Below are positions 1 through 64,000 of a stretch of 64,000 bases of DNA, one piece after another. The position numbers and the translations under genes were made by a program. The stretch covers positions 1 through 64,000 of the forward strand of contig NZ_AYXG01000099.1 in the NCBI RefSeq assembly GCF_000564855.1, written 5' to 3'. This DNA is from Actinokineospora spheciospongiae. GTDB lineage: Bacteria; Actinomycetota; Actinomycetes; Mycobacteriales; Pseudonocardiaceae. Within the stretch, counting starts at the first letter, position 1, and every line of letters starts with the position of its first letter. The notes beneath the pieces were generated by a model. It ran no database searches. It worked only from the letters and a program-made list of their open reading frames with translations, and was not told where the DNA came from.

Positions 1-233
1 CCCCCACCCAAGCACATCCACCCACCCGGGCATTCGGTCACCGGGCCGGCGGTTTGTGGGGGGTCGGCGGCTGCGCACAGTGGGTCCGGTGTGGCTGGCT
101 GGCCGCCGGGCCGGCGGGCCGGCGGTCGAGGGCGGTCGATGGCGGTGCTGGCGGGGTTCGGCCAGGGTGGTGGGCTTCGGGGTGGTGGCCGGCCTTGCGG
201 GGCGTGGGGTGGCCGACCGGGGTCGGGGCGGGG
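1..233. other. Gene-free left edge
   Basis: This stretch lies downstream of proB and runs to the window edge. It is very GC-rich and strand-asymmetric, with G-rich runs on the plus strand. I see no supported reading frame, tRNA or clear terminator here. Open frames crossing it are antisense shadows of proB. Confidence 0.5.
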
Positions 234-1355
234 CTAGATCAGGGGGACGAGGTCGTCGGCGTGGACCACTTCGCGGCGTTGGTCCAGGGGGAGGTCTTGG
301 GTGGAGTGGCCCAGGAGGGCGGGGAGTTCGGCGGAGTCGAAGTTGGTGATGCCGCGGGCGACGGTGACACCGCTGGTGTTCCGCAGTTCCAGGACGTCGC
401 CCGCGACGAAGTCGCCGGTGGTGGTGGTGATGCCCGCGGCCAGGAGGGAGCGGCGGCGGGTGACCACGGCCGCGACGGCGCCGTCGTCGAGGGTGAGGGT
501 GCCCTTGGTGTCCGCGGCGTAGCCGAGCCAGAAGCGGCGGGAGGTGAGGCGGCGGCCGCCCGCGGCGAAGGCGGTGCCGACGTCGGCCGCGCCGAGGGCC
601 GCTTTGGCCTGGGCGGCGGAGGTGAGCAGGACCGGGACGCCCGCGGCTGAGGCGAGGCGGGCGGCGGCCAGTTTTGAGGCCATGCCGCCGGTTCCGAGGC
701 CGGAGGCACCGGTGCTGCCCGCCCGCACACCGTCCACATCGGACTCTCCGGCCACCTCGTCGATCCGGCGGGCGGCGCCGAGGCGGGGGTCGCCGTCGTA
801 GAGGGCGTCCACATCGGACAGGAGGATCAGGGCGTCGGCGCCGACGAGGTGGGCGACGAGGGCGGCCAGGCGGTCGTTGTCGCCGAAGCGGATCTCCTCG
901 GTGGCCACGGTGTCGTTCTCGTTGACGACCGGGACCGCGCCGAGGGCCAGCAGGCGCGACAGGGTGCGCTGGGCGTTGCGGTAGTGCGAGCGGCGGACCA
1001 CGTCGTCCGCGGTGAGCAGGACCTGGCCGACCTGGAGGGAGTAGCGGGCGAAGGATTCCACGTACGCGTGCGCCAGGAGGATCTGGCCGACGCTGGCGGC
1101 GGCCTGCTGGGTCGCTAGGTCGCGGGGGCGGCGGGCGATGCCCAACGGCGCCAGGCCCGCCGCGATGGCGCCCGAGGACACCAGGATGACCTGGCTGCCC
1201 GCGGCGAGCCTGGCCGCCAGGGCGTCCACCAGCGCGTCGAGCCGGGCCGGGTCGAGCCCGCCCTCGGCGGTGGTCAGCGACGACGAGCCGACCTTGACCA
1301 CCATGACCCGGGCCGCCGCGATGGCGGCCCGGGTGGGGGAGCCCGCGACGGTCAC
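234..1355 (-). CDS. proB: Glutamate 5-kinase (ProB)
   Basis: It phosphorylates L-glutamate with ATP to glutamyl-5-phosphate, the first committed step of proline synthesis, in the cytosol. The 373-residue protein has an amino-acid-kinase domain from about residue 17, with the nucleotide motif KVGSSSL at 21-27 and VVNENDTV near 148. A C-terminal PUA domain starts near 285, which is the full-length two-domain form. The GTG start overlaps the obg stop by three bases (GTGA), so the two genes are translationally coupled, and other in-frame starts upstream lie inside obg. ProB enzymes of this type are normally inhibited by proline. proA is not visible and may lie left of the window edge. Confidence 0.95.
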
Positions 1356-2791
1356 AGGTCCTCGTCGTCGGTGCGGGTGCGGCGGGCGATCTTGGCGGCC
1401 TTGCGCTCCGAGGCGCCGACGCGCTCGTTGAGGTCGAGCCGCGGGTCGCTGCCGCGGTTGTGCATGAGCATCGCGATGCCCGCGGGCGTGGAGGGCTCCC
1501 AGTCGAAGGTGACGCCGCCGATGGTGACCGGGCACCCGGGGACCGCGCCCGCCTTGGCCAGCGCGTCCTCGACCCCGAGGCGGGCCAGCCGGTCGCCCAG
1601 GTAGCCGACGGCCTCGGTGTTGTTGAAGTCGGTCTGCCGAATCCAGCGGGCGGGGCGCTCGCCGTGCACGAAGAACGCGCCCTCCTCCTCCGGGTCGGCG
1701 ACCACGGTGAAGCCCGCGTCGTCGACGGCGGTGGGGCGCAGCACGATGCGGCTGGGCTCGGGGGCGGGCTTGGCCGCGCGGTCGTCCTCGATGACCTTGG
1801 CCAGGGCGAAGCTCAGCTCGCGCAGGCCCTCGCGGGTGGCCGTCGAGACTTCGAACACCGGCAGGCCGCGGGCCTCGATGTCCGGGCGGATCAGCTCGGC
1901 CAGCTCCCGGGCCTCGGGCACGTCGACCTTGTTCAGCACCACCAGGCGCGGCCGGTCGGCGAGGTCGCCGCCGAGGGCGGGGGTGTAGCGGGCCAGCTCC
2001 TCCTCCAGCGCGTCGATGTCCGACAGCGGGTCGCGGTCGGCCTCGAAGGTGGCGCAGTCGACCACGTGCACCAGCACCGAGCAGCGCTCGATGTGCCGCA
2101 GGAAGTCCAGGCCCAGGCCCTTGCCCTGGCTGGCGCCGGGGATCAGGCCGGGCACGTCGGCGATGGTGTAGATCGACTCGCCCGCGGTGACCACCCCGAG
2201 GTTGGGCACCAGGGTGGTGAACGGGTAGTCGGCGATCTTCGGGCGGGCCTGCGACAGCACCGAGATCAACGACGACTTGCCCGCCGAGGGGAAGCCGAGC
2301 AGCCCGGCGTCGGCCACCGAGCGCAGCTCCAGGACCAGGTCGCGGGTCTCGCCCGGCTCGCCCAGCAGGGCGAAGCCGGGGGCGCGGCGGGCCTTGGAGG
2401 CCAGCGCGGCGTTGCCGAGGCCGCCCCGGCCGCCCTGGGCGGCGACGAAGCGGGTGCCGTGGCCGACGAGGTCGACGATGATCTCGCCGTCCGGGTCGAG
2501 GATGACGGTGCCGTCGGGGACGTGCAGCTCCAGGTCCTCGCCGGTGGCGCCGTCGCGGTTGGCGCCGTGGCCCTGCTTGCCGTTGGACGCGCTGGCGTGC
2601 GGGCGGAAGTGGAAGTCGAGCAGGGTGTGGACGTTGCTGTCGACGACCAGCACGACGTTGCCGCCGTTGCCGCCGTTGCCGCCGTCGGGGCCGCCGAGGG
2701 GCTTGTACTTCTCGCGGTGCACCGAGGCGCAGCCGTTGCCGCCACTGCCCGCGGCGACGTGGATCACCACGCGGTCGACGAATCGGGACAC
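1352..2791 (-). CDS. obg: Obg/CgtA family GTPase
   Basis: This is an essential ribosome-associated GTPase linked to 50S assembly and stress signalling. The 479-residue protein shows the glycine-rich Obg fold in the first ~160 residues (repeated GGNGG), then a G domain with P-loop GFPSAGKSS near 168 and the NKVD base-recognition motif near 285. A C-terminal OCT domain spans roughly 360-430, followed by a charged tail. The start ATG gives the canonical MSRFVDRV opening. It is downstream of rplU-rpmA but separated from them by a strong terminator, and it is coupled to proB. Confidence 0.97.
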
Positions 2792-2810
2792 CTGGGGTTC
2801 CTCTCAGAGA

Positions 2811-2856
2811 CAAAAAACGAGGGGCGGGCCGGATGAAGCTCCAGCCCGCCCCTCGT
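2811..2856 (-). terminator. Rho-independent terminator after rpmA
   Basis: Perfect 13-bp inverted arms at 2817-2829 and 2844-2856 are followed, in the minus-strand direction, by a run of six T. It lies just after the rpmA stop and before obg, so it should end or attenuate the rplU-rpmA transcript. The arms read ACGAGGGGCGGGC and its complement. Confidence 0.85.
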
Positions 2857-2880
2857 GGGGTCTTCCCGCTCGGTTCGGGC

Positions 2881-3141
2881 TTACGCCGCCTCGACCGGGA
2901 CGATGTTCACGGTCTTGCGACCGCGCTTGGCGCCGAACTGGACGGCACCGGCGGCGAGGGCGAACAGCGTGTCGTCCTTGCCGCGGCCGACGTTGACACC
3001 CGGGTGGAACTTGGTGCCGCGCTGGCGGATCAGGATCTCGCCGGACTTGACGACCTGGCCGCCGTAGCGCTTCACACCGAGGTACTGGGCATTCGAGTCA
3101 CGCCCGTTGCGGGAGCTGGATGCACCCTTCTTGTGTGCCAT
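2881..3141 (-). CDS. rpmA: 50S ribosomal protein L27
   Basis: This 86-residue protein of the large subunit lies near the peptidyl-transferase centre. The sequence opens [16 protein letters not shown], the typical L27 N-terminus that reaches the P-site tRNA, and contains the conserved QRGTKFHPG core. Length is normal. It follows rplU by 15 bases in the usual L21-L27 operon and ends in a strong intrinsic terminator. Confidence 0.98.
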
Positions 3142-3156
3142 GTCTGCTCAGTCCCT

Positions 3157-3465
3157 CTACTTGGTGATGCCGGTGACCTCGACGCGGGTCAACTTCTGGC
3201 GGTGACCCTGGCGCTTGTGGTATCCGGTCTTGTTCTTGAACTTGTGGATGCGGATCTTGGGGCCCTTGGTCTGCTCGACCACCTTGCCCGTCACGGACAC
3301 CTTGGCGAGGGCGTCCGCGTCGGTGGTGACGTCGGTGCCGTCGACCACGAGGACGGCCGTGAGGTTGAGCTCGGCGCCCGGGGTGCCCTCGAGCTTCTCG
3401 ACCTCGACGACGTCGCCAACAGCCACCTTGTACTGCTTGCCGCCGGTCTTGACGATCGCGTACAT
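3157..3465 (-). CDS. rplU: 50S ribosomal protein L21
   Basis: This 102-residue 23S rRNA-binding protein of the large subunit opens with [14 protein letters not shown]. It has the C-terminal block [13 protein letters not shown] followed by TRVEVTGI, both diagnostic of L21. It is the first gene of the rplU-rpmA pair. The 184 bases upstream, up to the rne stop, hold an rne terminator and presumably its promoter. I could not assign an autoregulatory leader with confidence. Confidence 0.98.
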
Positions 3466-3604
3466 CGGGACGGAAGTCTCCTGCTACTAGACGATGGGGG
3501 TCTTGCGCGCCCTCGACCGTGGGGGAAACGACCGCGGTCCGGGCTTCGCACGACACAGCCCGCCGATGGGAGGGCCGTGTGTCAGGTTACGTGTCGGCGG
3601 GAAT

Positions 3605-3644
3605 CGGGGTCAAACCGGGGGGTGCTTTCCCCGGTCCGACCCCG
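3605..3644 (-). terminator. Hairpin terminator after rne
   Basis: A two-part stem: 3605-3611 pairs with 3638-3644, and an inner 7-bp stem 3614-3620 pairs with 3629-3635, with two-base bulges on each side. It sits five bases beyond the rne stop. There is no strong T-tract, so termination efficiency is uncertain. Confidence 0.55.
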
Positions 3645-3649
3645 GTTCC

Positions 3650-6511
3650 TCAGGCCTCCGGGCCGCCGACGGGCGGGCCCGCGGGGCGCGAGGCGGCCCG
3701 TCGGGCGCGCCTGCGCGGGGCGGCGGGCACGGACACGGGCTCCGGCTCGGCGAGGGCGGCCTCGGTGCGGCTGTCGAGCGGCGTGGTGCTCTCCACCCGC
3801 GCGTGGCCGTTGCGGTCGCCAGGCTCGCCCGTGAGCGGCTCGGAGCCGTCCCGCTGGGCGGGAGCAGCGGCCGGGGCGCTCACGACCTCCGGGACGTCGC
3901 GGACGGGGGCCTTGGCCTGCTCGTCCGCCGCGGCGGCGGCGGCCCGCTGCGACCTGCCGTTGGCGCGGTCGTTGCGGTGCCCGTTGTCCCTGCCGTTGTC
4001 CTTGTGGCCGCCGTCGCGCTGGCCGTTCTCACGGCCGTTGTCCCGGTTGCCGTTGTCCCTGGACTGACCGGACTGGTGGCCGTTGTTCTGCCCCTCGTCC
4101 CTGGTCGAGTCCTTCGAGTCCTTGGCCGCGTTGTCGTCGCCGTTGCGGTTGCGGTTCCGGTTGCGACCGCCACCGCCGCCGTTGCCCTGGCCCTTCTCCG
4201 GCTGCGGGGGCTGCTGGGGCTGCCCACCGCCCGCGGCGGCCTTGACGTTGGGCTCGGTGGAGACCATGACGCCGCGGCCCTTGCAGTGCTCGCAGGTGTG
4301 GCTGAACGCCTCCAGCAGGCCGGTGCCGACCCGCTTGCGGGTCATCTGGACCAGGCCGAGCGAGGTCACCTCGGCGACCTGGTGGCGGGTGCGGTCGCGG
4401 CCAAGGCACTCGGTCAGCCTGCGCAGCACCAGGTCGCGGTTGGACTCCAGCACCATGTCGATGAAGTCGATCACGATGATGCCGCCGATGTCGCGCAGCC
4501 GGAGCTGGCGGACGATCTCCTCGGCCGACTCCAGGTTGTTGCGGGTGACCGTCTCCTCCAGGTTGCCCCCGGAGCCGGTGTACTTGCCGGTGTTGACGTC
4601 GATGACGGTCATCGCCTCGGTGCGGTCGATCACCAGGTAGCCGCCCGAGGGCAGCCAGACCTTGCGGTCGAGCGCCTTGAGCAGCTGCTCGTCGATGCGG
4701 TGCTCGGCGAAGACGTCCTTGGGCCCGACGTGGCGGCGGACCCGCTCCAGCAGCTCCGGGGCGACGTGGCGGACGTAGGCGTCGATGGTCTCCCAGGCGG
4801 TCTCGCCCTGCACCACCAGCGAGGTGAAGTCCTCGGTGAACAGGTCGCGGACGACCTTGACCAGCAGGTCGGGCTCCTCGTAGAGCAGCGTCGGCGCGCC
4901 GGACTTCTTGCCGACGCTGCCGTCGGACTTCTCCTTGATGACCTGCCACTGCGCCTGCAGGCGGCGCACGTCGCGGCCGAGCTCCTCCTCGCTGATGCCC
5001 TCCGAGGCGGTGCGGATGATCACACCCGCGTCCTCGGGGACGATGCGCTTGAGCACGTCCTTGAGCCTGCGCCGCTCGTTCTCCGGCAGCTTGCGGGAGA
5101 TGCCGGTGGCGCCGCCGCCGGGCACGTAGACCAGGAAGCGGCCGGGCAGGCTGATCTGGGTGGTCAGCCTGGCGCCCTTGTGGCCCACCGGGTCCTTGGT
5201 GACCTGCACCAGCACGCTGTCGCCGGTGGACAGCGCCTGCTCGATCTTGCGGGCCTTGCCGTCCAGCCCGGCGGCGTCCCAGTCGACCTCACCGGCGTAG
5301 AGCACGGCGTTGCGGCCGCGGCCGATGTCGACGAAGGCGGCCTCCATGCTGGGCAGCACGTTCTGCACCCGGCCCAGGAAGACGTTGCCGACCAGCGAGC
5401 CGCTGCCCGCGGAGGTGACGAAGTGCTCGACGAGGACGCCGTCCTCGAGCACGCCGATCTGAATCCGGTCGGTGTGCTCGCGCACGACCATGGCGCGGTC
5501 GACGGCCTCGCGGCGGGCCAGGAACTCCGCCTCGGACAGGATCGGCGCACGCCTGCGGCCCGCCTCGCGGCCGTCGCGGCGGCGCTGGCGCTTGGCCTCC
5601 AGCCGGGTCGAGCCGCGCACGCTGCGCACCTCGTCGCGGGCGTTGGCCGCCTCGGTCTTCTCGTCGCGCGGTTCGCGGGGCTCACGCGGTTCGCGGGCCT
5701 CGCGGACGTGGACGACGGTGTTCGGCGGGTCGTCGTGGGTGGCGCTGTCGTCGTCGCCGCCCTTGCGGCGCCTGCGGCGGCGACGGCGGCGGCTGCCGCC
5801 GGAGTCGCCGTCGTCGTCGGAGTCGCCGTCGGTGTCCGCGTCGGACTCGGCGGGTTCCTCGGCGTCCGCGGGCTGCTCAGCCTCGGCGCGGGCGGGCTTC
5901 TCCGGCTTGTCGGGCTGCTCGGAGTCGTTCTGGTCGGTGTCGTCGGCGGCACCCTTGCCGCGACCGCGGCCGCGGCGGCCGCGACGGCGGCGGCGGCTGC
6001 CGGAGCCGTCCTCGTCGTCGTCGCCGTCGTCGAAGTGCTCATCGGACTCGACCGGGGCGGGCTCGTCCTCGACCGGCTCCGGCCGGGGGGTCCGCGCGGG
6101 CTTGGCCGGGGCGGCCTCGGGCGGCAGGAACAGCGGGGAGGCCGAGGCGAACACCGGGGTCGGGGGAATCCGCCGGGCGGGTTCGGGGGTCAGCGCGGTC
6201 TCGACCACGGCGGCCTCGACGACCTCGGGCTCGACGTGGTTCTCGTCGGCGGGGGCGTCGCCCTCCCACGGGGCGTCGCCGGTCAGCGCCGCGGCGACCC
6301 GCAGGGCCGTCTCCCTGGCCACGCTGGACTGCGCGCCGCGCACCGCCTCGCCGAGGTCGGCGAGGGCGGCAATGACGTCCTTGCTGCTGACCGAGAGCAG
6401 CTTGGCGAGCGCGTGCACCCGCACCTTGGCGGGCAGCTCGGCCAGTGCGGCCTCGGTGGATGTGGTTGTGTCCCCGCCGGTGGTGCCGGCAGGGCTGGAC
6501 TTGTCGGACAT
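3650..6511 (-). CDS. rne: Ribonuclease E/G
   Basis: This endoribonuclease handles rRNA maturation and mRNA decay. The 953-residue protein begins with an IF2_N-like helical domain (about 27-72, KVRVHALAKLLSVSSKDV). An acidic/arginine-rich low-complexity region follows, then an S1 RNA-binding domain near 355-420 and the catalytic DNase-I-like region with DVNTGKYTG and IIVIDFIDM near 635-690. The Zn-link motif CEHCKGRG is near 745. The C-terminal tail is disordered and contains RDNG/RENG-type repeats at about 810-855. This layout matches actinobacterial enzymes, with extensions on both sides of the core. A good GGAGGAG ribosome site precedes the ATG. Confidence 0.96.
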   Translation of the reverse strand: MSDKSSPAGTTGGDTTTSTEAALAELPAKVRVHALAKLLSVSSKDVIAALADLGEAVRGAQSSVARETALRVAAALTGDAPWEGDAPADENHVEPEVVEAAVVETALTPEPARRIPPTPVFASASPLFLPPEAAPAKPARTPRPEPVEDEPAPVESDEHFDDGDDDEDGSGSRRRRRGRRGRGRGKGAADDTDQNDSEQPDKPEKPARAEAEQPADAEEPAESDADTDGDSDDDGDSGGSRRRRRRRRRKGGDDDSATHDDPPNTVVHVREAREPREPREPRDEKTEAANARDEVRSVRGSTRLEAKRQRRRDGREAGRRRAPILSEAEFLARREAVDRAMVVREHTDRIQIGVLEDGVLVEHFVTSAGSGSLVGNVFLGRVQNVLPSMEAAFVDIGRGRNAVLYAGEVDWDAAGLDGKARKIEQALSTGDSVLVQVTKDPVGHKGARLTTQISLPGRFLVYVPGGGATGISRKLPENERRRLKDVLKRIVPEDAGVIIRTASEGISEEELGRDVRRLQAQWQVIKEKSDGSVGKKSGAPTLLYEEPDLLVKVVRDLFTEDFTSLVVQGETAWETIDAYVRHVAPELLERVRRHVGPKDVFAEHRIDEQLLKALDRKVWLPSGGYLVIDRTEAMTVIDVNTGKYTGSGGNLEETVTRNNLESAEEIVRQLRLRDIGGIIVIDFIDMVLESNRDLVLRRLTECLGRDRTRHQVAEVTSLGLVQMTRKRVGTGLLEAFSHTCEHCKGRGVMVSTEPNVKAAAGGGQPQQPPQPEKGQGNGGGGGRNRNRNRNGDDNAAKDSKDSTRDEGQNNGHQSGQSRDNGNRDNGRENGQRDGGHKDNGRDNGHRNDRANGRSQRAAAAAADEQAKAPVRDVPEVVSAPAAAPAQRDGSEPLTGEPGDRNGHARVESTTPLDSRTEAALAEPEPVSVPAAPRRRARRAASRPAGPPVGGPEA

Positions 6512-6700
6512 GTAGCTCCTCCACCCCCGGGCGCGTCGTGTGGACGCCGCCGCTCAGGGGCCTCGTTGTCATTTCCACCGCGCGAAGCGGCGGGAATCCT
6601 CGCCTCTCACCGCCCCGACCACCGGACATGGGACCGGCGGCCTGCGGACGGCAGGTCTTTCGACAACGGGTCGAGGCGCTCTGTTGTCTCCCCGGTCGGA

Positions 6701-7453
6701 CTAGCCGATCGCCGCCCGGTCGTGGGCGAGCGGATCGGTCAGACCGCCACCGTCGTCAAGCCGTCCCTGGGCCATCCGGGTCGCCTTCGCGGGCACCGGC
6801 GGTTCCAGGGCGGCGACGACACGGAGCGCGCTCAGCACGTCGTCGGGTCGCACGGCCGGTGTTGTCTGCCGGACGACCACCACCAGTATCCCACACGAAC
6901 GCCCCGCATCAGACATGTCGATGCCCACAGCGTCCGGCGAGTCCGCCGCGAGTTCCGCGGAATCGACCACTTCGGCGGAGATCACCGCAGGTCGGGCGTC
7001 GATCAGCCGCCTGCCGTCCTTGGTTAGCCGTTCCACCTCGACGTGCTCGGTGGCCATCAGCGCGTCCACCGCGGCGGCCAGTTCGGGCGCGCCGACGCCC
7101 GGCAGGGCGATCCGCCAGCGGCTGGCCTCCATCCGCTCGGCCAGCCCACCGGGTCCGGCCTGCACGGCCTCCAGCACGTCCAGGCCCGGGGCGAGCGCGG
7201 CGTCGAGCACCTGGGCCAGCCGGTCCGGGTCGAGGGCCTGCACGACCTGCAGCTCGACGTACTCGGCCTCGCTGGCCACCCCGGTCGGCGCGGCCCCGAT
7301 CCAGGAGATCTTGGGGTGCGGGTTGAACCCCTGCGAGTAGGCCATCGGCACGCCCGCCCGGCGCAGCGCCCGTTCGAAGGCGCGCGCGACGTCGCGGTGG
7401 GAGGTGAAGCGGAGCCTGCCCCGCTTGGCGTAGCGCAGGCGCAGCTTCTGCAC
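6701..7453 (-). CDS. TIGR03936-type radical-SAM-linked protein (DUF2344)
   Basis: The 250-residue protein opens (GTG) QKLRLRYAKRGRLRFTSHRDVARAFERALRRAGV and has the NPHPKISWIGAAPTGVASEAEYVE block typical of DUF2344. The function is not established. The family is normally adjacent or fused to the TIGR03960 radical SAM protein in actinobacteria, with rne downstream. Here rne is next, as expected, but the radical SAM partner lies about 2.1 kb away beyond a subtilase and a GNAT gene. The start was chosen at the first residue of family similarity. Confidence 0.85.
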   Translation of the reverse strand: MQKLRLRYAKRGRLRFTSHRDVARAFERALRRAGVPMAYSQGFNPHPKISWIGAAPTGVASEAEYVELQVVQALDPDRLAQVLDAALAPGLDVLEAVQAGPGGLAERMEASRWRIALPGVGAPELAAAVDALMATEHVEVERLTKDGRRLIDARPAVISAEVVDSAELAADSPDAVGIDMSDAGRSCGILVVVVRQTTPAVRPDDVLSALRVVAALEPPVPAKATRMAQGRLDDGGGLTDPLAHDRAAIG

Positions 7454-7673
7454 CGGCGGCGCCGAGGGGTTGGGCTGATCCTGGCGGCTCAGGACTACTC
7501 CTTACGGTGGTGCGGCACTGCTCCGGTGGTGCGCGGAGCGGCATGGTGGCACCGTACCGGCAGCCCCATTTCGGTCCGCGCGCTTGTTTCGGTCCGGGGT
7601 GGTGATTACCGTCCGCAGGCGAGTCGACAGCCGGTGCCCGAGGAGGTCCGGCGGTCCAGCCCTGGAGGTCACC

Positions 7674-9077
7674 GTGCTCCTGCCCCGCCGCGCGACGGCG
7701 GCCGCGGTCGGTGCCACGCTGGCCGCGAGCGCGCTGTTGACCCAGGTCACAGCGGACGCGGCCCCGTTGCCCGACGACGCGGTGCCGTGCCGCGCCGACG
7801 TGCCGACCGCCCGCTACCTGGTGCTGTTCGATCCCGGGACCACCGCCGAGGCGGCCTCGGTGTCGACGACCCTGGCCTGCGGGGCCGCGGTCGTCTTCCA
7901 CGACGCGATCGATGTGGCGGTCGTCACTTCCGCCGACTCGCGCTTCGCCGACCGGATCGGCCGCGACCGGGCGTTCAGCGCGGGTGCCGCGGTGGGCGAG
8001 GTGGCCGAGCGGGAGCCGCTGCCGGAGGCGGTGGGGCCGGTGGCCGACACCGACCGCACCGGTGAGCAGTGGGACATGGACATGATCGGCGCGCCCGCCG
8101 CGCACCGGGTGTCCCCCGGCGACCGGGACGTGCTGGTGGGCGTGCTGGACTCCGGGGTGGACGCGAGCCACCCCGACCTGGCCGCCGCGGTGGACCCGGC
8201 CGCGTCGGCGGGCTGCCTCACCGGGGTGGCCGACCCCTCCCCCGCCGCCTGGGCGCCCACCACCTCGACGCACGGCACGCACGTGGCGGGCCTGATCGCC
8301 GCCGCGGACGACGGCCGGGGCATCACCGGCGTGGCCCCCGGCGTGCGGCTGGCCTCGGTGCGGGTGGTCGACGACCGCGGCCTGGTGTTCCCGGAGGCGG
8401 TGGTGTGCGGGCTGGTGTGGGCCGCCGACCACGGCGTGCGGGTGGCCAACAGCAGCTACTTCGTCGACCCGTGGCAACTGACCTGCGACCGCGGCGCCGA
8501 GCACGTGGTCTTCGAGGCGGTGCGCCGGGCGGTGGAGCACGCGACCGACTCCGGGGTGCTGACCGTGGCGGCGGCGTCCAACGGCGGGATCGACCTGGCC
8601 GAGCCCCGCGGCGAGGCCTCGGACCTGGCGGGCGGCAGGCGGGTGCTGGACTCGGGCTGCAAGGTGCTGCCGGGCGGGCTGCGCGGGGTGCTGACCGTGT
8701 CCGCGGTCGGTCCCGACCGGCTCAAGGCGGGCTACAGCTCCTACGGCCTCGGTTCGGTCGACGTCACCGCCCCCGGTGGTGAGCGCGACGACCGCTGCGT
8801 GCTGTCCACCGTGCCCGGCGGCTACGCCACGGACTGCGGGACGTCGATGGCGACCCCGCACGCGACCGGGGTGGTCGCGCTGCTGGCCTCCCGGCACCCG
8901 TGGGCCACGCCGCAGCAGCTCACCCGGATGGCCACCGCGCAGGCCGAGTCCGTTCCGTGCCCGTCGGACTACGACCTCGACGGTTCCGGCGCGCAGGACG
9001 CCTACTGCTCGGGCTACGCGGCGTTCAACAGCTTCTACGGCCACGGCATGGTCGACGCGCTGGCGGCGGTCGACTAG
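7674..9077 (+). CDS. Secreted S8 family serine peptidase (subtilase)
   Basis: This is an extracellular or envelope endopeptidase of about 467 residues. The start is the GTG at 7674 because GGAGGT lies four bases upstream and it directly begins a signal peptide (LLPRRATAAAVGATLAASALL) ending near ADAA. The catalytic triad is visible: Asp in GVLDSGVDASHPDL, His in THGTHVAGLIAA and Ser in GTSMATPHATGVVALLAS. Several Cys residues suggest disulphides after export. The gene runs on the opposite strand to its neighbours and separates the DUF2344 and radical SAM genes, so it is probably an insertion into the ancestral order. The substrate is unknown. Confidence 0.93.
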   Translation: MLLPRRATAAAVGATLAASALLTQVTADAAPLPDDAVPCRADVPTARYLVLFDPGTTAEAASVSTTLACGAAVVFHDAIDVAVVTSADSRFADRIGRDRAFSAGAAVGEVAEREPLPEAVGPVADTDRTGEQWDMDMIGAPAAHRVSPGDRDVLVGVLDSGVDASHPDLAAAVDPAASAGCLTGVADPSPAAWAPTTSTHGTHVAGLIAAADDGRGITGVAPGVRLASVRVVDDRGLVFPEAVVCGLVWAADHGVRVANSSYFVDPWQLTCDRGAEHVVFEAVRRAVEHATDSGVLTVAAASNGGIDLAEPRGEASDLAGGRRVLDSGCKVLPGGLRGVLTVSAVGPDRLKAGYSSYGLGSVDVTAPGGERDDRCVLSTVPGGYATDCGTSMATPHATGVVALLASRHPWATPQQLTRMATAQAESVPCPSDYDLDGSGAQDAYCSGYAAFNSFYGHGMVDALAAVD

Positions 9078-9111
9078 TCGACGGACGCGCCCGCGGCGGT
9101 CGGCCGACCGC

Positions 9112-9561
9112 TCAGCCGGGCGGGAGCCGCAGCAGCAGCGAGGTCGCCGGGGCGAAGCCGTGCCTGCCGTAGAACGGGACGGACCGCTCGGTGGGGCTCA
9201 GCACGACCCGCGCGTACCCCTCGGCGTCGGCGTGGGCCAGCGCCGCGGCCAGCATCTCCGCGCCGATCCCCCGGTCGCGGTGGCCGGGGGCGACGTAGGC
9301 GTTGCCGATGTGGCCCCACCGGCTCGCGGGAGCGCCCGGCTTGGGCATCCGGGTGAATTCGAGCATGTTCATCGAGCCCACCGGCGTCTCGCCGTCGAAG
9401 GCCAGCCAGAACGCGCGGTGGTGCCACTCGGCGGCGAGCCAGTCGGCGAACGCGGCGTCGAAGCCGGGGTCGTCGACCGGGCCGCGGTCCTCCTCGGTCC
9501 AGGCCCGCCGCAGCGCGGCCAGGGAAGCCGTGTCGGCTTCCCCGGCGCGGCGGACCGTCAT
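9112..9561 (-). CDS. GNAT family N-acetyltransferase
   Basis: This 149-residue acetyl-CoA-dependent acetyltransferase shows the motif A region HIGNAYVAPGHRDRGIGAEML (acetyl-CoA pyrophosphate loop) and a terminal FYGRHGF motif. The acceptor cannot be told. Its ATG overlaps the radical SAM stop (ATGA), so it is co-translated with that gene. Most actinobacterial neighbourhoods lack a gene at this point. Confidence 0.88.
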   Translation of the reverse strand: MTVRRAGEADTASLAALRRAWTEEDRGPVDDPGFDAAFADWLAAEWHHRAFWLAFDGETPVGSMNMLEFTRMPKPGAPASRWGHIGNAYVAPGHRDRGIGAEMLAAALAHADAEGYARVVLSPTERSVPFYGRHGFAPATSLLLRLPPG

Positions 9562-11525
9562 CGGATCAGTGAGGGGTTCTGGACCGGGGAACCGACGCCG
9601 ACCGGGCTGATCGGCAGGAGCGTGCGGCCGGTGGGGCCGATCTCGATGTCGGTGCCCATGGCCGGGCAGACGCCGCAGTCGAAGCACGGGGTCCAGCGGC
9701 AGTCGTCCTGCTCGCGGGAGTCCAGCGCGTCCTGCCAGTCGTCCCAGAGCCACTCCTTGTCCAGGCCGGAGTCCAGGTGGTCCCAGGGCAGGACCTCGGC
9801 CTCGGTGCGCTCGCGGGTGGTGAACCAGTCCAGCGAGACGCCGAGGGGCTCCAGCTCGGCGGCGGCACCGGAGGTCCAGCGCTCGTAGGAGAAGTGCTCG
9901 CTCCAGCCGTCGAACCGGCCGCCCTCGCGCCACACCCGCTCGATGACCCGCCCGACCCGGCGGTCGCCGCGGGAGAGCAGTCCCTCGACCAGGCTGGGCT
10001 TGCCGTCGTGGTAGCGCATCCCGATGTTGCGGCCCAGGCTGCGGTCGGAATCGGAGTTGACCGCCGCGCGCAGCTTGCGCAACCGGTCGTCCACGGTGTC
10101 CGGGTCGCACTGCGCGGCCCACTGGAACGGGGTGTGCGGCTTGGGCACGAACCCGCCGATGGAGACGGTGCAGCGGATGTCCTTGCGGCCGCTGGCCTGC
10201 CTGCCCGCGCGGATGACGTTCTTGGCCATCTCCGCGATCTGCAGGACGTCCTCGTCGGTCTCGGTGGGCAGCCCGCACATGAAGTACAGCTTCACCTGCC
10301 GCCAGCCGTTGGCGTAGGCGGCGCTGACGGTCTTGATCAGGTCCTCTTCGGACACCATCTTGTTGATGACGCGGCGGATGCGCTCGCTGCCGCCCTCGGG
10401 GGCGAAGGTGAGCCCGGAGCGGCGGCCGTTGCGCGACAGCTCGTTGGCCAGGTCGATGTTGAACGCGTCGACCCTGGTCGAGGGCAGCGACAGGCCGGTG
10501 TTGGTGCCCTCGTAGCGGTCGGCGAGCTGCTTGGTGAGCGGGCCGATCTCGGAGTGGTCGGCGCTGGAGAGCGAGAGCAGGCCGACCTCCTCGAAGCCGC
10601 TGTTCTCCAGACCGGTCTGGATCATCGCGCCGATGCCCTCGACGGACCGCTCGCGCACCGGGCGGGTGATCATCCCGGCCTGGCAGAACCGGCAGCCGCG
10701 GGTGCAGCCGCGGAAGATCTCCACGCTCATCCGCTCGTGCACGCTCTCGGCCAGCGGCACGAGGGGCTTCTTCGGGTACGGCCACGCGTCGAGGTCCATC
10801 GTGGTCCTCTTCGCCACCGTGGCCGGAACGCGCTCGCGGTTGGGGGCGTAGGAGTCGATGTGGCCGTCCTCGCGGTAGGACACGTCGTAGAAGCGCGGGA
10901 TGTAGACGCCGCCCGTCTCGGCCATGCGGGTCAGCAGTTCGTCGCGCCCGCCGGGGCGGCCCTCGGCCTTCCACGCGCGGATGATGTCGGTGATCTCCCC
11001 CACGGCCTCCTCGCCGTCGCCGAGCACGGCGGCGTCGATGAAGTCGGCGATGGGCTCGGGGTTGAACGACGCGTGCCCGCCCGCGAGCACCACGGGGTGG
11101 TCCCCGGTGCGGTCGGCGGCGCGCAGCGGGATGCCCGCCAGGTCGAGGGAGGTGAGCATGTTCGTGTAGCCCAGCTCGGTGGAGAAGCTGACGCCGAGCA
11201 CGTCGAACGCGCCGAGCGGGCGGTGCCCGTCGACGGTGAACTGCGGGACGCCGTGTTCCCGCATGAGCGCCTCCAGGTCCGGCCAGACCGCGTAGGTGCG
11301 CTCGGCCAGGACGTCCGGGATCTCGTTGAGCACCTCGTAGAGGATCATGACGCCCTGGTTGGGCAGCCCGACCTCGTAGGCGTCCGGGTACATCAGCGCC
11401 CACCGGACGGTGGTGCTGTCCCACTCCTTGACGGTGGCGTTCAGCTCCCCGCCGACGTACTGCACCGGCTTGGAGATCCGGGGCAGGAGGGGCTCAAGCT
11501 GGGGGAAAACGGACTCGACGCTCAC
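9558..11525 (-). CDS. TIGR03960 B12-binding radical SAM protein
   Basis: The 655-residue protein combines an N-terminal cobalamin-binding-like domain ([13 protein letters not shown] at about 55-80 and [13 protein letters not shown] at about 150) with a radical SAM core. The core carries the 4Fe-4S cluster motif [11 protein letters not shown] near residue 270. A C-terminal Cys cluster, [11 protein letters not shown], may bind a further metal. The reaction is unknown; the family partner is normally the DUF2344 protein. The GTG start ([11 protein letters not shown]) was chosen because the family begins here, and the longer open frame covers the divergent phosphatase. It shares a 49-base intergenic space with that phosphatase. 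Confidence 0.93.
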
Positions 11526-11574
11526 AGCGAACCAGGGTAGACGGTGTCCGGGAGCGGTGAACGGAGGGCGAGGC

Positions 11575-12276
11575 GTGGAGGACGGGCGGACTCGGGACTG
11601 GGCGGGTTTCCACAACACCCGCGACCTGGGCGGACTGCCGCTGAGCGGGGGCGGGACCACGCGGTTCGGCGCGTTCGTGCGGTCGGCCGACCCCGGCGGC
11701 GCCACCGCTGAGGGCTGGCGGGCGGCCAGGGCGGCGGGGGTGCGCACCGTGCTCGACCTGCGGTCGACGGCCGGGGCGGTGGCGGCCCCCGAGGGCATCG
11801 CGGTCGCGCACGTGGACCTGGACGACACCCCGGACGCGGCGTTCTGGGCCCAGATCCGGGCGGGCGGCCTGCACGGGACGCCGCTGTACTACCGGCCGTT
11901 CCTGGCCGCCAAGGCCGGGCGGTGCGCGGCGGCGTTCACCGCGCTGGCCGCGGCCGAGCCGGGGGTGCTGTTCCACTGCGCGATCGGCCGGGACCGGACC
12001 GGGCTGGTGGCCCTGCTGCTGCTGTCGCTGGTCGGGGTCGAACCGGAGGCCGTCGCCGCGGACTACGACCTGTCGACGACCGCGCTGCGGGAGCTGTTCG
12101 CCGCCGAGGGCCGCGACGACCACGGCCCGTTCATCGCCAACCTGCTCGCCGAGCGCGGCACGACGACCACCCGGACCGTCCTGGACCTCCTCGACGGCTT
12201 CGACGCGGAGGCCTACCTGCTGGCCGCCGGGGTGGCGGCGGCCGACCTGGAGGCGCTGCGGGCGCGGCTCACCTAG
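11575..12276 (+). CDS. Tyrosine/lipid phosphatase (Y_phosphatase3 family)
   Basis: The 233-residue protein has the Cys-dependent phosphatase loop [10 protein letters not shown] (C-x5-R) and the N-terminal [13 protein letters not shown] signature of the actinobacterial PtpB-like family. It should hydrolyse phosphotyrosine or phosphoinositide-like substrates; secretion is not indicated by a signal peptide. The start is the GTG at 11575, preceded by GGAGGG. Its stop and that of the convergent ABC permease share the palindrome CTAG at 12273-12276. Confidence 0.9.
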
Positions 12277-13100
12277 GACAGCAGGAGCTTGCCCAGCCTG
12301 CGGGAGGCGACCACCGTGCCGACGGCGGCCATCACCACGAAGTACGACAGGTGGCCGAGCAGGGACAGGTCCACGTCGCCCATGGTGAGGGCCCGCATGA
12401 CCTCGATGGCGTGGTAGAGCGGGAAGCACTGGACCGCCACCTGCAACGGCTCCGGGTAGACCGAGAGCGGGAAGAAGGTGGTGGAGAACAGGAACATCGG
12501 TGTCAGGGCAAGCTGGACCAGGTCGAAGTCCTGCCAGGAGCGCATGAACGTGGTGGCGGCCATGCCGATGGCGGCGAACGCGAACGCCACCAGCACGGAC
12601 GCGGGCAGCGCCAGCAGGGCCCACGGGGAGGTCAGCAGGCCCATGCCGAGCATGACCGCGAGGAAGCCCGCCGAGTAGAGCGCGCCGCGGATCAGCGCCC
12701 AGGCGATCTCGCCGATCGCCACGTCGAGCGGGCCCAGCGGGGTGGCGAGCATGGCGTCGTAGAGCTTGGCGTACTTGAACTTGAAGAAGATGTTGAAGGT
12801 GGCGTCGTACACCGCGCCGTTCATGGCCGCGGCGGCCATCAGGGCGGGGGCCACGAAGGCGACGTAGCTGACCGGCTGGCCGCTGGGGCCCACCACGTCG
12901 CCGACGAGCTGCGCGAAGCCGAAACCCAGGCCGAACAGGTAGAACAGCGGCTCGAAGAAACCGGAGAACAGGGCCAGCCAGGCGCGCCGGTTGACCAGCA
13001 GCGAGCGCTCGACCAGCACCCGGGCCCGGCCCGCGTACAGGCCGGTGGGGAGCACGCGCAGCAGCAGGCCGCTCGACGGCGGCGGGGCGGTGGTCGTCAC
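12273..13100 (-). CDS. ABC-2 type transporter permease
   Basis: This 275-residue integral membrane subunit has about six hydrophobic segments and the ABC2/NodJ-like block [14 protein letters not shown]. It contains the cytoplasmic motif [22 protein letters not shown], typical of drug/polysaccharide export permeases. It starts one base after the stop of the second permease and is the last gene of a three-gene ATPase-permease-permease operon. The two permeases probably form a heterodimer. The substrate is not predictable. Confidence 0.92.
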
Positions 13101-13101
13101 C

Positions 13102-13914
13102 TCAGACCTCCAGCCTGCGGACGAAGTTGCGGCGGGCCAGGTACGCGCCCACCACGAGGAGGGCGAGCAGGTACAGCAGGTGGCCGAGGGCGGGCAACGC
13201 GCCGAGGGTGCCCAGGGTGACGCCCCGGCACAGCTCGGTGCCGTGCCACAGCGGGGTCAGCCACACCACCGGCTGCACCCACCCCGGCAACTGCTCGACC
13301 GGGAAGAACGTGCCGGAGAACATCATCATCGGCAGCACGATGAACCGGAAGATGACGTTGAACTGCTGGCCCTCGGACTCGATCGTGGCCGCGTAGGCGA
13401 CGATCGGCGCCCCGCACGCCAGGCCGGTGAGCAGGGAGAACACCACGGCCAGCAGGAACCCGGGCCCGGCGACCGCGCCCAGGGCGGCGGCCACGGCCAG
13501 GAACCCGACCGCGGTGAACGCCAGCCGGGCCGCCAGCCAGGTGAGCTGCCCGGCGAGCAGTTGGGCGGCGCTGATCGGGGTGGCGACGACCGCCCAGTAG
13601 GTGCGCTGCCACTTGAACGCGGACAGGATCGGGTACGTGGACTCGAAGGTCGCCGTCTGCATGAGGGTGGCGGCCAGCAGCGCCGGGGCCAGGAACTGCA
13701 CGTACGGCAGCCCCCCGGTGGCCGGACCCGGTTCGACCTGGGAACCGAAACCGATGCCGAGCGCGACCAGGAACAGCACCGGTTGGACCAGCGTGGAGAT
13801 GACCGTGGAGCGCCAGTTGCGCCGGTACCAGGCCCACAGGCCCTCGACGACCAGCAGCGCCGCCCGCGCCGGACCGGGCACGGTGCCGGTGCAGCGTTGA
13901 CCGGTGGTGGTCAT
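13102..13914 (-). CDS. ABC-2 type transporter permease
   Basis: The 270-residue membrane protein is paralogous to the downstream permease. It has the STLVQPVLFLVALGIGFGSQ first membrane segment and the FKWQRTYWAVVATPISAAQLLAGQ motif. Its start overlaps the end of the ATPase gene, indicating translational coupling. Together with 12273-13100 it should form the membrane channel of one exporter. Confidence 0.92.
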   Translation of the reverse strand: MTTTGQRCTGTVPGPARAALLVVEGLWAWYRRNWRSTVISTLVQPVLFLVALGIGFGSQVEPGPATGGLPYVQFLAPALLAATLMQTATFESTYPILSAFKWQRTYWAVVATPISAAQLLAGQLTWLAARLAFTAVGFLAVAAALGAVAGPGFLLAVVFSLLTGLACGAPIVAYAATIESEGQQFNVIFRFIVLPMMMFSGTFFPVEQLPGWVQPVVWLTPLWHGTELCRGVTLGTLGALPALGHLLYLLALLVVGAYLARRNFVRRLEV

Positions 13915-14846
13915 CAGTCCACCAGCGTTCGGCCGGTGAGGCGGAGGAAGACGTCCTCCAGCGTGGCGCGGCGGACCAGGCTGGACACCGGGACGACACC
14001 CCGGTCGTGCGCGGCCTTGAGCGCGGACTCCCCGTCGCCGGTGTAGAGCAGGAGCCGGTCGGGCAGCACCTCGACGCGCTCGGCCAGGTCGACGACGCTG
14101 GGCTCGGCGGCGGCCTGGGCGCCGGGGGCGAAGCGCAGTTCCAGCACCTCGCGGGTGGCGTGGCGGGAGATCAGCTCGCCGGGGCTGCCCTCGGCCACGA
14201 TCCGGCCGCCGTCCATGACCACCAGCCGGTCGCAGAGCTGCTCGGCCTCGTCCATGTAGTGGGTGGTGACGATGAGCGTGACGCCCTGCTGCTTGAGCCG
14301 GAACAGCCGGTCCCAGAGCAGGTGCCTGGCCTGCGGGTCGAGCCCGGTCGTCGGCTCGTCGAGCAGCAGCAGCTCGGGGTCGTTGATCAGCGAGCGGGCG
14401 ATGGTCAGCCGCCGCTTCATGCCGCCGGAGAGCGGTTCGACCTCGTCGTCGGCGCGTTCGGTGAGCTGGGCGAAGTCCAGCAGCTCCTCGGCCCTGGCCC
14501 GCACGTGCGCCTTGGACAACCCGAAGTAGCGGCCGTAGACGTGCAGGTTCTGCCGCACGGTCAGCTCGGTGTCGAGGTTGTCCTGCTGCGGCACCACACC
14601 GAGCCGGGCCCGGATGCGCGGCCCCGCCCGGTCCGGGTCCATCCCCAGGACGGTCAGCTCACCCCCGGTGCGCGGGGACACGCAGGAGATCATCCGCATC
14701 GTGGAGGACTTGCCCGCCCCGTTGGGGCCGAGGAAGCCGAACGCCTCCCCGGGGCGCACCTCCAGGTCGATGCCCCGGACCGCCTCGAAGTCCCCGAACC
14801 GCTTGCCCAGTCCCCGCGCCCGCACCAGCGCACCGTCGCCCGCCAC
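13914..14846 (-). CDS. ABC transporter ATP-binding protein (DrrA-like)
   Basis: This ATPase energises the two adjacent ABC-2 permeases. Visible motifs are Walker A GPNGAGKSS (about 40-48), signature LSGGMKRR, Walker B LLLLDEPTTGLD and the switch His in VTTHYMDEAEQL. The C-terminus LEDVFLRLTGRTL is the DrrA-type end seen in antibiotic and polyketide exporters. The GTG at 14846 was taken as start because the N-terminal strand of the domain begins right after it. A start at 14876 is possible but adds only proline-rich residues. Confidence 0.93.
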   Translation of the reverse strand: MAGDGALVRARGLGKRFGDFEAVRGIDLEVRPGEAFGFLGPNGAGKSSTMRMISCVSPRTGGELTVLGMDPDRAGPRIRARLGVVPQQDNLDTELTVRQNLHVYGRYFGLSKAHVRARAEELLDFAQLTERADDEVEPLSGGMKRRLTIARSLINDPELLLLDEPTTGLDPQARHLLWDRLFRLKQQGVTLIVTTHYMDEAEQLCDRLVVMDGGRIVAEGSPGELISRHATREVLELRFAPGAQAAAEPSVVDLAERVEVLPDRLLLYTGDGESALKAAHDRGVVPVSSLVRRATLEDVFLRLTGRTLVD

Positions 14847-14924
14847 ACCCCAGACCCTAAACGGGGGGCACGACAATTTCTCCCGGGTTCCGGCGCGGTC
14901 GGTGGACTTCTCGTCCCGGAAACG

Positions 14925-14963
14925 CCGACCGGCCCGGAATCGCGGGGATTCCGGGCCGGTCGG
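14925..14963 (-). terminator. Terminator after ndk
   Basis: A perfect 16-bp stem (14925-14940 with 14948-14963) closes on a 7-base loop, 13 bases past the ndk stop on the minus strand. There is no T-tract, as is common in high-GC actinobacteria. It separates ndk from the ABC operon. Confidence 0.75.
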
Positions 14964-14975
14964 GGGGTGCGGGGG

Positions 14976-15386
14976 CTACAGCGCGGGGAACCAGATCTTG
15001 ATCTCGCGCTCGGCGGACTCCGGGGAATCCGAACCATGCACCAGGTTGTACTGGACCTCCAGGCCGAAGTCGCCGCGGATGGTGCCCGGGGTGGCCTTCT
15101 CCACCGGGTGGGTGCCGCCCGCGAGCTGGCGGAACGCGGCGATGGCGTTCTCGCCCTCGGCCACGATCGCTGCCACCTTGCCGGAGGTGATGAACTCCAG
15201 CAGCGACTCGAAGAACGGCTTGCCGTCGTGCTCGGCGTAGTGCTGCTCGGCGACGGCGCGCTCGACCGAGCGCAGCTCCAGCGCGGCCAGGGTCAGCCCC
15301 TTGCGCTCGATGCGGGAGATGACCTCGCCGACCAGACCGCGGCTCACACCGTCGGGCTTGACCAGGACCAGCGTGCGCTCACTCAC
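14976..15386 (-). CDS. ndk: Nucleoside diphosphate kinase
   Basis: It transfers the gamma phosphate from ATP to NDPs through a phospho-histidine and balances NTP/dNTP pools. The 136-residue protein opens with the [12 protein letters not shown] strand and contains the active-site block [16 protein letters not shown] with the catalytic His of that motif. Length is normal. GTG start. In mycobacteria ndk follows folC-DUF4233 directly; here a thioesterase gene and the broken phoD lie between. Confidence 0.98.
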
Positions 15387-15441
15387 GGCGTTCCGAACTC
15401 CTTAGTGGGGAAGAATTGTGTGAGCAGGGTAACCCGGCCGG

Positions 15442-16198
15442 TCAGCGCTGCGGCCGCAAGGTCCTCGACCACAGCGCGGCACCGGTCCCGTCGCGCAGGT
15501 CGACGGTCAGCTCACCGCTGCGGCCGTCCACGTTCACCTCGCCGAAGTGCTGGAAACCGTCCATCGGGGAGGTGTTCGCCGCGGGCGGGGCGTGCACGAA
15601 CACCGCCTCCGGCCCGAACGTCGGGTCCAGCGCGTTGGGCCCGAACGCGCCCGCGTGCAGCGGCCCGGACACGAACTCCCAGAACGGGTCGAAGTCGCCC
15701 ACCGCGGCCCGGTCCGGCGAGTAGTGGTGCGCGGCGGTGTAGTGCACGTCCGCGGTCAGCCAGACGACGTTGCGCACCCGCCGCCGGGCCAGCGAGCGCA
15801 GCACCCAGGCCAGTTCGTGCTCCCGGCCGCCCGGCGCCCCCGGCAGCCCGTTGGCCACCCCCTCGATGCCCGCCCCGTCCGGCACGGTGAGCCCGACCGG
15901 CAGGTCGTTGGCGACGATCTTCCAGGTGGCCCGGCTGCGGCTGAGGCCGTCGACCAGCCAGCGCGCCTGCCGGTCGCCCAGGACGCGCCCGACGCCGTCG
16001 CGGGGCGCGGTGTTCGCGTCCTTGTAGGTCCGCATGTCCAGCACGAACACCTCGACGTGCGCACCGTGGGAGAAGCTGCGGTACACCCGCCCGTCGACGG
16101 CCCGGCGCCGGTCGACGGGCTGCCACTCGTGGAACGCCCGCGCCGCCCGCGCGGCCAGCACGTCGACCCGCTTCTCGGTGTACTGCGGCAGGTCCAGG
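15442..16198 (-). pseudogene. phoD: phoD-type alkaline phosphatase, 3' half (interrupted)
   Basis: About 250 codons encode the C-terminal half of a PhoD-like metallophosphatase. Similarity starts at LPQYTEKRVDVLAARAARAFHEW and runs through FVLDMRTYKDANT, IVANDLPVGLTVPDG, VVWLTADVHYTAAHHYSP (metal-binding AxDVHY) and FWEFVSGPLHAGAFGPN to the normal C-terminus. The N-terminal half lies 2.7 kb away on the same strand at 18873-19648, ending in EILD exactly where this part resumes. The seven-base GTCCAGG is present at both break points. No credible start belongs to this fragment; an open frame extends into the inserted DNA, but it encodes nothing recognisable. Confidence 0.9.
16192..16198. repeat. 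Left copy of 7-bp direct repeat at phoD break
   Basis: GTCCAGG on the plus strand lies at the last phoD codons retained on this side. The same seven bases occur at 18879-18885 on the other side of the cassette. Joining the two sides through one copy restores phoD codons E-I-L-D-L-P-Q-Y. This fits a target-site duplication or microhomology-mediated insertion. Confidence 0.6.
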
Positions 16199-16505
16199 GT
16201 GATACCGGGCGCACTGTGAATGGTGATCAAACAGTAGGTGGACGCCAGCACCACGGACGACCCGGGGAGCACGCGGACCAGCCGACACACACTGAGACAG
16301 GCCGGTGGCGCTGCGGAACGCAGGCGTGAGATTGCACGTGATTCGACAGGCACTGCCGCCATCGACGTCTCTTCATGCCGCCGGCCAGGGCCGACCCAAC
16401 CCAGAGCAGAGCCGGTGGGATGGCGGCGCAGCAGAGGACCGCGCGTTCGGTGGAACATTTTTCGATCGCGTGATCGCAACGATGCCGTGCTGGTATGACC
16501 TTCGC
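16199..16505. promoter_or_regulatory. Left non-coding end of the cassette
   Basis: These 307 bases run from the phoD junction to the first cassette gene. They include the small palindrome CGATCGCGTGATCG (16463-16476) and a TATGAC sequence at 16494-16499, close to the ATG at 16506. These are candidates for an operator and a -10 element. No -35 box is convincing. Confidence 0.3.
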
Positions 16506-16970
16506 ATGGCGGAACCACGTTGGGACGGGCTGCTGAACGGGGTCCCAGGGCAGGTCGAGCGCAGCATCGATGACTGGGTCGAGGGAATCCGCAGCCGGGC
16601 AGGCCGCTTGCAGGTGTTGCGCGAGCAAGTGGAACAGGTGCGAGTCACGGAGACCAGTGCCAACGGGGCGGTCATCGTGACCATCGACTCCAACGGTTCC
16701 CCGGTGGACGTCCGGTTCACCGAGCGGGTGACCTCGGTACGACCCGGGGACCTCGGTCCTCTGTTCATGAATGCTTTGAACGCCGCCCGTGGACGTGTGG
16801 CAGGCGAAATCCGAACTCTCATGGAGTCACAGGTGGGAGACGACCTGCCGGATACCCGTCAGATGATCGTAGACGCGTACCGCGATCGTTTCGGTGACAC
16901 TTCACCGACCGCAGCACGGCCCCTTGGGCGAGATGACGATGACTTCAGCGACGACTCATACCTCTCGTGA
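16506..16970 (+). CDS. YbaB/EbfC-like protein of a type VII effector locus
   Basis: The 154-residue protein opens MAEPRWDGLLNGVPGQVERSI. An amphipathic helix (RAGRLQVLREQVEQVRV) precedes a beta strand pair (AVIVTIDSNGSPVDVRFTERV) and a final helix (MNALNAARGRVAGEIRTLM), which is the YbaB/EbfC fold pattern. Such proteins commonly precede WXG/EspC genes in actinobacteria; the role is unclear (chaperone-like or nucleoid-type). The acidic tail RDDDDFSDDSY is notable. The next gene's AAGGAGG ribosome site overlaps this stop. Confidence 0.7.
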   Translation: MAEPRWDGLLNGVPGQVERSIDDWVEGIRSRAGRLQVLREQVEQVRVTETSANGAVIVTIDSNGSPVDVRFTERVTSVRPGDLGPLFMNALNAARGRVAGEIRTLMESQVGDDLPDTRQMIVDAYRDRFGDTSPTAARPLGRDDDDFSDDSYLS

Positions 16971-16981
16971 AGGAGGCGGCG

Positions 16982-17284
16982 GTGGATGGTTATGATGTCC
17001 TGTCCGGCGAACTGCGCGCACACGCCGCCAAAATGGATGCACTGGCCGAGCGACTCGGCGAGGCAGTGCACGCCGCCCGTACCGTGAGCATGGACGACGA
17101 CGCGTACGGGCAGTTCTGCCAGTTCCTTCCCGCTGTCATGCGGGGCATTGAGGATGAAGCCGGTGATGCGCTGACGGCGGGCACCAAGGGCATGGCCGAC
17201 ACCGCCACCAAAGTGAAGTACACCGCCGATGAGTACGATCAGCGTGAAGACGACACGGCGGTCACATTCGGGAACCTGCGGTGA
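16982..17284 (+). CDS. EspC-like type VII secretion target
   Basis: About 100 residues with two helices around a short turn. It begins VDGYDVLSGELRAHAAKMDALAERLGEAVHAARTV and continues through DDDAYGQFCQFLPAVMRG to a tail with YTADEYDQREDD. This resembles the ESX secretion-associated EspC family (short helical hairpin, YxxxD/E-like tail). It would be exported with, or act as partner for, the effector encoded next. Start GTG 16982 was chosen because AAGGAGG (16970-16976) is ideally spaced. It overlaps the following gene by GTGA. Confidence 0.75.
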   Translation: MDGYDVLSGELRAHAAKMDALAERLGEAVHAARTVSMDDDAYGQFCQFLPAVMRGIEDEAGDALTAGTKGMADTATKVKYTADEYDQREDDTAVTFGNLR

Positions 17285-18558
17285 CCGACACCAATCCGCT
17301 CATCGAGCCTGTCCAAGACAGCACGGAATGGTATTCCGGTGTTGGTGTCGCCGAGGCCGCAGCCGACATCAAGTCCGGCATCGAGAGCGGCAACTGGATT
17401 GACGTCGGCATTGGTTTCACAGGGGTCGGTCTCGAAGCACTGAGCATCGTCATTGATCCATTGGGATCGCTGACGTCCGCCGGTCTTTCGTGGCTGATCG
17501 AGCACGTCAAACCGCTGTCCGACGCGTTGGACTGGCTTGCGGGCAACGCCGACCTTGTCGCGTCGCATGCGGCCACCTGGAAGAACGTCGCCAAAGCAGT
17601 GGCAAACGTCCGCGACGACTACGTGCGTGACGTCGCGAACGACACCGGCGCGTGGCAGGGGCAAGCAGGGGATGCTTACCGGGCCGCCGCCGCAGGCAAC
17701 GCCGAAGTGCTCGGCGGTGCGTCCGCGGCAGCCGACGGGTTCGGCTCGGCTGTGGAGATGGCGGGCATCGTGGTCGCCGTCGTGCGTGAGGTCATACGAG
17801 ATCTGATCGCTGATCTCGTGGGACGGTTGATCTCTTGGGCCGCAGAGGTGGTGTTCACCCTGGGTCTGGCTACGCCGCTTGTGGTCGCGCAAGCATCCGC
17901 CGCCGTGGAGCGGTGGGCTGTGAGGATTGCCGGCATCCTCAAGAAACTGGCGCGCACGATGGACAATCTCCTCCCGTTGCTGCGCAGGCTCGGCGATGTG
18001 TTCGCACAGGTCCGCAAGGTACTGGACGACCTCAAGGCTCCAGCTCGATCGGGTGACGAGTTGCCGATCCCGGGCCAGACAGGCGGCGCCCGACCGGTGG
18101 ACGACGGGTCGTTGCGTGCTTACGACCGCATCGATCGCTGGGCGGAGAACGCGTACCAATCGATTCGCGAATCCGATGACGCAGCCGATGTCGCACGCCA
18201 CGTTCAGGGCGTGCCTCGGGCCGGGGGTCGCACCGGGTTCAGCCAGGCGGAAATCGAGCAGATCAAGAACCATGTGTTCGAGGACCTGCATCCGCTGGAG
18301 GGCGCCGACGGGGGCACGGTCATGGCCCGCTTCGACCCCAACCCGAACATGGCAGAAGCTTGGCTACGGCTGCGTTCGGGACGGGCGCGGTCAGAAGACA
18401 TCGCCCTGCTCGAACACGAACTCGCCGAGGCTAGATACTGGCAGCAGAACCCGAACGCCTCCTACCGGGAAGCACATGGGGCGGCCAACGAGGTGTCGCG
18501 GTGGGAGAACCAAGTCCCACCCGCATCCAATGAGGATTACAGCAAACCTTGGAGGTGA
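17281..18558 (+). CDS. WXG-fold type VII effector with unassigned C-terminal domain
   Basis: This 425-residue protein is a likely polymorphic toxin. Residues ~1-150 form a helical WXG100/PPE-like region with WQGQAGDAYR (WxG near residue 124). Residues ~158-205 are hydrophobic, a linker follows, and a C-terminal domain of about 120 residues starts near FSQAEIEQIKNHVF. That domain carries EHELAEARYW (about 378-387) and REAH (near 397), a His/Glu arrangement that could be catalytic. I cannot assign it to a known toxin family. No secretion machinery is encoded in the window, so export would rely on an ESX system elsewhere. The gene starts with GTG overlapping the EspC-like gene. Confidence 0.75.
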   Translation: MTDTNPLIEPVQDSTEWYSGVGVAEAAADIKSGIESGNWIDVGIGFTGVGLEALSIVIDPLGSLTSAGLSWLIEHVKPLSDALDWLAGNADLVASHAATWKNVAKAVANVRDDYVRDVANDTGAWQGQAGDAYRAAAAGNAEVLGGASAAADGFGSAVEMAGIVVAVVREVIRDLIADLVGRLISWAAEVVFTLGLATPLVVAQASAAVERWAVRIAGILKKLARTMDNLLPLLRRLGDVFAQVRKVLDDLKAPARSGDELPIPGQTGGARPVDDGSLRAYDRIDRWAENAYQSIRESDDAADVARHVQGVPRAGGRTGFSQAEIEQIKNHVFEDLHPLEGADGGTVMARFDPNPNMAEAWLRLRSGRARSEDIALLEHELAEARYWQQNPNASYREAHGAANEVSRWENQVPPASNEDYSKPWR

Positions 18559-18560
18559 GT

Positions 18561-18794
18561 GTGTTGGCGATGATCGTATACCTGCACAAGGAGCACGAGA
18601 CGGAAACCGAGGTGCGCTACCGGTTCCACCTGACCGACGGGGTGGATCGCCGGTTGGTGATGGACAAGCGAGCGGAGACCATCCAACCGGATGACGGCAA
18701 CCGGGACGGCGTGTTCCAAGCCGCGGCGAGCAAGTTGGCCAGGGCATGGCTCGACACGAAGATCGCACCCGAACGCTTGATCCACCAGAGCTGA
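18561..18794 (+). CDS. Small protein, probable immunity partner
   Basis: About 77 residues: a beta-rich start (MIVYLHKEHETETEVRYRFHLTDG), VMDKRAETIQPDDG, and a final helix AAASKLARAWLDTK. I do not recognise the family. It follows the effector by two bases, with GGAGG (18551-18555) overlapping the effector stop, so the two are co-expressed. A small acidic cytosolic protein right after a WXG effector is the usual place for an immunity gene. GTG 18561 is preferred; TTG 18564 and ATG 18570 are alternatives. Confidence 0.6.
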   Translation: MLAMIVYLHKEHETETEVRYRFHLTDGVDRRLVMDKRAETIQPDDGNRDGVFQAAASKLARAWLDTKIAPERLIHQS

Positions 18795-18872
18795 CGTGCC
18801 AGACCTCGTCAAGTCTTTGCGACTTCGACGATCTGCTGGAGACCACAGGTGGCCTTACCGCAACCCCGGAGG

Positions 18873-19648
18873 TCAGTAGTCCAGGATCTCGCCGGGGTAC
18901 CAGTTGTTGGTCACCTCGTGGTCGTCCCACTGCGCCACGGTGGGCACCTTCGCGGCGAAGGCGCGCACGTTGTCGTCGAGGAGGTTGTAGGCGAACTGGC
19001 CTCGGTACTCGTCGAGGGTTTCGGCGACCTTGGACTTGGCGGGGGTGACCAGGTTGCGCCAGATCCGGCCATCGGGGGGGTCACGCGCTCGACGAGGGGG
19101 CCGTCGGAGTAGACGGTGTCGCCGCTGTGCAGGAAGAAGTGGGGGTCGCGGGCGGCCATGGCGCGGTAGGCGGTGAGGCCGCCGAGGTCGGGGTTGATGC
19201 CCCAGCCCTGGCCGACGACGTCGCCGGACCAGGTGAAGCGGACGTCGGCGCGGCCCTGCGGGGCGGTGCGGAAGGAACCGGTGAGCGGGGCGCTGGTGGT
19301 GCGGCCGTCGAGGTCCTCGGCGCGGACGCGGTAGTGGATCTCGCGTCCGGCGGGCAGGTGGGTGAGGCGGAGGCGGCCGGTGCCGTCGGTGGCGGGGGTC
19401 AGCAGTGGGCCGCGCAGGGTGCGGGCGTTCCGGAAGTCGGGGTTGCCCGCGACCTCGACCAGCATCCGGGCGGGGCGGTCGGCGCGGGTCCAGACGACGG
19501 CGCCGTCGGTGGTGACGTCGCCGGTCTGCACGCCGTGGGTGAGGACCGGGCGGTCCTTCGGGACCGCGAACGCGATCCCGGGGGCGGCGACCCCGGCCGC
19601 CACGGACAGACCGCTCGCGCGCAGCAGGGTGCGCCGGGAGATTTCCAT
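18873..19648 (-). pseudogene. phoD: phoD-type alkaline phosphatase, 5' half (frameshifted, interrupted)
   Basis: This part encodes a Tat signal (SRRTLLRASGLSVAAGVAAPGIAFA) and the N-terminal PhoD_N region through HSGDTVYSDGPLVERVT. The frame is then lost at a run of seven G on the plus strand (19074-19080). In the shifted frame similarity continues: DGRIWRNLVTPAKSKVAETLDEYRGQFAYNLLDDN then VAQWDDHEVTNNWYPGEILD. It stops at TGA 18873-18875, inside cassette sequence. The remainder is at 15442-16198. The gene is therefore broken twice. The homopolymer shift could be a sequencing error, whereas the cassette split could not. Confidence 0.9.
18879..18885. repeat. Right copy of 7-bp direct repeat at phoD break
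   Basis: GTCCAGG matches 16192-16198 and marks the right junction between cassette and phoD. The adjoining bases differ (A here, G at the left copy), so the repeat is exactly seven bases long. Confidence 0.6.
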
Positions 19649-19713
19649 GTGCGGTGTCCAGGCCAGCAGTCCGACGCCCCGGCCAACGCCGGGCGACGCG
19701 GGGGTGACGCTTT

Positions 19714-20112
19714 TCAGCGGGCCTGGAGCACCACCTGCGTCTGCGTGGTCTGCGCGACCCGCTTGCCCGCCGCGTCGAACAGGTCGGTCTGCACGACGAT
19801 CGTGGTGCGGCCGACGTGCAGGGGCTTGGCGACCGCTTCGACGTGGCCGGTGCGGACGCCGCCGAACAGGTTGGTCTTGCTCTCCAGGGTCGAGGTGCCC
19901 GACGCGCCCTCGGGCAGGTTGAGGAACGCCGCGACCGCGCCCGCGCTGTCGGCCAGGGTCATCAGCGCGCCGCCGTGCAGGGCACCGCCGAGGGTGCAGC
20001 GGTCGGGTGCCCAGTCGAGGCGGGCGCGGACCTCCGCCGGGGTGGCCGAGGTGATCTCGACCCCGCTGGCCGCGGCGAAGGGCATCGACTGCGTCAACTG
20101 TTCCGGCGTCAT
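19714..20112 (-). CDS. PaaI-type hotdog thioesterase
   Basis: This 132-residue acyl-CoA thioesterase shows the hotdog signature LGGALHGGALMTLADSAGAVAA, containing the HGG motif that positions the substrate. A second half follows, with GRTTIVVQTDLFDAAGKRVAQTTQTQVVL. Length is normal for the family, and it is probably a homotetramer or dimer in the cytosol. It lies between DUF4233 and the broken phoD on the same strand. The substrate is unknown. Confidence 0.9.
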   Translation of the reverse strand: MTPEQLTQSMPFAAASGVEITSATPAEVRARLDWAPDRCTLGGALHGGALMTLADSAGAVAAFLNLPEGASGTSTLESKTNLFGGVRTGHVEAVAKPLHVGRTTIVVQTDLFDAAGKRVAQTTQTQVVLQAR

Positions 20113-20121
20113 GGCGCCAGG

Positions 20122-20505
20122 TTACTGCTGGCTGCGCAGGGTTCCCTCGGCCATCCGCTTGCGGACGTCGTTGCGGGCCCAGAACATCCAGCCCCAGGCG
20201 GCGGCGAACAGGACGCCGACGATGCCGAGGGTGGGCAGGAAGAGGAAGCAGGCGATGAGGGCCACGTGCAGGCCCGCGACCACCCAGGTGATCCACGGGC
20301 GGGCGACCAGGGCGCAGCCGAGCACCAGGGCGAGCGCGATCAGGCCGACGAACCAGCCCTGCCCGGTGCTGATGGTGTCGTCCTTGGCGACGACCAGCAG
20401 CGCCAGCAGCACCACGATCGCCTCGAGGATGAACATGGCCGACGTGACGCCGCGGAAGCCCTTCATCGGGTCCACCGGGGCGGGGGGCGGGTCCTGCTGG
20501 CTCAT
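20122..20505 (-). CDS. DUF4233 membrane protein
   Basis: The 127-residue protein has a short cytoplasmic N-terminus (QQDPPPAPVDPMKGFRG) and about four hydrophobic segments: SAMFILEAIVVLLALLVV, GWFVGLIALALVLGCALV, WITWVVAGLHVALIACFLF and GIVGVLFAAAWGWMFW. A basic tail follows. It matches the uncharacterised DUF4233 family found after folC in mycobacteria. Its start overlaps the folC stop (ATGA). The function is unknown. Confidence 0.88.
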   Translation of the reverse strand: MSQQDPPPAPVDPMKGFRGVTSAMFILEAIVVLLALLVVAKDDTISTGQGWFVGLIALALVLGCALVARPWITWVVAGLHVALIACFLFLPTLGIVGVLFAAAWGWMFWARNDVRKRMAEGTLRSQQ

Positions 20506-21869
20506 GCCGGTTCCTTCCCGAACAGGGCGCGGACCTCGCCCGCGGTGACGACCGACCCGGTGGCGATCACGCCCACCCCGGACATCGTCTCGCTCGGGTC
20601 GTCGCTCTCCTCGGCCAGGGCGACGGCCCGCTCGATGGCGTCGACGAGGCCCGCGGCGACGGTGACGCGCTCGTCGCCGAAGACGTCGGTGGCGATCTCG
20701 GCGAGGCGGTCGGGGTCCATGGCGCGCTGCGAGGAGTTGGTGGTGACGACCACCTCGCTGAGCACCGGTTCGAGGGGGGTGAGGATGCCCTCGGCGTCCT
20801 TGTCCGACAGGACCGCGACGACGCCGACGAGCTTGCGGAAGCCGAACTCCTCGTCCAGCGCGGCGGCCAGGGCCTTCGCGCCGTCGGGGTTGTGCGCGGC
20901 GTCGACGAACACGCTGGGTGCCATCCGGACCCGCTCCAGCCGCCCGGGGGTGGTGACCGAGGCGAAGCCGTGGCGGATGGCGTCGACGTCGAGCTGCTTC
21001 TGCGCGCCCGCGCCGAAGAACGCCTCCACCGCGGCCAGGGCGAGTGCCGCGTTGGCCGCCTGGTGGGCGCCGTGCAGCGGCAGGAAGACCTCGTCGTAGA
21101 CCCCGCCGAGGCCCTGCAACCGCAGCACCTGCCCACCCACGGCCACGTCGCGCCGCAGGACGCCGAACTCCAGGCCCTGGCGGGCGACCGTGGCGTCGAC
21201 CTCGGTGGCGCGCTCCAGCAGCACCTTGGCCGCCTCGGTGTCCTGCTCGGCCAGCAGGGCGATCGAACCGGGCTTGATGATCCCCGCCTTCTCCCGGGCG
21301 ATCGAGACCAGGTCGGGGCCGAGCCGGTCGACGTGGTCGAGGCCGATCGGGGTGATCACCGCGATCCGCGCGTCGGCGGCGGTGGTGGCGTCCCAGCCGC
21401 CGCCCATGCCGGTCTCGACCACGGCCACGTCGACCGGGGTGTCGGCGAAAGCGGCGAAGGCCATGGCGGTGAGCACCTCGAACTTGCTCAGCCGGATGTC
21501 CCCGGCGTTGTCGACCATCGCCAGGTACGGCTCGACGTCGCGGTAGACCTCGACGTAGCGGGCCGGGTCGATGGGCGCGTTGTCGAGGCTGATCCGCTCG
21601 GTGACCAGTTGCAGGTGCGGGCTGGTGAACCGCCCGGTGCGCACGCCGAGGGCGGTCATCAGCGCGTCGACCATGCGGGTGACCGACGTCTTGCCGTTGG
21701 TGCCCGCGACCTGGACCACCGGGTAGGCGGTCTGCGGGTCGGCGAGCAGGTCGAGCAGCGCGCGGATGCGGTCGAGCGAGGGCTCGATCCGGTCCTCGGA
21801 CCACCGCGCGTCCAGTTCGGACTCGACCTGGCGCAGGTCCTCGAGCGCCCCGGGGTCGACCACGGTCAC
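20502..21869 (-). CDS. folC: Folylpolyglutamate/dihydrofolate synthase
   Basis: It adds glutamate to dihydropteroate and/or folates, in the cytosol. The 455-residue protein has the P-loop [11 protein letters not shown] (about 54-64), [16 protein letters not shown] (the SPH folate-binding motif) and [13 protein letters not shown] Mur-ligase C-terminal domain carries [12 protein letters not shown]. The GTG start overlaps the valS stop (GTGA), so valS, folC and DUF4233 form one coupled unit. Confidence 0.96.
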
Positions 21870-24502
21870 TCGCCCCCGGCCGGGAGCGCGTCGAGCCTGC
21901 CCCGGATGCGGGTGATCTCGGCGGCGGCGGTGTCGCGGCGGGCGCGGATCTTGTCCACCACGTCGGCGGGGGCCTTGTCGGTGAACTTGGGGTTGCCCAG
22001 CTTGGCCTCGCACTGGGCGAGTTCCTTCTCGGCGACCGACAGGTCCTTGCCCAGCCGCTTGCGCTCGGCGGCGACGTCGACGGTGCCGGAGAGGTCCAGC
22101 TCGACGGTGACCGCGCCGCCCGCCAGCGGCACCTCCAGGGCCGCGCTCGGCGCGAACGCCTCACCCGGGGCGGTCAGCCTGGCCAGCGCGGTCACGGCGG
22201 CGGTGTGCGCGGACAGCCCCGCGGCGTCCACACCGGACAGCCGGGCGGACACCCGCTGCCCCGGCTTGACGCCCTGGTCGGCGCGGAAGCGGCGGATCTC
22301 GGTGACCAGCCTCTGCACCCCTTCGACCCGCTGCGCGGCGGCCGCGTCGGCGGCCGCACCGGCGGGCTTCGGCCAGTCGGCGACGACCAGGCTCTCGCCG
22401 CCGGTCAGCGACTTCCACAGGACCTCGGTGACGAACGGCGTCACCGGGTGCAGCAGCCGCAGCACGGTGTCGAGGACGTGGCCGAGCACCGCGCGGGTGG
22501 CGTCGGCGCGCTCGCCGCCCTCGGCGATCTGGACCTTGGCCAGCTCCAGGTACCAGTCGCAGTACAGGTCCCAGGTGAAGTGGTAGAGCGCGTCGCACAG
22601 CTTGGCGAACTGGAAGCCGTCGAACAGCGTGTCCACATCGGACACCAGGGTGTCCAGGCTGTCCAAGATCCAGCGGTCGGCGTCGGTCAGGGTCGCCCGG
22701 TCCGGGACCGCGGTGGCCGTGGTGGCGCCGTTCATCAGGGCGAACCGGCTGGCGTTCCACAGCTTGGTGCAGAAGTTGCGCGAGCCCGCCGCCCACTCCT
22801 CGGCCAGCGCCATGTCGCTGCCCGGGTTCGCGCCGCGGGCCAGGGTGAAGCGAGTGGCGTCGGCGCCGAAGCGGTCGAGCCAGTCCAGCGGGTCGAGGAC
22901 GTTGCCGCGCGACTTCGACATCTTCTTGCCCTGCGCGTCGCGGATGAGCCCGTGCAGGTAGACGTGGTCGAAGGGCTGGACGTCCTCGCCAGCGTACAGG
23001 CCGAACATCATCATCCGGGCGACCCAGAAGAACAGGATGTCGTAGCCGGTGGACAGGACGCTGGTCGGGTAGAACTTCGCCAGGTCCGGGGTCTTGTCCG
23101 GCCAGCCCAGGGTCGACAGCGGCCACAGGCCCGAGGAGAACCAGGTGTCGAGGACGTCGGGGTCCTGCCGCCAGCCCTCGCCGGTCGGCGGCTGCTCGTC
23201 CGGGCCGACGCAGACGACCTGGTCGTCCGGGCCGTACCAGACCGGGATGCGGTGACCCCACCAGAGCTGCCGCGAGATGGTCCAGTCGTGCATGTTGTCG
23301 ACCCAGTCGAAGTAGCGCTTGGCCAGCTCCGGCGGGTGGACCTGGGTGCGGCCGTCGCGCACGGCGTCCCCGGCGGCGCGGGCCAGCGGCTCGACGTTGA
23401 CCCACCACTGCAGCGACAGCCGGGGCTCGACCACGGTGTCGCAGCGCGAGCAGTGCCCGACCGAGTGCACGTACGGGCGCTTCTCGGCGACGATGCGGCC
23501 CGCCTCGCGCAGGGCCGCGACGACCGCGGGGCGCGCCTCGAAGCGGTCGAGGCCCTGGAACGGGCCGGGGGTGGTGATGACCGCCGAGTCGTCCATGACG
23601 GTGATCGAGGGCAGGTCGTGGCGGCGGCCGATCTCGAAGTCGTTCGGGTCGTGCGCCGGGGTCACCTTGACCGCGCCGGTGCCGAACGCGGGGTCGACGT
23701 GCTCGTCGGCCACGATCGGGATGCGGCGGCCGGTCAGCGGCAGCTCGACCTCGGTGCCCACGAGGTGGCGGTACCGCTCGTCGTCGGGGTGCACGGCCAC
23801 GGCGGTGTCGCCGAGCATGGTCTCCGCGCGGGTGGTGGCGACCACGATCGCGTCGGCGCCGTCGCCGTAGCGGATGGAGACCAGCTCGCCGTCGTCGTCG
23901 GAGTGCTCGACCTCGATGTCCGACAGCGCGGTGCGGCAGCGCGGGCACCAGTTGATGATCCGCTCGGCCCGGTAGATCAGGCCGTCGTCGAAGAGGCGCT
24001 TGAACACCGTCTGGACCGCGCGGGACAGGCCCTCGTCCATGGTGAAGCGCTCGCGGGACCAGTCGACGCCGTCGCCGAGGCGCTTCATCTGGTCGAGGAT
24101 CTTGCCGCCGTACTCGGCCTTCCACTCCCAGACCCGCTCGACGAACTTCTCCCGGCCCAGGTCGTGCCGGGAGACGCCCTCACCGGCGAGCTGGCGCTCG
24201 ACGACGTTCTGGGTGGCGATGCCCGCGTGGTCCATGCCGGGCAGCCACAGCACCTCGTAGCCCTGCATCCGGCGGCGGCGGGTGAGCGCGTCCATGACCG
24301 TGTGGTTGAGGGCGTGGCCCATGTGGAGGCTGCCGGTCACGTTCGGCGGGGGCAGCACGATGGTGAACGGCGGCTTGTCGCTGCTCGCGTCGGCGGTGAA
24401 GTACCCGGCGTCTACCCAGCCCCGGTACAGCTCCGCCTCTACCGTCGCCGGCTCCCAGGCCGGGGGGAGGTCGATGCTGCGCAGGGTGGGGGTCTCAGTC
24501 AC
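21866..24502 (-). CDS. valS: Valyl-tRNA synthetase (bacterial type)
   Basis: This class I synthetase charges tRNA-Val. In the 878 residues, the HIGH motif is HMGH at 60-63 within [17 protein letters not shown]. The CP1 editing domain lies around 200-350, KMSKS is near 528-532 ([10 protein letters not shown]), and the C-terminal coiled-coil arm typical of bacterial ValRS runs from about 810 to the end. It is the housekeeping copy by position (valS-folC). A second gene of a different subtype starts 69 bases away, divergently. Confidence 0.96.
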
Positions 24503-24571
24503 GGGAAAGAGTCTACGAACGTCCGGGAAATGGGGTCGAGGCGGGCGGACCTGGGGCTATACCGTCTCGCC

Positions 24572-27052
24572 ATGACGACCCACGCGCACGCGGTGCCGCA
24601 GCGCCCCTCCCTGGACGGATTGGAAGCGAAATGGGCCGCGGAGTGGGTCCGGGTCGGCGTCCACCGCTTCGCCGGGGACCGCCCGCGCGCCGAGGTGTTC
24701 TCCATCGACACCCCTCCCCCGACGGTGAGCGGTGACCTGCACGTGGGGCACGTCTTCTCCTACACCCACACCGACGTGGTGGCCCGCTTCCAGCGCATGG
24801 GCGGCAAGGACGTGTTCTACCCGATGGGGTGGGACGACAACGGCCTGCCGACCGAGCGGCGGGTGCAGAACCACTACGGCGTGCGCTGCGACCCCTCCCT
24901 GCCGTTCGACCCCGACTTCAGCATCCCGCCGCCGGCGAAGCCCAAGCAGAAGCCGCGCTCGGTGTCCCGCCGCGAGTTCGTGGCGCTGTGCGCGGAGCTG
25001 ACCGCCCGCGACGAGCAGGTCTACGAGGAGACGTGGCGGCGGCTGGGGCTGTCGGTGGACTGGTCGCGCACCTACACGACCATCGGCGAGCGGGCCCGGC
25101 GCCTGTCGCAGCGGTCGTTCCTGGACCTGCTCGCGGCGGGTGAGGCGTACCAGGCCGAGGCGCCGACGCTGTGGGACGTGGGGCTGCGCACGGCGGTGGC
25201 CCAGGCCGAGCTGGTGGACCGCGACCACGCGGGCGCCTGGCACACCCTGCTGTTCGACGGCCACCCGGTGCAGACGACCCGCCCGGAGCTGCTGCCCGCG
25301 TGCGTGGCGCTGATCGCGCACCCGTCCGACGACCGGTACCGGGACCTGGTGGGCACCGGCATCCGCACGCCGGTGTTCGGCGCGGAGGTGCCGGTGCTGG
25401 CGCACCCGGCCGCCGATCCGGCGAAGGGCAGCGGGCTGGTCATGTGCTGCACCTTCGGCGACCTGACCGACGTGCAGTGGTGGCGGGAGCTGGGCCTGCC
25501 CGCGCGCGCGGTGATCGGCCGCGACGGTCGGCTGCTGCCCGAGGCCCCCGCCGGGGTGGACGCGGACCGCTACGCCGAGCTGGCGGGCGCGACCGCGCAC
25601 ACCGCCCGGGAGCGGGTGGTGGCGATGCTGCGGGACGCGGGTGCGCTGGTGGGCGAGCCGCGGCCGGTGGTGCGGCCGGTGAAGTTCTACGAGAAGGGCG
25701 ACAAGCCGCTGGAGATCGTCTCCAGCAGGCAGTGGTTCATCCGCTCCACCGCGCACCGCGACGAGCTGCTGGCGCGCGGGCGCGAGCTGCGCTGGCAGCC
25801 CGAGCACATGCGGGTGCGCTACGAGAACTGGGTGGCGGGCCTGGCGGGCGACTGGCTGATCAGCCGCCAGCGGTTCTTCGGCGTGCCGTTCCCGCTGTGG
25901 TACCCGCTCGACGCGGCGGGCGAGCCCGACCACGCCAACCCGATCCTGCCCGCGTCGCTGCCGGTGGACCCGGCCTCGGACACGCCACCGGGCTACACCG
26001 AGGACCAGCGCGGGGTGCCGGGCGGGTTCGCCGCCGACCCGGACGTGATGGACACCTGGGCCACCTCGTCGCTGACCCCGCAGTTGGTCTGCGGCCGCGA
26101 CGACGACCCGGACCTGTACGCGCGGACCTACCCGATGGACCTGCGCCCGCAGGCGCACGAGATCATCCGGACCTGGCTGTTCAGCTCGGTGCTGCGGGCC
26201 GGGCTGGACTCCGGGACGCTGCCCTGGCGCACCGCCGTCATCTCCGGCTGGATTCTCGACCCGGACCGCAAGAAGATGGGCAAGTCCAGCGGCAACGGCC
26301 TGTCCCCGACCGACCTGCTCGACCGCTTCGGCGCCGACGCGGTGCGCTACTGGGCGGCAGGCGGGCGCCCCGGCACCGACACCGCGTTCGACGAGTCGAC
26401 CATGCGGGTGGGCAGGCGGCTGGCCACCAAGCTGCTCAACGCGAGCCGGTTCGTGCTCGGCTTCCCCGCCGGGACCGGCGGGGTGACCGAGCAGGTCGAC
26501 CTGGCGGTGCTGGGCGCGCTGGACGCGGTGGTCGCCGAGGCCACGGCAGCGCTGGCCGGGTTCGACCACACCGAGGCCCTGGTGCGGGTGGAGCGGTTCT
26601 TCTGGTTCTGGTGCGACGACTACCTCGAACTGGTGAAGGACCGCGCCTACGGCGACGGCCCGGGCGCGGACTCGGCCCGGTCGGCGCTGCGGGCGGCGCT
26701 GTCGCGGCTGCAGCGGCTGTTCGCGCCGTACCTGCCGTTCGCCGCCGAGGAGTGCTGGTCCTGGTGGCAGGCGGGTTCGGTGCACCGCGCGCCGTGGCCG
26801 ACCGCGACCGGCGGCGCGGACGCCCTCGGTGTGCTGCCGCTGGTGTCGCTGGTGCTGGCGCAGGTCAGGGGGGCGAAGTCGGCGGCGCGGCTGTCGCAGC
26901 GCGCTCCGGTGGGCGCGGTGGACCTGACCTGCCTACCCTGGCAGGAGGACGTGCTGCGGGCGGTCGAGGCGGACCTGCGGGCGGCGGGCTCGATCACGGC
27001 CGTGCGCTACCGGCGCGGGGAGGGGTTCGAGGTCGCCGTCACCCTCGGCTGA
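24572..27052 (+). CDS. Second valyl-tRNA synthetase (archaeal-like subtype)
   Basis: The 826-residue class I synthetase shows FSIDTPPPTVSGDLHVGHVFSYTHTDV (HIGH variant HVGH at 57-60) and YPMGWDDNGLPTERRVQN. These blocks recall the subtype found in archaea and Rickettsia. KKMGKS lies near 567-572. It lacks the C-terminal coiled-coil arm of the housekeeping enzyme. A TATACC box at 24558-24563, only nine bases before the ATG, suggests a near-leaderless transcript. It may be a stress or resistance isoform, but the sequence alone does not show this. Horizontal origin is plausible, though base composition is now like the host's. Confidence 0.88.
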   Translation: MTTHAHAVPQRPSLDGLEAKWAAEWVRVGVHRFAGDRPRAEVFSIDTPPPTVSGDLHVGHVFSYTHTDVVARFQRMGGKDVFYPMGWDDNGLPTERRVQNHYGVRCDPSLPFDPDFSIPPPAKPKQKPRSVSRREFVALCAELTARDEQVYEETWRRLGLSVDWSRTYTTIGERARRLSQRSFLDLLAAGEAYQAEAPTLWDVGLRTAVAQAELVDRDHAGAWHTLLFDGHPVQTTRPELLPACVALIAHPSDDRYRDLVGTGIRTPVFGAEVPVLAHPAADPAKGSGLVMCCTFGDLTDVQWWRELGLPARAVIGRDGRLLPEAPAGVDADRYAELAGATAHTARERVVAMLRDAGALVGEPRPVVRPVKFYEKGDKPLEIVSSRQWFIRSTAHRDELLARGRELRWQPEHMRVRYENWVAGLAGDWLISRQRFFGVPFPLWYPLDAAGEPDHANPILPASLPVDPASDTPPGYTEDQRGVPGGFAADPDVMDTWATSSLTPQLVCGRDDDPDLYARTYPMDLRPQAHEIIRTWLFSSVLRAGLDSGTLPWRTAVISGWILDPDRKKMGKSSGNGLSPTDLLDRFGADAVRYWAAGGRPGTDTAFDESTMRVGRRLATKLLNASRFVLGFPAGTGGVTEQVDLAVLGALDAVVAEATAALAGFDHTEALVRVERFFWFWCDDYLELVKDRAYGDGPGADSARSALRAALSRLQRLFAPYLPFAAEECWSWWQAGSVHRAPWPTATGGADALGVLPLVSLVLAQVRGAKSAARLSQRAPVGAVDLTCLPWQEDVLRAVEADLRAAGSITAVRYRRGEGFEVAVTLG

Positions 27053-27154
27053 GCGCGCGCCCTGTGCCGTTCGACGCAGCGGGCGGCCGGGTTGCTAACG
27101 CGAGCGGGCGTCCTCTCGATGTGGTGGTCACCAGGCGGGTGGCAGGGGAGGCCG

Positions 27155-28039
27155 GTGGATCGACGAGGGGACGCGCGGCGGACCCGGCTGTGGGCGCTCG
27201 AGCGCAGGCTGGTCGCCGCCATGGTGTTGGTGGTCGCCGTCTCGGTGCTGATGCTGCTGGTCGGCATGGGGCTGTTCGCGGGCCGCGGCGGGCTGTCGCC
27301 GACCGACGGCGCCGCCGGGGCGCCGCCGGAGTCCGTGCGCAGCCGGACCACGCCGTTCGACGGAACACCCGCGTCCGGCTGGGCCGAGGGCGCGGCGGGG
27401 ATCGTGCCGCCGCCCCCGGCCCCGGTCGGGCCGTACGACGCCGCCCAGGTCGCCGCCGCCACGTCGCTGGTGCGCGACGCGCTGGTGGCCAGCAGGCTCG
27501 ACCCGAACCTGGTGACCGGGCACGACCCGACCGGGTACCTGGGGCTGCTGGCCCCGGACGCGGCCGCGGCGCTGCGCCCGCTGTTCGGCACCGGCCGCGA
27601 GCCGGAGGCCCAGGCCCTGGTCAGCCTGGCGGACCCGGCCAGCCCGCTGCTGCCCGTGCCGCCCAGGGTGACCGGGGGGATGCGGGTGGAGGAGGGCGAG
27701 GAGGGCGAGTTGGTGGTGCACACCAACTACCTGTTCGCCTACGCCTTCGACGCCCCGCCGGGCGCGGTGGTCGACCCGATGGACGCCGTGGTGGTCGTCC
27801 GCGCCGACGTGGACTACGTCCTGCGGATCGGCGGCAAGTGGACCAGGAGCAGCCAGGGGCTCTGGTACGGGGACGTCGCGGGCTACGGCTACTCGATCGC
27901 CTGCGACGCCTACAAGCGCGGTTTCCTCGCCCCCACCCACACCGACCGCGACGACCGGCGCCCGCTGCCGCGCCCGGACCCGGGCGCCTACTTCGACCCG
28001 AGCGCCCCGCTGCCCGCTGAGATCGGGTGCCCGCCCTGA
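27155..28039 (+). CDS. Membrane-anchored protein of unknown function
   Basis: About 294 residues, family not recognised. A short basic N-terminus (DRRGDARRTRLWALERRLV) precedes one membrane segment (AAMVLVVAVSVLMLLVGMGLF), a proline/glycine-rich stalk and a probable extracytoplasmic domain of ~190 residues. The domain contains HTNYLFAYAFDAPP, VVVVRADVDYVLRIGGKW and a single pair of distant Cys. It resembles the single-pass, externally exposed lipoprotein-like unknowns common in Pseudonocardiales. The GTG start is supported by AGGGGAG five bases upstream. Confidence 0.65.
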   Translation: MDRRGDARRTRLWALERRLVAAMVLVVAVSVLMLLVGMGLFAGRGGLSPTDGAAGAPPESVRSRTTPFDGTPASGWAEGAAGIVPPPPAPVGPYDAAQVAAATSLVRDALVASRLDPNLVTGHDPTGYLGLLAPDAAAALRPLFGTGREPEAQALVSLADPASPLLPVPPRVTGGMRVEEGEEGELVVHTNYLFAYAFDAPPGAVVDPMDAVVVVRADVDYVLRIGGKWTRSSQGLWYGDVAGYGYSIACDAYKRGFLAPTHTDRDDRRPLPRPDPGAYFDPSAPLPAEIGCPP

Positions 28040-28158
28040 GCCGCCCACCCGGCACCGCCGGGGCCTGAGGCCGCTGCGAGCGGCTTCGGCGCAGGTCAGC
28101 GCCACAGGGGCACGGGCCTGTGGACAACTGGTGGCGCATGTCCCCCCGAGGGGCGACC

Positions 28159-30489
28159 ATGGTCCCCATGACGCGGAAACCCCCTGTCGACGATGTCAAC
28201 GACGACAACCCGGACGTGCGCGAGCCCAAGCGCTGGGCGGCGGGCATCCCCGGCGTCGCGGTGTCGCTGAACCGCGGGGTGCAGCAGATGGGCGCCGCGC
28301 GGACGGCGCGGACGCTGCGGCTGCTCAACCAGCGCGAGGGCTTCGACTGCCCCGGCTGCGCCTGGCCGGAGCCGCAGGGGCACCGCAAGCTGGCGGAGTT
28401 CTGCGAGAACGGCGCGAAGGCGGTCGCGGAGGAGGCGACCAGGCGGCGGGTCGGCCCGGAGTTCTTCGCCGAGCACTCCGTCGCCGAGCTGGCCGGGCGC
28501 ACCGACCACTGGCTGGGGCAGCAGGGCCGGATCACCCACCCGGTGCTGCTGCGGCCGGGGGCGACGCACTACGAGCCGGTGGACTGGGCGACCGCGTTCG
28601 AGGTGATCGCCGGGAAGTTGCGCGGTCTGTCCACACCGGACGAGGCGGCGTTCTACACCTCGGGGCGCACCAGCAACGAGGCGGCGTTCCTGTACCAGCT
28701 CATGGTGCGCTCGTTCGGCACCAACAACCTGCCGGACTGCTCCAACATGTGCCACGAGTCCTCCGGCGCGGCGCTGGCGGAGACGACCGGCATCGGCAAG
28801 GGCTCGGTGACGCTGGCCGACCTGACGATCGCCGACCTGATCGTGGTGGTCGGGCAGAACCCGGGCACCAACCACCCGAGGATGCTCTCCGCGCTGGAGG
28901 AGGCCAAGGGGGCCGGGGCGAAGATCGTGGCGGTCAACCCGCTGCCGGAGGCGGGGCTGCTGCGGTTCAAGAACCCGCAGAACGCGCGCGGCCTGCTGGG
29001 CCGGGGCACCGAGCTGGCCGACGAGTTCCTGCAGATCAGGCTCGGCGGCGACCAGGCGCTGTTCCAGGCGATCGGGCACCTGCTGCTGGCCTGGGAGGAC
29101 GAGGCCCCCGGCACGGTGGTCGACCGGGACTTCGTCGACACCCGCAGCGAGGGCTTCGCCGAGTACGCCGAGCACCTGCGCGGGCTGGACTGGGCGCGGG
29201 TCGAGCGGGCGACCGGGCTGGACCGGGCGGAGATCGAGGGGGTCGCCCGGATGTTCGCCGAATCCGAGCGGACGATCGTGTGCTGGGCCATGGGGATCAC
29301 CCAGCACAAGCACTCGGTGCCGACCATCCGCGAGATCGCCAACGTGGTGCTGCTGCGCGGGATGATCGGCAAGCCGGGGGCGGGGCTGTGCCCGGTGCGC
29401 GGGCACTCCAACGTGCAGGGCGACCGCACGATGGGGATCTGGGAGAAGATGCCGGAGAAGTTCCTCGCCGCGCTGGAGGAGGAGTTCGGCGTCGACGTGC
29501 CGCGCGAACCCGGCCTGGACACGGTGGGCGCGATCCGGGCCATGCGCGGGGGGAAGGTGCGGGCGTTCTTCGCCGTGGGCGGCAACTTCGTCGCCGCGGC
29601 CCCGGACACCGAGGTCACCGAGGCGGCGATGCGGTCGTGCGAGCTGACCGTGCAGGTGTCGACGAAGCTCAACCGGTCGCACGTGGTGCACGGGGAGACG
29701 GCGCTGATCCTGCCGGTGCGCGGGCGCACGGAACGGGACCTGCAGGCCGGGGGCGAGCAGTTCGTCACCGTGGAGGACTCGATGTCGGTGGTGCACCGGT
29801 CGCGGGGCAGGCTTGAACCGGCGAGCGACCAACTGCTGTCCGAGGTGGGTGTGGTCTGCGGGCTGGCGCTGGCGCTGTTCGGACCGGAGCACCCGGTGCC
29901 GTGGGCGGAGCTGGCCGGGGACTACGACCTGATCCGGGAGCACATCGCCCGGGTCGTGCCGGGGTGCGAGGACTACAACGCCAGGGTTCGCCTGCCCGAC
30001 GGGTTCGTGCTGCCGAACGCGCCGCGCGACTCCCGGGAGTTCACCGGGACGCGCGACGACAAGGCGGTGTTCACCGCGAACCCGCTGACCGTGCTGGAGG
30101 TCCCCGAGGGCCGCCTGCTGCTGCAGACCCTGCGCAGCCACGACCAGTACAACACCACCATCTACGGCCTCGACGACCGCTACCGCGGCATCAAGGACGC
30201 CCGACGGGTGGTGCTGGTCAACCCCGACGACCTCACCGGGCTGGGGTTGGCGGACGGGGCGATCGTGGACCTGGTGGGCGAGTGGCCGGACGACCCGACC
30301 GGTCGGGTCGAGCGGCGGGCGGAACGGTTCCGGGTGGTGTCGTACCCGACCGCCCGCGGCTGCGCGGCCGCCTACTTCCCGGAGGCCAACGCGGTGGTGC
30401 CGCTGGACTCCACGGCCGACCAGTCCAACACCCCGACCTCGAAGTCGATTGTCGTGCGGTTGGAGGTGAGCGCCCACAACCACGTGTGA
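28159..30489 (+). CDS. FdhF/YdeP family molybdopterin oxidoreductase
   Basis: This molybdopterin-dependent enzyme of about 776 residues is related to the large subunit of formate dehydrogenase. Visible features are DCPGCAWPEPQGHRKLAEFCENG near the N-terminus, SGRTSNEAAFLYQLM, NNLPDCSNMCHESS, VGQNPGTNHPRML and the C-terminal MGD-binding half with RSHDQYNTTIYG. No adjacent small subunits are present, and the true substrate of the YdeP branch is not settled. The ATG at 28159 has GAGGGG five bases upstream; ATG 28168 is nearly as good. FdhD, needed to sulphurate such cofactors, is at 33774. Confidence 0.9.
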   Translation: MVPMTRKPPVDDVNDDNPDVREPKRWAAGIPGVAVSLNRGVQQMGAARTARTLRLLNQREGFDCPGCAWPEPQGHRKLAEFCENGAKAVAEEATRRRVGPEFFAEHSVAELAGRTDHWLGQQGRITHPVLLRPGATHYEPVDWATAFEVIAGKLRGLSTPDEAAFYTSGRTSNEAAFLYQLMVRSFGTNNLPDCSNMCHESSGAALAETTGIGKGSVTLADLTIADLIVVVGQNPGTNHPRMLSALEEAKGAGAKIVAVNPLPEAGLLRFKNPQNARGLLGRGTELADEFLQIRLGGDQALFQAIGHLLLAWEDEAPGTVVDRDFVDTRSEGFAEYAEHLRGLDWARVERATGLDRAEIEGVARMFAESERTIVCWAMGITQHKHSVPTIREIANVVLLRGMIGKPGAGLCPVRGHSNVQGDRTMGIWEKMPEKFLAALEEEFGVDVPREPGLDTVGAIRAMRGGKVRAFFAVGGNFVAAAPDTEVTEAAMRSCELTVQVSTKLNRSHVVHGETALILPVRGRTERDLQAGGEQFVTVEDSMSVVHRSRGRLEPASDQLLSEVGVVCGLALALFGPEHPVPWAELAGDYDLIREHIARVVPGCEDYNARVRLPDGFVLPNAPRDSREFTGTRDDKAVFTANPLTVLEVPEGRLLLQTLRSHDQYNTTIYGLDDRYRGIKDARRVVLVNPDDLTGLGLADGAIVDLVGEWPDDPTGRVERRAERFRVVSYPTARGCAAAYFPEANAVVPLDSTADQSNTPTSKSIVVRLEVSAHNHV

Positions 30490-30644
30490 GCGGGGATCGC
30501 CCCGGACCGGGCGGGAACGCCCGGGTGGGTGGTGGGGCCGATCGCGCCCGTTGTGATCCAGGACTCACCCGGGGATGGCATGATCGGCCCGGTCGCGGGT
30601 GTTGTTGTGGTGACCCATCCCCCAGCGAACCGGGAGCGCCACCG

Positions 30645-30896
30645 ATGCCGTCCGCGCCGAGCACCCTGACCTTCTACTCCACCGGTTGGTGCGGCTTCTG
30701 CGCGCGCCTGAAGGCAGGACTGGCCGCCGAGGGCATCGAGTACACCGAGATCGACATCGATGAGAACCCGGACGCCGCCGAGTTCGTGATGAGCGTCAAC
30801 AACGGCAACCGGACCGTGCCGACCCTGCACTACCCGGACGGCTCGACCCAGACCAACCCGTCGGTGTCGCAGGTCAAGGCCGCCCTGGCCGCCTGA
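30645..30896 (+). CDS. Mycoredoxin / glutaredoxin-like protein
   Basis: This 83-residue thioredoxin-fold oxidoreductase has the redox motif WCGFC near the N-terminus, TVPTLHYPDGS (the cis-Pro loop) and the actinobacterial mycoredoxin length. It should reduce protein-mycothiol mixed disulphides with electrons from mycothiol. It stands as a single gene after the oxidoreductase, with 155 bases between them. Confidence 0.9.
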   Translation: MPSAPSTLTFYSTGWCGFCARLKAGLAAEGIEYTEIDIDENPDAAEFVMSVNNGNRTVPTLHYPDGSTQTNPSVSQVKAALAA

Positions 30897-31002
30897 GGCC
30901 CCGCGCCCGGTCGGTGACCGTGCCACAGCCGGACCGCGCGGGTCGGGGATCGGGCTCACCGCCGGTCTCCGACCCGCGGCCGGTCCGGGGTTCGGCGTCG
31001 GG

Positions 31003-31299
31003 TCAGGACCTGCGGTGGCCGCGGAACAGCAGCCACAGCAGCCACGCCTGCACCAGGGCGACGGCGACCAGGCCCACCCCGGCGACGACACCGCCCCACG
31101 GTTCGGGGAACTCGGGCAGCAGGATGATCACCAGGGAGGCGGGCAGCGTCACCACGAACGCCAGCACCGGGGCGAACGAGCCGTCCGGTGAGTCGTTCGT
31201 GGCGATCACCAGGGCGACGCCTATGAAGACCAGCGTGACCACGACCAGGTAGGCCAGCGCGACCTTGCGGGCCGCCCGGCGGTTGCTCCACGTCGTCAT
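31003..31299 (-). CDS. Small three-helix membrane protein
   Basis: This 98-residue protein has a basic N-terminus ([15 protein letters not shown]) and three hydrophobic stretches: YLVVVTLVFIGVALVIAT, VLAFVVTLPASLVIILL and GGVVAGVGLVAVALVQAWLLWLLF. It is possibly of the SCO4225-like membrane family, but that assignment is from memory of the pattern only. Its ATG overlaps the stop of the FAD oxidoreductase (ATGA), so the two are co-translated. Confidence 0.72.
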   Translation of the reverse strand: MTTWSNRRAARKVALAYLVVVTLVFIGVALVIATNDSPDGSFAPVLAFVVTLPASLVIILLPEFPEPWGGVVAGVGLVAVALVQAWLLWLLFRGHRRS

Positions 31300-32843
31300 C
31301 GGACCGGCTCCAGCAGGGACATCGCCGCGTTGTGGCCGCCGATGCCGCTGACCCCGCCACCGCGCCGGGAGCCCGAACCGCACACCCGCAGCGCGGCGAC
31401 GTCGGTTTCCACGCCCCAGGCGGGGTCGTCGGCGAACGGCCAGGACAGGTCGCCGTGGAAGATGTTGCCGCCGGGCATGGCCAATTCCGCCTCCAGGTCG
31501 AGCGGGGTCCGCGCCTCGACGCACGGCCGCCCGTCGGCGTCGCGGGCGACGCACTCGTCGATCGGGTCGGCGAGGTGGCGGTCGAGGCCGTCGAGGTAGC
31601 GGCGGACCAGGGTGTCGCGCACGCCGTCGTTGTCGTCGGCGAACAGGGTGGGTGGCAGGTGCAGGCCGAACAGGGTCAGCGTGTGCGCGCCGCGGGCCGC
31701 CCGCTCCGGGTCCAGGATGGACGGGTCGGTCAGCGTGTGGCAGTACATCTCACCGGGTGGCCTGTCCGGCAGCGCGCCGGAAGCCGTTTGCCGGTAAGCC
31801 CTTTCCAGGTCCGCATAGGACTCGTCGAGGTGGAACGTGCCCGCGAACGCCTGGCGCGGGTCCACACCGGACCGCAGCCGGGGCAACCGGTCCAGCAGGA
31901 GGTTGATCTTCAGTTGCGCGCCCACCGGCGACGTCGACCCCCTGCCGCGCAACCGGTCCAGCACAGCGGGCGCCACCCCGGACAGCACGTGCCCGGCGCC
32001 GAGCACCTGTTCGCCGTCGGCGGTCCGGTAGGTGATCTCGGCGTGCGCGTCGTCCGCGTCCACCCGGGTCACCTCGACGCCGGTGCGGAGCTGCGCCCCC
32101 GCCTCGACCGCCACCCGCGCCAGCTCGGCCGTGACCGACCCCATCCCGCCCGCGGGCACCCGCCACTCCCCCGTCGCGTTGCCGACGAGGTGGTACAGGA
32201 AGCAGCGGTTGGCCAGCAGGTCCGCTGAGGTCAGCGAGGTGTGCGTGCCGATCAGCCCGTCCGTGGCGACCACCCCGCGCACCACGTCGTCGGCGAAGGT
32301 CTCCTCGATCGAGGTGCCCAGCGGCTGCTCGAACACCTGCCGCCACACGCGCTCCCCCGCCGCGTCCGACACCAGCCGCCGCAGGGCGTCGCGGCTCGGC
32401 AGCGGGCCCAGCAGCGTCGGCGCCACCACCCGCGCCATCCGCGCCAACCCGCCGTAGAACTCCACCCACCGCTGGAACTCCGCGTCCGACCCGGTCAGCT
32501 CCCGGAACGACGCCTCCGTCACCGGCCCGGGTTTGCGTTCCACCAGCAACCCGGTGTCCACCCCGTCCCGCCGCACCGGCGTGTACGACGACACCGACCG
32601 CGACCGCAGGTCCAGCCGTAGCCCCAGGTCCGCCACGATCCGGTCCGGCAGCAGGCTCACCAGGTACGAGTACCGGCTCAGCCGCACCCCGGGGAACGGG
32701 CTGGCGCTGACCGCCGCCCCGCCCACGTGCCCGAGCCGCTCCAGCACCACCACCGACCGCCCGGCCCGCGCCAGGTAGGCCGCCGCAACCAGCGCGTTGT
32801 GCCCGCCCCCGACCACCACAACGTCATACCGGTCCGTCGCCAC
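31296..32843 (-). CDS. FAD-dependent oxidoreductase, phytoene-desaturase/PYROXD2-like
   Basis: The 515-residue flavoprotein has the N-terminal dinucleotide motif [21 protein letters not shown] followed by an acidic [11 protein letters not shown] middle domain includes [18 protein letters not shown], and the C-terminal FAD-closing motif is [23 protein letters not shown]. Family members are amine/carotenoid-type oxidoreductases, but most actinobacterial ones are uncharacterised. GTG start. No carotenoid genes surround it. Confidence 0.9.
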
Positions 32844-32876
32844 GGACCAACCCTAGATCCACGCGGCGGACGTGGG

Positions 32877-33740
32877 CTACGTCCGCAAGTAGGAGGCGCC
32901 GTTGAGGTCGAGGACCGCCCCGGAGGCCCACAGCGCCGGGCCCGAGGCCAGGTAGACCACCGCGGCGGCGACCTCCTCCGGTGTGGCCACCCGGTCGAAC
33001 GGGCTCTGCGCGCGGATCGCCTGGCCCGAGGCGCCGTCGAGCCGCCGCGAGACCCGCTCGGTCGCCACGAAGCCCGGGGCGACCGAGGTGACGGAGATGC
33101 CGTGCGGGGCCAGGGCGAGCGCGAGGGACTGGCCGAGGGCGTGCAGGCCCGCCTTGCTCGCCCCGTACGCCGGGTACTCGGGTTCGCCGCGGAAGGCGCC
33201 CCGGGAACCGACGTTGACCACCCGGCCGCCGGTGCCCTGGCGGACCATCACGGCCGCGGCCTGGTGGGTGAGCGCGGCGGCGCCGATCAGGTTGACCCCG
33301 ACGATCCGCTGCCAGGCGGCGACCCACTCCGCGTACGGGGTGTCCACCGGCGGGTGCGCCGGGTTCATCACCGCGGCGTTGTTGACCAGCACGTCCAGGC
33401 CGCCCAGCCCGTCGACCACGGCCTCGACCAGCCCGGGGACCTGCTCCGGGTCGCCGAGGTCGGCCTCGACCAGGACGTGCCCGTCGCCGGGGAGGTCGGC
33501 GAGGACGGCGGCGGCCCGGTCCGGGCTCGCCGAGCAGTGCACGGCGACCTTGTCGCCGAGGCGGGCGAACGCCGCCGCCACCGCCGACCCGATGCCACCG
33601 GACGCGCCGGTCACCAGCACCCGCCTGCCCGGGACCACGCCACCCGCCCCTGTCCCGATTGCCGCTGCCCCAATCGGTGCTGCCCCGATCGGTGCTGCCC
33701 CGGCCGCCGCTGTGCCACCCTCGACATCCTCGGTGCTCAT
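32877..33740 (-). CDS. SDR family oxidoreductase with repetitive N-terminus
   Basis: This 287-residue short-chain dehydrogenase is of the FabG type. It shows [10 protein letters not shown] (Rossmann), NNAAVMNP (NNAG variant), catalytic Ser in [15 protein letters not shown] (YxxxK) and PGFVATE. Residues ~8-35 are a low-complexity extension built on AAPIG repeats, encoded by near-perfect 15-bp DNA repeats at about 33655-33710. The enzyme core starts at about residue 36, so an internal start is conceivable. It is divergent from fdhD with 33 bases between starts. Confidence 0.88.
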
Positions 33741-33773
33741 GCCGTCCAGCCAAACACAACTAGGGTGGGCGTC

Positions 33774-34595
33774 ATGGGACGGGTGACGGTGCGCAGGACC
33801 GTGGTGCGGCTGTCGGCCGGTGAGGCGCGCACGCGGCAGGACACGCTGGTCGCCGAGGAGCCGCTGGAGCTCCGCGTCGGCGGGAGGGCGCTGGCGGTGA
33901 CCATGCGCACACCGGGCCACGACGTGGAGCTGGCGCACGGGTTCCTGCTGACCGAGGGCGTCATCGGCAACGCCGAGGACGTCTCGATCGCCCGCTACTG
34001 CGACGGCGTGGACGACCAGGGCCGCAACACCTACAACGTGCTCGACGTCGCCCTGGCCGACGGGGTGCCGCCGCCCGACCCCGGCGTGGAGCGCAACTTC
34101 TACACGACCTCCTCCTGCGGTGTCTGCGGCAAGGCGGCGCTGGACGCGGTGAAGCTCAAGACCCGCTTCTCCCCCGCCGCCGACGGGGTGCGCGTGACCC
34201 CGCGGACGCTGAGCGCGCTGCCGGACGTGCTGCGCGCCCAGCAGAAGGTGTTCGACGGCACCGGCGGTCTGCACGCGGCGGGGCTGTTCACCGCCGCGGG
34301 CGAGCCGATCGCGGTGCGCGAGGACGTGGGCAGGCACAACGCCGTGGACAAGGTGCTCGGCCGGGCGCTGCTCGACGGGCGGGTCCCGCTGGGCGGCACG
34401 GTGCTGCTGGTGTCCGGGCGGGCGTCGTTCGAGCTGGTGCAGAAGGCGGCGATGGCGGGCGTGCCGGTGCTGGCCGCGGTGTCGGCGCCGTCGTCGCTGG
34501 CCGCGGAACTGGCCGCCGAGCAGGGCATGACGCTGGTCGGCTTCCTGCGCGGCGACACCATGAACGTCTACGCCGGTGCGGACCGGATCGGATGA
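33774..34595 (+). CDS. fdhD: Formate dehydrogenase accessory sulfurtransferase FdhD
   Basis: It transfers sulphur from a cysteine desulphurase to the molybdenum cofactor of formate-dehydrogenase-like enzymes. The 273-residue protein has the CxxC sulphur-carrying loop [10 protein letters not shown] near 112-117, [11 protein letters not shown] and the C-terminal [16 protein letters not shown] block. It presumably matures the FdhF/YdeP enzyme 3.3 kb upstream. Its stop overlaps the CoA-transferase start (ATGA). Confidence 0.95.
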
Positions 34596-35767
34596 GGCCG
34601 CTGGAGGGGGTGCTGGTCGTCAGCCTGGAGCAGGCGGTGGCCGTGCCGTACGCTACGCGGCTGCTGGCCGACCTGGGCGCCCGGGTGATCAAGGTGGAGC
34701 GGCCGGGGGCCGGGGACTTCGCCCGCCAGTACGACACCTCCTGCGGGGAGGTGTCGAGCTACTTCGCCTGGACCAACGTCGGCAAGGAATCGGTGGCCCT
34801 GGACCTCAAGGACCCGGCCGGGGCCCGGGTCGTGGCCGAGTTGGTGGCGCGGGCGGACGTGGTCACCTGCAACCTGTCCCCCGGCGCGGCGCGCAGGCTC
34901 GGCCTGGACGCGGACACGCTGCGTGCCGCGCACCCCTCGTTGGTGGTGGCGGAGCTGTCCTCGTACGGGGAAGGCGGCCCGTACGGTGACCGGAAGGCGT
35001 TCGACGCGCTGATCCAGTCCGAGGCCGGGCTGGTCGCGCTGACCGGCGACGGCGACTCGGTGGCCCGCGCCGGGATCTCGGTCGCCGACATCGCGGGCGG
35101 CGTGCAGCTCCAGGCCGCCGTGCTGGCCGCGCTGGTGCGCCGCGGCCGGACCGGTGAGGGTGCGACGCTGCGGCTGACGCTGATGGAGGCGCTGGCCGAG
35201 TGGATGCACCAGCCCGCCCTGTACGCCCACGGCACCGGTCGGGAACCGTCGCGGCACGGCGCCCACCACCCGACGATCGCCCCGTACGGCCCGTTCCCCT
35301 GCCGCGACGGCGCGGTGCACCTGGCCGTGCAGAACGACGGGCAGTGGCGGCGGCTGTGCGGTGCGGTGGTCGGCAGGCCGGAACTGGCCGAGGACCCGCG
35401 GTTCCGCACCGTCGCCGACCGGGTGGCCCGCAGACCGGAGCTGCACGCGGAGCTGCAACCGTCCTTCGACACCGTTGCCGCCGACGACCTGCTGGCCAGG
35501 CTGGACGCCGCCGACGTCCCCGCCGCCCGCACCCGCGGGATCGGCGAGTTGACCGCGCACCCGCAGCTCACCGCCCGCGACCGGTGGACGACCGTCCCCG
35601 TGCCCGGCGGCGAGGTGCCGATGCTGCGCCCGCCGGTGGACTCCGACGGCTGGACCTGGTCGGCGGCGGCCGTCCCCAGCCTCGGCGAGCACACCGAGCC
35701 GGTGCTGACCTGGCTCGGCTACACCGCCGCGGACATCGCCGACCTGCGAACACGCTCGGTGATCTGA
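34592..35767 (+). CDS. CaiB/BaiF family CoA-transferase
   Basis: This class III CoA-transferase has 391 residues. It shows [42 protein letters not shown], the catalytic-Asp region [13 protein letters not shown] and the C-terminal half [14 protein letters not shown]. It moves CoA between carboxylic acids; the acids are not predictable (formyl/oxalyl-type chemistry is one option next to fdhD). It is translationally coupled to fdhD. Confidence 0.92.
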
Positions 35768-35926
35768 ACGGGGACGTGTGGCGGGCGCCCCGGTGGGCTA
35801 TCCGGGTGAAGGTGTGCACGAAGTCGCACGCGGACGGTCACCGGAACCGGGAAACACTCGGGCCGCGTCTCACGATTGCTGAGGGGGAGGGCGGCGGAGC
35901 CGCCCGGGGGACCACGGAGGGGCGCC

Positions 35927-36811
35927 ATGGCCGACGGGGAGTCAGGCGGGGGCAGTCCGCTGCGCAGGCGGACGGTGCTGCTCGCGGGGGCGGCGGGGCT
36001 GGCCACCGCGGGCATCGGCGTCGGCGCCGCCAGCGGGGTCGTCGACCTGGTGACCGCCGGGTCGGCCGAACCGCGGATTCGCACCGAGCGCGTCCACTCC
36101 GCCGCGCGGGGCCGCGAGGTCGACCTGGTGACGATCCTGCCGGGCCAGCTCTCCGCCCGGAACCTGCCGGTCTGCCTGTTCCTGCACGGCCTGCGCGGCA
36201 GGGCCCGCCAGGCCGCGCCGACCGGCCTGGCGAAGACCCTGGCCAGGGGGGTCGCCGACGGCACCCTCCCGCCGTTCGCCTTCGTCGCCGTCGACGGCGG
36301 CGACAACTACTGGCACGAGAACCACGTCGGCGACAACCCGATGGCCATGCTCCTCGACGAGGTCCCCGCCTGGCTGCGCGCCCGCGGCCTCGGCGACGCC
36401 ACCGGAACCCCGTTCGCGTGCGCCGGGGTGTCGATGGGCGGTTTCGGCGCGCTGCTCTACGCCCGCAGGCGCCAGGAGCGGGCGCAGCCGGTGTCCGCCG
36501 TCGCCGCCGTCTCCCCCGGCCTGCTGATGTCCTGGCGCGAGATGAGCACCCGGCGCGCGTTCAAGAGCAACACCGAGTGGGCCGCCCTGGACCCGCTGCG
36601 CAACGTGGAGAAGATCGATCGGGCGCCGGTCGGCATCTGGTGCGGCACCGAGGACCACTTCATCGAGGGCGCCCGCAAGTTCATGCGCCTGGCCAAGCCC
36701 GAGGTCGCCTACACCGGCCCCGGCGGCCACGGCGACAGCTTCTACCGCAAGGTCGTCCCCGACGTGCTGTCGTTCCTCGGCAAGCACACCCCGACGTCGG
36801 CCAAGGCCTGA
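35927..36811 (+). CDS. Tat-exported alpha/beta-hydrolase esterase
   Basis: The 294-residue protein has a twin-arginine leader ([24 protein letters not shown]). The esterase-D/antigen-85-like hydrolase domain follows, with LFLHGLRG, nucleophile elbow [10 protein letters not shown], an Asp in GTEDHF and His in GGHGDSFY. It probably acts outside the membrane on acyl esters. The ATG at 35927 is preceded by GGAGG at six bases. It ends convergently with clpX at a strong hairpin. Confidence 0.9.
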
Positions 36812-36830
36812 CCGCCCCGGTCCCGGAAAA

Positions 36831-36867
36831 GCGGGAGGCCCCGGGCGTGGTGCCCGGGGCCTTCCGC
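36831..36867. terminator. Bidirectional terminator between esterase and clpX
   Basis: A 16-bp stem with one G-T pair (36831-36846 with 36852-36867) closes on a 5-base loop. It sits between the convergent esterase stop (36811) and clpX stop (36879), so it can serve both strands. Confidence 0.75.
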
Positions 36868-36878
36868 ACAGCCGTGCC

Positions 36879-38180
<1,302 letters not shown>

Positions 38181-38459
38181 GACCGCTGACCTCTGTCCCC
38201 TCCGGCGCACCGGGGAAAGTGCGCCTGGCTGTGTGTCCGGCCGGACCCGGGAACCCGCTCCACGCGCCGGTCGTTCGACGGTGGAGAGGGGCCGTTTCCG
38301 GCCGTTGCCTCCGACGGTACCCGCCGACACCCGGTCTGCGGGAGAACCTTGAGACCCGGCGCGGCCGAATCCGGAGGAATCCAGTCCGTCACGGTAACCC
38401 GAAAACGGGTCGCGTGTCGGCTTTTTCCCCCGGACGCGGCAACGCGCCGGGGTGCCCGA

Positions 38460-39089
38460 CTAGCCCTGGGCCGAGAGCTTCCGGTACGGGAGCACCTCGT
38501 CGATGATGCCGTAGGTCTTGGCCTCGGCGGCGGTGAGGATCTTGTCGCGCTCGATGTCGGTGCGGACCTGGTCCTCGTCCTTGCCCGTGTGCCTGGCCAG
38601 GGTGGTCTCCAGCAGCTTGCGCACGCGCTGGATCTCCGCGGCCTGGATCTCGAGGTCCGAGACCTGGCCGTAGACGCCCTCGGTGGCGGGCTGGTGGATG
38701 AGCACCCTGGCGTTGGGCAGCGCGAAGCGCTTGCCCGGGGTGCCCGCCGACAGGATGACCGCGGCGGCCGAGGCCGCCTGGCCCAGGCAGAAGGTGGCGA
38801 TGTCCGGCCGGACGTACTGCATGGTGTCGTAGATGGCCATCAGCGAGGTGAACGAGCCACCCGGGGAGTTGATGTACATCGTGATGTCGCGGTCCGGGTC
38901 GGCCGACTCGAGGTAGATGAGCTGGGCCATGACGTCGTTGGCCGACGCGTCGTCGATCTGGACGCCGACGAAGATGACCCGCTCCTCGAAGAGCTTGTTG
39001 TACGGGTTCGACTCCTTGACCCCGTAGCTCGTGCGCTCGACGAAGGACGGCAGCACGTACCGGGACTGGGGGAGGTGAAGATCACTCAC
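38460..39089 (-). CDS. clpP2: ATP-dependent Clp protease proteolytic subunit ClpP2
   Basis: This serine peptidase ring subunit has 209 residues. The catalytic Ser lies in [11 protein letters not shown], His in RVLIHQPA and the Asp further on in the YGIIDE-terminating region. It begins with GTG ([15 protein letters not shown]) just after clpP1, with GGAGCCTCC-type sequence around the start. In actinobacteria ClpP1 and ClpP2 form a mixed tetradecamer activated by ClpX or ClpC1. Confidence 0.97.
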
Positions 39090-39121
39090 TGGAGGCTCCT
39101 GGGTTCTCTCGTCCGCGGTCG

Positions 39122-39730
39122 TCAGTTGCCGTTGGGGGTCTGGGTGGCCCGCTGCACCACGTGGTCGACGAAGCCGTACTCCTTGGCCTCCTCGGCGGTG
39201 AACCAGCGGTCGCGGTCGGCGTCGGCGGTGATCCGCTCGATCGTCTGGCCGGTCTGCTCGGCGGTGATGGCGGCCATCTCGTGCTTCCACCGGGCGTAGA
39301 CCTGCGCGCGGATGGCGATGTCGGAAGCGGTTCCCCCGACGCCCGCGGACGGCTGGTGCATCATGATCCGGGTGTGCGGGAGCGCGTAGCGCTTGCCCGG
39401 CGTGCCGGAGGCGAGCAGGAACTGGCCCATGGAGGCGGCCAGGCCCATGCCCCAGGTGGCCACGTCCGGCTCGATGAGCTGCATGGTGTCGTAGATCGCC
39501 ATGCCCGCGGTCACCGAGCCACCGGGCGAGTTGATGTAGAAGGTGATGTCCCGCTCCGGGTCCTCGGCGCTGAGCAGGAGCAGCTGCGCGGTGATCCGGT
39601 TGGCGATGTCGTCGTCGACCTCGGAGCCGAGGAAGACGATGCGCTCACGGAGCAGCCGCTCGTACACCGAGTCGTTCAGGTTGAGCCCCGCGGTGGCGGA
39701 CCGCATGTGGGGCGAGTGGTGCTGCGTCAC
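39122..39730 (-). CDS. clpP1: ATP-dependent Clp protease proteolytic subunit ClpP1
   Basis: The partner of ClpP2 has 202 residues, with nucleophile Ser in [11 protein letters not shown], His in [10 protein letters not shown] and [12 protein letters not shown] at the substrate strand. GTG 39730 was chosen; ATG 39706 would shorten the propeptide by eight residues. It is 32 bases from clpP2 in the same operon. The tig gene is upstream, with its own terminator between. Confidence 0.96.
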
Positions 39731-39794
39731 GTCTGCCTGCCTTCTCCACAAAGTCTCTTCACAACTAAAACCGATCTCCACGACCGACACTAAC

Positions 39795-39834
39795 GAAGGT
39801 GGGCGGCGCCGACTTCCCGACACCGCCCACTTTC
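39795..39834 (-). terminator. Terminator after tig
   Basis: A 12-bp stem (39795-39806 with 39823-39834, one G-T pair) encloses a 16-base loop, 40 bases past the tig stop on the minus strand. It separates tig from clpP1P2. Confidence 0.6.
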
Positions 39835-39873
39835 GCTCAGAGCGTCACAGACTCTCCGACTGGAACGCGCCCG

Positions 39874-41268
39874 TTACTTGGCGGGCTCCGGCTCGACCTC
39901 GGCCTCGACCACGGCGGGGGTCTCCGCCGACTCGGCGGGCGCCGCCTCGACCGGGCCGAACAGCTCGCTCAGGTCGACGGTCTCGCCCGACTCGTCGGTG
40001 ACGGTCGCCTGGCGGACCACCGCGGCCAGCGCCTTGCCGCGGCGCACGTCGGCGAAGATCGCGCCGAGCTGGCCGGACTGCTGGGCGCGCTGGACGTACT
40101 CGTCCGGGCTGACGCCGAAGCGCTGCGCCTGGTAGACGATGCGCTCGGTCAGCTCCTGGTCGTTGACCTGGACCTGCTCGGCCTCGGCGAGGGCGTCGAG
40201 GATGAGCTGCGTGCGGACCGACTTCTCGGCCTCCTCGCGCACCTCGGTGTCGAACTGCTCGCGGGTCTGGTCCTGGGTGGCCAGGAACTCGTTGAGCTTG
40301 TCCTGGTCGTGGTCGAAGCTGTGCACCGCGTCGTGCTGGCGCGACTCGATCTCGGACTCGAGGACCTTCTCCGGGATCGGGACCTCGACGGTCTCCAGGA
40401 GGGCCTCGAGGATCTTGTCGCGGGCCTGCACGCCCTGCTGCATCTTCTTCACCCGCGACAGCCGCTCGCGCAGGTCGGCGCGCAGCTCCTCGATGGTGTC
40501 GAACTCGCTGGCGAGCTGGGCGAAGTCGTCGTCGGCCTCGGGCAGCTCCCGGGTCTTGACCGACTGCACGGTCACCGCGACCTCGGCCTCCTTGCCCGCG
40601 AACTCGCCCGCGACCAGGGTGGTGGTGAAGGTCTTGGTCTCCCCGGCGGGGGTCCCGACGAGGGCCTCGTCGATGCCCTCGATCAGCTCGCCGGAGCCGA
40701 CCTCGTAGGACAGCCCGGAGGTCTTGGCCTCCTCGACGTCCTGGCCGTCGACGGTGGCGGAGAGGTCGATGGAGACGAAGTCCCCGCTCTCCACCGGGCG
40801 CTCGACGCCGGTCAGCGTGCCGAAGCGGGCGCGCAGCTCGTCGAGCTGCTCGTCCACCTCGGTGTCGGCCAGGTCGAGGTCGTCGACGGTGACGCTGAAG
40901 TCGCCGTAGGCGGGGATGGTGATGTCCGGGCGGACGTCGACCTCGGCGGTGAAGGCGAGGTGGTCGCCGTCCTCGAGCTTGGTGACCTCGATGTCGGGCT
41001 GCCCGAGGGTCTTCACCTCACCGGCGGTCACGGCCTCCATGTACTTGGCCGGGATCGCCTCGTTCACGACCTCGTCGAGGATCGGCGCGCGGCCGATCCG
41101 GGACTCGATGACCCGGGCGGGGGCCTTGCCCGGCCGGAACCCGGGGATGCGGACCTGGCCTGCGAGCTTGCGGTATGCGCGGTCGAAGTTCGGCTTGAGC
41201 TCGTCGAACGGCACCTCGACGTTGATCCGTACCCGCGTCGGGCTCAGCTGCTCGACGGTGCTCTTCAA
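39874..41268 (-). CDS. tig: Trigger factor
   Basis: This ribosome-associated chaperone and peptidyl-prolyl isomerase has 464 residues. The N-terminal ribosome-binding domain has the signature [17 protein letters not shown], an FKBP-type PPIase domain lies at about 150-245 ([15 protein letters not shown]), and a helical C-terminal substrate cradle ends in an acidic tail. The start is TTG ([12 protein letters not shown]), with GAGGAG upstream, a rare start codon supported by the family N-terminus. Confidence 0.96.
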
Positions 41269-41411
41269 CGTGATCTCCTCGTGCGGCTGTCAGGGGGCGT
41301 ACCCGGCGACTCGGCCGGGGTCAGCCCCCGAGTCTAGGCGAGCACGCGCAGGTGGGGAGCCGGGGGTGCGCACGTGGAAAACGGCCGGTCCACGACCGGC
41401 CGTTTCAGCGG

Positions 41412-41482
41412 AGCGGGCGACGGGAATCGAACCCGCGTAGCTAGTTTGGAAGACTAGGGCTCTACCATTGAGCTACGCCCGC
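41412..41482 (-). tRNA. tRNA-Gly (anticodon TCC)
   Basis: A 71-nt cloverleaf on the minus strand: acceptor arms GCGGGCG/CGCCCGC, D arm GCTC...GAGC, anticodon loop CTTCCAA giving TCC, and T loop TTCGATT. The discriminator base is T (U). CCA is not encoded. Confidence 0.96.
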
Positions 41483-41551
41483 GTGCGCAGCGCTGTCGAG
41501 CGCTGCGTGGGCAACAGTAGCGGGTGGCGCTAGGCTCTGTGCGAAGTACCC

Positions 41552-41625
41552 CGGGCTGTGGCGCAGCTTGGTAGCGCATCCGCTTTGGGAGCGGAGGGTC
41601 GCAGGTTCAAATCCTGTCAGCCCGA
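41552..41625 (+). tRNA. tRNA-Pro (anticodon TGG)
   Basis: A 74-nt cloverleaf: acceptor CGGGCTG/CAGCCCG, D arm GCGC..GCGC, anticodon loop TTTGGGA with TGG, and T loop TTCAAAT. Discriminator A; CCA is not encoded. It is followed at once by an intrinsic terminator. Beyond it the conserved gene order is broken for about 14 kb. Confidence 0.96.
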
Positions 41626-41626
41626 C

Positions 41627-41659
41627 AAAGGGGCATCCACGCTGGTGGGTGCCCCTTTT
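41627..41659 (+). terminator. Terminator after tRNA-Pro
   Basis: A 14-bp stem with one T-G pair (41627-41640 with 41645-41658) on a four-base loop. The distal arm ends in TTTT, giving a short U-tract. It ends the tRNA-Pro transcript. Confidence 0.85.
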
Positions 41660-42482
41660 CGCGCCCCGCGCCCGCGGAGCGGAGCCGAAACAGCGCTCCA
41701 CGACCCTCCGCTTGGTCAGGCACGCCGCCTGCGCCCACCCCGCCGGGGCCGGGGAAGTCCTCGCCGCGCTCCGGCACCCCGGCAGCCACTCCCGCTCCGG
41801 GGGCACAGGTTCCACACCACCCGGGTGCGACCCCGCCGGAATGGCCGCGGCCCACCTCGACAACAGCGCGTCGGCGACCGGCAGGTCATTCCGGGAAGAA
41901 ATCGGGACTTCACCCAGCAGTGCACCGAATGGACACCGAGTGGTCACACGACGGGCCGGGCAGTCGGAGCCGCAATCAGCTCGCCGTGCTTGCAGAAGGA
42001 CCAATCGGCGCACACCCGTTCGGATCAGTCGCGAATTAATCCACGCCGGGCGGATTGCCACTCCGCGCAATGGGAACATGCGCGTTTCGAGTACACACAG
42101 GACAATTCCGGAACCGATTCCGGGCCTTCCCCGGCCCGGCGATCCGCCGACGCGGGCTTCACGCATGGCGACGGAGGATCACTCGAACGGCCTAGTTTCC
42201 GAGGCCATGCGTCGGGAATTCCCCTGACAGCGAAAGGTCATGGAGAAAATTTTCGGTGCTGGTCCCACACCAGATCGGGGCCGGTGCGCAATTCATCAGC
42301 TTTTCGTCCGCTGACGGTTCGACGGGTAGCCAACCGGTGATTCTTCCCTGCTGATGCGGGCATTTCCCGCGGTCGGCGCTCCCGACTCGACCACCTTTTT
42401 CTTTCCCGCTGGGATACGACGCGACCGGGGTGCCCATCCCCGGCCCCACCACTTTTGCTTCGCATCGATTGAGGAGTGCGCA
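41660..42482. promoter_or_regulatory. Long intergenic region upstream of the biosynthetic operon
   Basis: These 823 bases lie between the tRNA-Pro terminator and the aldolase gene. No reading frame here is supported by codon bias or homology. The right half is less GC-rich. It includes the palindrome GAAAATTTTC (42245-42254), a 7-bp inverted repeat around 42120-42139, and T-rich patches near 42390-42410. The GAGGAG at 42470-42475 is the ribosome site of the first operon gene. The operon promoter and any operator should be here. Confidence 0.45.
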
Positions 42483-43511
42483 ATGACGCTGGCTTCCCGC
42501 GATCGCACGGACCTCCCCGAAGGGGCCATGCTGCTCGACTGCACGATCCGCGACGGTTCCTACGCGGTCGACTTCCAGTTCGAGGACGACTTCGCCGTCG
42601 AGCTGCTCGCCGGGCTGGGCGAGACCTCCGTACCGCTGGTGGAGATCGGGCACGGGCTCGGCCTGGAAGCGGAGCGGGCGGGGGTGCGGGCGTGCTCGAT
42701 CGCCGACGAGCGGTGGTGCGAGATCGCCGGGTCGACCCTGGGGGACAAGCAGTGGGGGATGTTCGCGCAGCCCTCGTTCACCCGGGTGTCCAGCATCGCC
42801 GCGATGTGCGACCGGGGCATGTCCTTCGTCCGGGTCGGCATGGAGGCCGAGAAGGTGGCCGACAACCTCGGCTACCTCGACGAGGTGGCCGACGCGTGCC
42901 CGCGGGTCTACCTGAACCTGATGAAGACCAGCGACACCGCGCTCGACCGGCTGCTGCCGATGCTCGAGGGCGTCCGCGACGACCTGGCCGGTGTGTACGT
43001 GGTCGACTCGCACGGCACCATGCTGCCCGCCGACGTGCGGGCCTACGTCAGCGCCGTCGCGCGGCACTTCGCCACCGTCGGCTTCCACGGGCACAACAAC
43101 CTGGGCATGGCCAACGTCAACAGCATCACCGCGCTGCAATCCGGGGCGCTGATCGCCGACGGCACGCTCAACGGAATCGGCCGCGGCGCGGGCAACGCCG
43201 AGCTGGAGTCGCTGGCGGGCATCATCGCCAAGACCGACCGCGACCGCTTCGGCTACCGGCAGCTCGCGCGGCTGGCGGAGTTCTGCCGGGCCAACATGCG
43301 CGTGGTGCCCGAGGACCGCACCATGCAGGTCTTCGGCGGCGTGATCGGCATCCACTCCGGCTACTTCCCGCTGGTCAGCGAGCTGTCGGAGAAGACGGCC
43401 ACCGACCCGGCCGTGCTGATGGAGACCGCGGCCGGGCTGACCGACCACAGCCCCACCAAGGACCACTTCCACCGGGCCGCCGCCCTGCTCGCCCACCGCG
43501 CCGCCGCCTGA
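42483..43511 (+). CDS. DRE-TIM aldolase (4-hydroxy-2-oxoacid aldolase/HMGL-like)
   Basis: The 342-residue TIM-barrel metallolyase shows LLDCTIRDGSYAVDF (RDG motif), metal-binding HGHNN in GFHGHNNLGMANVNS, and NGIGRGAGNAELESLAG. The C-terminal part (GIHSGYFPLVSELSEKTATD) resembles the DmpG/MhpE type. The family cleaves or forms 4-hydroxy-2-oxo acids from pyruvate and an aldehyde with a divalent metal. As the first gene of the operon, without catabolic partners such as acetaldehyde dehydrogenase, it probably works in the synthetic direction to build a chain. Confidence 0.85.
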   Translation: MTLASRDRTDLPEGAMLLDCTIRDGSYAVDFQFEDDFAVELLAGLGETSVPLVEIGHGLGLEAERAGVRACSIADERWCEIAGSTLGDKQWGMFAQPSFTRVSSIAAMCDRGMSFVRVGMEAEKVADNLGYLDEVADACPRVYLNLMKTSDTALDRLLPMLEGVRDDLAGVYVVDSHGTMLPADVRAYVSAVARHFATVGFHGHNNLGMANVNSITALQSGALIADGTLNGIGRGAGNAELESLAGIIAKTDRDRFGYRQLARLAEFCRANMRVVPEDRTMQVFGGVIGIHSGYFPLVSELSEKTATDPAVLMETAAGLTDHSPTKDHFHRAAALLAHRAAA

Positions 43512-43547
43512 CGCGCCCACCCCGACCAGCGAAGGAGGACAACGATC

Positions 43548-44381
43548 GTGAGGCTCACCAAGTCCGGGGCAGGCGGCGTCCTGGTGCGGCACGACGACCA
43601 GTGGTACGCGGTGGACCGGGTCGACGGGTTCGCGGGCACCTCCCGCGCCTGCGACCTGCTCACCGGGGACCGGCCCGCGCGGCTGGCGGGCGCGCTCGAC
43701 CGGGCGGTCGGGTCGCTGCGGCCGGTCCCGGTGGACCTGGCCGGGGCGCCAACGGTCGCCGACGGCGGGGCGGACATCTGGGGCGCGGGCCTGAACTACC
43801 GCAAGCACTCCCAGGACCTGGAGACCACGCAGCCCACGTCCGGGCCGGGGTCCTACCTGCGGCCCAACGGGTGCCTGATCGACAACGGCGCGCACATCGA
43901 GCTGCCCACCCGGTCCGAGCGCATCACCGCGGAGGCCGAGCTGGGGCTGGTGCTCGGCACCGGGGCCAAGGACGTGCGGCGCGAGGACTGGCGGTCGGTC
44001 GTGGCCGCGGTGACCACCGTGCTGGACATGACGGCCGAGGACGTCATCCGGGAGAACCCGCGCCACATCCCCTGGGCCAAGGGCTTCGACACCTTCTGCA
44101 GCATCGGGCCGGTGCTGGTGACCGTGGACGAGTTCACCGACGCCGACCTCGCCGGGCTGCGGGTGTCGACCGTCCGCAACGGCGAGACCATCGCCTCGGC
44201 CACCCCCGCGGACATGATGTACGACATCGGGTTCCTGGTGGAGTACTTCTCGGCGGGGCGGACCCTGCGGCCGGGCACCGTGATCTGCACGGGCACCCCC
44301 GGCGCCGCCGTCATCCGGACCGGCGACCTCGTCGAGGCCGTTGTGGACGGCGTCGGCGCCCTGTCGCACCCGGTCAAGTAG
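43548..44381 (+). CDS. Fumarylacetoacetate hydrolase family protein (hydratase-like)
   Basis: The 277-residue protein of the FAH/2-keto-4-pentenoate hydratase fold shows GAGLNYRKHSQDLE, metal ligands in AEAELGLVLG (ExE) and the C-terminal TPADMMYDIGFLVEYFSAGRTLRPGTVICTGTPG. Members hydrate, dehydrate, decarboxylate or hydrolyse 2-oxo acids with Mg2+. Next to an aldolase, dehydration of a 4-hydroxy-2-oxo acid is a reasonable guess. The GTG start has AAGGAGGA eight bases upstream. Confidence 0.85.
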   Translation: MRLTKSGAGGVLVRHDDQWYAVDRVDGFAGTSRACDLLTGDRPARLAGALDRAVGSLRPVPVDLAGAPTVADGGADIWGAGLNYRKHSQDLETTQPTSGPGSYLRPNGCLIDNGAHIELPTRSERITAEAELGLVLGTGAKDVRREDWRSVVAAVTTVLDMTAEDVIRENPRHIPWAKGFDTFCSIGPVLVTVDEFTDADLAGLRVSTVRNGETIASATPADMMYDIGFLVEYFSAGRTLRPGTVICTGTPGAAVIRTGDLVEAVVDGVGALSHPVK

Positions 44382-44404
44382 CGGCGACCGGGGAGTCGGG
44401 AACC

Positions 44405-45166
44405 ATGCGACACCAGGGAAAGCGCGCCCTCGTGCTGTGCGGGACGCGCGGCATCGGCGCCGGGGTCGCGCTCAGCCTCGCGCGCCGCGGTGCGGCGGTC
44501 ACGGTGTCCGGTCGCGACGCGGACCGCGCCGCGGCCGCCGCGGCCGGGTTGCCCGGGACCGGGCACGGGTCCTTCGCCTGCGACTTCGCCGACCCCGCCG
44601 GGGTCGCCGCGGCCGTGGCGGCGGCGGGTCCGTTCGACATCGTGCTGCTCAACACGCCCGGGCACCCGCCGGGCCCGGTGGACGAGCTGTCCGCCGAGGG
44701 GCTGCGGTCGGCGTTCGAAACGATGCTGCTGCCGGTGCGGGGCGTCGTGGACGCGGTCCTGCCCGGGATGCGGCGCAACCGGTGGGGGCGGCTGATCGCC
44801 ATCACCTCCAGCTCGGTGGACGTGCCGATCCCCGGCCTGGCCGGGTCCACCGTGGTCCGCTCGGCGGTGCGCTCCTACCTCAAGCTGCTGGCCGAGAGCG
44901 CCGGGCCGGACGGCGTCACGGTCAACCACGTGATCCCCGGGAAGGTCGACACCGACCGGTTGCGGTCGGCCGACGCCGCGGCGGCCCGGCGGGCGGGCAC
45001 CAGTCCCGACGCCGTGCGGGCCGCCACCCTGGCCGAGATCCCGGTCGGCCGCTACGGAACCCCGGACGACGTCGGCGAACTGGTGTCCTTCCTGGCCGGT
45101 GACGCCGCCGCCTACATCACCGGCACCGGCATCCGCTGCGACGGCGGATACGTGCGGGCGTTCTGA
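44405..45166 (+). CDS. Atypical SDR lacking the Tyr-Lys pair
   Basis: The 253-residue Rossmann protein has the cofactor loop CGTRGIGAGVAL. The NNAG site is replaced by NTPGHPPGP, and the region after the conserved Ser (ITSSSVDVPIPGLAGSTVVRSAV) has S-T-V-V-R where YxxxK is expected. This resembles the FabG-like SDR subgroup known to lack the Tyr. The C-terminus GTGIRCDGGYVRAF is standard. It may reduce by an altered mechanism or be structural. It lies 23 bases after the FAH gene. Confidence 0.85.
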   Translation: MRHQGKRALVLCGTRGIGAGVALSLARRGAAVTVSGRDADRAAAAAAGLPGTGHGSFACDFADPAGVAAAVAAAGPFDIVLLNTPGHPPGPVDELSAEGLRSAFETMLLPVRGVVDAVLPGMRRNRWGRLIAITSSSVDVPIPGLAGSTVVRSAVRSYLKLLAESAGPDGVTVNHVIPGKVDTDRLRSADAAAARRAGTSPDAVRAATLAEIPVGRYGTPDDVGELVSFLAGDAAAYITGTGIRCDGGYVRAF

Positions 45167-45214
45167 CCCGTTCCCGAACCCCACCCCCACCGCCACGGAA
45201 AGTGAGCTGAGACC

Positions 45215-46861
45215 GTGCTGAGCCGAGACCTGCCCATCGTGGACCGCATCGACCTGGTCGTGCGGGAGCACCCGGACGCCGACGCCCTGGCCACCCCCGA
45301 GCGCACCCTCACCTACCGGGAGTTCGGGAAGTACGTGGAGGAGTTCGCCCTCGAACTCGAGCGGCGCACCGCGCCGGGGGAGTTCGTCGGGATCGAGGCC
45401 GACCGCCGGGCGGGCTCGATCGTGGCCATGATCGGCGCGCTGCGCGCCGGGCGCCCCTTCGTCTTCCTCGACCCCCGCGACAGCGAGGCGTCGAACTCGG
45501 CCAAGGCGGGCCTGCTGGGCGTGCGGCTGCTCGCCCGCTGCCTGCCCGGGCAGCAGGACCCGGACCTGGTGCCCGCCCGGTGGGCGACGGCGGCGGGCCA
45601 CTCCCCCGCCGGGCTCGACGAGGTCAGGTCCGAACTGGCCTACGCCATCCACACCTCCGGTTCCACCGGTGAACCCAAGTGCGTGCTGGTGCGCGCCGCC
45701 GCGCTGGTCCCGGTGGTCCACGACCACGTCGAGCGGCTGGAGGTGGGCCCGGGCTGCCGCACGCTGCAGTTCGCCCGGCTCACCTTCGACGGCTGCGTCA
45801 CCGAGATCCTGTGGACGCTGACCTCCGGTGCCTGCCTGGTCGTGGTGGACGAGTCGCTGCTGACCCCCGGCCCGGTGCTGGGCGGCACCCTGGAGCGCTT
45901 CGGCATCACCCACGTCAAGACCACCCCGTTCGCGCTGACCGCCACCGAACCCGGCCCCGGCACGGCGCTGCGGCACGTGCTCAACGGCGGCGGGGCGTGC
46001 AGGCCATCGGTGGTGCGCCGGTGGTCCGCGGTGGCCGCCTTCCACAACGCCTACGGCACGACCGAGACCACGATCTGCAACCTGCTCAGCGACCCGCTGG
46101 ACCCGGGGAGCTGCGCGTCGGAGGTGCCGCTGGGCGAGCGGGTCGGCGACTGCGGGCTGCGCGTCGACGGTGAGGGCGGTCGCGGGGAGCTGGTGGTGAC
46201 CGGGAACAGCGTCGCCGTCGGCTACCTCGCCGAGGACGGCGTCCGGCCCTTCGGCGACGAGTACCGCACCGGTGACGTCGTGGAGGAGCGCGAGGACGGG
46301 CTGCACTTCGTCGAGCGGGTCGACCGGCAGGTCAAGGTGCGCGGCTACCGGGTGGACCCCGGCGAGGTGGAGAACGCGGTGTGCGGGCTGACCGGTGTCC
46401 TGGACGCGGTGGTCGTGGCCGAGGCGCACGACGGTGGCGACGCCGCCGCCGACGCCCTGGTCTGCTACTTCCGGGGCGGGGTCAGCCCCCGGGCGCTGCG
46501 CGAGCACCTGGAGTCCACCCTGGACCCGTACAAGGTGCCCTCGGTGCTCACCCGCGTCGAGGAGTTCCCGCACACCCCCAACGGCAAGGTCGACCGCGAC
46601 GCGCTGCGCGCCGACCGCCGGGCGGGGGCGGGCGGCGGGTCCGGCGGCGACCCCGTGCTGGAGCTGGTGCACGGGCTGACCGGCATCGACGACGTCACGC
46701 TGGACGACAACTTCTTCGACGTCGGCGGCGACTCGGCCTCGGCGGTCGTGTTGGTGACCAGGCTCAAGGAGCTGGGCTGGGTGGACGTGGGGGTGCGCGA
46801 CGTGCTGCGCGCGGACACCCTGCGCGACCTGTCCGAGCGGCTGCCCGAGCGGAGCGTGTAG
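45215..46861 (+). CDS. NRPS-like adenylation-PCP didomain protein
   Basis: The 548-residue protein activates a carboxylic acid as AMP ester and loads it on its own carrier domain. A domain: A3 HTSGSTGEPK near 146, A5 NAYGTTE near 276, A7 YRTGD, A8 RVDRQVKVRGYRVD near 368 and A10 NGKVDR near 455. By alignment with GrsA, the Asp that binds the alpha-amino group is retained (FDGC), so an alpha-amino acid is likely. The code residues do not match one I know. A PCP follows (about 475-548), with phosphopantetheine Ser507 in VGGDSAS. There is no condensation or thioesterase domain. Confidence 0.93.
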   Translation: MLSRDLPIVDRIDLVVREHPDADALATPERTLTYREFGKYVEEFALELERRTAPGEFVGIEADRRAGSIVAMIGALRAGRPFVFLDPRDSEASNSAKAGLLGVRLLARCLPGQQDPDLVPARWATAAGHSPAGLDEVRSELAYAIHTSGSTGEPKCVLVRAAALVPVVHDHVERLEVGPGCRTLQFARLTFDGCVTEILWTLTSGACLVVVDESLLTPGPVLGGTLERFGITHVKTTPFALTATEPGPGTALRHVLNGGGACRPSVVRRWSAVAAFHNAYGTTETTICNLLSDPLDPGSCASEVPLGERVGDCGLRVDGEGGRGELVVTGNSVAVGYLAEDGVRPFGDEYRTGDVVEEREDGLHFVERVDRQVKVRGYRVDPGEVENAVCGLTGVLDAVVVAEAHDGGDAAADALVCYFRGGVSPRALREHLESTLDPYKVPSVLTRVEEFPHTPNGKVDRDALRADRRAGAGGGSGGDPVLELVHGLTGIDDVTLDDNFFDVGGDSASAVVLVTRLKELGWVDVGVRDVLRADTLRDLSERLPERSV

Positions 46862-46863
46862 CC

Positions 46864-48642
46864 GTGTGCGGCATCTGCGGCACCTTCGCCCCCGGCGGCG
46901 ACCCCGACCGGACCCTCAGCGCCACCATGGTCCGCCGCATCACCCACCGCGGCCCGGACGAGGTCTACTCGCTCAACACCCCCTCGGTGTCGATGAAGCT
47001 GGCCCGGCTGGGCATGACCGGCCTGGTGCACGGCTGGCAGCCCGCCGAGGACCGCTCCGGCCGGTTCGTGGCCATGACCAACGGCGAGATCTACAACGCC
47101 GCGCGGCTGCGGCGCGAGCTGGGCGGCGACGACTGGGCCAACACCGTCGACGTCGCCGTCGTGCCGGAACTGGTGGCGCGGCACGGCGTGGCCGGGTTGG
47201 CCAGGATCGACGGGCAGTTCGCCACCGCCGTGCTCGACCGGGCCGAGAACGCGCTCTACCTGGCCAGGGACCGGTTCGGGGTGTGCCCGCTGCACTACAC
47301 CGGCGTGGGCGGGCAGGTGCACTTCTGCTCGGAGATCAAGGCGCTGGTGACCACCGTGCCCGGTCCGTGGCGGGTCGACCACACCGCGGTGGACCAGTAC
47401 CTGTCGCTGGGCAACGTCGTCGCGCCGCGCACCCTGGTGCGCGACGTGCGCGCCGTCCCGCTCGGCTGCGCGGTCCGGTTCGACGCCGACGGCCAGGAGA
47501 CGATCCGCTACTGGCGCTACGGCGGGTTCACCGCCGGGGAGGACGTGCCCGCCGAGGAGCTGCGCGAGCGCGTGCGGACCGCGGTCGGCGACCGCCTCAC
47601 CGCGGACGTGGAGATCGGCGCCTACCTCAGCGGCGGGTTCGACTCCTCCACCATCGTGGTGGAGGCCGCGCGGCTGCTGGAGAAGCCGCCCAAGACCTTC
47701 TCGGTGGTCTTCGACGACGCCGCGCTCGACGAGGGCCGCTTCCAGCGGGTGGTCGCCGAGGTGGCGGGCAGCGAGCACCACCAGGTGCGGTGCACCGCCG
47801 CGGACGTGGCGGGCGAGTTCGAGGCGATGGTGCGGCACTGCTGCTACCCGCAGCGCGAGACCTACAACGTCGCCGCGCTGATGCTCTCCAGGGAGGTCGG
47901 CTTCGCCGGGGTCAAGGGCGTGGTGTCGGGGGAGGGCGCCGACGAGCTGTTCTTCGGCTACGACTCCTACGTCTTCGACGCCGCCCGCCGCAAGCCGCCC
48001 ACCGCCCGCGAGGAGAACGCCTCGGCGTGGGGCAGGGCCGACTTCGGCTGGGAGGTCGACTGGGCGCGGCTGGCCGCGCGCAAGGAGGCCTGCCTGGCCC
48101 CGGAGGCGGCGGAGGCGGTGGCGGGCCGGGAGTTCTGGCGCGACCGCCTGGTGCCGCTCACCGACGCCGAGGCCGCCGCGCTGACCCCGATGCAGCTGCG
48201 GTCGGTGGCCGACGTGCACGTCCAGCTCGCCGGGCACCTGCTCGGCGACCACGGCGACTCGATGCTCATGGCCAACTCCATCGAGGGCCGCTACCCGTTC
48301 CTGGGCAACGGCGTGGTGGACGCGGCGCTGCGCGTGGCCGACGAGCGCAAGGTCGCCGACTTCGAGGGCAAGGCCTGCCTGAAGCAGGCCTACGCGGGGC
48401 TGCTGCCCGAGTCGGTGCTGCACCGGGCCAAGCAGGGCTTCACCGCCCACGGCCTGACCGCCGTGGCCGACGGGCCGACGCTGACCAGGTGGCGCGACCT
48501 GGTGGCGGCCAGCGGGCTGTTCCGGCCCGACGCCCTCGACGCCCTGGACGGGCTCGCCGCGCGACGGCCCGACAAGTGGGACGTGCGGCTTAGCGTGATC
48601 AGCATCAGCACCGTCGTCGACGAACTGGGGTTGCTGCCATGA
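46864..48642 (+). CDS. Asparagine-synthase-like glutamine amidotransferase
   Basis: This class II amidotransferase has 592 residues. Cys2 (MCGICGTFAPGG) is the nucleophile after Met removal, and HRGPDE, NGEIYN and DGQFA show an intact glutaminase domain. The synthetase domain has the ATP loop YLSGGFDSS near 254-262 and SGEGADELFFGY. It should amidate a carboxylate via an acyl-AMP using glutamine, or (as in beta-lactam synthetases, which lack the Cys) close a ring; the intact Cys favours amidation. GTG start two bases after the A-PCP stop. Confidence 0.9.
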   Translation: MCGICGTFAPGGDPDRTLSATMVRRITHRGPDEVYSLNTPSVSMKLARLGMTGLVHGWQPAEDRSGRFVAMTNGEIYNAARLRRELGGDDWANTVDVAVVPELVARHGVAGLARIDGQFATAVLDRAENALYLARDRFGVCPLHYTGVGGQVHFCSEIKALVTTVPGPWRVDHTAVDQYLSLGNVVAPRTLVRDVRAVPLGCAVRFDADGQETIRYWRYGGFTAGEDVPAEELRERVRTAVGDRLTADVEIGAYLSGGFDSSTIVVEAARLLEKPPKTFSVVFDDAALDEGRFQRVVAEVAGSEHHQVRCTAADVAGEFEAMVRHCCYPQRETYNVAALMLSREVGFAGVKGVVSGEGADELFFGYDSYVFDAARRKPPTAREENASAWGRADFGWEVDWARLAARKEACLAPEAAEAVAGREFWRDRLVPLTDAEAAALTPMQLRSVADVHVQLAGHLLGDHGDSMLMANSIEGRYPFLGNGVVDAALRVADERKVADFEGKACLKQAYAGLLPESVLHRAKQGFTAHGLTAVADGPTLTRWRDLVAASGLFRPDALDALDGLAARRPDKWDVRLSVISISTVVDELGLLP

Positions 48643-50045
48643 CCGGGCGGATGGGCACGGGGTGGGACGCGGTGATCGGCGACGACCGGTGGCGGTCGTC
48701 GGAGGTGCTGTGGGTCGAGGGCGGCACCGAGCACTCCTGGCGGCGGGTCGACGAACTCGCCGCCGGGGTCGAGGCCGCCGTCCGGGCCGCCCCGGGGACC
48801 GTGGTGGTGCTGGTGCGGGCGGCGAGCAGGCTGGGCGCGTTCGCGGGCCAGCTCGGCGCGTGGCGGGCGGGCCGGGTGGTCGCGGTCGACGACGGCCTCG
48901 GTCCCGCCGAGCTGGCCAGGATTCGCCCCGACCTGGTGCTCTCGGTGCCGGTGGACGGGCCGCCCGAGGTCGTCGAGGTGGCGGCGGGCGGGCTGCCCGC
49001 CGACCGGCTGCCCCCCGAGGTGGTGGCGGTCAACTTCACCTCCGGCAGCACCGGTGCCCGCAAGGCCGTGGCGGTCACCCGGGGCAACCTGGCCGCGCTG
49101 TTCGGCTGCCGCGGTCTCGACGTCCCGGTCGAGGGCAGGCTGGTGGCCGCCAACTTCGCCTCCCCCGCCTACGACGGCTGGTGGTTCGACACGTGGAAGA
49201 CCGCCGCCGTGGGCGGGGTGGTGGTCTGCCTGCCGAAGGTGACCGACGACGTGTTCGCCTGGCCGGAACTGGTCGAGCGGTACGGCGTGCACCGGGTGCT
49301 GCTGCCCGCGGCCGTCGTGGCGACCCTGGTCCAGTCGCTGCCCGAGTGCGTCGAGGACATCCCGTGGGTGTTCAGCGGCGGCGAGCGGTTCCGCGTCGCC
49401 ACCGTCCGGCAGGCCCGGGACGCCGGTCTGGCCACCCGCTTCGTCAACCTGTACGGGCCCACGGAGGCGACCTTCGCCACGCACGGGCACGTGCTGCCCG
49501 CCGACCCCACCGGGCTGGCCGAGATCCCGATCGGGACCCCGCTCGACGGTTGCGCGCAGCGGCTGGAACAGCGCGACAACGGCACCGAACTGGTGGTCAG
49601 CGGCCCGGTGGTGTGCCTGGGCTACCTCGACCACGGGCGGGTGGTCGACCGCTTCCCCACCGAGGGCGGGCACGCGGTCTACCGCACCGGGGACCTGGTG
49701 CGCCCCGACCCGGACGGCGCGCTGGTCTTCGTCGCCCGACTGGACAGCCAGGTCAAGGTCAACGGCGTTCGGGTGGACACCGCCGCGCTGGAGACCGAGG
49801 TGACCGCGCTGCCCGGGGCGGCCGACTGCCGGGTCGTGCAGGACGGGGCGGACACCGTCGCCTTCGTCCGCGTCGGCGGGCCGGGGACCTCGCCCACCGA
49901 GGTCGAGCCGGTCGTCAAGCGCTTCTCCCCCGCGATCGCGGTGGAGCTGCTCGACGGCTTTCCCGTCAAGGACGGCGGGAAGGTCGACGCCAGGGCACTC
50001 ATGGAGCTGTACCGCACGAGGACAAGGACCGGAGAGCATGTCTGA
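48639..50045 (+). CDS. Stand-alone adenylation domain
   Basis: The 468-residue amino-acid-activating protein shows A3 FTSGSTGARK near 131, A5 NLYGPTE near 270, YRTGDLVRPD, A8 RLDSQVKVNGVRV near 367 and the terminal DGGKVDA with the catalytic Lys. Asp of the amino-binding site is retained (AYDGWW). The N-terminal ~100 residues are shortened compared with usual A domains. It probably loads the free carrier protein encoded next. The ATG overlaps the amidotransferase stop (ATGA). Confidence 0.9.
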   Translation: MTGRMGTGWDAVIGDDRWRSSEVLWVEGGTEHSWRRVDELAAGVEAAVRAAPGTVVVLVRAASRLGAFAGQLGAWRAGRVVAVDDGLGPAELARIRPDLVLSVPVDGPPEVVEVAAGGLPADRLPPEVVAVNFTSGSTGARKAVAVTRGNLAALFGCRGLDVPVEGRLVAANFASPAYDGWWFDTWKTAAVGGVVVCLPKVTDDVFAWPELVERYGVHRVLLPAAVVATLVQSLPECVEDIPWVFSGGERFRVATVRQARDAGLATRFVNLYGPTEATFATHGHVLPADPTGLAEIPIGTPLDGCAQRLEQRDNGTELVVSGPVVCLGYLDHGRVVDRFPTEGGHAVYRTGDLVRPDPDGALVFVARLDSQVKVNGVRVDTAALETEVTALPGAADCRVVQDGADTVAFVRVGGPGTSPTEVEPVVKRFSPAIAVELLDGFPVKDGGKVDARALMELYRTRTRTGEHV

Positions 50046-50271
50046 CATCACCACGAAAATGATCATCGACTGCGTGCGCGAGGTCGCCAGGCGCGACGTC
50101 TCGGGCGACACCGACATCTTCACCGCGGGCGTGGACTCCCTCGCCGTGCTGCGCTGCCGCGCCCTGCTGAAGAAGTGGACCGGGGTCAAGGTGCCCGGTC
50201 ACGTGTTCTTCGGCGGGCGCACCCCCGAGGGGATCGTCGACCTGATCGGAGCCGACAATGCTGGTCGTTGA
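50038..50271 (+). CDS. Stand-alone carrier protein (PCP/ACP)
   Basis: The 77-residue phosphopantetheine carrier has Ser34 in FTAGVDSLAVLR as the attachment site. It overlaps the adenylation gene by eight bases and the P450 gene by fourteen, so stoichiometric co-translation of A domain, carrier and P450 is likely. It holds the activated amino acid as thioester for oxidation. Confidence 0.92.
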   Translation: MSDITTKMIIDCVREVARRDVSGDTDIFTAGVDSLAVLRCRALLKKWTGVKVPGHVFFGGRTPEGIVDLIGADNAGR

Positions 50272-51490
50272 GGACAGCCCGCTCTACTCCGCGGAGTTCT
50301 TCGCCACGGGCGACCCCTGGTCGTACCTGGCGCAGCTGCGCCGGGAGGCCCCGGTGTCGCTGCACCGGCGGGCCGACGGGTACGAGTTCTACGCCCTGAC
50401 CAAGCACGCCGACGTCCACGCCGCCTACGTCGACCACACCCGGCTCAGCTCCGCCTACGGCACCATGGTCGACGGCTCCTACCTGCCGCGCAAGGACTCC
50501 GCCTCCGGCCGGATGCTCATCGTCGCCGACCAACCCGAGCACGCGGCCATCAAGAAGCCGGTCAAGGCGGGCGGCTTCAACCGCACCATGCTCGCCCGCA
50601 TCGGCGAGACGGTCCGCCGCAACATCCGCACCGCGCTGGACGGGTTGGCCGTCGGCGACCGGGTCGACTTCAGCCGGGTGGTGGCCCCCGCGCTGCCGAT
50701 GGGCGTGCTGGAGGTGCTCTTCGGCATCGGGGCCACCGACGCCGGGCACCTGCTGGAGCGGACCCGCACGATGATCGGCTACCGGGACGCGGCCTACGTC
50801 GGCGGCTCCTCGCTGGACTCGCTGGTCGACGCGCAGCTGGAGGTGCTCGACTTCATCGAGGAGCTGATCGACGACCGGATCGCCTCCGGGGCCGACGACG
50901 ACATGATCGGCATGCTCGCCCAGCTGGTGGCCTCCGGGGCGATGTCGCGCGACGTGGCCCTGCTCAACGGGCTCAACGTCGCCGTCGGCGGCAACGAGAC
51001 CACCCCGCACACCGCGAGCCTCGTCGTCACCACCATCGACGCCGAGCGCGACCAGTGGCGCGGGGTGGTCGACGGCCGGGTCGGGGCGGACGTGGCGACC
51101 CAGGAGTTCCTGCGCTGGACCTCCACCAACAGCTACGTGCAGCGGCTGTCGGTCGCCGACTTCGAGGTGGGCGGGCAGGTCATCCCGGAGGGCAGCTTCG
51201 TGACCCTGTGGAACATGTCCGCCAACCGCGACGAGGACGTGTTCGAGCGGCCGGACGAGTTCGTCGTGGACCGCCGGGACAACAAGCAGATCGCCTTCGG
51301 CGCGGGCATGCACCGCTGCATCGGCGCACCGGTGGCCACCCTGGAGGTCCAGACCTTCGTCGAGGAGCTGGCCGAGTGGGACAGGGCCTTCGAGGTGGTG
51401 GCACCGCCGCGCAGGCTGTACTCGAACTTCATGCTCGGCCTCACCGAGCTGCAGGTCGAGGTGGTCAAGGCGAAGGCCTTGGTCGCGTGA
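50258..51490 (+). CDS. Cytochrome P450 of the operon
   Basis: This 410-residue haem monooxygenase has haem-binding FGAGMHRCIG with Cys354 and an ExxR-region helix. Its I-helix is VAVGGNETTPH, in which the usual acid-alcohol pair is replaced by Asn-Glu-Thr-Thr. Its position directly after a free adenylation domain and carrier protein parallels systems in which a P450 beta-hydroxylates a carrier-bound amino acid (NikQ, NovI). That role is inferred. No redox partners are encoded here. Confidence 0.92.
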   Translation: MLVVEDSPLYSAEFFATGDPWSYLAQLRREAPVSLHRRADGYEFYALTKHADVHAAYVDHTRLSSAYGTMVDGSYLPRKDSASGRMLIVADQPEHAAIKKPVKAGGFNRTMLARIGETVRRNIRTALDGLAVGDRVDFSRVVAPALPMGVLEVLFGIGATDAGHLLERTRTMIGYRDAAYVGGSSLDSLVDAQLEVLDFIEELIDDRIASGADDDMIGMLAQLVASGAMSRDVALLNGLNVAVGGNETTPHTASLVVTTIDAERDQWRGVVDGRVGADVATQEFLRWTSTNSYVQRLSVADFEVGGQVIPEGSFVTLWNMSANRDEDVFERPDEFVVDRRDNKQIAFGAGMHRCIGAPVATLEVQTFVEELAEWDRAFEVVAPPRRLYSNFMLGLTELQVEVVKAKALVA

Positions 51491-52215
51491 GCGGGTCCGC
51501 CGGTGCGGCGCCGCTGATCGCCTCCTTCCCCGCGGCGGGGGCGGGCAGCACCAGCCTGGCCTGGTTGACCCCGATCGCCGCCGCGCGCGGGGCGCAGCAC
51601 CTGCCGCTGGCCACCCCGTCGAGCACCGCCGAGTTCCACTCGGGACGGTGGCTCGACGCGGTGGTGGACGCGGTCGGGGGCGCCGCCGGGCGGACCGGTG
51701 CCGACAGCGTGGTCCTGGTCGGGCACAGCATGGGCGGTCTCGCCGCGCTGCTGGCCGCCCGCGCCCTGCGCGCGGACTTCCCGGTCGGCGTCCTGGGGAT
51801 CAACCCGCCCTGCCCCGACGCGGAGGGGCGCATCCCCACGATGTCGGCGTCCGACGACGCCGAGATCGCGCGCATCCTCGGCGGGGACGGCTTCCCGGCC
51901 GAACTGCTCGACGACGAGGAACTGCTCGCCGAGGTCGCCGACGGGGTCCGCGCGGACGCCGAGGTCGCCGACGAGCTGGCCGTGCGGGTCGCCGGGATGG
52001 GTGACGTGGGCCCGCTGTGCGTGCTGGCCACGCGCGGGGACGCGTTCATCGGCGTCCGGCACTGCCTGCGGTGGCGGGAGCGCTCCCGGAGTGGTCTGGA
52101 CCTCATCGAGGCGGACGGTTCGCACATGCTGACCGGAACCCCCGGCCATATCCTCGAGCGCGCAGTGGACTCGGTGGTCGCCTCGGTGCGAAGGGATGTC
52201 GCGTGGAGAAGCTGA
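51487..52215 (+). CDS. Type II thioesterase-like alpha/beta hydrolase
   Basis: The 242-residue protein has the N-terminal SFPAAGAGSTSLAWL (GrsT-like oxyanion loop), nucleophile elbow GHSMGGLAAL and C-terminal His in DGSHMLTG. It could release the product or an intermediate from a carrier, or remove misloaded groups. The GTG start overlaps the P450 stop (GTGA). It extends thirteen bases into the permease gene. Confidence 0.85.
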   Translation: MSGSAGAAPLIASFPAAGAGSTSLAWLTPIAAARGAQHLPLATPSSTAEFHSGRWLDAVVDAVGGAAGRTGADSVVLVGHSMGGLAALLAARALRADFPVGVLGINPPCPDAEGRIPTMSASDDAEIARILGGDGFPAELLDDEELLAEVADGVRADAEVADELAVRVAGMGDVGPLCVLATRGDAFIGVRHCLRWRERSRSGLDLIEADGSHMLTGTPGHILERAVDSVVASVRRDVAWRS

Positions 52216-53519
52216 AGCAGTCGATGGGCGGGTTCGTGGGGACCTTCGTCGCCCTGTCGACCATCCTGGGCAGCGGGATGATGATCCTGCCCGGAATGAG
52301 CTACCACCGGCTCGACACCGCGGCCTGGCAACCGTGGGCGATCGCCGCGCTCTCGGTGATCCCCCTGCTGTACTGCTACGCCTGGCTCGGCCGCCGCCAC
52401 CCCGCCGCGTCCGGGGTCGCCCACTACGCCGAGGTGGCGCTGGGCAAGCCGGTGGGGCGCACCTCGGGCATGCTGGCGGCCCTCGCGCTGGTCACCGGCA
52501 TCCCGGCCACCGCCATCACCGGCGGGTTCTACCTGGCGGAGTTCTCCGGGATCGGGGTGCTGGCGTGGGTGTTCCCGCTGCTGGTCCTGGTCGGCGCCAC
52601 CTTCGTCGCCGCGGCGGGGGCGTCGTTCTCCGGCAGGTTGCAGGTGGGCCTGATCCTGGCGCTGTTCGCGCTGATCCTGGCGACGGCGGTGGCGGCCATC
52701 GGGGAGCACGGGCCGCGCCCGCCCGCGCTGGAGGTGCCCGGGATCGGCGCGCTGGGCTCGGTCCTCACGGCGGTGTACGTGGCGTTCACCGGGTGGGAGA
52801 CCGTCGCCTTCACCTTCGAGGAGCACAAGCGGTCCGACCTGATCCCGCGCATCTTCGCCGCGTCCTACGTGATCGTGATCACCCTGTACGGGCTGCTGCT
52901 GCTGGGCCTGTTCGCGGCCGTGGACTCCGGCGAGGACGCCCTGGAGTCCGCCCCGCTGCTCGTCCTCGCCGACCGCGCCTTCGGCGACCTGGGCCGCCCG
53001 GCGGCGGCGGTGCTGGTGGTCGCGTGCATCACCGCCAACGTGTGCGCGTCCGTCCTCGCCCTGTCGCGGCTGGTCTTCGGCATGGCGCGCAGCGGTTTCC
53101 TGCCCGCCGCGCTGAGCAGGGTCCGCGCGCACGACCGCAACCCGATCACGGCGGTGGTGGCCGTGGGGTGCGTCCTCACCGTGATCGCGGTGCTGGGCGC
53201 CATGGACCTGTTCCCCTTCGAGTTCCTGTTCATCCTCTCCGGCGGTGTCTACTTCGTCCTCTACGGCGTCGGCGCGGCGGCGTTCACCCGCCTGGCCTCC
53301 GGCCCGTCCCGCATCGCCGTCGGCGCCGTGTGCGCGGTGGTGGTCGTCGGCGTGACGGTGATCGCGGGTCCGTCGATGTGGTTGAGCTGGGCGGTTTTCG
53401 CGGTGACCCTCCTGGTCGTCGTCCTGGTCGCCCGCTTCTCCCGCCGAGCCGCGGTCGCCACCCCCGCCGCCGACGACCCCACCCCCGCACTCCGCGAAAC
53501 CACCAGGGAGAAGACATGA
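52203..53519 (+). CDS. APC superfamily amino-acid permease
   Basis: The 438-residue membrane protein has about 12 hydrophobic helices. The first begins FVALSTILGSGMMILPG, the APC substrate-binding GSGxxxLPG motif. AVYVAFTGWETVAFTFEEHK and SRLVFGMARSGFLPAALSRV are typical of the family. It lies between two thioesterases in the operon, so it probably exports, or imports a precursor of, an amino-acid-like product. The start GTG has AAGGGA upstream. The C-terminus is a disordered Pro/Thr tail. Confidence 0.92.
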   Translation: MEKLKQSMGGFVGTFVALSTILGSGMMILPGMSYHRLDTAAWQPWAIAALSVIPLLYCYAWLGRRHPAASGVAHYAEVALGKPVGRTSGMLAALALVTGIPATAITGGFYLAEFSGIGVLAWVFPLLVLVGATFVAAAGASFSGRLQVGLILALFALILATAVAAIGEHGPRPPALEVPGIGALGSVLTAVYVAFTGWETVAFTFEEHKRSDLIPRIFAASYVIVITLYGLLLLGLFAAVDSGEDALESAPLLVLADRAFGDLGRPAAAVLVVACITANVCASVLALSRLVFGMARSGFLPAALSRVRAHDRNPITAVVAVGCVLTVIAVLGAMDLFPFEFLFILSGGVYFVLYGVGAAAFTRLASGPSRIAVGAVCAVVVVGVTVIAGPSMWLSWAVFAVTLLVVVLVARFSRRAAVATPAADDPTPALRETTREKT

Positions 53520-54190
53520 GCCGCACCCTGCCGCGCTACGCCCTGTTCCCCGGGGCGGGTTCCTTCGGCGGCGAGTTCGCCCCCCTCACCGACACGCTGG
53601 GCCGCCGGGAAACCCGCCTGATCAAGTACCCGGGCCGCTTCGGCAGCAGCTTCGGCGAACACCCCGACACCCTCGACGAGGTGATCGAGTCCGCCACCGA
53701 CCAGGCCGCGGCGCTGCCCGCCCCGGTCCTGGTCGCCCACAGCTACGGCGCCTACGTCGCGCACGCCGTCGCCTGCAACCTCACCGAGCGGGGAACACCG
53801 CCCGCCACGCTGATCGTCACCGGCGCCTCGGCCCCCGAACTCCTGTCGGTGCCCCCCGTCGCCAGCCCGGCGGAGGTGGCCACCTACCTGGACGACACCG
53901 ACCCGACCGCGCTGGCCACCGCGCCCTCGCCGGACTGGCGCGAGGTGGTCATCGAGACGACGGCCAACGACCTGCGCCTCCTGCGCGGGCTCACGCCGCC
54001 CGCGACCGCGCTGACGTGCCCCGTCTCGGCGATCCGGGGCAGCCGGGACGGGTTGACCACCGACGAGTCCATCGCGTTGTGGTCGAACGCCACGAACGGC
54101 TCGTTCACCACGCACACGGTGCCCGGCGGGCACTCGGCCCCGTTGCGCTCCACCGAGTTCCCGCCGTGGGTGACCGCCCGCTGCGCCTGA
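53516..54190 (+). CDS. Second type II thioesterase
   Basis: The 224-residue protein has LFPGAGSFGGEF, IKYPGRFGSSFGE, nucleophile AHSYGAYVAH and catalytic His in GGHSAPL. These are features of the TE II family (PF00975-like) that edit carrier proteins. The ATG overlaps the permease stop (ATGA). It is the last gene of the operon. It is not a close copy of the first thioesterase. Confidence 0.88.
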   Translation: MSRTLPRYALFPGAGSFGGEFAPLTDTLGRRETRLIKYPGRFGSSFGEHPDTLDEVIESATDQAAALPAPVLVAHSYGAYVAHAVACNLTERGTPPATLIVTGASAPELLSVPPVASPAEVATYLDDTDPTALATAPSPDWREVVIETTANDLRLLRGLTPPATALTCPVSAIRGSRDGLTTDESIALWSNATNGSFTTHTVPGGHSAPLRSTEFPPWVTARCA

Positions 54191-54348
54191 GCGGGAACCC
54201 GGCCGCCGCGGGCGGAGATCGCCGCGTCGCCGCCGAGCGGCGGATCATCGGGCGGGGCCGTCGCTGGTGGCGTCTTTTCGCACCGGGAGGACCTGGTGTT
54301 CACCTGCGCTTCGGCGGGAAGATCGACCGCGCGGGTATCACTGGGCAC

Positions 54349-54722
54349 ATGACCGTGATGGAGAACGCCCTGGCGACCGCCGTGTTGGTGGTCGACGACG
54401 CCGGGTTGGTGCTGATGGTGGACCGCGGCGGGCGGCTGGAGCTGCCGACCGGGGCCGCGCGGACCGGGGAGACCGTCGTCGCGGCGGCGGCGCGGGCGGT
54501 GCTGGCGCAGACCGGGGTGGTGGTGGCGGGGGCGTCGCTGGTGGGGTTGGACAGCGCGGGTGAGTTCGCGGTGGTGCTGCGGGCGCGGCCGGTGGACGGG
54601 ACCTCGCCGACGGGGCCGAGTGGGTGGAGCCGGAGCGGCTCGGGGAACTCGCGCTGGCGCCGGGCGTGCAGGAGCGGGTGGAGCGCGGGCTCGACGAAGC
54701 CGGACTGCCGTACCTGCGGTAG
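54349..54722 (+). pseudogene. Nudix-like protein A (frameshifted)
   Basis: It begins MTVMENALATAVLVVDDAGLVLMVDRGGRLELPTG and continues through a Nudix-box region, GAARTGETVVAAAARAVLAQTGV, in which the catalytic acids are lost (R-A-V-L-A-Q). After LRARPVDG the frame slips near 54600. A matching C-terminus (ADGAEWVEPERL...ERGLDEAGLPYLR) continues one frame over to a TAG at 54720. Restoring one G in the GGG run repairs it. It is a paralogue of 55333-55671 about 1 kb downstream. Confidence 0.7.
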
Positions 54723-54785
54723 CGGCGGACGCCACCCCGCTCGCAGGGACGGTCCAACCCGGGCCCGCCTGGAGCTTCACCGGGC

Positions 54786-54807
54786 GTCAGCGCGGGGGCG
54801 TGGCCGC
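54786..54807. repeat. 22-bp direct repeat, copy 1
   Basis: This is identical to 55795-55816. In copy 2 it encodes the last codons (AATPPR-stop) of the GNAT gene on the minus strand. Here the same six codons and stop end an unrelated open frame, suggesting a duplicated GNAT 3' end. Confidence 0.75.
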
Positions 54808-54843
54808 CACGACGCGCAGACCCGGCAGACCACCAAGGTCAAC

Positions 54844-55005
54844 ATGTCGGTGCAGTCGGCGTCGACCACCAGCACCGTCGGCTGGCCCACCAAGCGCGGT
54901 TTCCTGGACAAGCCCCAGGACACCAGCACTCTGCTCAGCGACTTGCCACAGCCGAACATGGGTGTCGGTAACTGGGCTGCCTGCCGGGAGGTGCTGGACG
55001 AGTGA
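54844..55005 (+). pseudogene. Short ORF/gene remnant before the TGA-interrupted gene
   Basis: About 53 codons, beginning MSVQSASTTSTVGWPTKRGF and ending WAACREVLDE, overlap the next gene by GTGA, as real neighbours do in this genome. It has no clear ribosome site and no recognised family. It may be the 3' remnant of a longer gene. Base composition is a little lower in GC than the flanks. Confidence 0.35.
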
Positions 55006-55229
55006 CGGTTTTCGCGGACATGTCCGCATACGGTCATGCCGAGCTGACGAGGCCGTGGAAGGCGGCGGTCAACGTCGGCCGGCTCGGGCCCGACGCAGAG
55101 ATCGGCGGGCCGGACGGGACGGTGTACGCGGTACCCACTCTGATCGGGCACCACGTGGCCGAGCACGGGTACCGACCACCTCAATGATTCGTGGAGGCCG
55201 TCCACTGGGTGGACGCGCGGGACGGGTGA
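55002..55229 (+). pseudogene. Small unknown gene with in-frame TGA
   Basis: It begins (GTG) TVFADMSAYGHAELTRP, then AAVNVGRLGPDAE, then VPTLIGHHVAEHGYRPPQ. A TGA at 55185-55187 interrupts the frame, which then continues FVEAVHWVDARDG to a second TGA at 55227-55229. The segment after the stop reads as a natural continuation of an AEHGYRPP..FVEAV motif, so I read the TGA as a nonsense mutation. The family is not firmly recognised; a small immunity-like protein is possible. If functional, the product is 61 residues. Confidence 0.45.
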
Positions 55230-55271
55230 TCCCCGAGTGGTCCCGGCCCACCGGCCGGGACCACTCGGGGA
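55230..55271. terminator. Perfect 19-bp hairpin
   Basis: Arms 55230-55248 and 55253-55271 are perfectly complementary, with a CACC loop. It starts right after the second TGA of the preceding gene and lies 61 bases before the next ATG. It is probably an intrinsic (U-tract-free) terminator. Confidence 0.7.
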
Positions 55272-55332
55272 TTCGCTGAGAGGTCATCCGCGGTTGGGAT
55301 TGGCGTTCGCCCATGCGGGTACTTCTGGGCCC

Positions 55333-55671
55333 ATGACGATGATCGGGAGTGGGCTCGTCGCGACCGTGCTGGTCGTGGACGGGGCCGGGTCGGTGTTGGT
55401 GGTCGCCCGGAACGGGTCGCTCGAACTGCCCTCCGGGGTGGTTCGGGTCGGGGAGGCCGTGGTCGAGGCTGCCGCCCGGGTGGTGGCCGAGCAGACCGGG
55501 GTCGCTGTCGGGGACGTGGAGGTGGAGGGGCTCGACGGGGAGGAGGAGTTCTCCGTGCTGTTGCGGGCCAGACCGGCTGGTGGGGATGTGGCCGGTGGGG
55601 GTCGCTGGGTCGCGGTCGGCGAACCTGGCGGCGAGATGGCCGGGGTACGGGTCCGGCGCTGGGGCGTCTGA
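55333..55671 (+). CDS. Nudix-like protein B with degenerate Nudix box
   Basis: This 112-residue protein begins MTMIGSGLVATVLVVDGAGSVLVVARNGSLELPSG. In the Nudix-box position it reads GVVRVGEAVVEAAARVVAEQTGV; against GX5EX7REUXEEXGU the first Glu of REUXEE is Val and the last is Gln, so metal-dependent hydrolysis may be lost. It is paralogous to the frameshifted copy at 54349, including similar sequence just before the start. The C-terminus is shorter than in copy A. It is perhaps a binding-only Nudix fold. Confidence 0.65.
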   Translation: MTMIGSGLVATVLVVDGAGSVLVVARNGSLELPSGVVRVGEAVVEAAARVVAEQTGVAVGDVEVEGLDGEEEFSVLLRARPAGGDVAGGGRWVAVGEPGGEMAGVRVRRWGV

Positions 55672-55794
55672 CTGGCAGTCACCGCAGTGCGCGAGTTCAC
55701 GGACGGGCGGCGCCGACGGCTGTCCGCGGCTGGTCAGGGATGCTTGCGTGGGCGGGCCTCGAACCATTCCGCGTGAAGGGCCGGGTGCCGGGCC

Positions 55795-55816
55795 GTCAGC
55801 GCGGGGGCGTGGCCGC
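55795..55816. repeat. 22-bp direct repeat, copy 2
   Basis: This copy overlaps the stop and last codons of the GNAT gene on the minus strand and is identical to 54786-54807, 1,009 bases away. Confidence 0.75.
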
Positions 55817-56311
55817 GTACTCGAGTTGCAGGACCGGGCGGGTGTCGCCGAAGTCGTGCTCGCGGAAGAGACCGGTCTCGGCGAAGCCCTCCTTCGCGTA
55901 GAAGCGGCGGGCCCGGTTGGCGCCCGCCAGGGTCCACAGGCGGACGCGGCGGCAGTCGGCCACCGCGTCCCACACCCCGTCCATCAGGGCGCGGGAGACG
56001 CCGGTGCCCCACACGGACGGGTGGGCGTAGCAGGCGCGCAGTTCGGCGTCGGCGGGCTTGTCCGGGTAGGGGCCGAACCAGGCGAAGGCCACGACGCTGT
56101 CGCCGCGCTCGGCGACGAGGAGGGTGTCGGCGGCGAACTCGGGGGTGGCCATCCTGGTCGACCAGCGGACCCGGCGCTCGGCGACGAACCTGGCCAGCCA
56201 CTCCGATTCGAACAGGTCCCGGTAGGCCTGGTGCCACGCCTCGGCGTGCACCTCGCCCACGGCGGCGGCGTCCTCGGCGGTGGCCTCGCGGACCAGCACC
56301 GGCGGGGCCAT
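55796..56311 (-). CDS. GNAT family N-acetyltransferase
   Basis: The 171-residue protein has an N-terminal REATAEDAAAVGEVHAEAWHQAY, acetyl-CoA loop AHPSVWGTGVSRALMDGVWD and terminal RARRFYAKEGFAETG. It is most like the spermidine/amino-group acetyltransferases of the GNAT fold, with no specific substrate assignable. ATG start (APPVLVREATAED). It marks the first ordinary gene after the degraded stretch. Confidence 0.9.
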   Translation of the reverse strand: MAPPVLVREATAEDAAAVGEVHAEAWHQAYRDLFESEWLARFVAERRVRWSTRMATPEFAADTLLVAERGDSVVAFAWFGPYPDKPADAELRACYAHPSVWGTGVSRALMDGVWDAVADCRRVRLWTLAGANRARRFYAKEGFAETGLFREHDFGDTRPVLQLEYAATPPR

Positions 56312-56472
56312 GTTCACCCGAGGGGTCCCGGCGACCGTCGCTGCATCCGCGAACCCTATCGGTCGGCGGTCCGCCGCGGAACGGATTGGTCCGAGAACGG
56401 CTGGTCCCGGGAACCCTGGGCGCGCCGGTGCGTTGTCCAGTGCGAGGGGTTTTCCCGGCACGGGGAGGAAAC

Positions 56473-57231
56473 ATGGGCACGGTCCTGCTGGTCGTCGTGG
56501 TCCTGGCGGTCGTGGCCATCGGCGCGGTGGCCATGCGCAACAGCGGTGCGGCCAAGCAGCGCAGGCTCGACGACGCGAAGGCGGAGGCACGCCGCTGGGT
56601 GGAGCGGTTGGGTGGGCAGGTGGTCAACCTGACCGGCACCGACGAGGCGTCCCGGCAGGCGCTCGCCGACGCGTCCGAGCGCTACACCGCGGCCGGGTCG
56701 CAGATGGAGCAGGCGACCACGGTCGAGCAGTGCGGGCTGGTCACCAAGACGGCGATGGAGGGCCTGTACTACGTGCGGGCCGCGCGCACGGCCATGGGCA
56801 TCGACCCCGGGCCGGAGCTGCCCGCCGACCCCGAGCAGCGGGCCGCGGGCCGGGTCGAGCAGGACCGGCGGGTGAGCGTGGAGGGCCACGACTACGAGGC
56901 CTCCCCGCAGCCGGGGCGCAACACCCCGCACTACTACCCGGGTGGCCGGGTGGCGGGCCGACCGGTGCCGCAGGGCTGGTACAGCGAACCGTGGTGGAAG
57001 CCCGCGCTGGTGGCGGGTGCCTGGGGCATGGGTTCGGTGCTGCTGTTCAGCGCCATGTTCTCCGGCATGGCGGGCATCCCCGACGCCCAGGCGTGGGAGT
57101 CCGGCTACGACGCGGGCCAGGCCGACGCGGCGGCCGCCGACCAGGGCGACGCGGGCGGCGAAGGCGACTGGGGCGGCAGCGACTCCGGTGGTGACTGGGG
57201 CGGCGGCGACATGGGCGGTTTCGACTTCTGA
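56473..57231 (+). CDS. Membrane protein, DUF1542-like
   Basis: The 252-residue protein starts with a membrane helix (GTVLLVVVVLAVVAIGAVAM). A helical, charged domain follows (AKAEARRWVERLGGQVVNLTGTDEASRQALADASERY) with EQCGLVTKTAMEGLYYVRAARTAMG. A second hydrophobic stretch lies near 178-205, and the tail is Gly/Asp/Trp-rich (DWGGSDSGGDWGGGDMGG). It resembles a conserved actinobacterial family of unknown function. GGAGG precedes the ATG by four bases. Confidence 0.75.
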   Translation: MGTVLLVVVVLAVVAIGAVAMRNSGAAKQRRLDDAKAEARRWVERLGGQVVNLTGTDEASRQALADASERYTAAGSQMEQATTVEQCGLVTKTAMEGLYYVRAARTAMGIDPGPELPADPEQRAAGRVEQDRRVSVEGHDYEASPQPGRNTPHYYPGGRVAGRPVPQGWYSEPWWKPALVAGAWGMGSVLLFSAMFSGMAGIPDAQAWESGYDAGQADAAAADQGDAGGEGDWGGSDSGGDWGGGDMGGFDF

Positions 57232-57292
57232 ACCCGCGCGCGGCGGACCGGGCACCGATCGGGGGCCCGGTCCGCCCGCTGTCCGGGGTGGA

Positions 57293-58102
57293 CTACTCGG
57301 GTTGGCAGGTGGGGCACCAGTAGTTGTTGCGGCCCGCCAGCACTTCCCCGCGCACCTCGGTGCCGCAGACCAGGCACGGCAGGCCGGTGCGGCGGTAGAC
57401 GTAGACCTCGCCGCCGTGGCGGTCCCGGCGGGGCGCCCGGCCCATGGCCCGGGGCAGGTGCTCGTCGCGGACGGTGTCGATGCGGCCGCGGCGGACACCG
57501 GTCCGCATCAGGACGACCAGGTCCGCCCACATGTCGTCCCAGCAGGCCCGGTCCAGGGACTTGCCGGGCAGCAGCGGGTGGACGCCGTGCCGGAAGAGGA
57601 CCTCGGCGCGGTAGATGTTGCCCACACCCGCCAGGACCGACTGGTCCATCAGCAGGACGCCGATCGAGGTGCGCGAGCGCGAGACGCGCGACCACGCCGG
57701 GTCCGGGTCGGCGTCGCGGCGCAGCGGGTCGGGACCCAGGCGGGCGTGCAGCGCCTCGACCCCGGCGGCGGTGAGGACCTCGCACCGGGTGGGACCGCGC
57801 AGGTCGGTCCAGTGCGTCGGGCCGACCAGCCGCATCCTGACCTGGCCCACGGGCGCGGTCGTGGGGAGTTCGTGCTCGGCGAACGACCCGTAGAGCCCGA
57901 GGTGCACGTGCACGACCAGGTCGGTTTCGTACACGTGCAACAGGTGCTTGCCGTGCGCCTCGGCCCGGCGGAGCACCCGGCCGTCCACAAGGGACGCGTC
58001 GGCGGCGAACCGGCCCTGCGGGCTGGACACGGCCACCGGGTGCCCGGCGTAGCGCCGCTGGTGCAGCCGGGCGAGGCGGTGGAGCGCGTGCCCCTCCGGC
58101 AT
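57293..58102 (-). CDS. Fpg/Nei family DNA glycosylase
   Basis: This base-excision repair bifunctional glycosylase/AP lyase has 269 residues. Pro2-Glu3 (MPEGHALHRLA) is the catalytic pair after Met removal. HGKHLLHVYE, the H2TH helices (SVLAGVGNIYRAEVLFRHGVHPLLPGK) and a C-terminal zinc finger (CLVCGTEV, then CPTCQ) are present. It matches the mycobacterial Nei1 (Rv2464c) position next to rpiB. ATG overlaps the rpiB stop. Confidence 0.93.
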   Translation of the reverse strand: MPEGHALHRLARLHQRRYAGHPVAVSSPQGRFAADASLVDGRVLRRAEAHGKHLLHVYETDLVVHVHLGLYGSFAEHELPTTAPVGQVRMRLVGPTHWTDLRGPTRCEVLTAAGVEALHARLGPDPLRRDADPDPAWSRVSRSRTSIGVLLMDQSVLAGVGNIYRAEVLFRHGVHPLLPGKSLDRACWDDMWADLVVLMRTGVRRGRIDTVRDEHLPRAMGRAPRRDRHGGEVYVYRRTGLPCLVCGTEVRGEVLAGRNNYWCPTCQPE

Positions 58103-58572
58103 CAGGCGGGCAGGGCGGGCGGCGTGCCGGTGCGCTCGTACTCGGCCAGCAGCCCGATGCGGCGGGCGTGCCGCTCGTCGGCGGAGAACGGGGTGGCCAG
58201 GAACGCCTCGACGATCGCGGTGGCGTCCTCGGTGCTGTGCATCCGCGCGCCGACGCCGATGACCTGGGCGTCGTTGTGCTCGCGGCACAGCCGCGCGGTC
58301 TCGGTGCTCCAGGCCAGGGCGGCGCGGCAGCCGGGGACCTTGTTGGCCGCGATCTGCTCGCCGTTGCCGGACCCGCCGATCACCACACCGAGGCTGCCCC
58401 CGTCACCGACGACCCGGCGGGCGGTCTCCACGCAGAACGGCGGGTAGTCGTCCTGGGCGTCGTAGGCGTGCGGACCGACGTCGACGACGTCGTGGCCCGC
58501 CGCGGCGAGGTGGTTGGCGAGGTGGGCCTTGAGTTCGAAGCCCGCGTGGTCCGATCCGAGGTAGACGCGCAC
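58102..58572 (-). CDS. rpiB: Ribose-5-phosphate isomerase B
   Basis: It interconverts ribose-5-phosphate and ribulose-5-phosphate in the pentose phosphate pathway. The 156-residue protein has VYLGSDHAGFELK, VIGGSGNGEQIAANKVPGCRAA (the Glu-containing active site of the actinobacterial type) and HNDAQVIGVGARM. GTG start (RVYLGSDHAGF) was chosen; an upstream longer frame is non-homologous. It is translationally coupled to the nei/fpg gene. Confidence 0.95.
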   Translation of the reverse strand: MRVYLGSDHAGFELKAHLANHLAAAGHDVVDVGPHAYDAQDDYPPFCVETARRVVGDGGSLGVVIGGSGNGEQIAANKVPGCRAALAWSTETARLCREHNDAQVIGVGARMHSTEDATAIVEAFLATPFSADERHARRIGLLAEYERTGTPPALPA

Positions 58573-58769
58573 GTCGGCGAGTCTGCCATCCCGTCGGGCA
58601 ACACCGGACAGGAGGGTTGCGGCGGGAGAGTGGGCGCAGTGATGCGGCCGGACCGGTCGGTGGTGCGGCGTGCCGCCGACGATGCGGCGAAGGTGTGATC
58701 GCGGCGCTGGGCGGCGAGCCGGACCCGGCAACCGGGCGGCCGACGCGGATCGTGGTGTAGACCGGTGCG

Positions 58770-59438
58770 GTGACCTGGCTGGAACTCGCCGACGGGGTGT
58801 TCGCCCGCCGCCACGCCGACCTCGACCTGACCCTGGGCCTGGTCCTGGGCACCGAGCGCTGCCTGCTGGTCGACACCGGGACCGACGCCGGGCACGGTGC
58901 CGAGTTCGCCGAGGCCGTGCGGGAGCTGACCGCGCTGCCGTGGTCGGCGGTGATCACCCACGGGCACTGGGACCACCACCTGGGCACGTCCGCGTTCGGC
59001 CCGCTGCCGGTGTGGGCGCACCCGGCGACCGCGGCGGAGATCGCGCACGGCACGGCCGCGCAGGTGGCCGAGTGGTCGGCGCGGGAGCCTTTCCGGGCGG
59101 AGCGGCTGGCCCGGTCACCGGTGGTCGTGCCGGACCGCGAGGTGCTCGACCGGGTGGAGTTGGACCTGGGTGGCCGGGTGGTCGAGCTGCGGCACCTCGG
59201 TCCCGGGCACACCCCGGGCGACGTGGTGGTGCGGGTGCCGGACGCGGGGGTGCTGTTCGCCGGTGACCTGGTCGAGCAGGGCGCTCCCCCGGCGGTGGGC
59301 CCGGACGCGGACGTGGCGTCCTGGGTGGGGGTGCTGGGCCGCCTCGGAGCCGCCGACGTCGTGGTCCCCGGGCACGGGAACCCGGTCGACCGGGCCTTCG
59401 TCGAGGCCCAGCGCGCCGAGCTGGCCGCCCGGCGCTGA
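58770..59438 (+). CDS. MBL-fold metal-dependent hydrolase
   Basis: The 222-residue protein of the metallo-beta-lactamase fold has the zinc motif THGHWDHHLG (HxHxDH), His in HLGPGHTPGD, Asp in LFAGDLVEQG and a final His in VPGHGNPVD. It resembles small single-domain hydrolases such as glyoxalase II- or quinolone-type enzymes, with the substrate unknown. GTG start. It converges with the aldehyde dehydrogenase. Confidence 0.9.
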   Translation: MTWLELADGVFARRHADLDLTLGLVLGTERCLLVDTGTDAGHGAEFAEAVRELTALPWSAVITHGHWDHHLGTSAFGPLPVWAHPATAAEIAHGTAAQVAEWSAREPFRAERLARSPVVVPDREVLDRVELDLGGRVVELRHLGPGHTPGDVVVRVPDAGVLFAGDLVEQGAPPAVGPDADVASWVGVLGRLGAADVVVPGHGNPVDRAFVEAQRAELAARR

Positions 59439-59447
59439 CCCCGGGCA

Positions 59448-59480
59448 GCGGGAGGCCCCGGCGGACCGGGGGCCTCCCGC
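59448..59480. terminator. Bidirectional hairpin between MBL hydrolase and ALDH
   Basis: A 14-bp GC-rich stem (59448-59461 with 59466-59480, one bulged G) lies between the convergent stops at 59438 and 59486. Confidence 0.7.
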
Positions 59481-59485
59481 GGACC

Positions 59486-60916
59486 TCAGCGCTGGATGGA
59501 CTTGACCTCGGTGAACTCCTCCAGCCCGAACTTGCCCAGCTCGCGGCCGTTGCCCGACTGCCGGTAGCCGCCGAACGGGGCGGCCGGGTTGTAGGCGCCG
59601 CCGTTGATGTCGACCTGGCCGGTGCGCAGCCTGCGGGCCACCCGCAGGGCGCGGTCGTCGTCCCCGGCGAACACGGCGCCCGCGAGGCCGTAGATGGTGG
59701 AGTTGGCGATCTCGACCGCCTCGTCCTCGTCGGCGTAGGGCAGGATCGACAGGACCGGGCCGAAGATCTCCTCCTGGGCGATCTTCATGTCCGAGCGCAC
59801 CCCGGCGAACACCGTCGGCGGGACGAACGCGCCGGTGCCGGGCAGGCCGTCGGTGGTGCCGCCGTGGGCGAGGGTCGCGCCCTCGGCCACCCCGTCGGCG
59901 ATGTAGCCCAGGACCCGGTCGCGCTGGGCGAGGGAGGCCATCGGGCCGATGCGGGTGGCGGCCTCGGTGGGGTCGCCGACGGTGTACTTGGCCGCGTTGG
60001 CGACGGCGAGTTCGACGACCTGGTCGTGCAGGGCGGCCGGGACGACCCACCGGGTCCAGGCCGAGCAGGTCTGGCCGCCGTTGATGAAGGTGTTGCCCAG
60101 GCCGATCTTCACGGCCCGCTCCAGGTCGGCGTCGTCGAGGATCACGTTGGCGGACTTGCCGCCCAGCTCCAGCGCGACCCGCTTGACCGTGCCCGCGGCG
60201 TTGACCGACACCAGCTTGCCCGCGGCGGTCGACCCGGTGAACGACACCATGTCCACGTCCGGGTGCCCGGAGATGGCGTCGCCGACGACCGGACCGGTGC
60301 CGTGCACCAGGTTGACCACGCCGTCGGGGATGCCCGCCTCGGCGAGGACCTCCAGGAAGACGTTGGCGTTGAGCGGGGCGACCTCGCTGGGCTTGAGCAC
60401 CACCGTGTTGCCCGCGACCAGCGCCGGGGCCACCTTCGCCACGATCTGGTGCAGCGGGTAGTTCCACGGGGTGATGGCGCCGACGACACCGACCGGCTCG
60501 CGCACGACCAGCGAGTTGCCGACCTCCTCGGTGAAGTCGTAGCCGCCGTCGAGGACCAGCTTCGCCACCGCGGACGACGTCGCCGCGGGCAGGCTCGCCT
60601 GCACCTTCGCCGCGAAGGAGATCGGTGCGCCCATCTCGGCGGTGATGGTCGCGGCCAGCTCGTCGCGGCGGGCCGCGATGCCCTGGGCGACCCGCAGCAC
60701 GGCCGCGGCGCGCTCCTTCGGGTCGCGCACCGACCAGCCCGCGAACGCGGCGCGGGCGGCGCGCACGGCGGCGTCCACGTCGGCCGGGGTGCCCGCCGGG
60801 ACCGAGGCGATGACCTCCTCGGTGGCCGGGTTCACCACGTCGATGCGGTCACCGGCCCCCTCGACCAGCGAACCACCGATGACGTGGCCGGTGCGCGCGG
60901 TGACCGGAGCAGCCAT
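59486..60916 (-). CDS. Aldehyde dehydrogenase family protein
   Basis: This NAD(P)-dependent dehydrogenase has 476 residues. It contains [11 protein letters not shown], the catalytic Glu in LELGGKSAN, the nucleophilic Cys in [11 protein letters not shown] (near 283) and [22 protein letters not shown]. The aldehyde is not predictable. It is a single gene with its own upstream region. Confidence 0.95.
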
Positions 60917-61076
60917 TGATCCATCCTCCAAGAGTGGTGGGAACCGTGCCCCAACGATGGCACAGCGGAAACGACCCGACCACGGCATCCCGGGTCACAC
61001 CCGGTGCGGACGCCGTGGTCGGTCAGCGATCGGTCAACGAACGCGCACGCGGGTGACAGCCACCCGGCGAAAGCGC

Positions 61077-61712
61077 TCAGTCGAAGTTGAGCCCACCGGT
61101 GCGGGTGCGCTTCAGCTCGAAGAAGTCCGGGTAGCCGGCCAGCAGCCGGGCGCCGTCGAAGACCTTGGCGGCCTCTTCCCCGCGCGGGATCGACGACAGG
61201 ACCGGGCCGAAGAACGCCACGCCGTCGATGTGGATCGTCGGGGTGCCGACGTCCTCGCCGACCGGGTCCATGCCCTCGTGGTGCATCTTGCGCAGGGCCT
61301 CGTCGTACTCGTCGGTGTGCGCGGCCGCGGCCAGTTCGGCGGGCAGGCCCACCTCGGCCAGCGCCTCGGCGATGACCGCGTCGGTGTCCTTGTTGCCCTG
61401 GTTGTGGATGCGGGTGCCCAGGGCGGTGTAGAGGTCGCGCAGGACCCCCTCGCCGTGCGCCTGCGCCGCGGCCACCGCGACCCGGACCGGCCCCCACGCC
61501 TTGTCCAGCATCTCGCGGTACTGCTCCGGCAGGTCCCGACCCTCGTTGAGCACGGACAGGCTCATCACCCGGAAGTTCAGGTCGAGGTCGCGGTGCTGCT
61601 CCACCTCCAAGATCCACCGGGACGTGATCCAGGCGAACGGGCAGGCGGGGTCGAAGTAGAAGTCGACCTTGGTCCTGGTCACGGGCGCCTCGGGGGACTG
61701 CGCAGCGGTCAT
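61077..61712 (-). CDS. Mycothiol-dependent nitroreductase, Rv2466c-like (DsbA fold)
   Basis: The 211-residue thioredoxin-fold oxidoreductase has the active-site motif CPFA in [17 protein letters not shown], a helical insertion, and [18 protein letters not shown] with the cis-Pro. Homologues use mycothiol and activate nitro-compounds. It is divergent from pepN, as in mycobacteria. ATG start ([14 protein letters not shown]). Confidence 0.92.
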
Positions 61713-61882
61713 CGGCGTGCTCTCCGTACTCGGTTCGGCGTGCGGGACTCGGGGGCGCGACCGCCCCCCGGGCGGTGCAACGCGCGGCGGACCCGAATCC
61801 TTCCCGGCCACGGGGAGGGCCCGAGGCGTGATTGGATGCGATTGTCAGTTCCGAGATCGACGAGTCCGCCGAGGTGTATTGA

Positions 61883-64000
<2,118 letters not shown>

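What the first reader, a model, noticed from the sequence alone, without database searches (positions are those of the whole stretch)
42483..54190. Unrecognised eleven-gene carrier-protein pathway
Aldolase, FAH hydratase, atypical SDR, A-PCP, intact amidotransferase, free A domain, free PCP, P450, TE, amino-acid permease and TE form one coupled operon. There is no condensation or ketosynthase domain, regulator or obvious resistance gene. That suggests a small product (modified amino acid, amide or dipeptide-like) rather than a classical peptide, and I know no characterised cluster with this set.
Basis: partly seen in the sequence, partly recalled or inferred. Interest (0 to 1): 0.8.

Follow-up and report, generated by a model that had tools for sequence, protein, structure and literature searches.

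The report
Two-station amino-acid modifying gene cluster
This stretch holds a real, conserved set of genes, shared by scattered actinobacteria, that appears to build an unusual small amino acid or two-amino-acid compound on two small carrier proteins; the product is unknown, and I found no description of this gene set.

Summary
All eleven genes exist at 42483-54190, on a ~13.6-kb insertion beside tRNA-Pro, found in 1 of 16 genomes of the genus. With 19 loci (window included) the set splits into parts. AsnB is in 19 of 19 and follows A-PCP. Aldolase and FAH behave as a pair: one genome has lost both. Free A, free PCP, P450, TE1 and permease form a cassette, in 15 of 19 loci but absent from four minimal clusters. 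The SDR is accessory and lacks its catalytic YxxxK. This pattern suggests that each carrier protein has its own thioesterase. 'No condensation domain' holds for the window, but 6 of 19 loci carry a nearby C-(A)-PCP gene and one an ATP-grasp gene. In the three with both cassette and C-protein, that protein's own A domain is degenerate or deleted; in the three without cassette it is intact. So the free A may load in trans, and the family probably makes a dipeptide or its building blocks. The P450's nearest solved relative suggests beta-hydroxylation. Substrates and product are unknown; literature searches gave no paper that I recognised as describing the set. Verdict: real; new variant of a known kind.

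The parts
42483..43511 (+). DmpG-like (HMGL family) aldolase; at the positions of the BphI-type His20 and Tyr290 it has Tyr27 and His291
   Evidence: Pfam PF00682; 119 vs cut-off 286 bits for the 4-hydroxy-2-oxovalerate aldolase equivalog; PDB alignments; alignments A1 and A4; fold search
43548..44381 (+). FAH-superfamily protein (hydratase/tautomerase/acylpyruvase-like)
   Evidence: PF01557 152 bits; PDB matches include HpcE-type and FAHD1 proteins
44405..45166 (+). Atypical SDR without the YxxxK pair; accessory
   Evidence: motif absent in 8 of 8 sequences aligned; not found in the seven Streptomyces loci where that region is held, L030-L036
45215..46861 (+). A-PCP didomain, station 1
   Evidence: PF00501 + PF13193 + PF00550; pocket residues nearly invariant in 9 aligned loci
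46864..48642 (+). AsnB-type glutamine-dependent amidotransferase, Cys2 and SGGFDS loop present
   Evidence: TIGR01536 325.5 bits vs cut-off 267.1; alignment A2
48639..50045 (+). Free-standing adenylation domain, station 2
   Evidence: PF00501; TIGR01733 171 bits, below its cut-off 317; pocket residues conserved in 15 of 15 loci except V/L/I and A/T changes
50038..50271 (+). Free-standing PCP, station 2, with DSL attachment serine
   Evidence: PF00550; DSL invariant in 15 of 15
50258..51490 (+). Cytochrome P450; best solved match 4l0e/4pwv (that these are P450sky is recalled)
   Evidence: 206 bits; heme Cys motif invariant in 15 of 15
51487..52215 (+). TE1, thioesterase of the cassette (GHSMGG)
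   Evidence: PF00975/PF12697; no match in the four minimal clusters
52203..53519 (+). Amino-acid permease; best curated model an amino-acid transporter (PRK11021), below its cut-off
   Evidence: PF13520; NF008245 118 vs cut-off 284
53516..54190 (+). TE2, thioesterase that travels with A-PCP/AsnB
   Evidence: PF00975; PDB matches include RifR; found in 18 of 19 loci, not in L164
41663..55236 (.). Inserted segment with the operon and an extra NUDIX gene (54349-54699), between tRNA-Pro (41552-41626) and the resident NUDIX gene (55333-55671)
   Evidence: in relative L154 the same flanks are 332 bp apart; ends are those of BLAST matches, so approximate

Best explanation
The operon is a two-station, carrier-protein pathway for a small modified amino acid or dipeptide. 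Station 1: the A-PCP protein loads amino acid X on its own carrier, AsnB puts an amide nitrogen from glutamine on a carboxylate of the carrier-bound or released intermediate, and TE2 releases or proof-reads it; the aldolase/FAH pair builds or extends the carbon skeleton from a 2-oxo acid and an aldehyde. Station 2: the free A loads amino acid Y on the free PCP, the P450 hydroxylates it (probably at the beta carbon), TE1 releases it, and the permease exports product. In some relatives a C-(A)-PCP protein could join the two, and where the free A exists that protein's own A domain has decayed or been deleted, so the free A most likely loads it in trans and a dipeptide results. The window branch lacks that gene, so it makes the free modified amino acid(s), or borrows another condensing enzyme. 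Shown: gene set, synteny, modularity, insertion, residue conservation, A-domain decay. Inferred: every reaction, the order of steps, substrates and product.
For: Ten genes in the same order in 13 of 15 cassette-bearing loci. Four minimal clusters keep aldolase-FAH-A-PCP-AsnB and lack the whole cassette; three of them keep TE2. C-(A)-PCP alignment: A domain intact in L134, L162, L164 (no cassette), degenerate in L036 and deleted in L021 and L038 (with cassette). L132 has an ATP-grasp gene (PF13535 above cut-off) downstream of TE2. P450 best matched by 4l0e/4pwv. Published proposals, backed by gene inactivation in one of them, for discrete A/PCP/P450/TE making beta-hydroxyleucine: PMC3943440 and PMC5031334 (passages). 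AsnB intact. An AsnB-type enzyme is needed for the carboxamide of siderochelin: PMC11481915 (passages).
Against: The A-PCP pocket, read by eye, is not of the acidic-residue type, so what AsnB amidates is unclear. L038 keeps AsnB but its genome has no aldolase match at 1e-40 and only a 31% FAH, so the pair is not needed for every product of the family. The window genome has no close homologue of the relatives' C-PCP protein (best 42%). The 3-against-3 A-domain contrast is small and the loci are related; Pfam still matches AMP-binding in the degenerate L036 domain (105 bits); C domains of the two groups are 43-45% identical, near the 42-44% of other NRPS. The SDR's role is unexplained.
Confidence: 0.5

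Rival explanations
1. Precursor supply only: the operon makes non-proteinogenic amino acids that are released by the TEs and used by one of the many large NRPSs elsewhere in the genome.
For: Discrete A/PCP/P450/TE genes are proposed to have this role in polyoxypeptin and aurantimycin; the window genome holds many condensation domains (37 matches at 1e-40).
Against: The set is a compact island with its own amino-acid transporter, and flanking gene families differ between most of the loci compared; no shared large NRPS was seen beside them in the stretches held.
Confidence: 0.25
2. AsnB is the joining enzyme: like lasso or beta-lactam cyclases of its superfamily it forms an amide between the two released amino acids, so no condensation domain is needed.
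For: AsnB is in 19 of 19 loci, with or without a C domain; the second PDB match, 7ylz, is named hydroxyamidotransferase, so the superfamily can use other nitrogen donors.
Against: The glutaminase Cys is conserved, which favours ammonia transfer; AsnB persists where C or ATP-grasp genes exist.
Confidence: 0.1
3. A remnant operon, with no present product in this strain.
For: No condensation gene, no obvious resistance gene, single occurrence among the 16 genus genomes.
Against: All eleven reading frames are open and the motifs inspected are intact except in the SDR; mean identity to nine other loci is 47-75% gene by gene with order kept.
Confidence: 0.07

Closest known systems
Discrete beta-hydroxyleucine genes of polyoxypeptin (PlyQ/PlyR/PlyS) and aurantimycin; passages of PMC3943440 and PMC5031334 seen
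   Same: Stand-alone carrier protein, P450 (PlyR, reported 37% identical to NikQ), stand-alone thioesterase, free A domain.
   Different: There they feed a large PKS-NRPS; here no such partner is in the operon, and A-PCP, AsnB, aldolase, FAH and permease are joined to them. No sequence comparison made.
Nikkomycin-type genes (NikP1/NikQ/NikP2 with aldolase NikB and ATP-grasp NikS); recalled, a search returned no paper
   Same: As recalled: DmpG-like aldolase, A-PCP, PCP-dependent P450 and TE in one pathway to a dipeptide-like product.
   Different: As recalled: nucleoside genes and a partner dehydrogenase there; AsnB and a second A/PCP here. Not compared by sequence.
Siderochelin SidA (AsnB-type), passages of PMC11481915 seen
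   Same: AsnB-type enzyme required for a carboxamide on a small metabolite.
   Different: The terms aldolase, P450, adenylation and fumarylacetoacetate do not occur in that paper's text; it describes a PKS-derived scaffold.
4-hydroxy-2-oxovalerate aldolase (DmpG/BphI/HsaF)
   Same: Best sequence and fold matches; the RDG motif and the paired histidines, recalled as metal and pyruvate site, are kept (Asp24 is Glu in L134).
   Different: His20/Tyr290 positions exchanged, no partner acylating dehydrogenase gene in the operon, far below equivalog cut-off.

Membership tests
Carrier-protein-dependent beta-hydroxylation cassette | Stand-alone A and PCP with attachment serine | tested here: met
Carrier-protein-dependent beta-hydroxylation cassette | P450 nearest to a PCP-dependent hydroxylase, heme Cys present | tested here: met
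   4l0e/4pwv best PDB match; motif; that these entries are P450sky is recalled
Carrier-protein-dependent beta-hydroxylation cassette | Hydroxylation of aminoacyl-PCP | not testable with these tools
   needs enzymology
Canonical modular NRPS cluster | Condensation domain in the cluster | tested here: not met
   none among ten of the eleven proteins scanned (the eleventh is the SDR) or the scanned flanking genes; best genome match to the relatives' C-PCP 42%
Dipeptide family with C-(A)-PCP or ATP-grasp partner | Nearby condensing or ligating gene | tested here: not met
   met in 6 of 19 loci by C proteins and in 1 of 19 by ATP-grasp, not in the window
4-hydroxy-2-oxovalerate aldolase | Equivalog score cut-off | tested here: not met
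   TIGR03217 119 vs 286 bits
4-hydroxy-2-oxovalerate aldolase | Active-site His20 and Tyr290 (BphI numbering) | tested here: not met
   Tyr27 and His291 at the aligned positions (register to BphI is mine), invariant in A1 (9 sequences) and A4 (10); Tyr290's role: passages of PMC3962088; His20's role recalled
AsnB glutamine-dependent amidotransferase | Equivalog score, Cys nucleophile, ATP loop | tested here: met
   325.5 vs 267.1 bits; Cys2 and SGGFDS
Classical SDR | Catalytic YxxxK | tested here: not met
   absent in 8 of 8 sequences aligned

The most novel reading that the evidence does not exclude
The aldolase with exchanged His/Tyr residues and the FAH protein act on a carrier-bound aminoacyl thioester rather than on a free aldehyde, adding a pyruvate unit to give an aminoacyl-pyruvate that AsnB turns into a keto-amide: a carbon-carbon chain extension on a peptidyl carrier without any ketosynthase.
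Probability: 0.1. Interest if true: 0.85.

Novelty: new variant of a known kind. Interest (0 to 1): 0.55.

Why it matters
It defines an apparently undescribed family of compact, small-molecule pathways that could be mistaken for incomplete NRPS fragments because many members lack a C domain. The relatives give a natural series (minimal core, core plus C-A-PCP, core plus cassette plus C-protein with a decayed A domain, core plus cassette alone) that makes it directly testable how a loading function moves from a fused to a free-standing A domain. The aldolase with exchanged catalytic positions is a candidate for new carbon-carbon bond chemistry.

Tried and rejected
Idea that the eleven genes are one indivisible pathway: rejected, parts separate in relatives. 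Idea that the A-PCP activates an acidic residue (to explain AsnB), for example on the way to 4-hydroxy- or 4-methyleneglutamine: not favoured, the pocket read by eye against recalled GrsA positions is hydrophobic; low confidence. Siderochelin as the same cluster: passages read, not the same. Products of producer strains: a search with one strain name and two cluster terms listed 15 of 105 papers, of which only siderochelin was followed; nitropeptin as a recalled lead, one paper mentions the word (listing only), dropped. Solanimycin: only a P450 model hit far below its cut-off, not followed. Plasmid records: best-ranked aldolase 32% and A-PCP places 34-36%, no orthologue among those listed (12 of 381 and 12 of 1600 records; all records below 60%). 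G526, the 32% aldolase: no other operon gene beside it, dropped. tRNA-end repeat as an attachment site: only short, chance-level matches. Transcription signals: no sigma-70-like promoter, terminator-like sites at chance level; one arbitrary palindrome pattern gave 0 matches and says nothing. TTA codons: none in the eleven genes. AlphaFold model of the aldolase: mean pLDDT 65.7 with low confidence at both exchanged residues, so it supports the DmpG-like fold but not their geometry.
Full report
Observation. The window is high-GC DNA (65-76% in 2-kb steps). Between 42483 and 54190 lie eleven genes on the + strand: aldolase, FAH, SDR, A-PCP, AsnB, free A, free PCP, P450, TE1, permease, TE2. Six of ten junctions overlap. 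To the left lie clpX, two clpP genes and tig with tRNA-Gly and tRNA-Pro, to the right NUDIX, Fpg-like and aldehyde dehydrogenase genes.

Boundaries. In the same-genus genome G007 (L154) the left flank matches up to window position 41662 and the right flank from 55237, and only 332 bp separate them. The operon plus one extra NUDIX gene is therefore a ~13.6-kb insertion beside tRNA-Pro. Of 16 genus genomes only the window's own has the free A gene at ortholog level. I looked at this site in five of the 15 other genus genomes: L154 is empty with the window's gene order; in L155-L157 the tRNA pair stands the other way round relative to tig and spacings differ; in L153 neither tig nor a tRNA lies within the 19.9 kb fetched. 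The site is thus variable.

Relatives. With the free A protein I searched 61 genomes (12 matched at 1e-30, of which only the window and G044, 67%, are ortholog-like; the rest are 32-39%), 390 family genomes (5 at 1e-50, the window included), 394 genomes drawn from the class (the window only) and genome contigs (77 loci, of which 12 at 55-63% identity were kept and 65 at 23-36% dropped as other A domains). One search shows all ten non-SDR genes in one order in 13 of 15 (the window's own). L029 is cut by its contig end, and its genome holds the aldolase (63%) on another contig. L038's genome has no aldolase match at 1e-40 and only a 31% FAH. The SDR is present in the window, the three Actinopolyspora loci and G408; it was not found in L021, L038 or L030-L036, and L029 does not hold the region.

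Minimal clusters. Aldolase searches: 394 class genomes gave 4 matches at 1e-45, namely the window, G050, G607 and a 32% one in G526 that has no other operon gene beside it; 200 genomes of the family of G607 gave 3 at 1e-60, G607 itself, G874 and G952; 150 of the family of G050 gave only G050 itself. The four loci L132 (G607), L134 (G050), L162 (G874) and L164 (G952) have aldolase-FAH-A-PCP-AsnB and no cassette. TE2 follows AsnB in three; in L164 it was not found and the next open frame carries a PP-loop motif. An SDR at 40-43% identity lies near three of them (L134/L135, L162, L164). In an unrooted tree of A-PCP plus AsnB, drawn with midpoint rooting, these four form one group with 100% support (18 of 19 loci; L029 left out).

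Joining enzymes. L134, L162 and L164 each carry a C-A-PCP gene (the latter two 79% and 62% identical to that of L134) and an MFS gene nearby; L021 and L038 carry C-PCP and MFS, L036 a C-A-PCP. L132 has, after TE2, a gene that reads like a FAD/NAD-binding oxidoreductase (by eye, not scanned) and an ATP-grasp gene, whose match to an L-amino-acid-ligase C-terminal domain is below that model's cut-off. In the alignment the A domain is intact in L134, L162 and L164, has lost its ATP-binding motifs in L036 (although Pfam still matches AMP-binding there at 105 bits), and is deleted to a stub in L021 and L038. The last three are those with the free A cassette. The contrast is 3 against 3 and the loci are not independent; C-domain identity between the groups (43-45%) is close to that of other NRPS (42-44%), so common descent of these genes is possible but not proven. 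C-A-PCP + MFS pairs without the core exist in G408 and G808 (L165, L166). In the 12 loci with cassette and no C gene, only about 2-6 kb either side of the core was held for most, the window excepted; but a whole-genome search with L038's C-PCP found nothing better than 44% in 11 of those 12 genomes, the exception being the G408 place just named, about 540 kb from its core.

Co-inheritance. Pairwise protein distances of ten genes over ten taxa correlate at r = 0.79-0.97 in all 45 gene pairs (permutation p at most 0.003). Five of 15 loci were left out: L105 and L107 (near copies of L104), L029 and L038 (genes missing), L031 (faulty gene end in my script). Shared species history contributes to this.

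Enzymes. AsnB passes its equivalog cut-off and keeps the Cys nucleophile and ATP loop. The P450's best solved relative is 4l0e/4pwv. The aldolase aligns best with 4jn6 and 4lrs; at the positions that I take to be BphI His20 and Tyr290 it has Tyr27 and His291, invariant in the nine sequences of A1 and the ten of A4. Tyr290's role in BphI is described in PMC3962088 (passages); that of His20 is recalled. The FAH protein is closest to HpcE- and FAHD1-like proteins. The A pockets, read by eye against recalled GrsA positions, are D-G-T-F-(V/L/I)-G-A-(V/I)-C-K for A-PCP and D-G-F-(A/T)-(V/L/I)-S-L-F-A-K for the free A; I do not assign substrates from them. The SDR lacks YxxxK in 8 of 8 sequences aligned.

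Interpretation. The way the parts separate suggests that each carrier has its own A and TE: TE2 with A-PCP/AsnB, TE1 with the P450 cassette. Published discrete A/PCP/P450/TE sets are proposed to make beta-hydroxy amino acids. I propose that the family makes a beta-hydroxylated, amide-bearing dipeptide or its parts, with the window branch making the parts or using a condensing enzyme from elsewhere. The chemistry of aldolase, FAH and AsnB on specific substrates remains inference.

Literature. Searches for the gene set: searches returned no paper, 47 two, 61 eight, 50 330 with 25 listed; judged by titles and abstract starts (and passages of two), none describes it. A search for nikkomycin genes returned none. 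The library lacks most subscription journals, so this is weak evidence of novelty.

Noticed in passing
window 41410-41626 and L153-L157: The tRNA-Gly/tRNA-Pro site beside tig-clpP-clpX is variable in the genus: L154 is empty, L155-L157 have the tRNA pair the other way round with other spacings, and L153 shows no tig or tRNA within 19.9 kb but an A-domain gene about 32% identical to the A-PCP.
   Followed up: partly
window 54349-54699 and 55333-55671: NUDIX gene present twice, 70% DNA identity over 299 bp; relative L154 has one copy, so the extra one came with, or arose at, the insertion.
   Followed up: partly
window 16967-18794: Patch at the low end of the window's GC with an EspC-like gene (above Pfam cut-off) and a WXG100-like gene (just below it).
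   Followed up: no
L038 59-1786: EPSP-synthase-family protein of 575 aa near the cluster in Actinacidiphila; longer than I would expect for AroA (recalled).
   Followed up: no
L164 after 14803: Open frame with a PP-loop motif (GGGKDS) soon after AsnB, where TE2 is expected.
   Followed up: no
L165 10150-15411 and L166 9476-18605: C-A-PCP plus MFS pairs (about 50-56% identical to those beside the core) without the aldolase/A-PCP/AsnB core: perhaps a wider family of small NRPS systems.
   Followed up: partly
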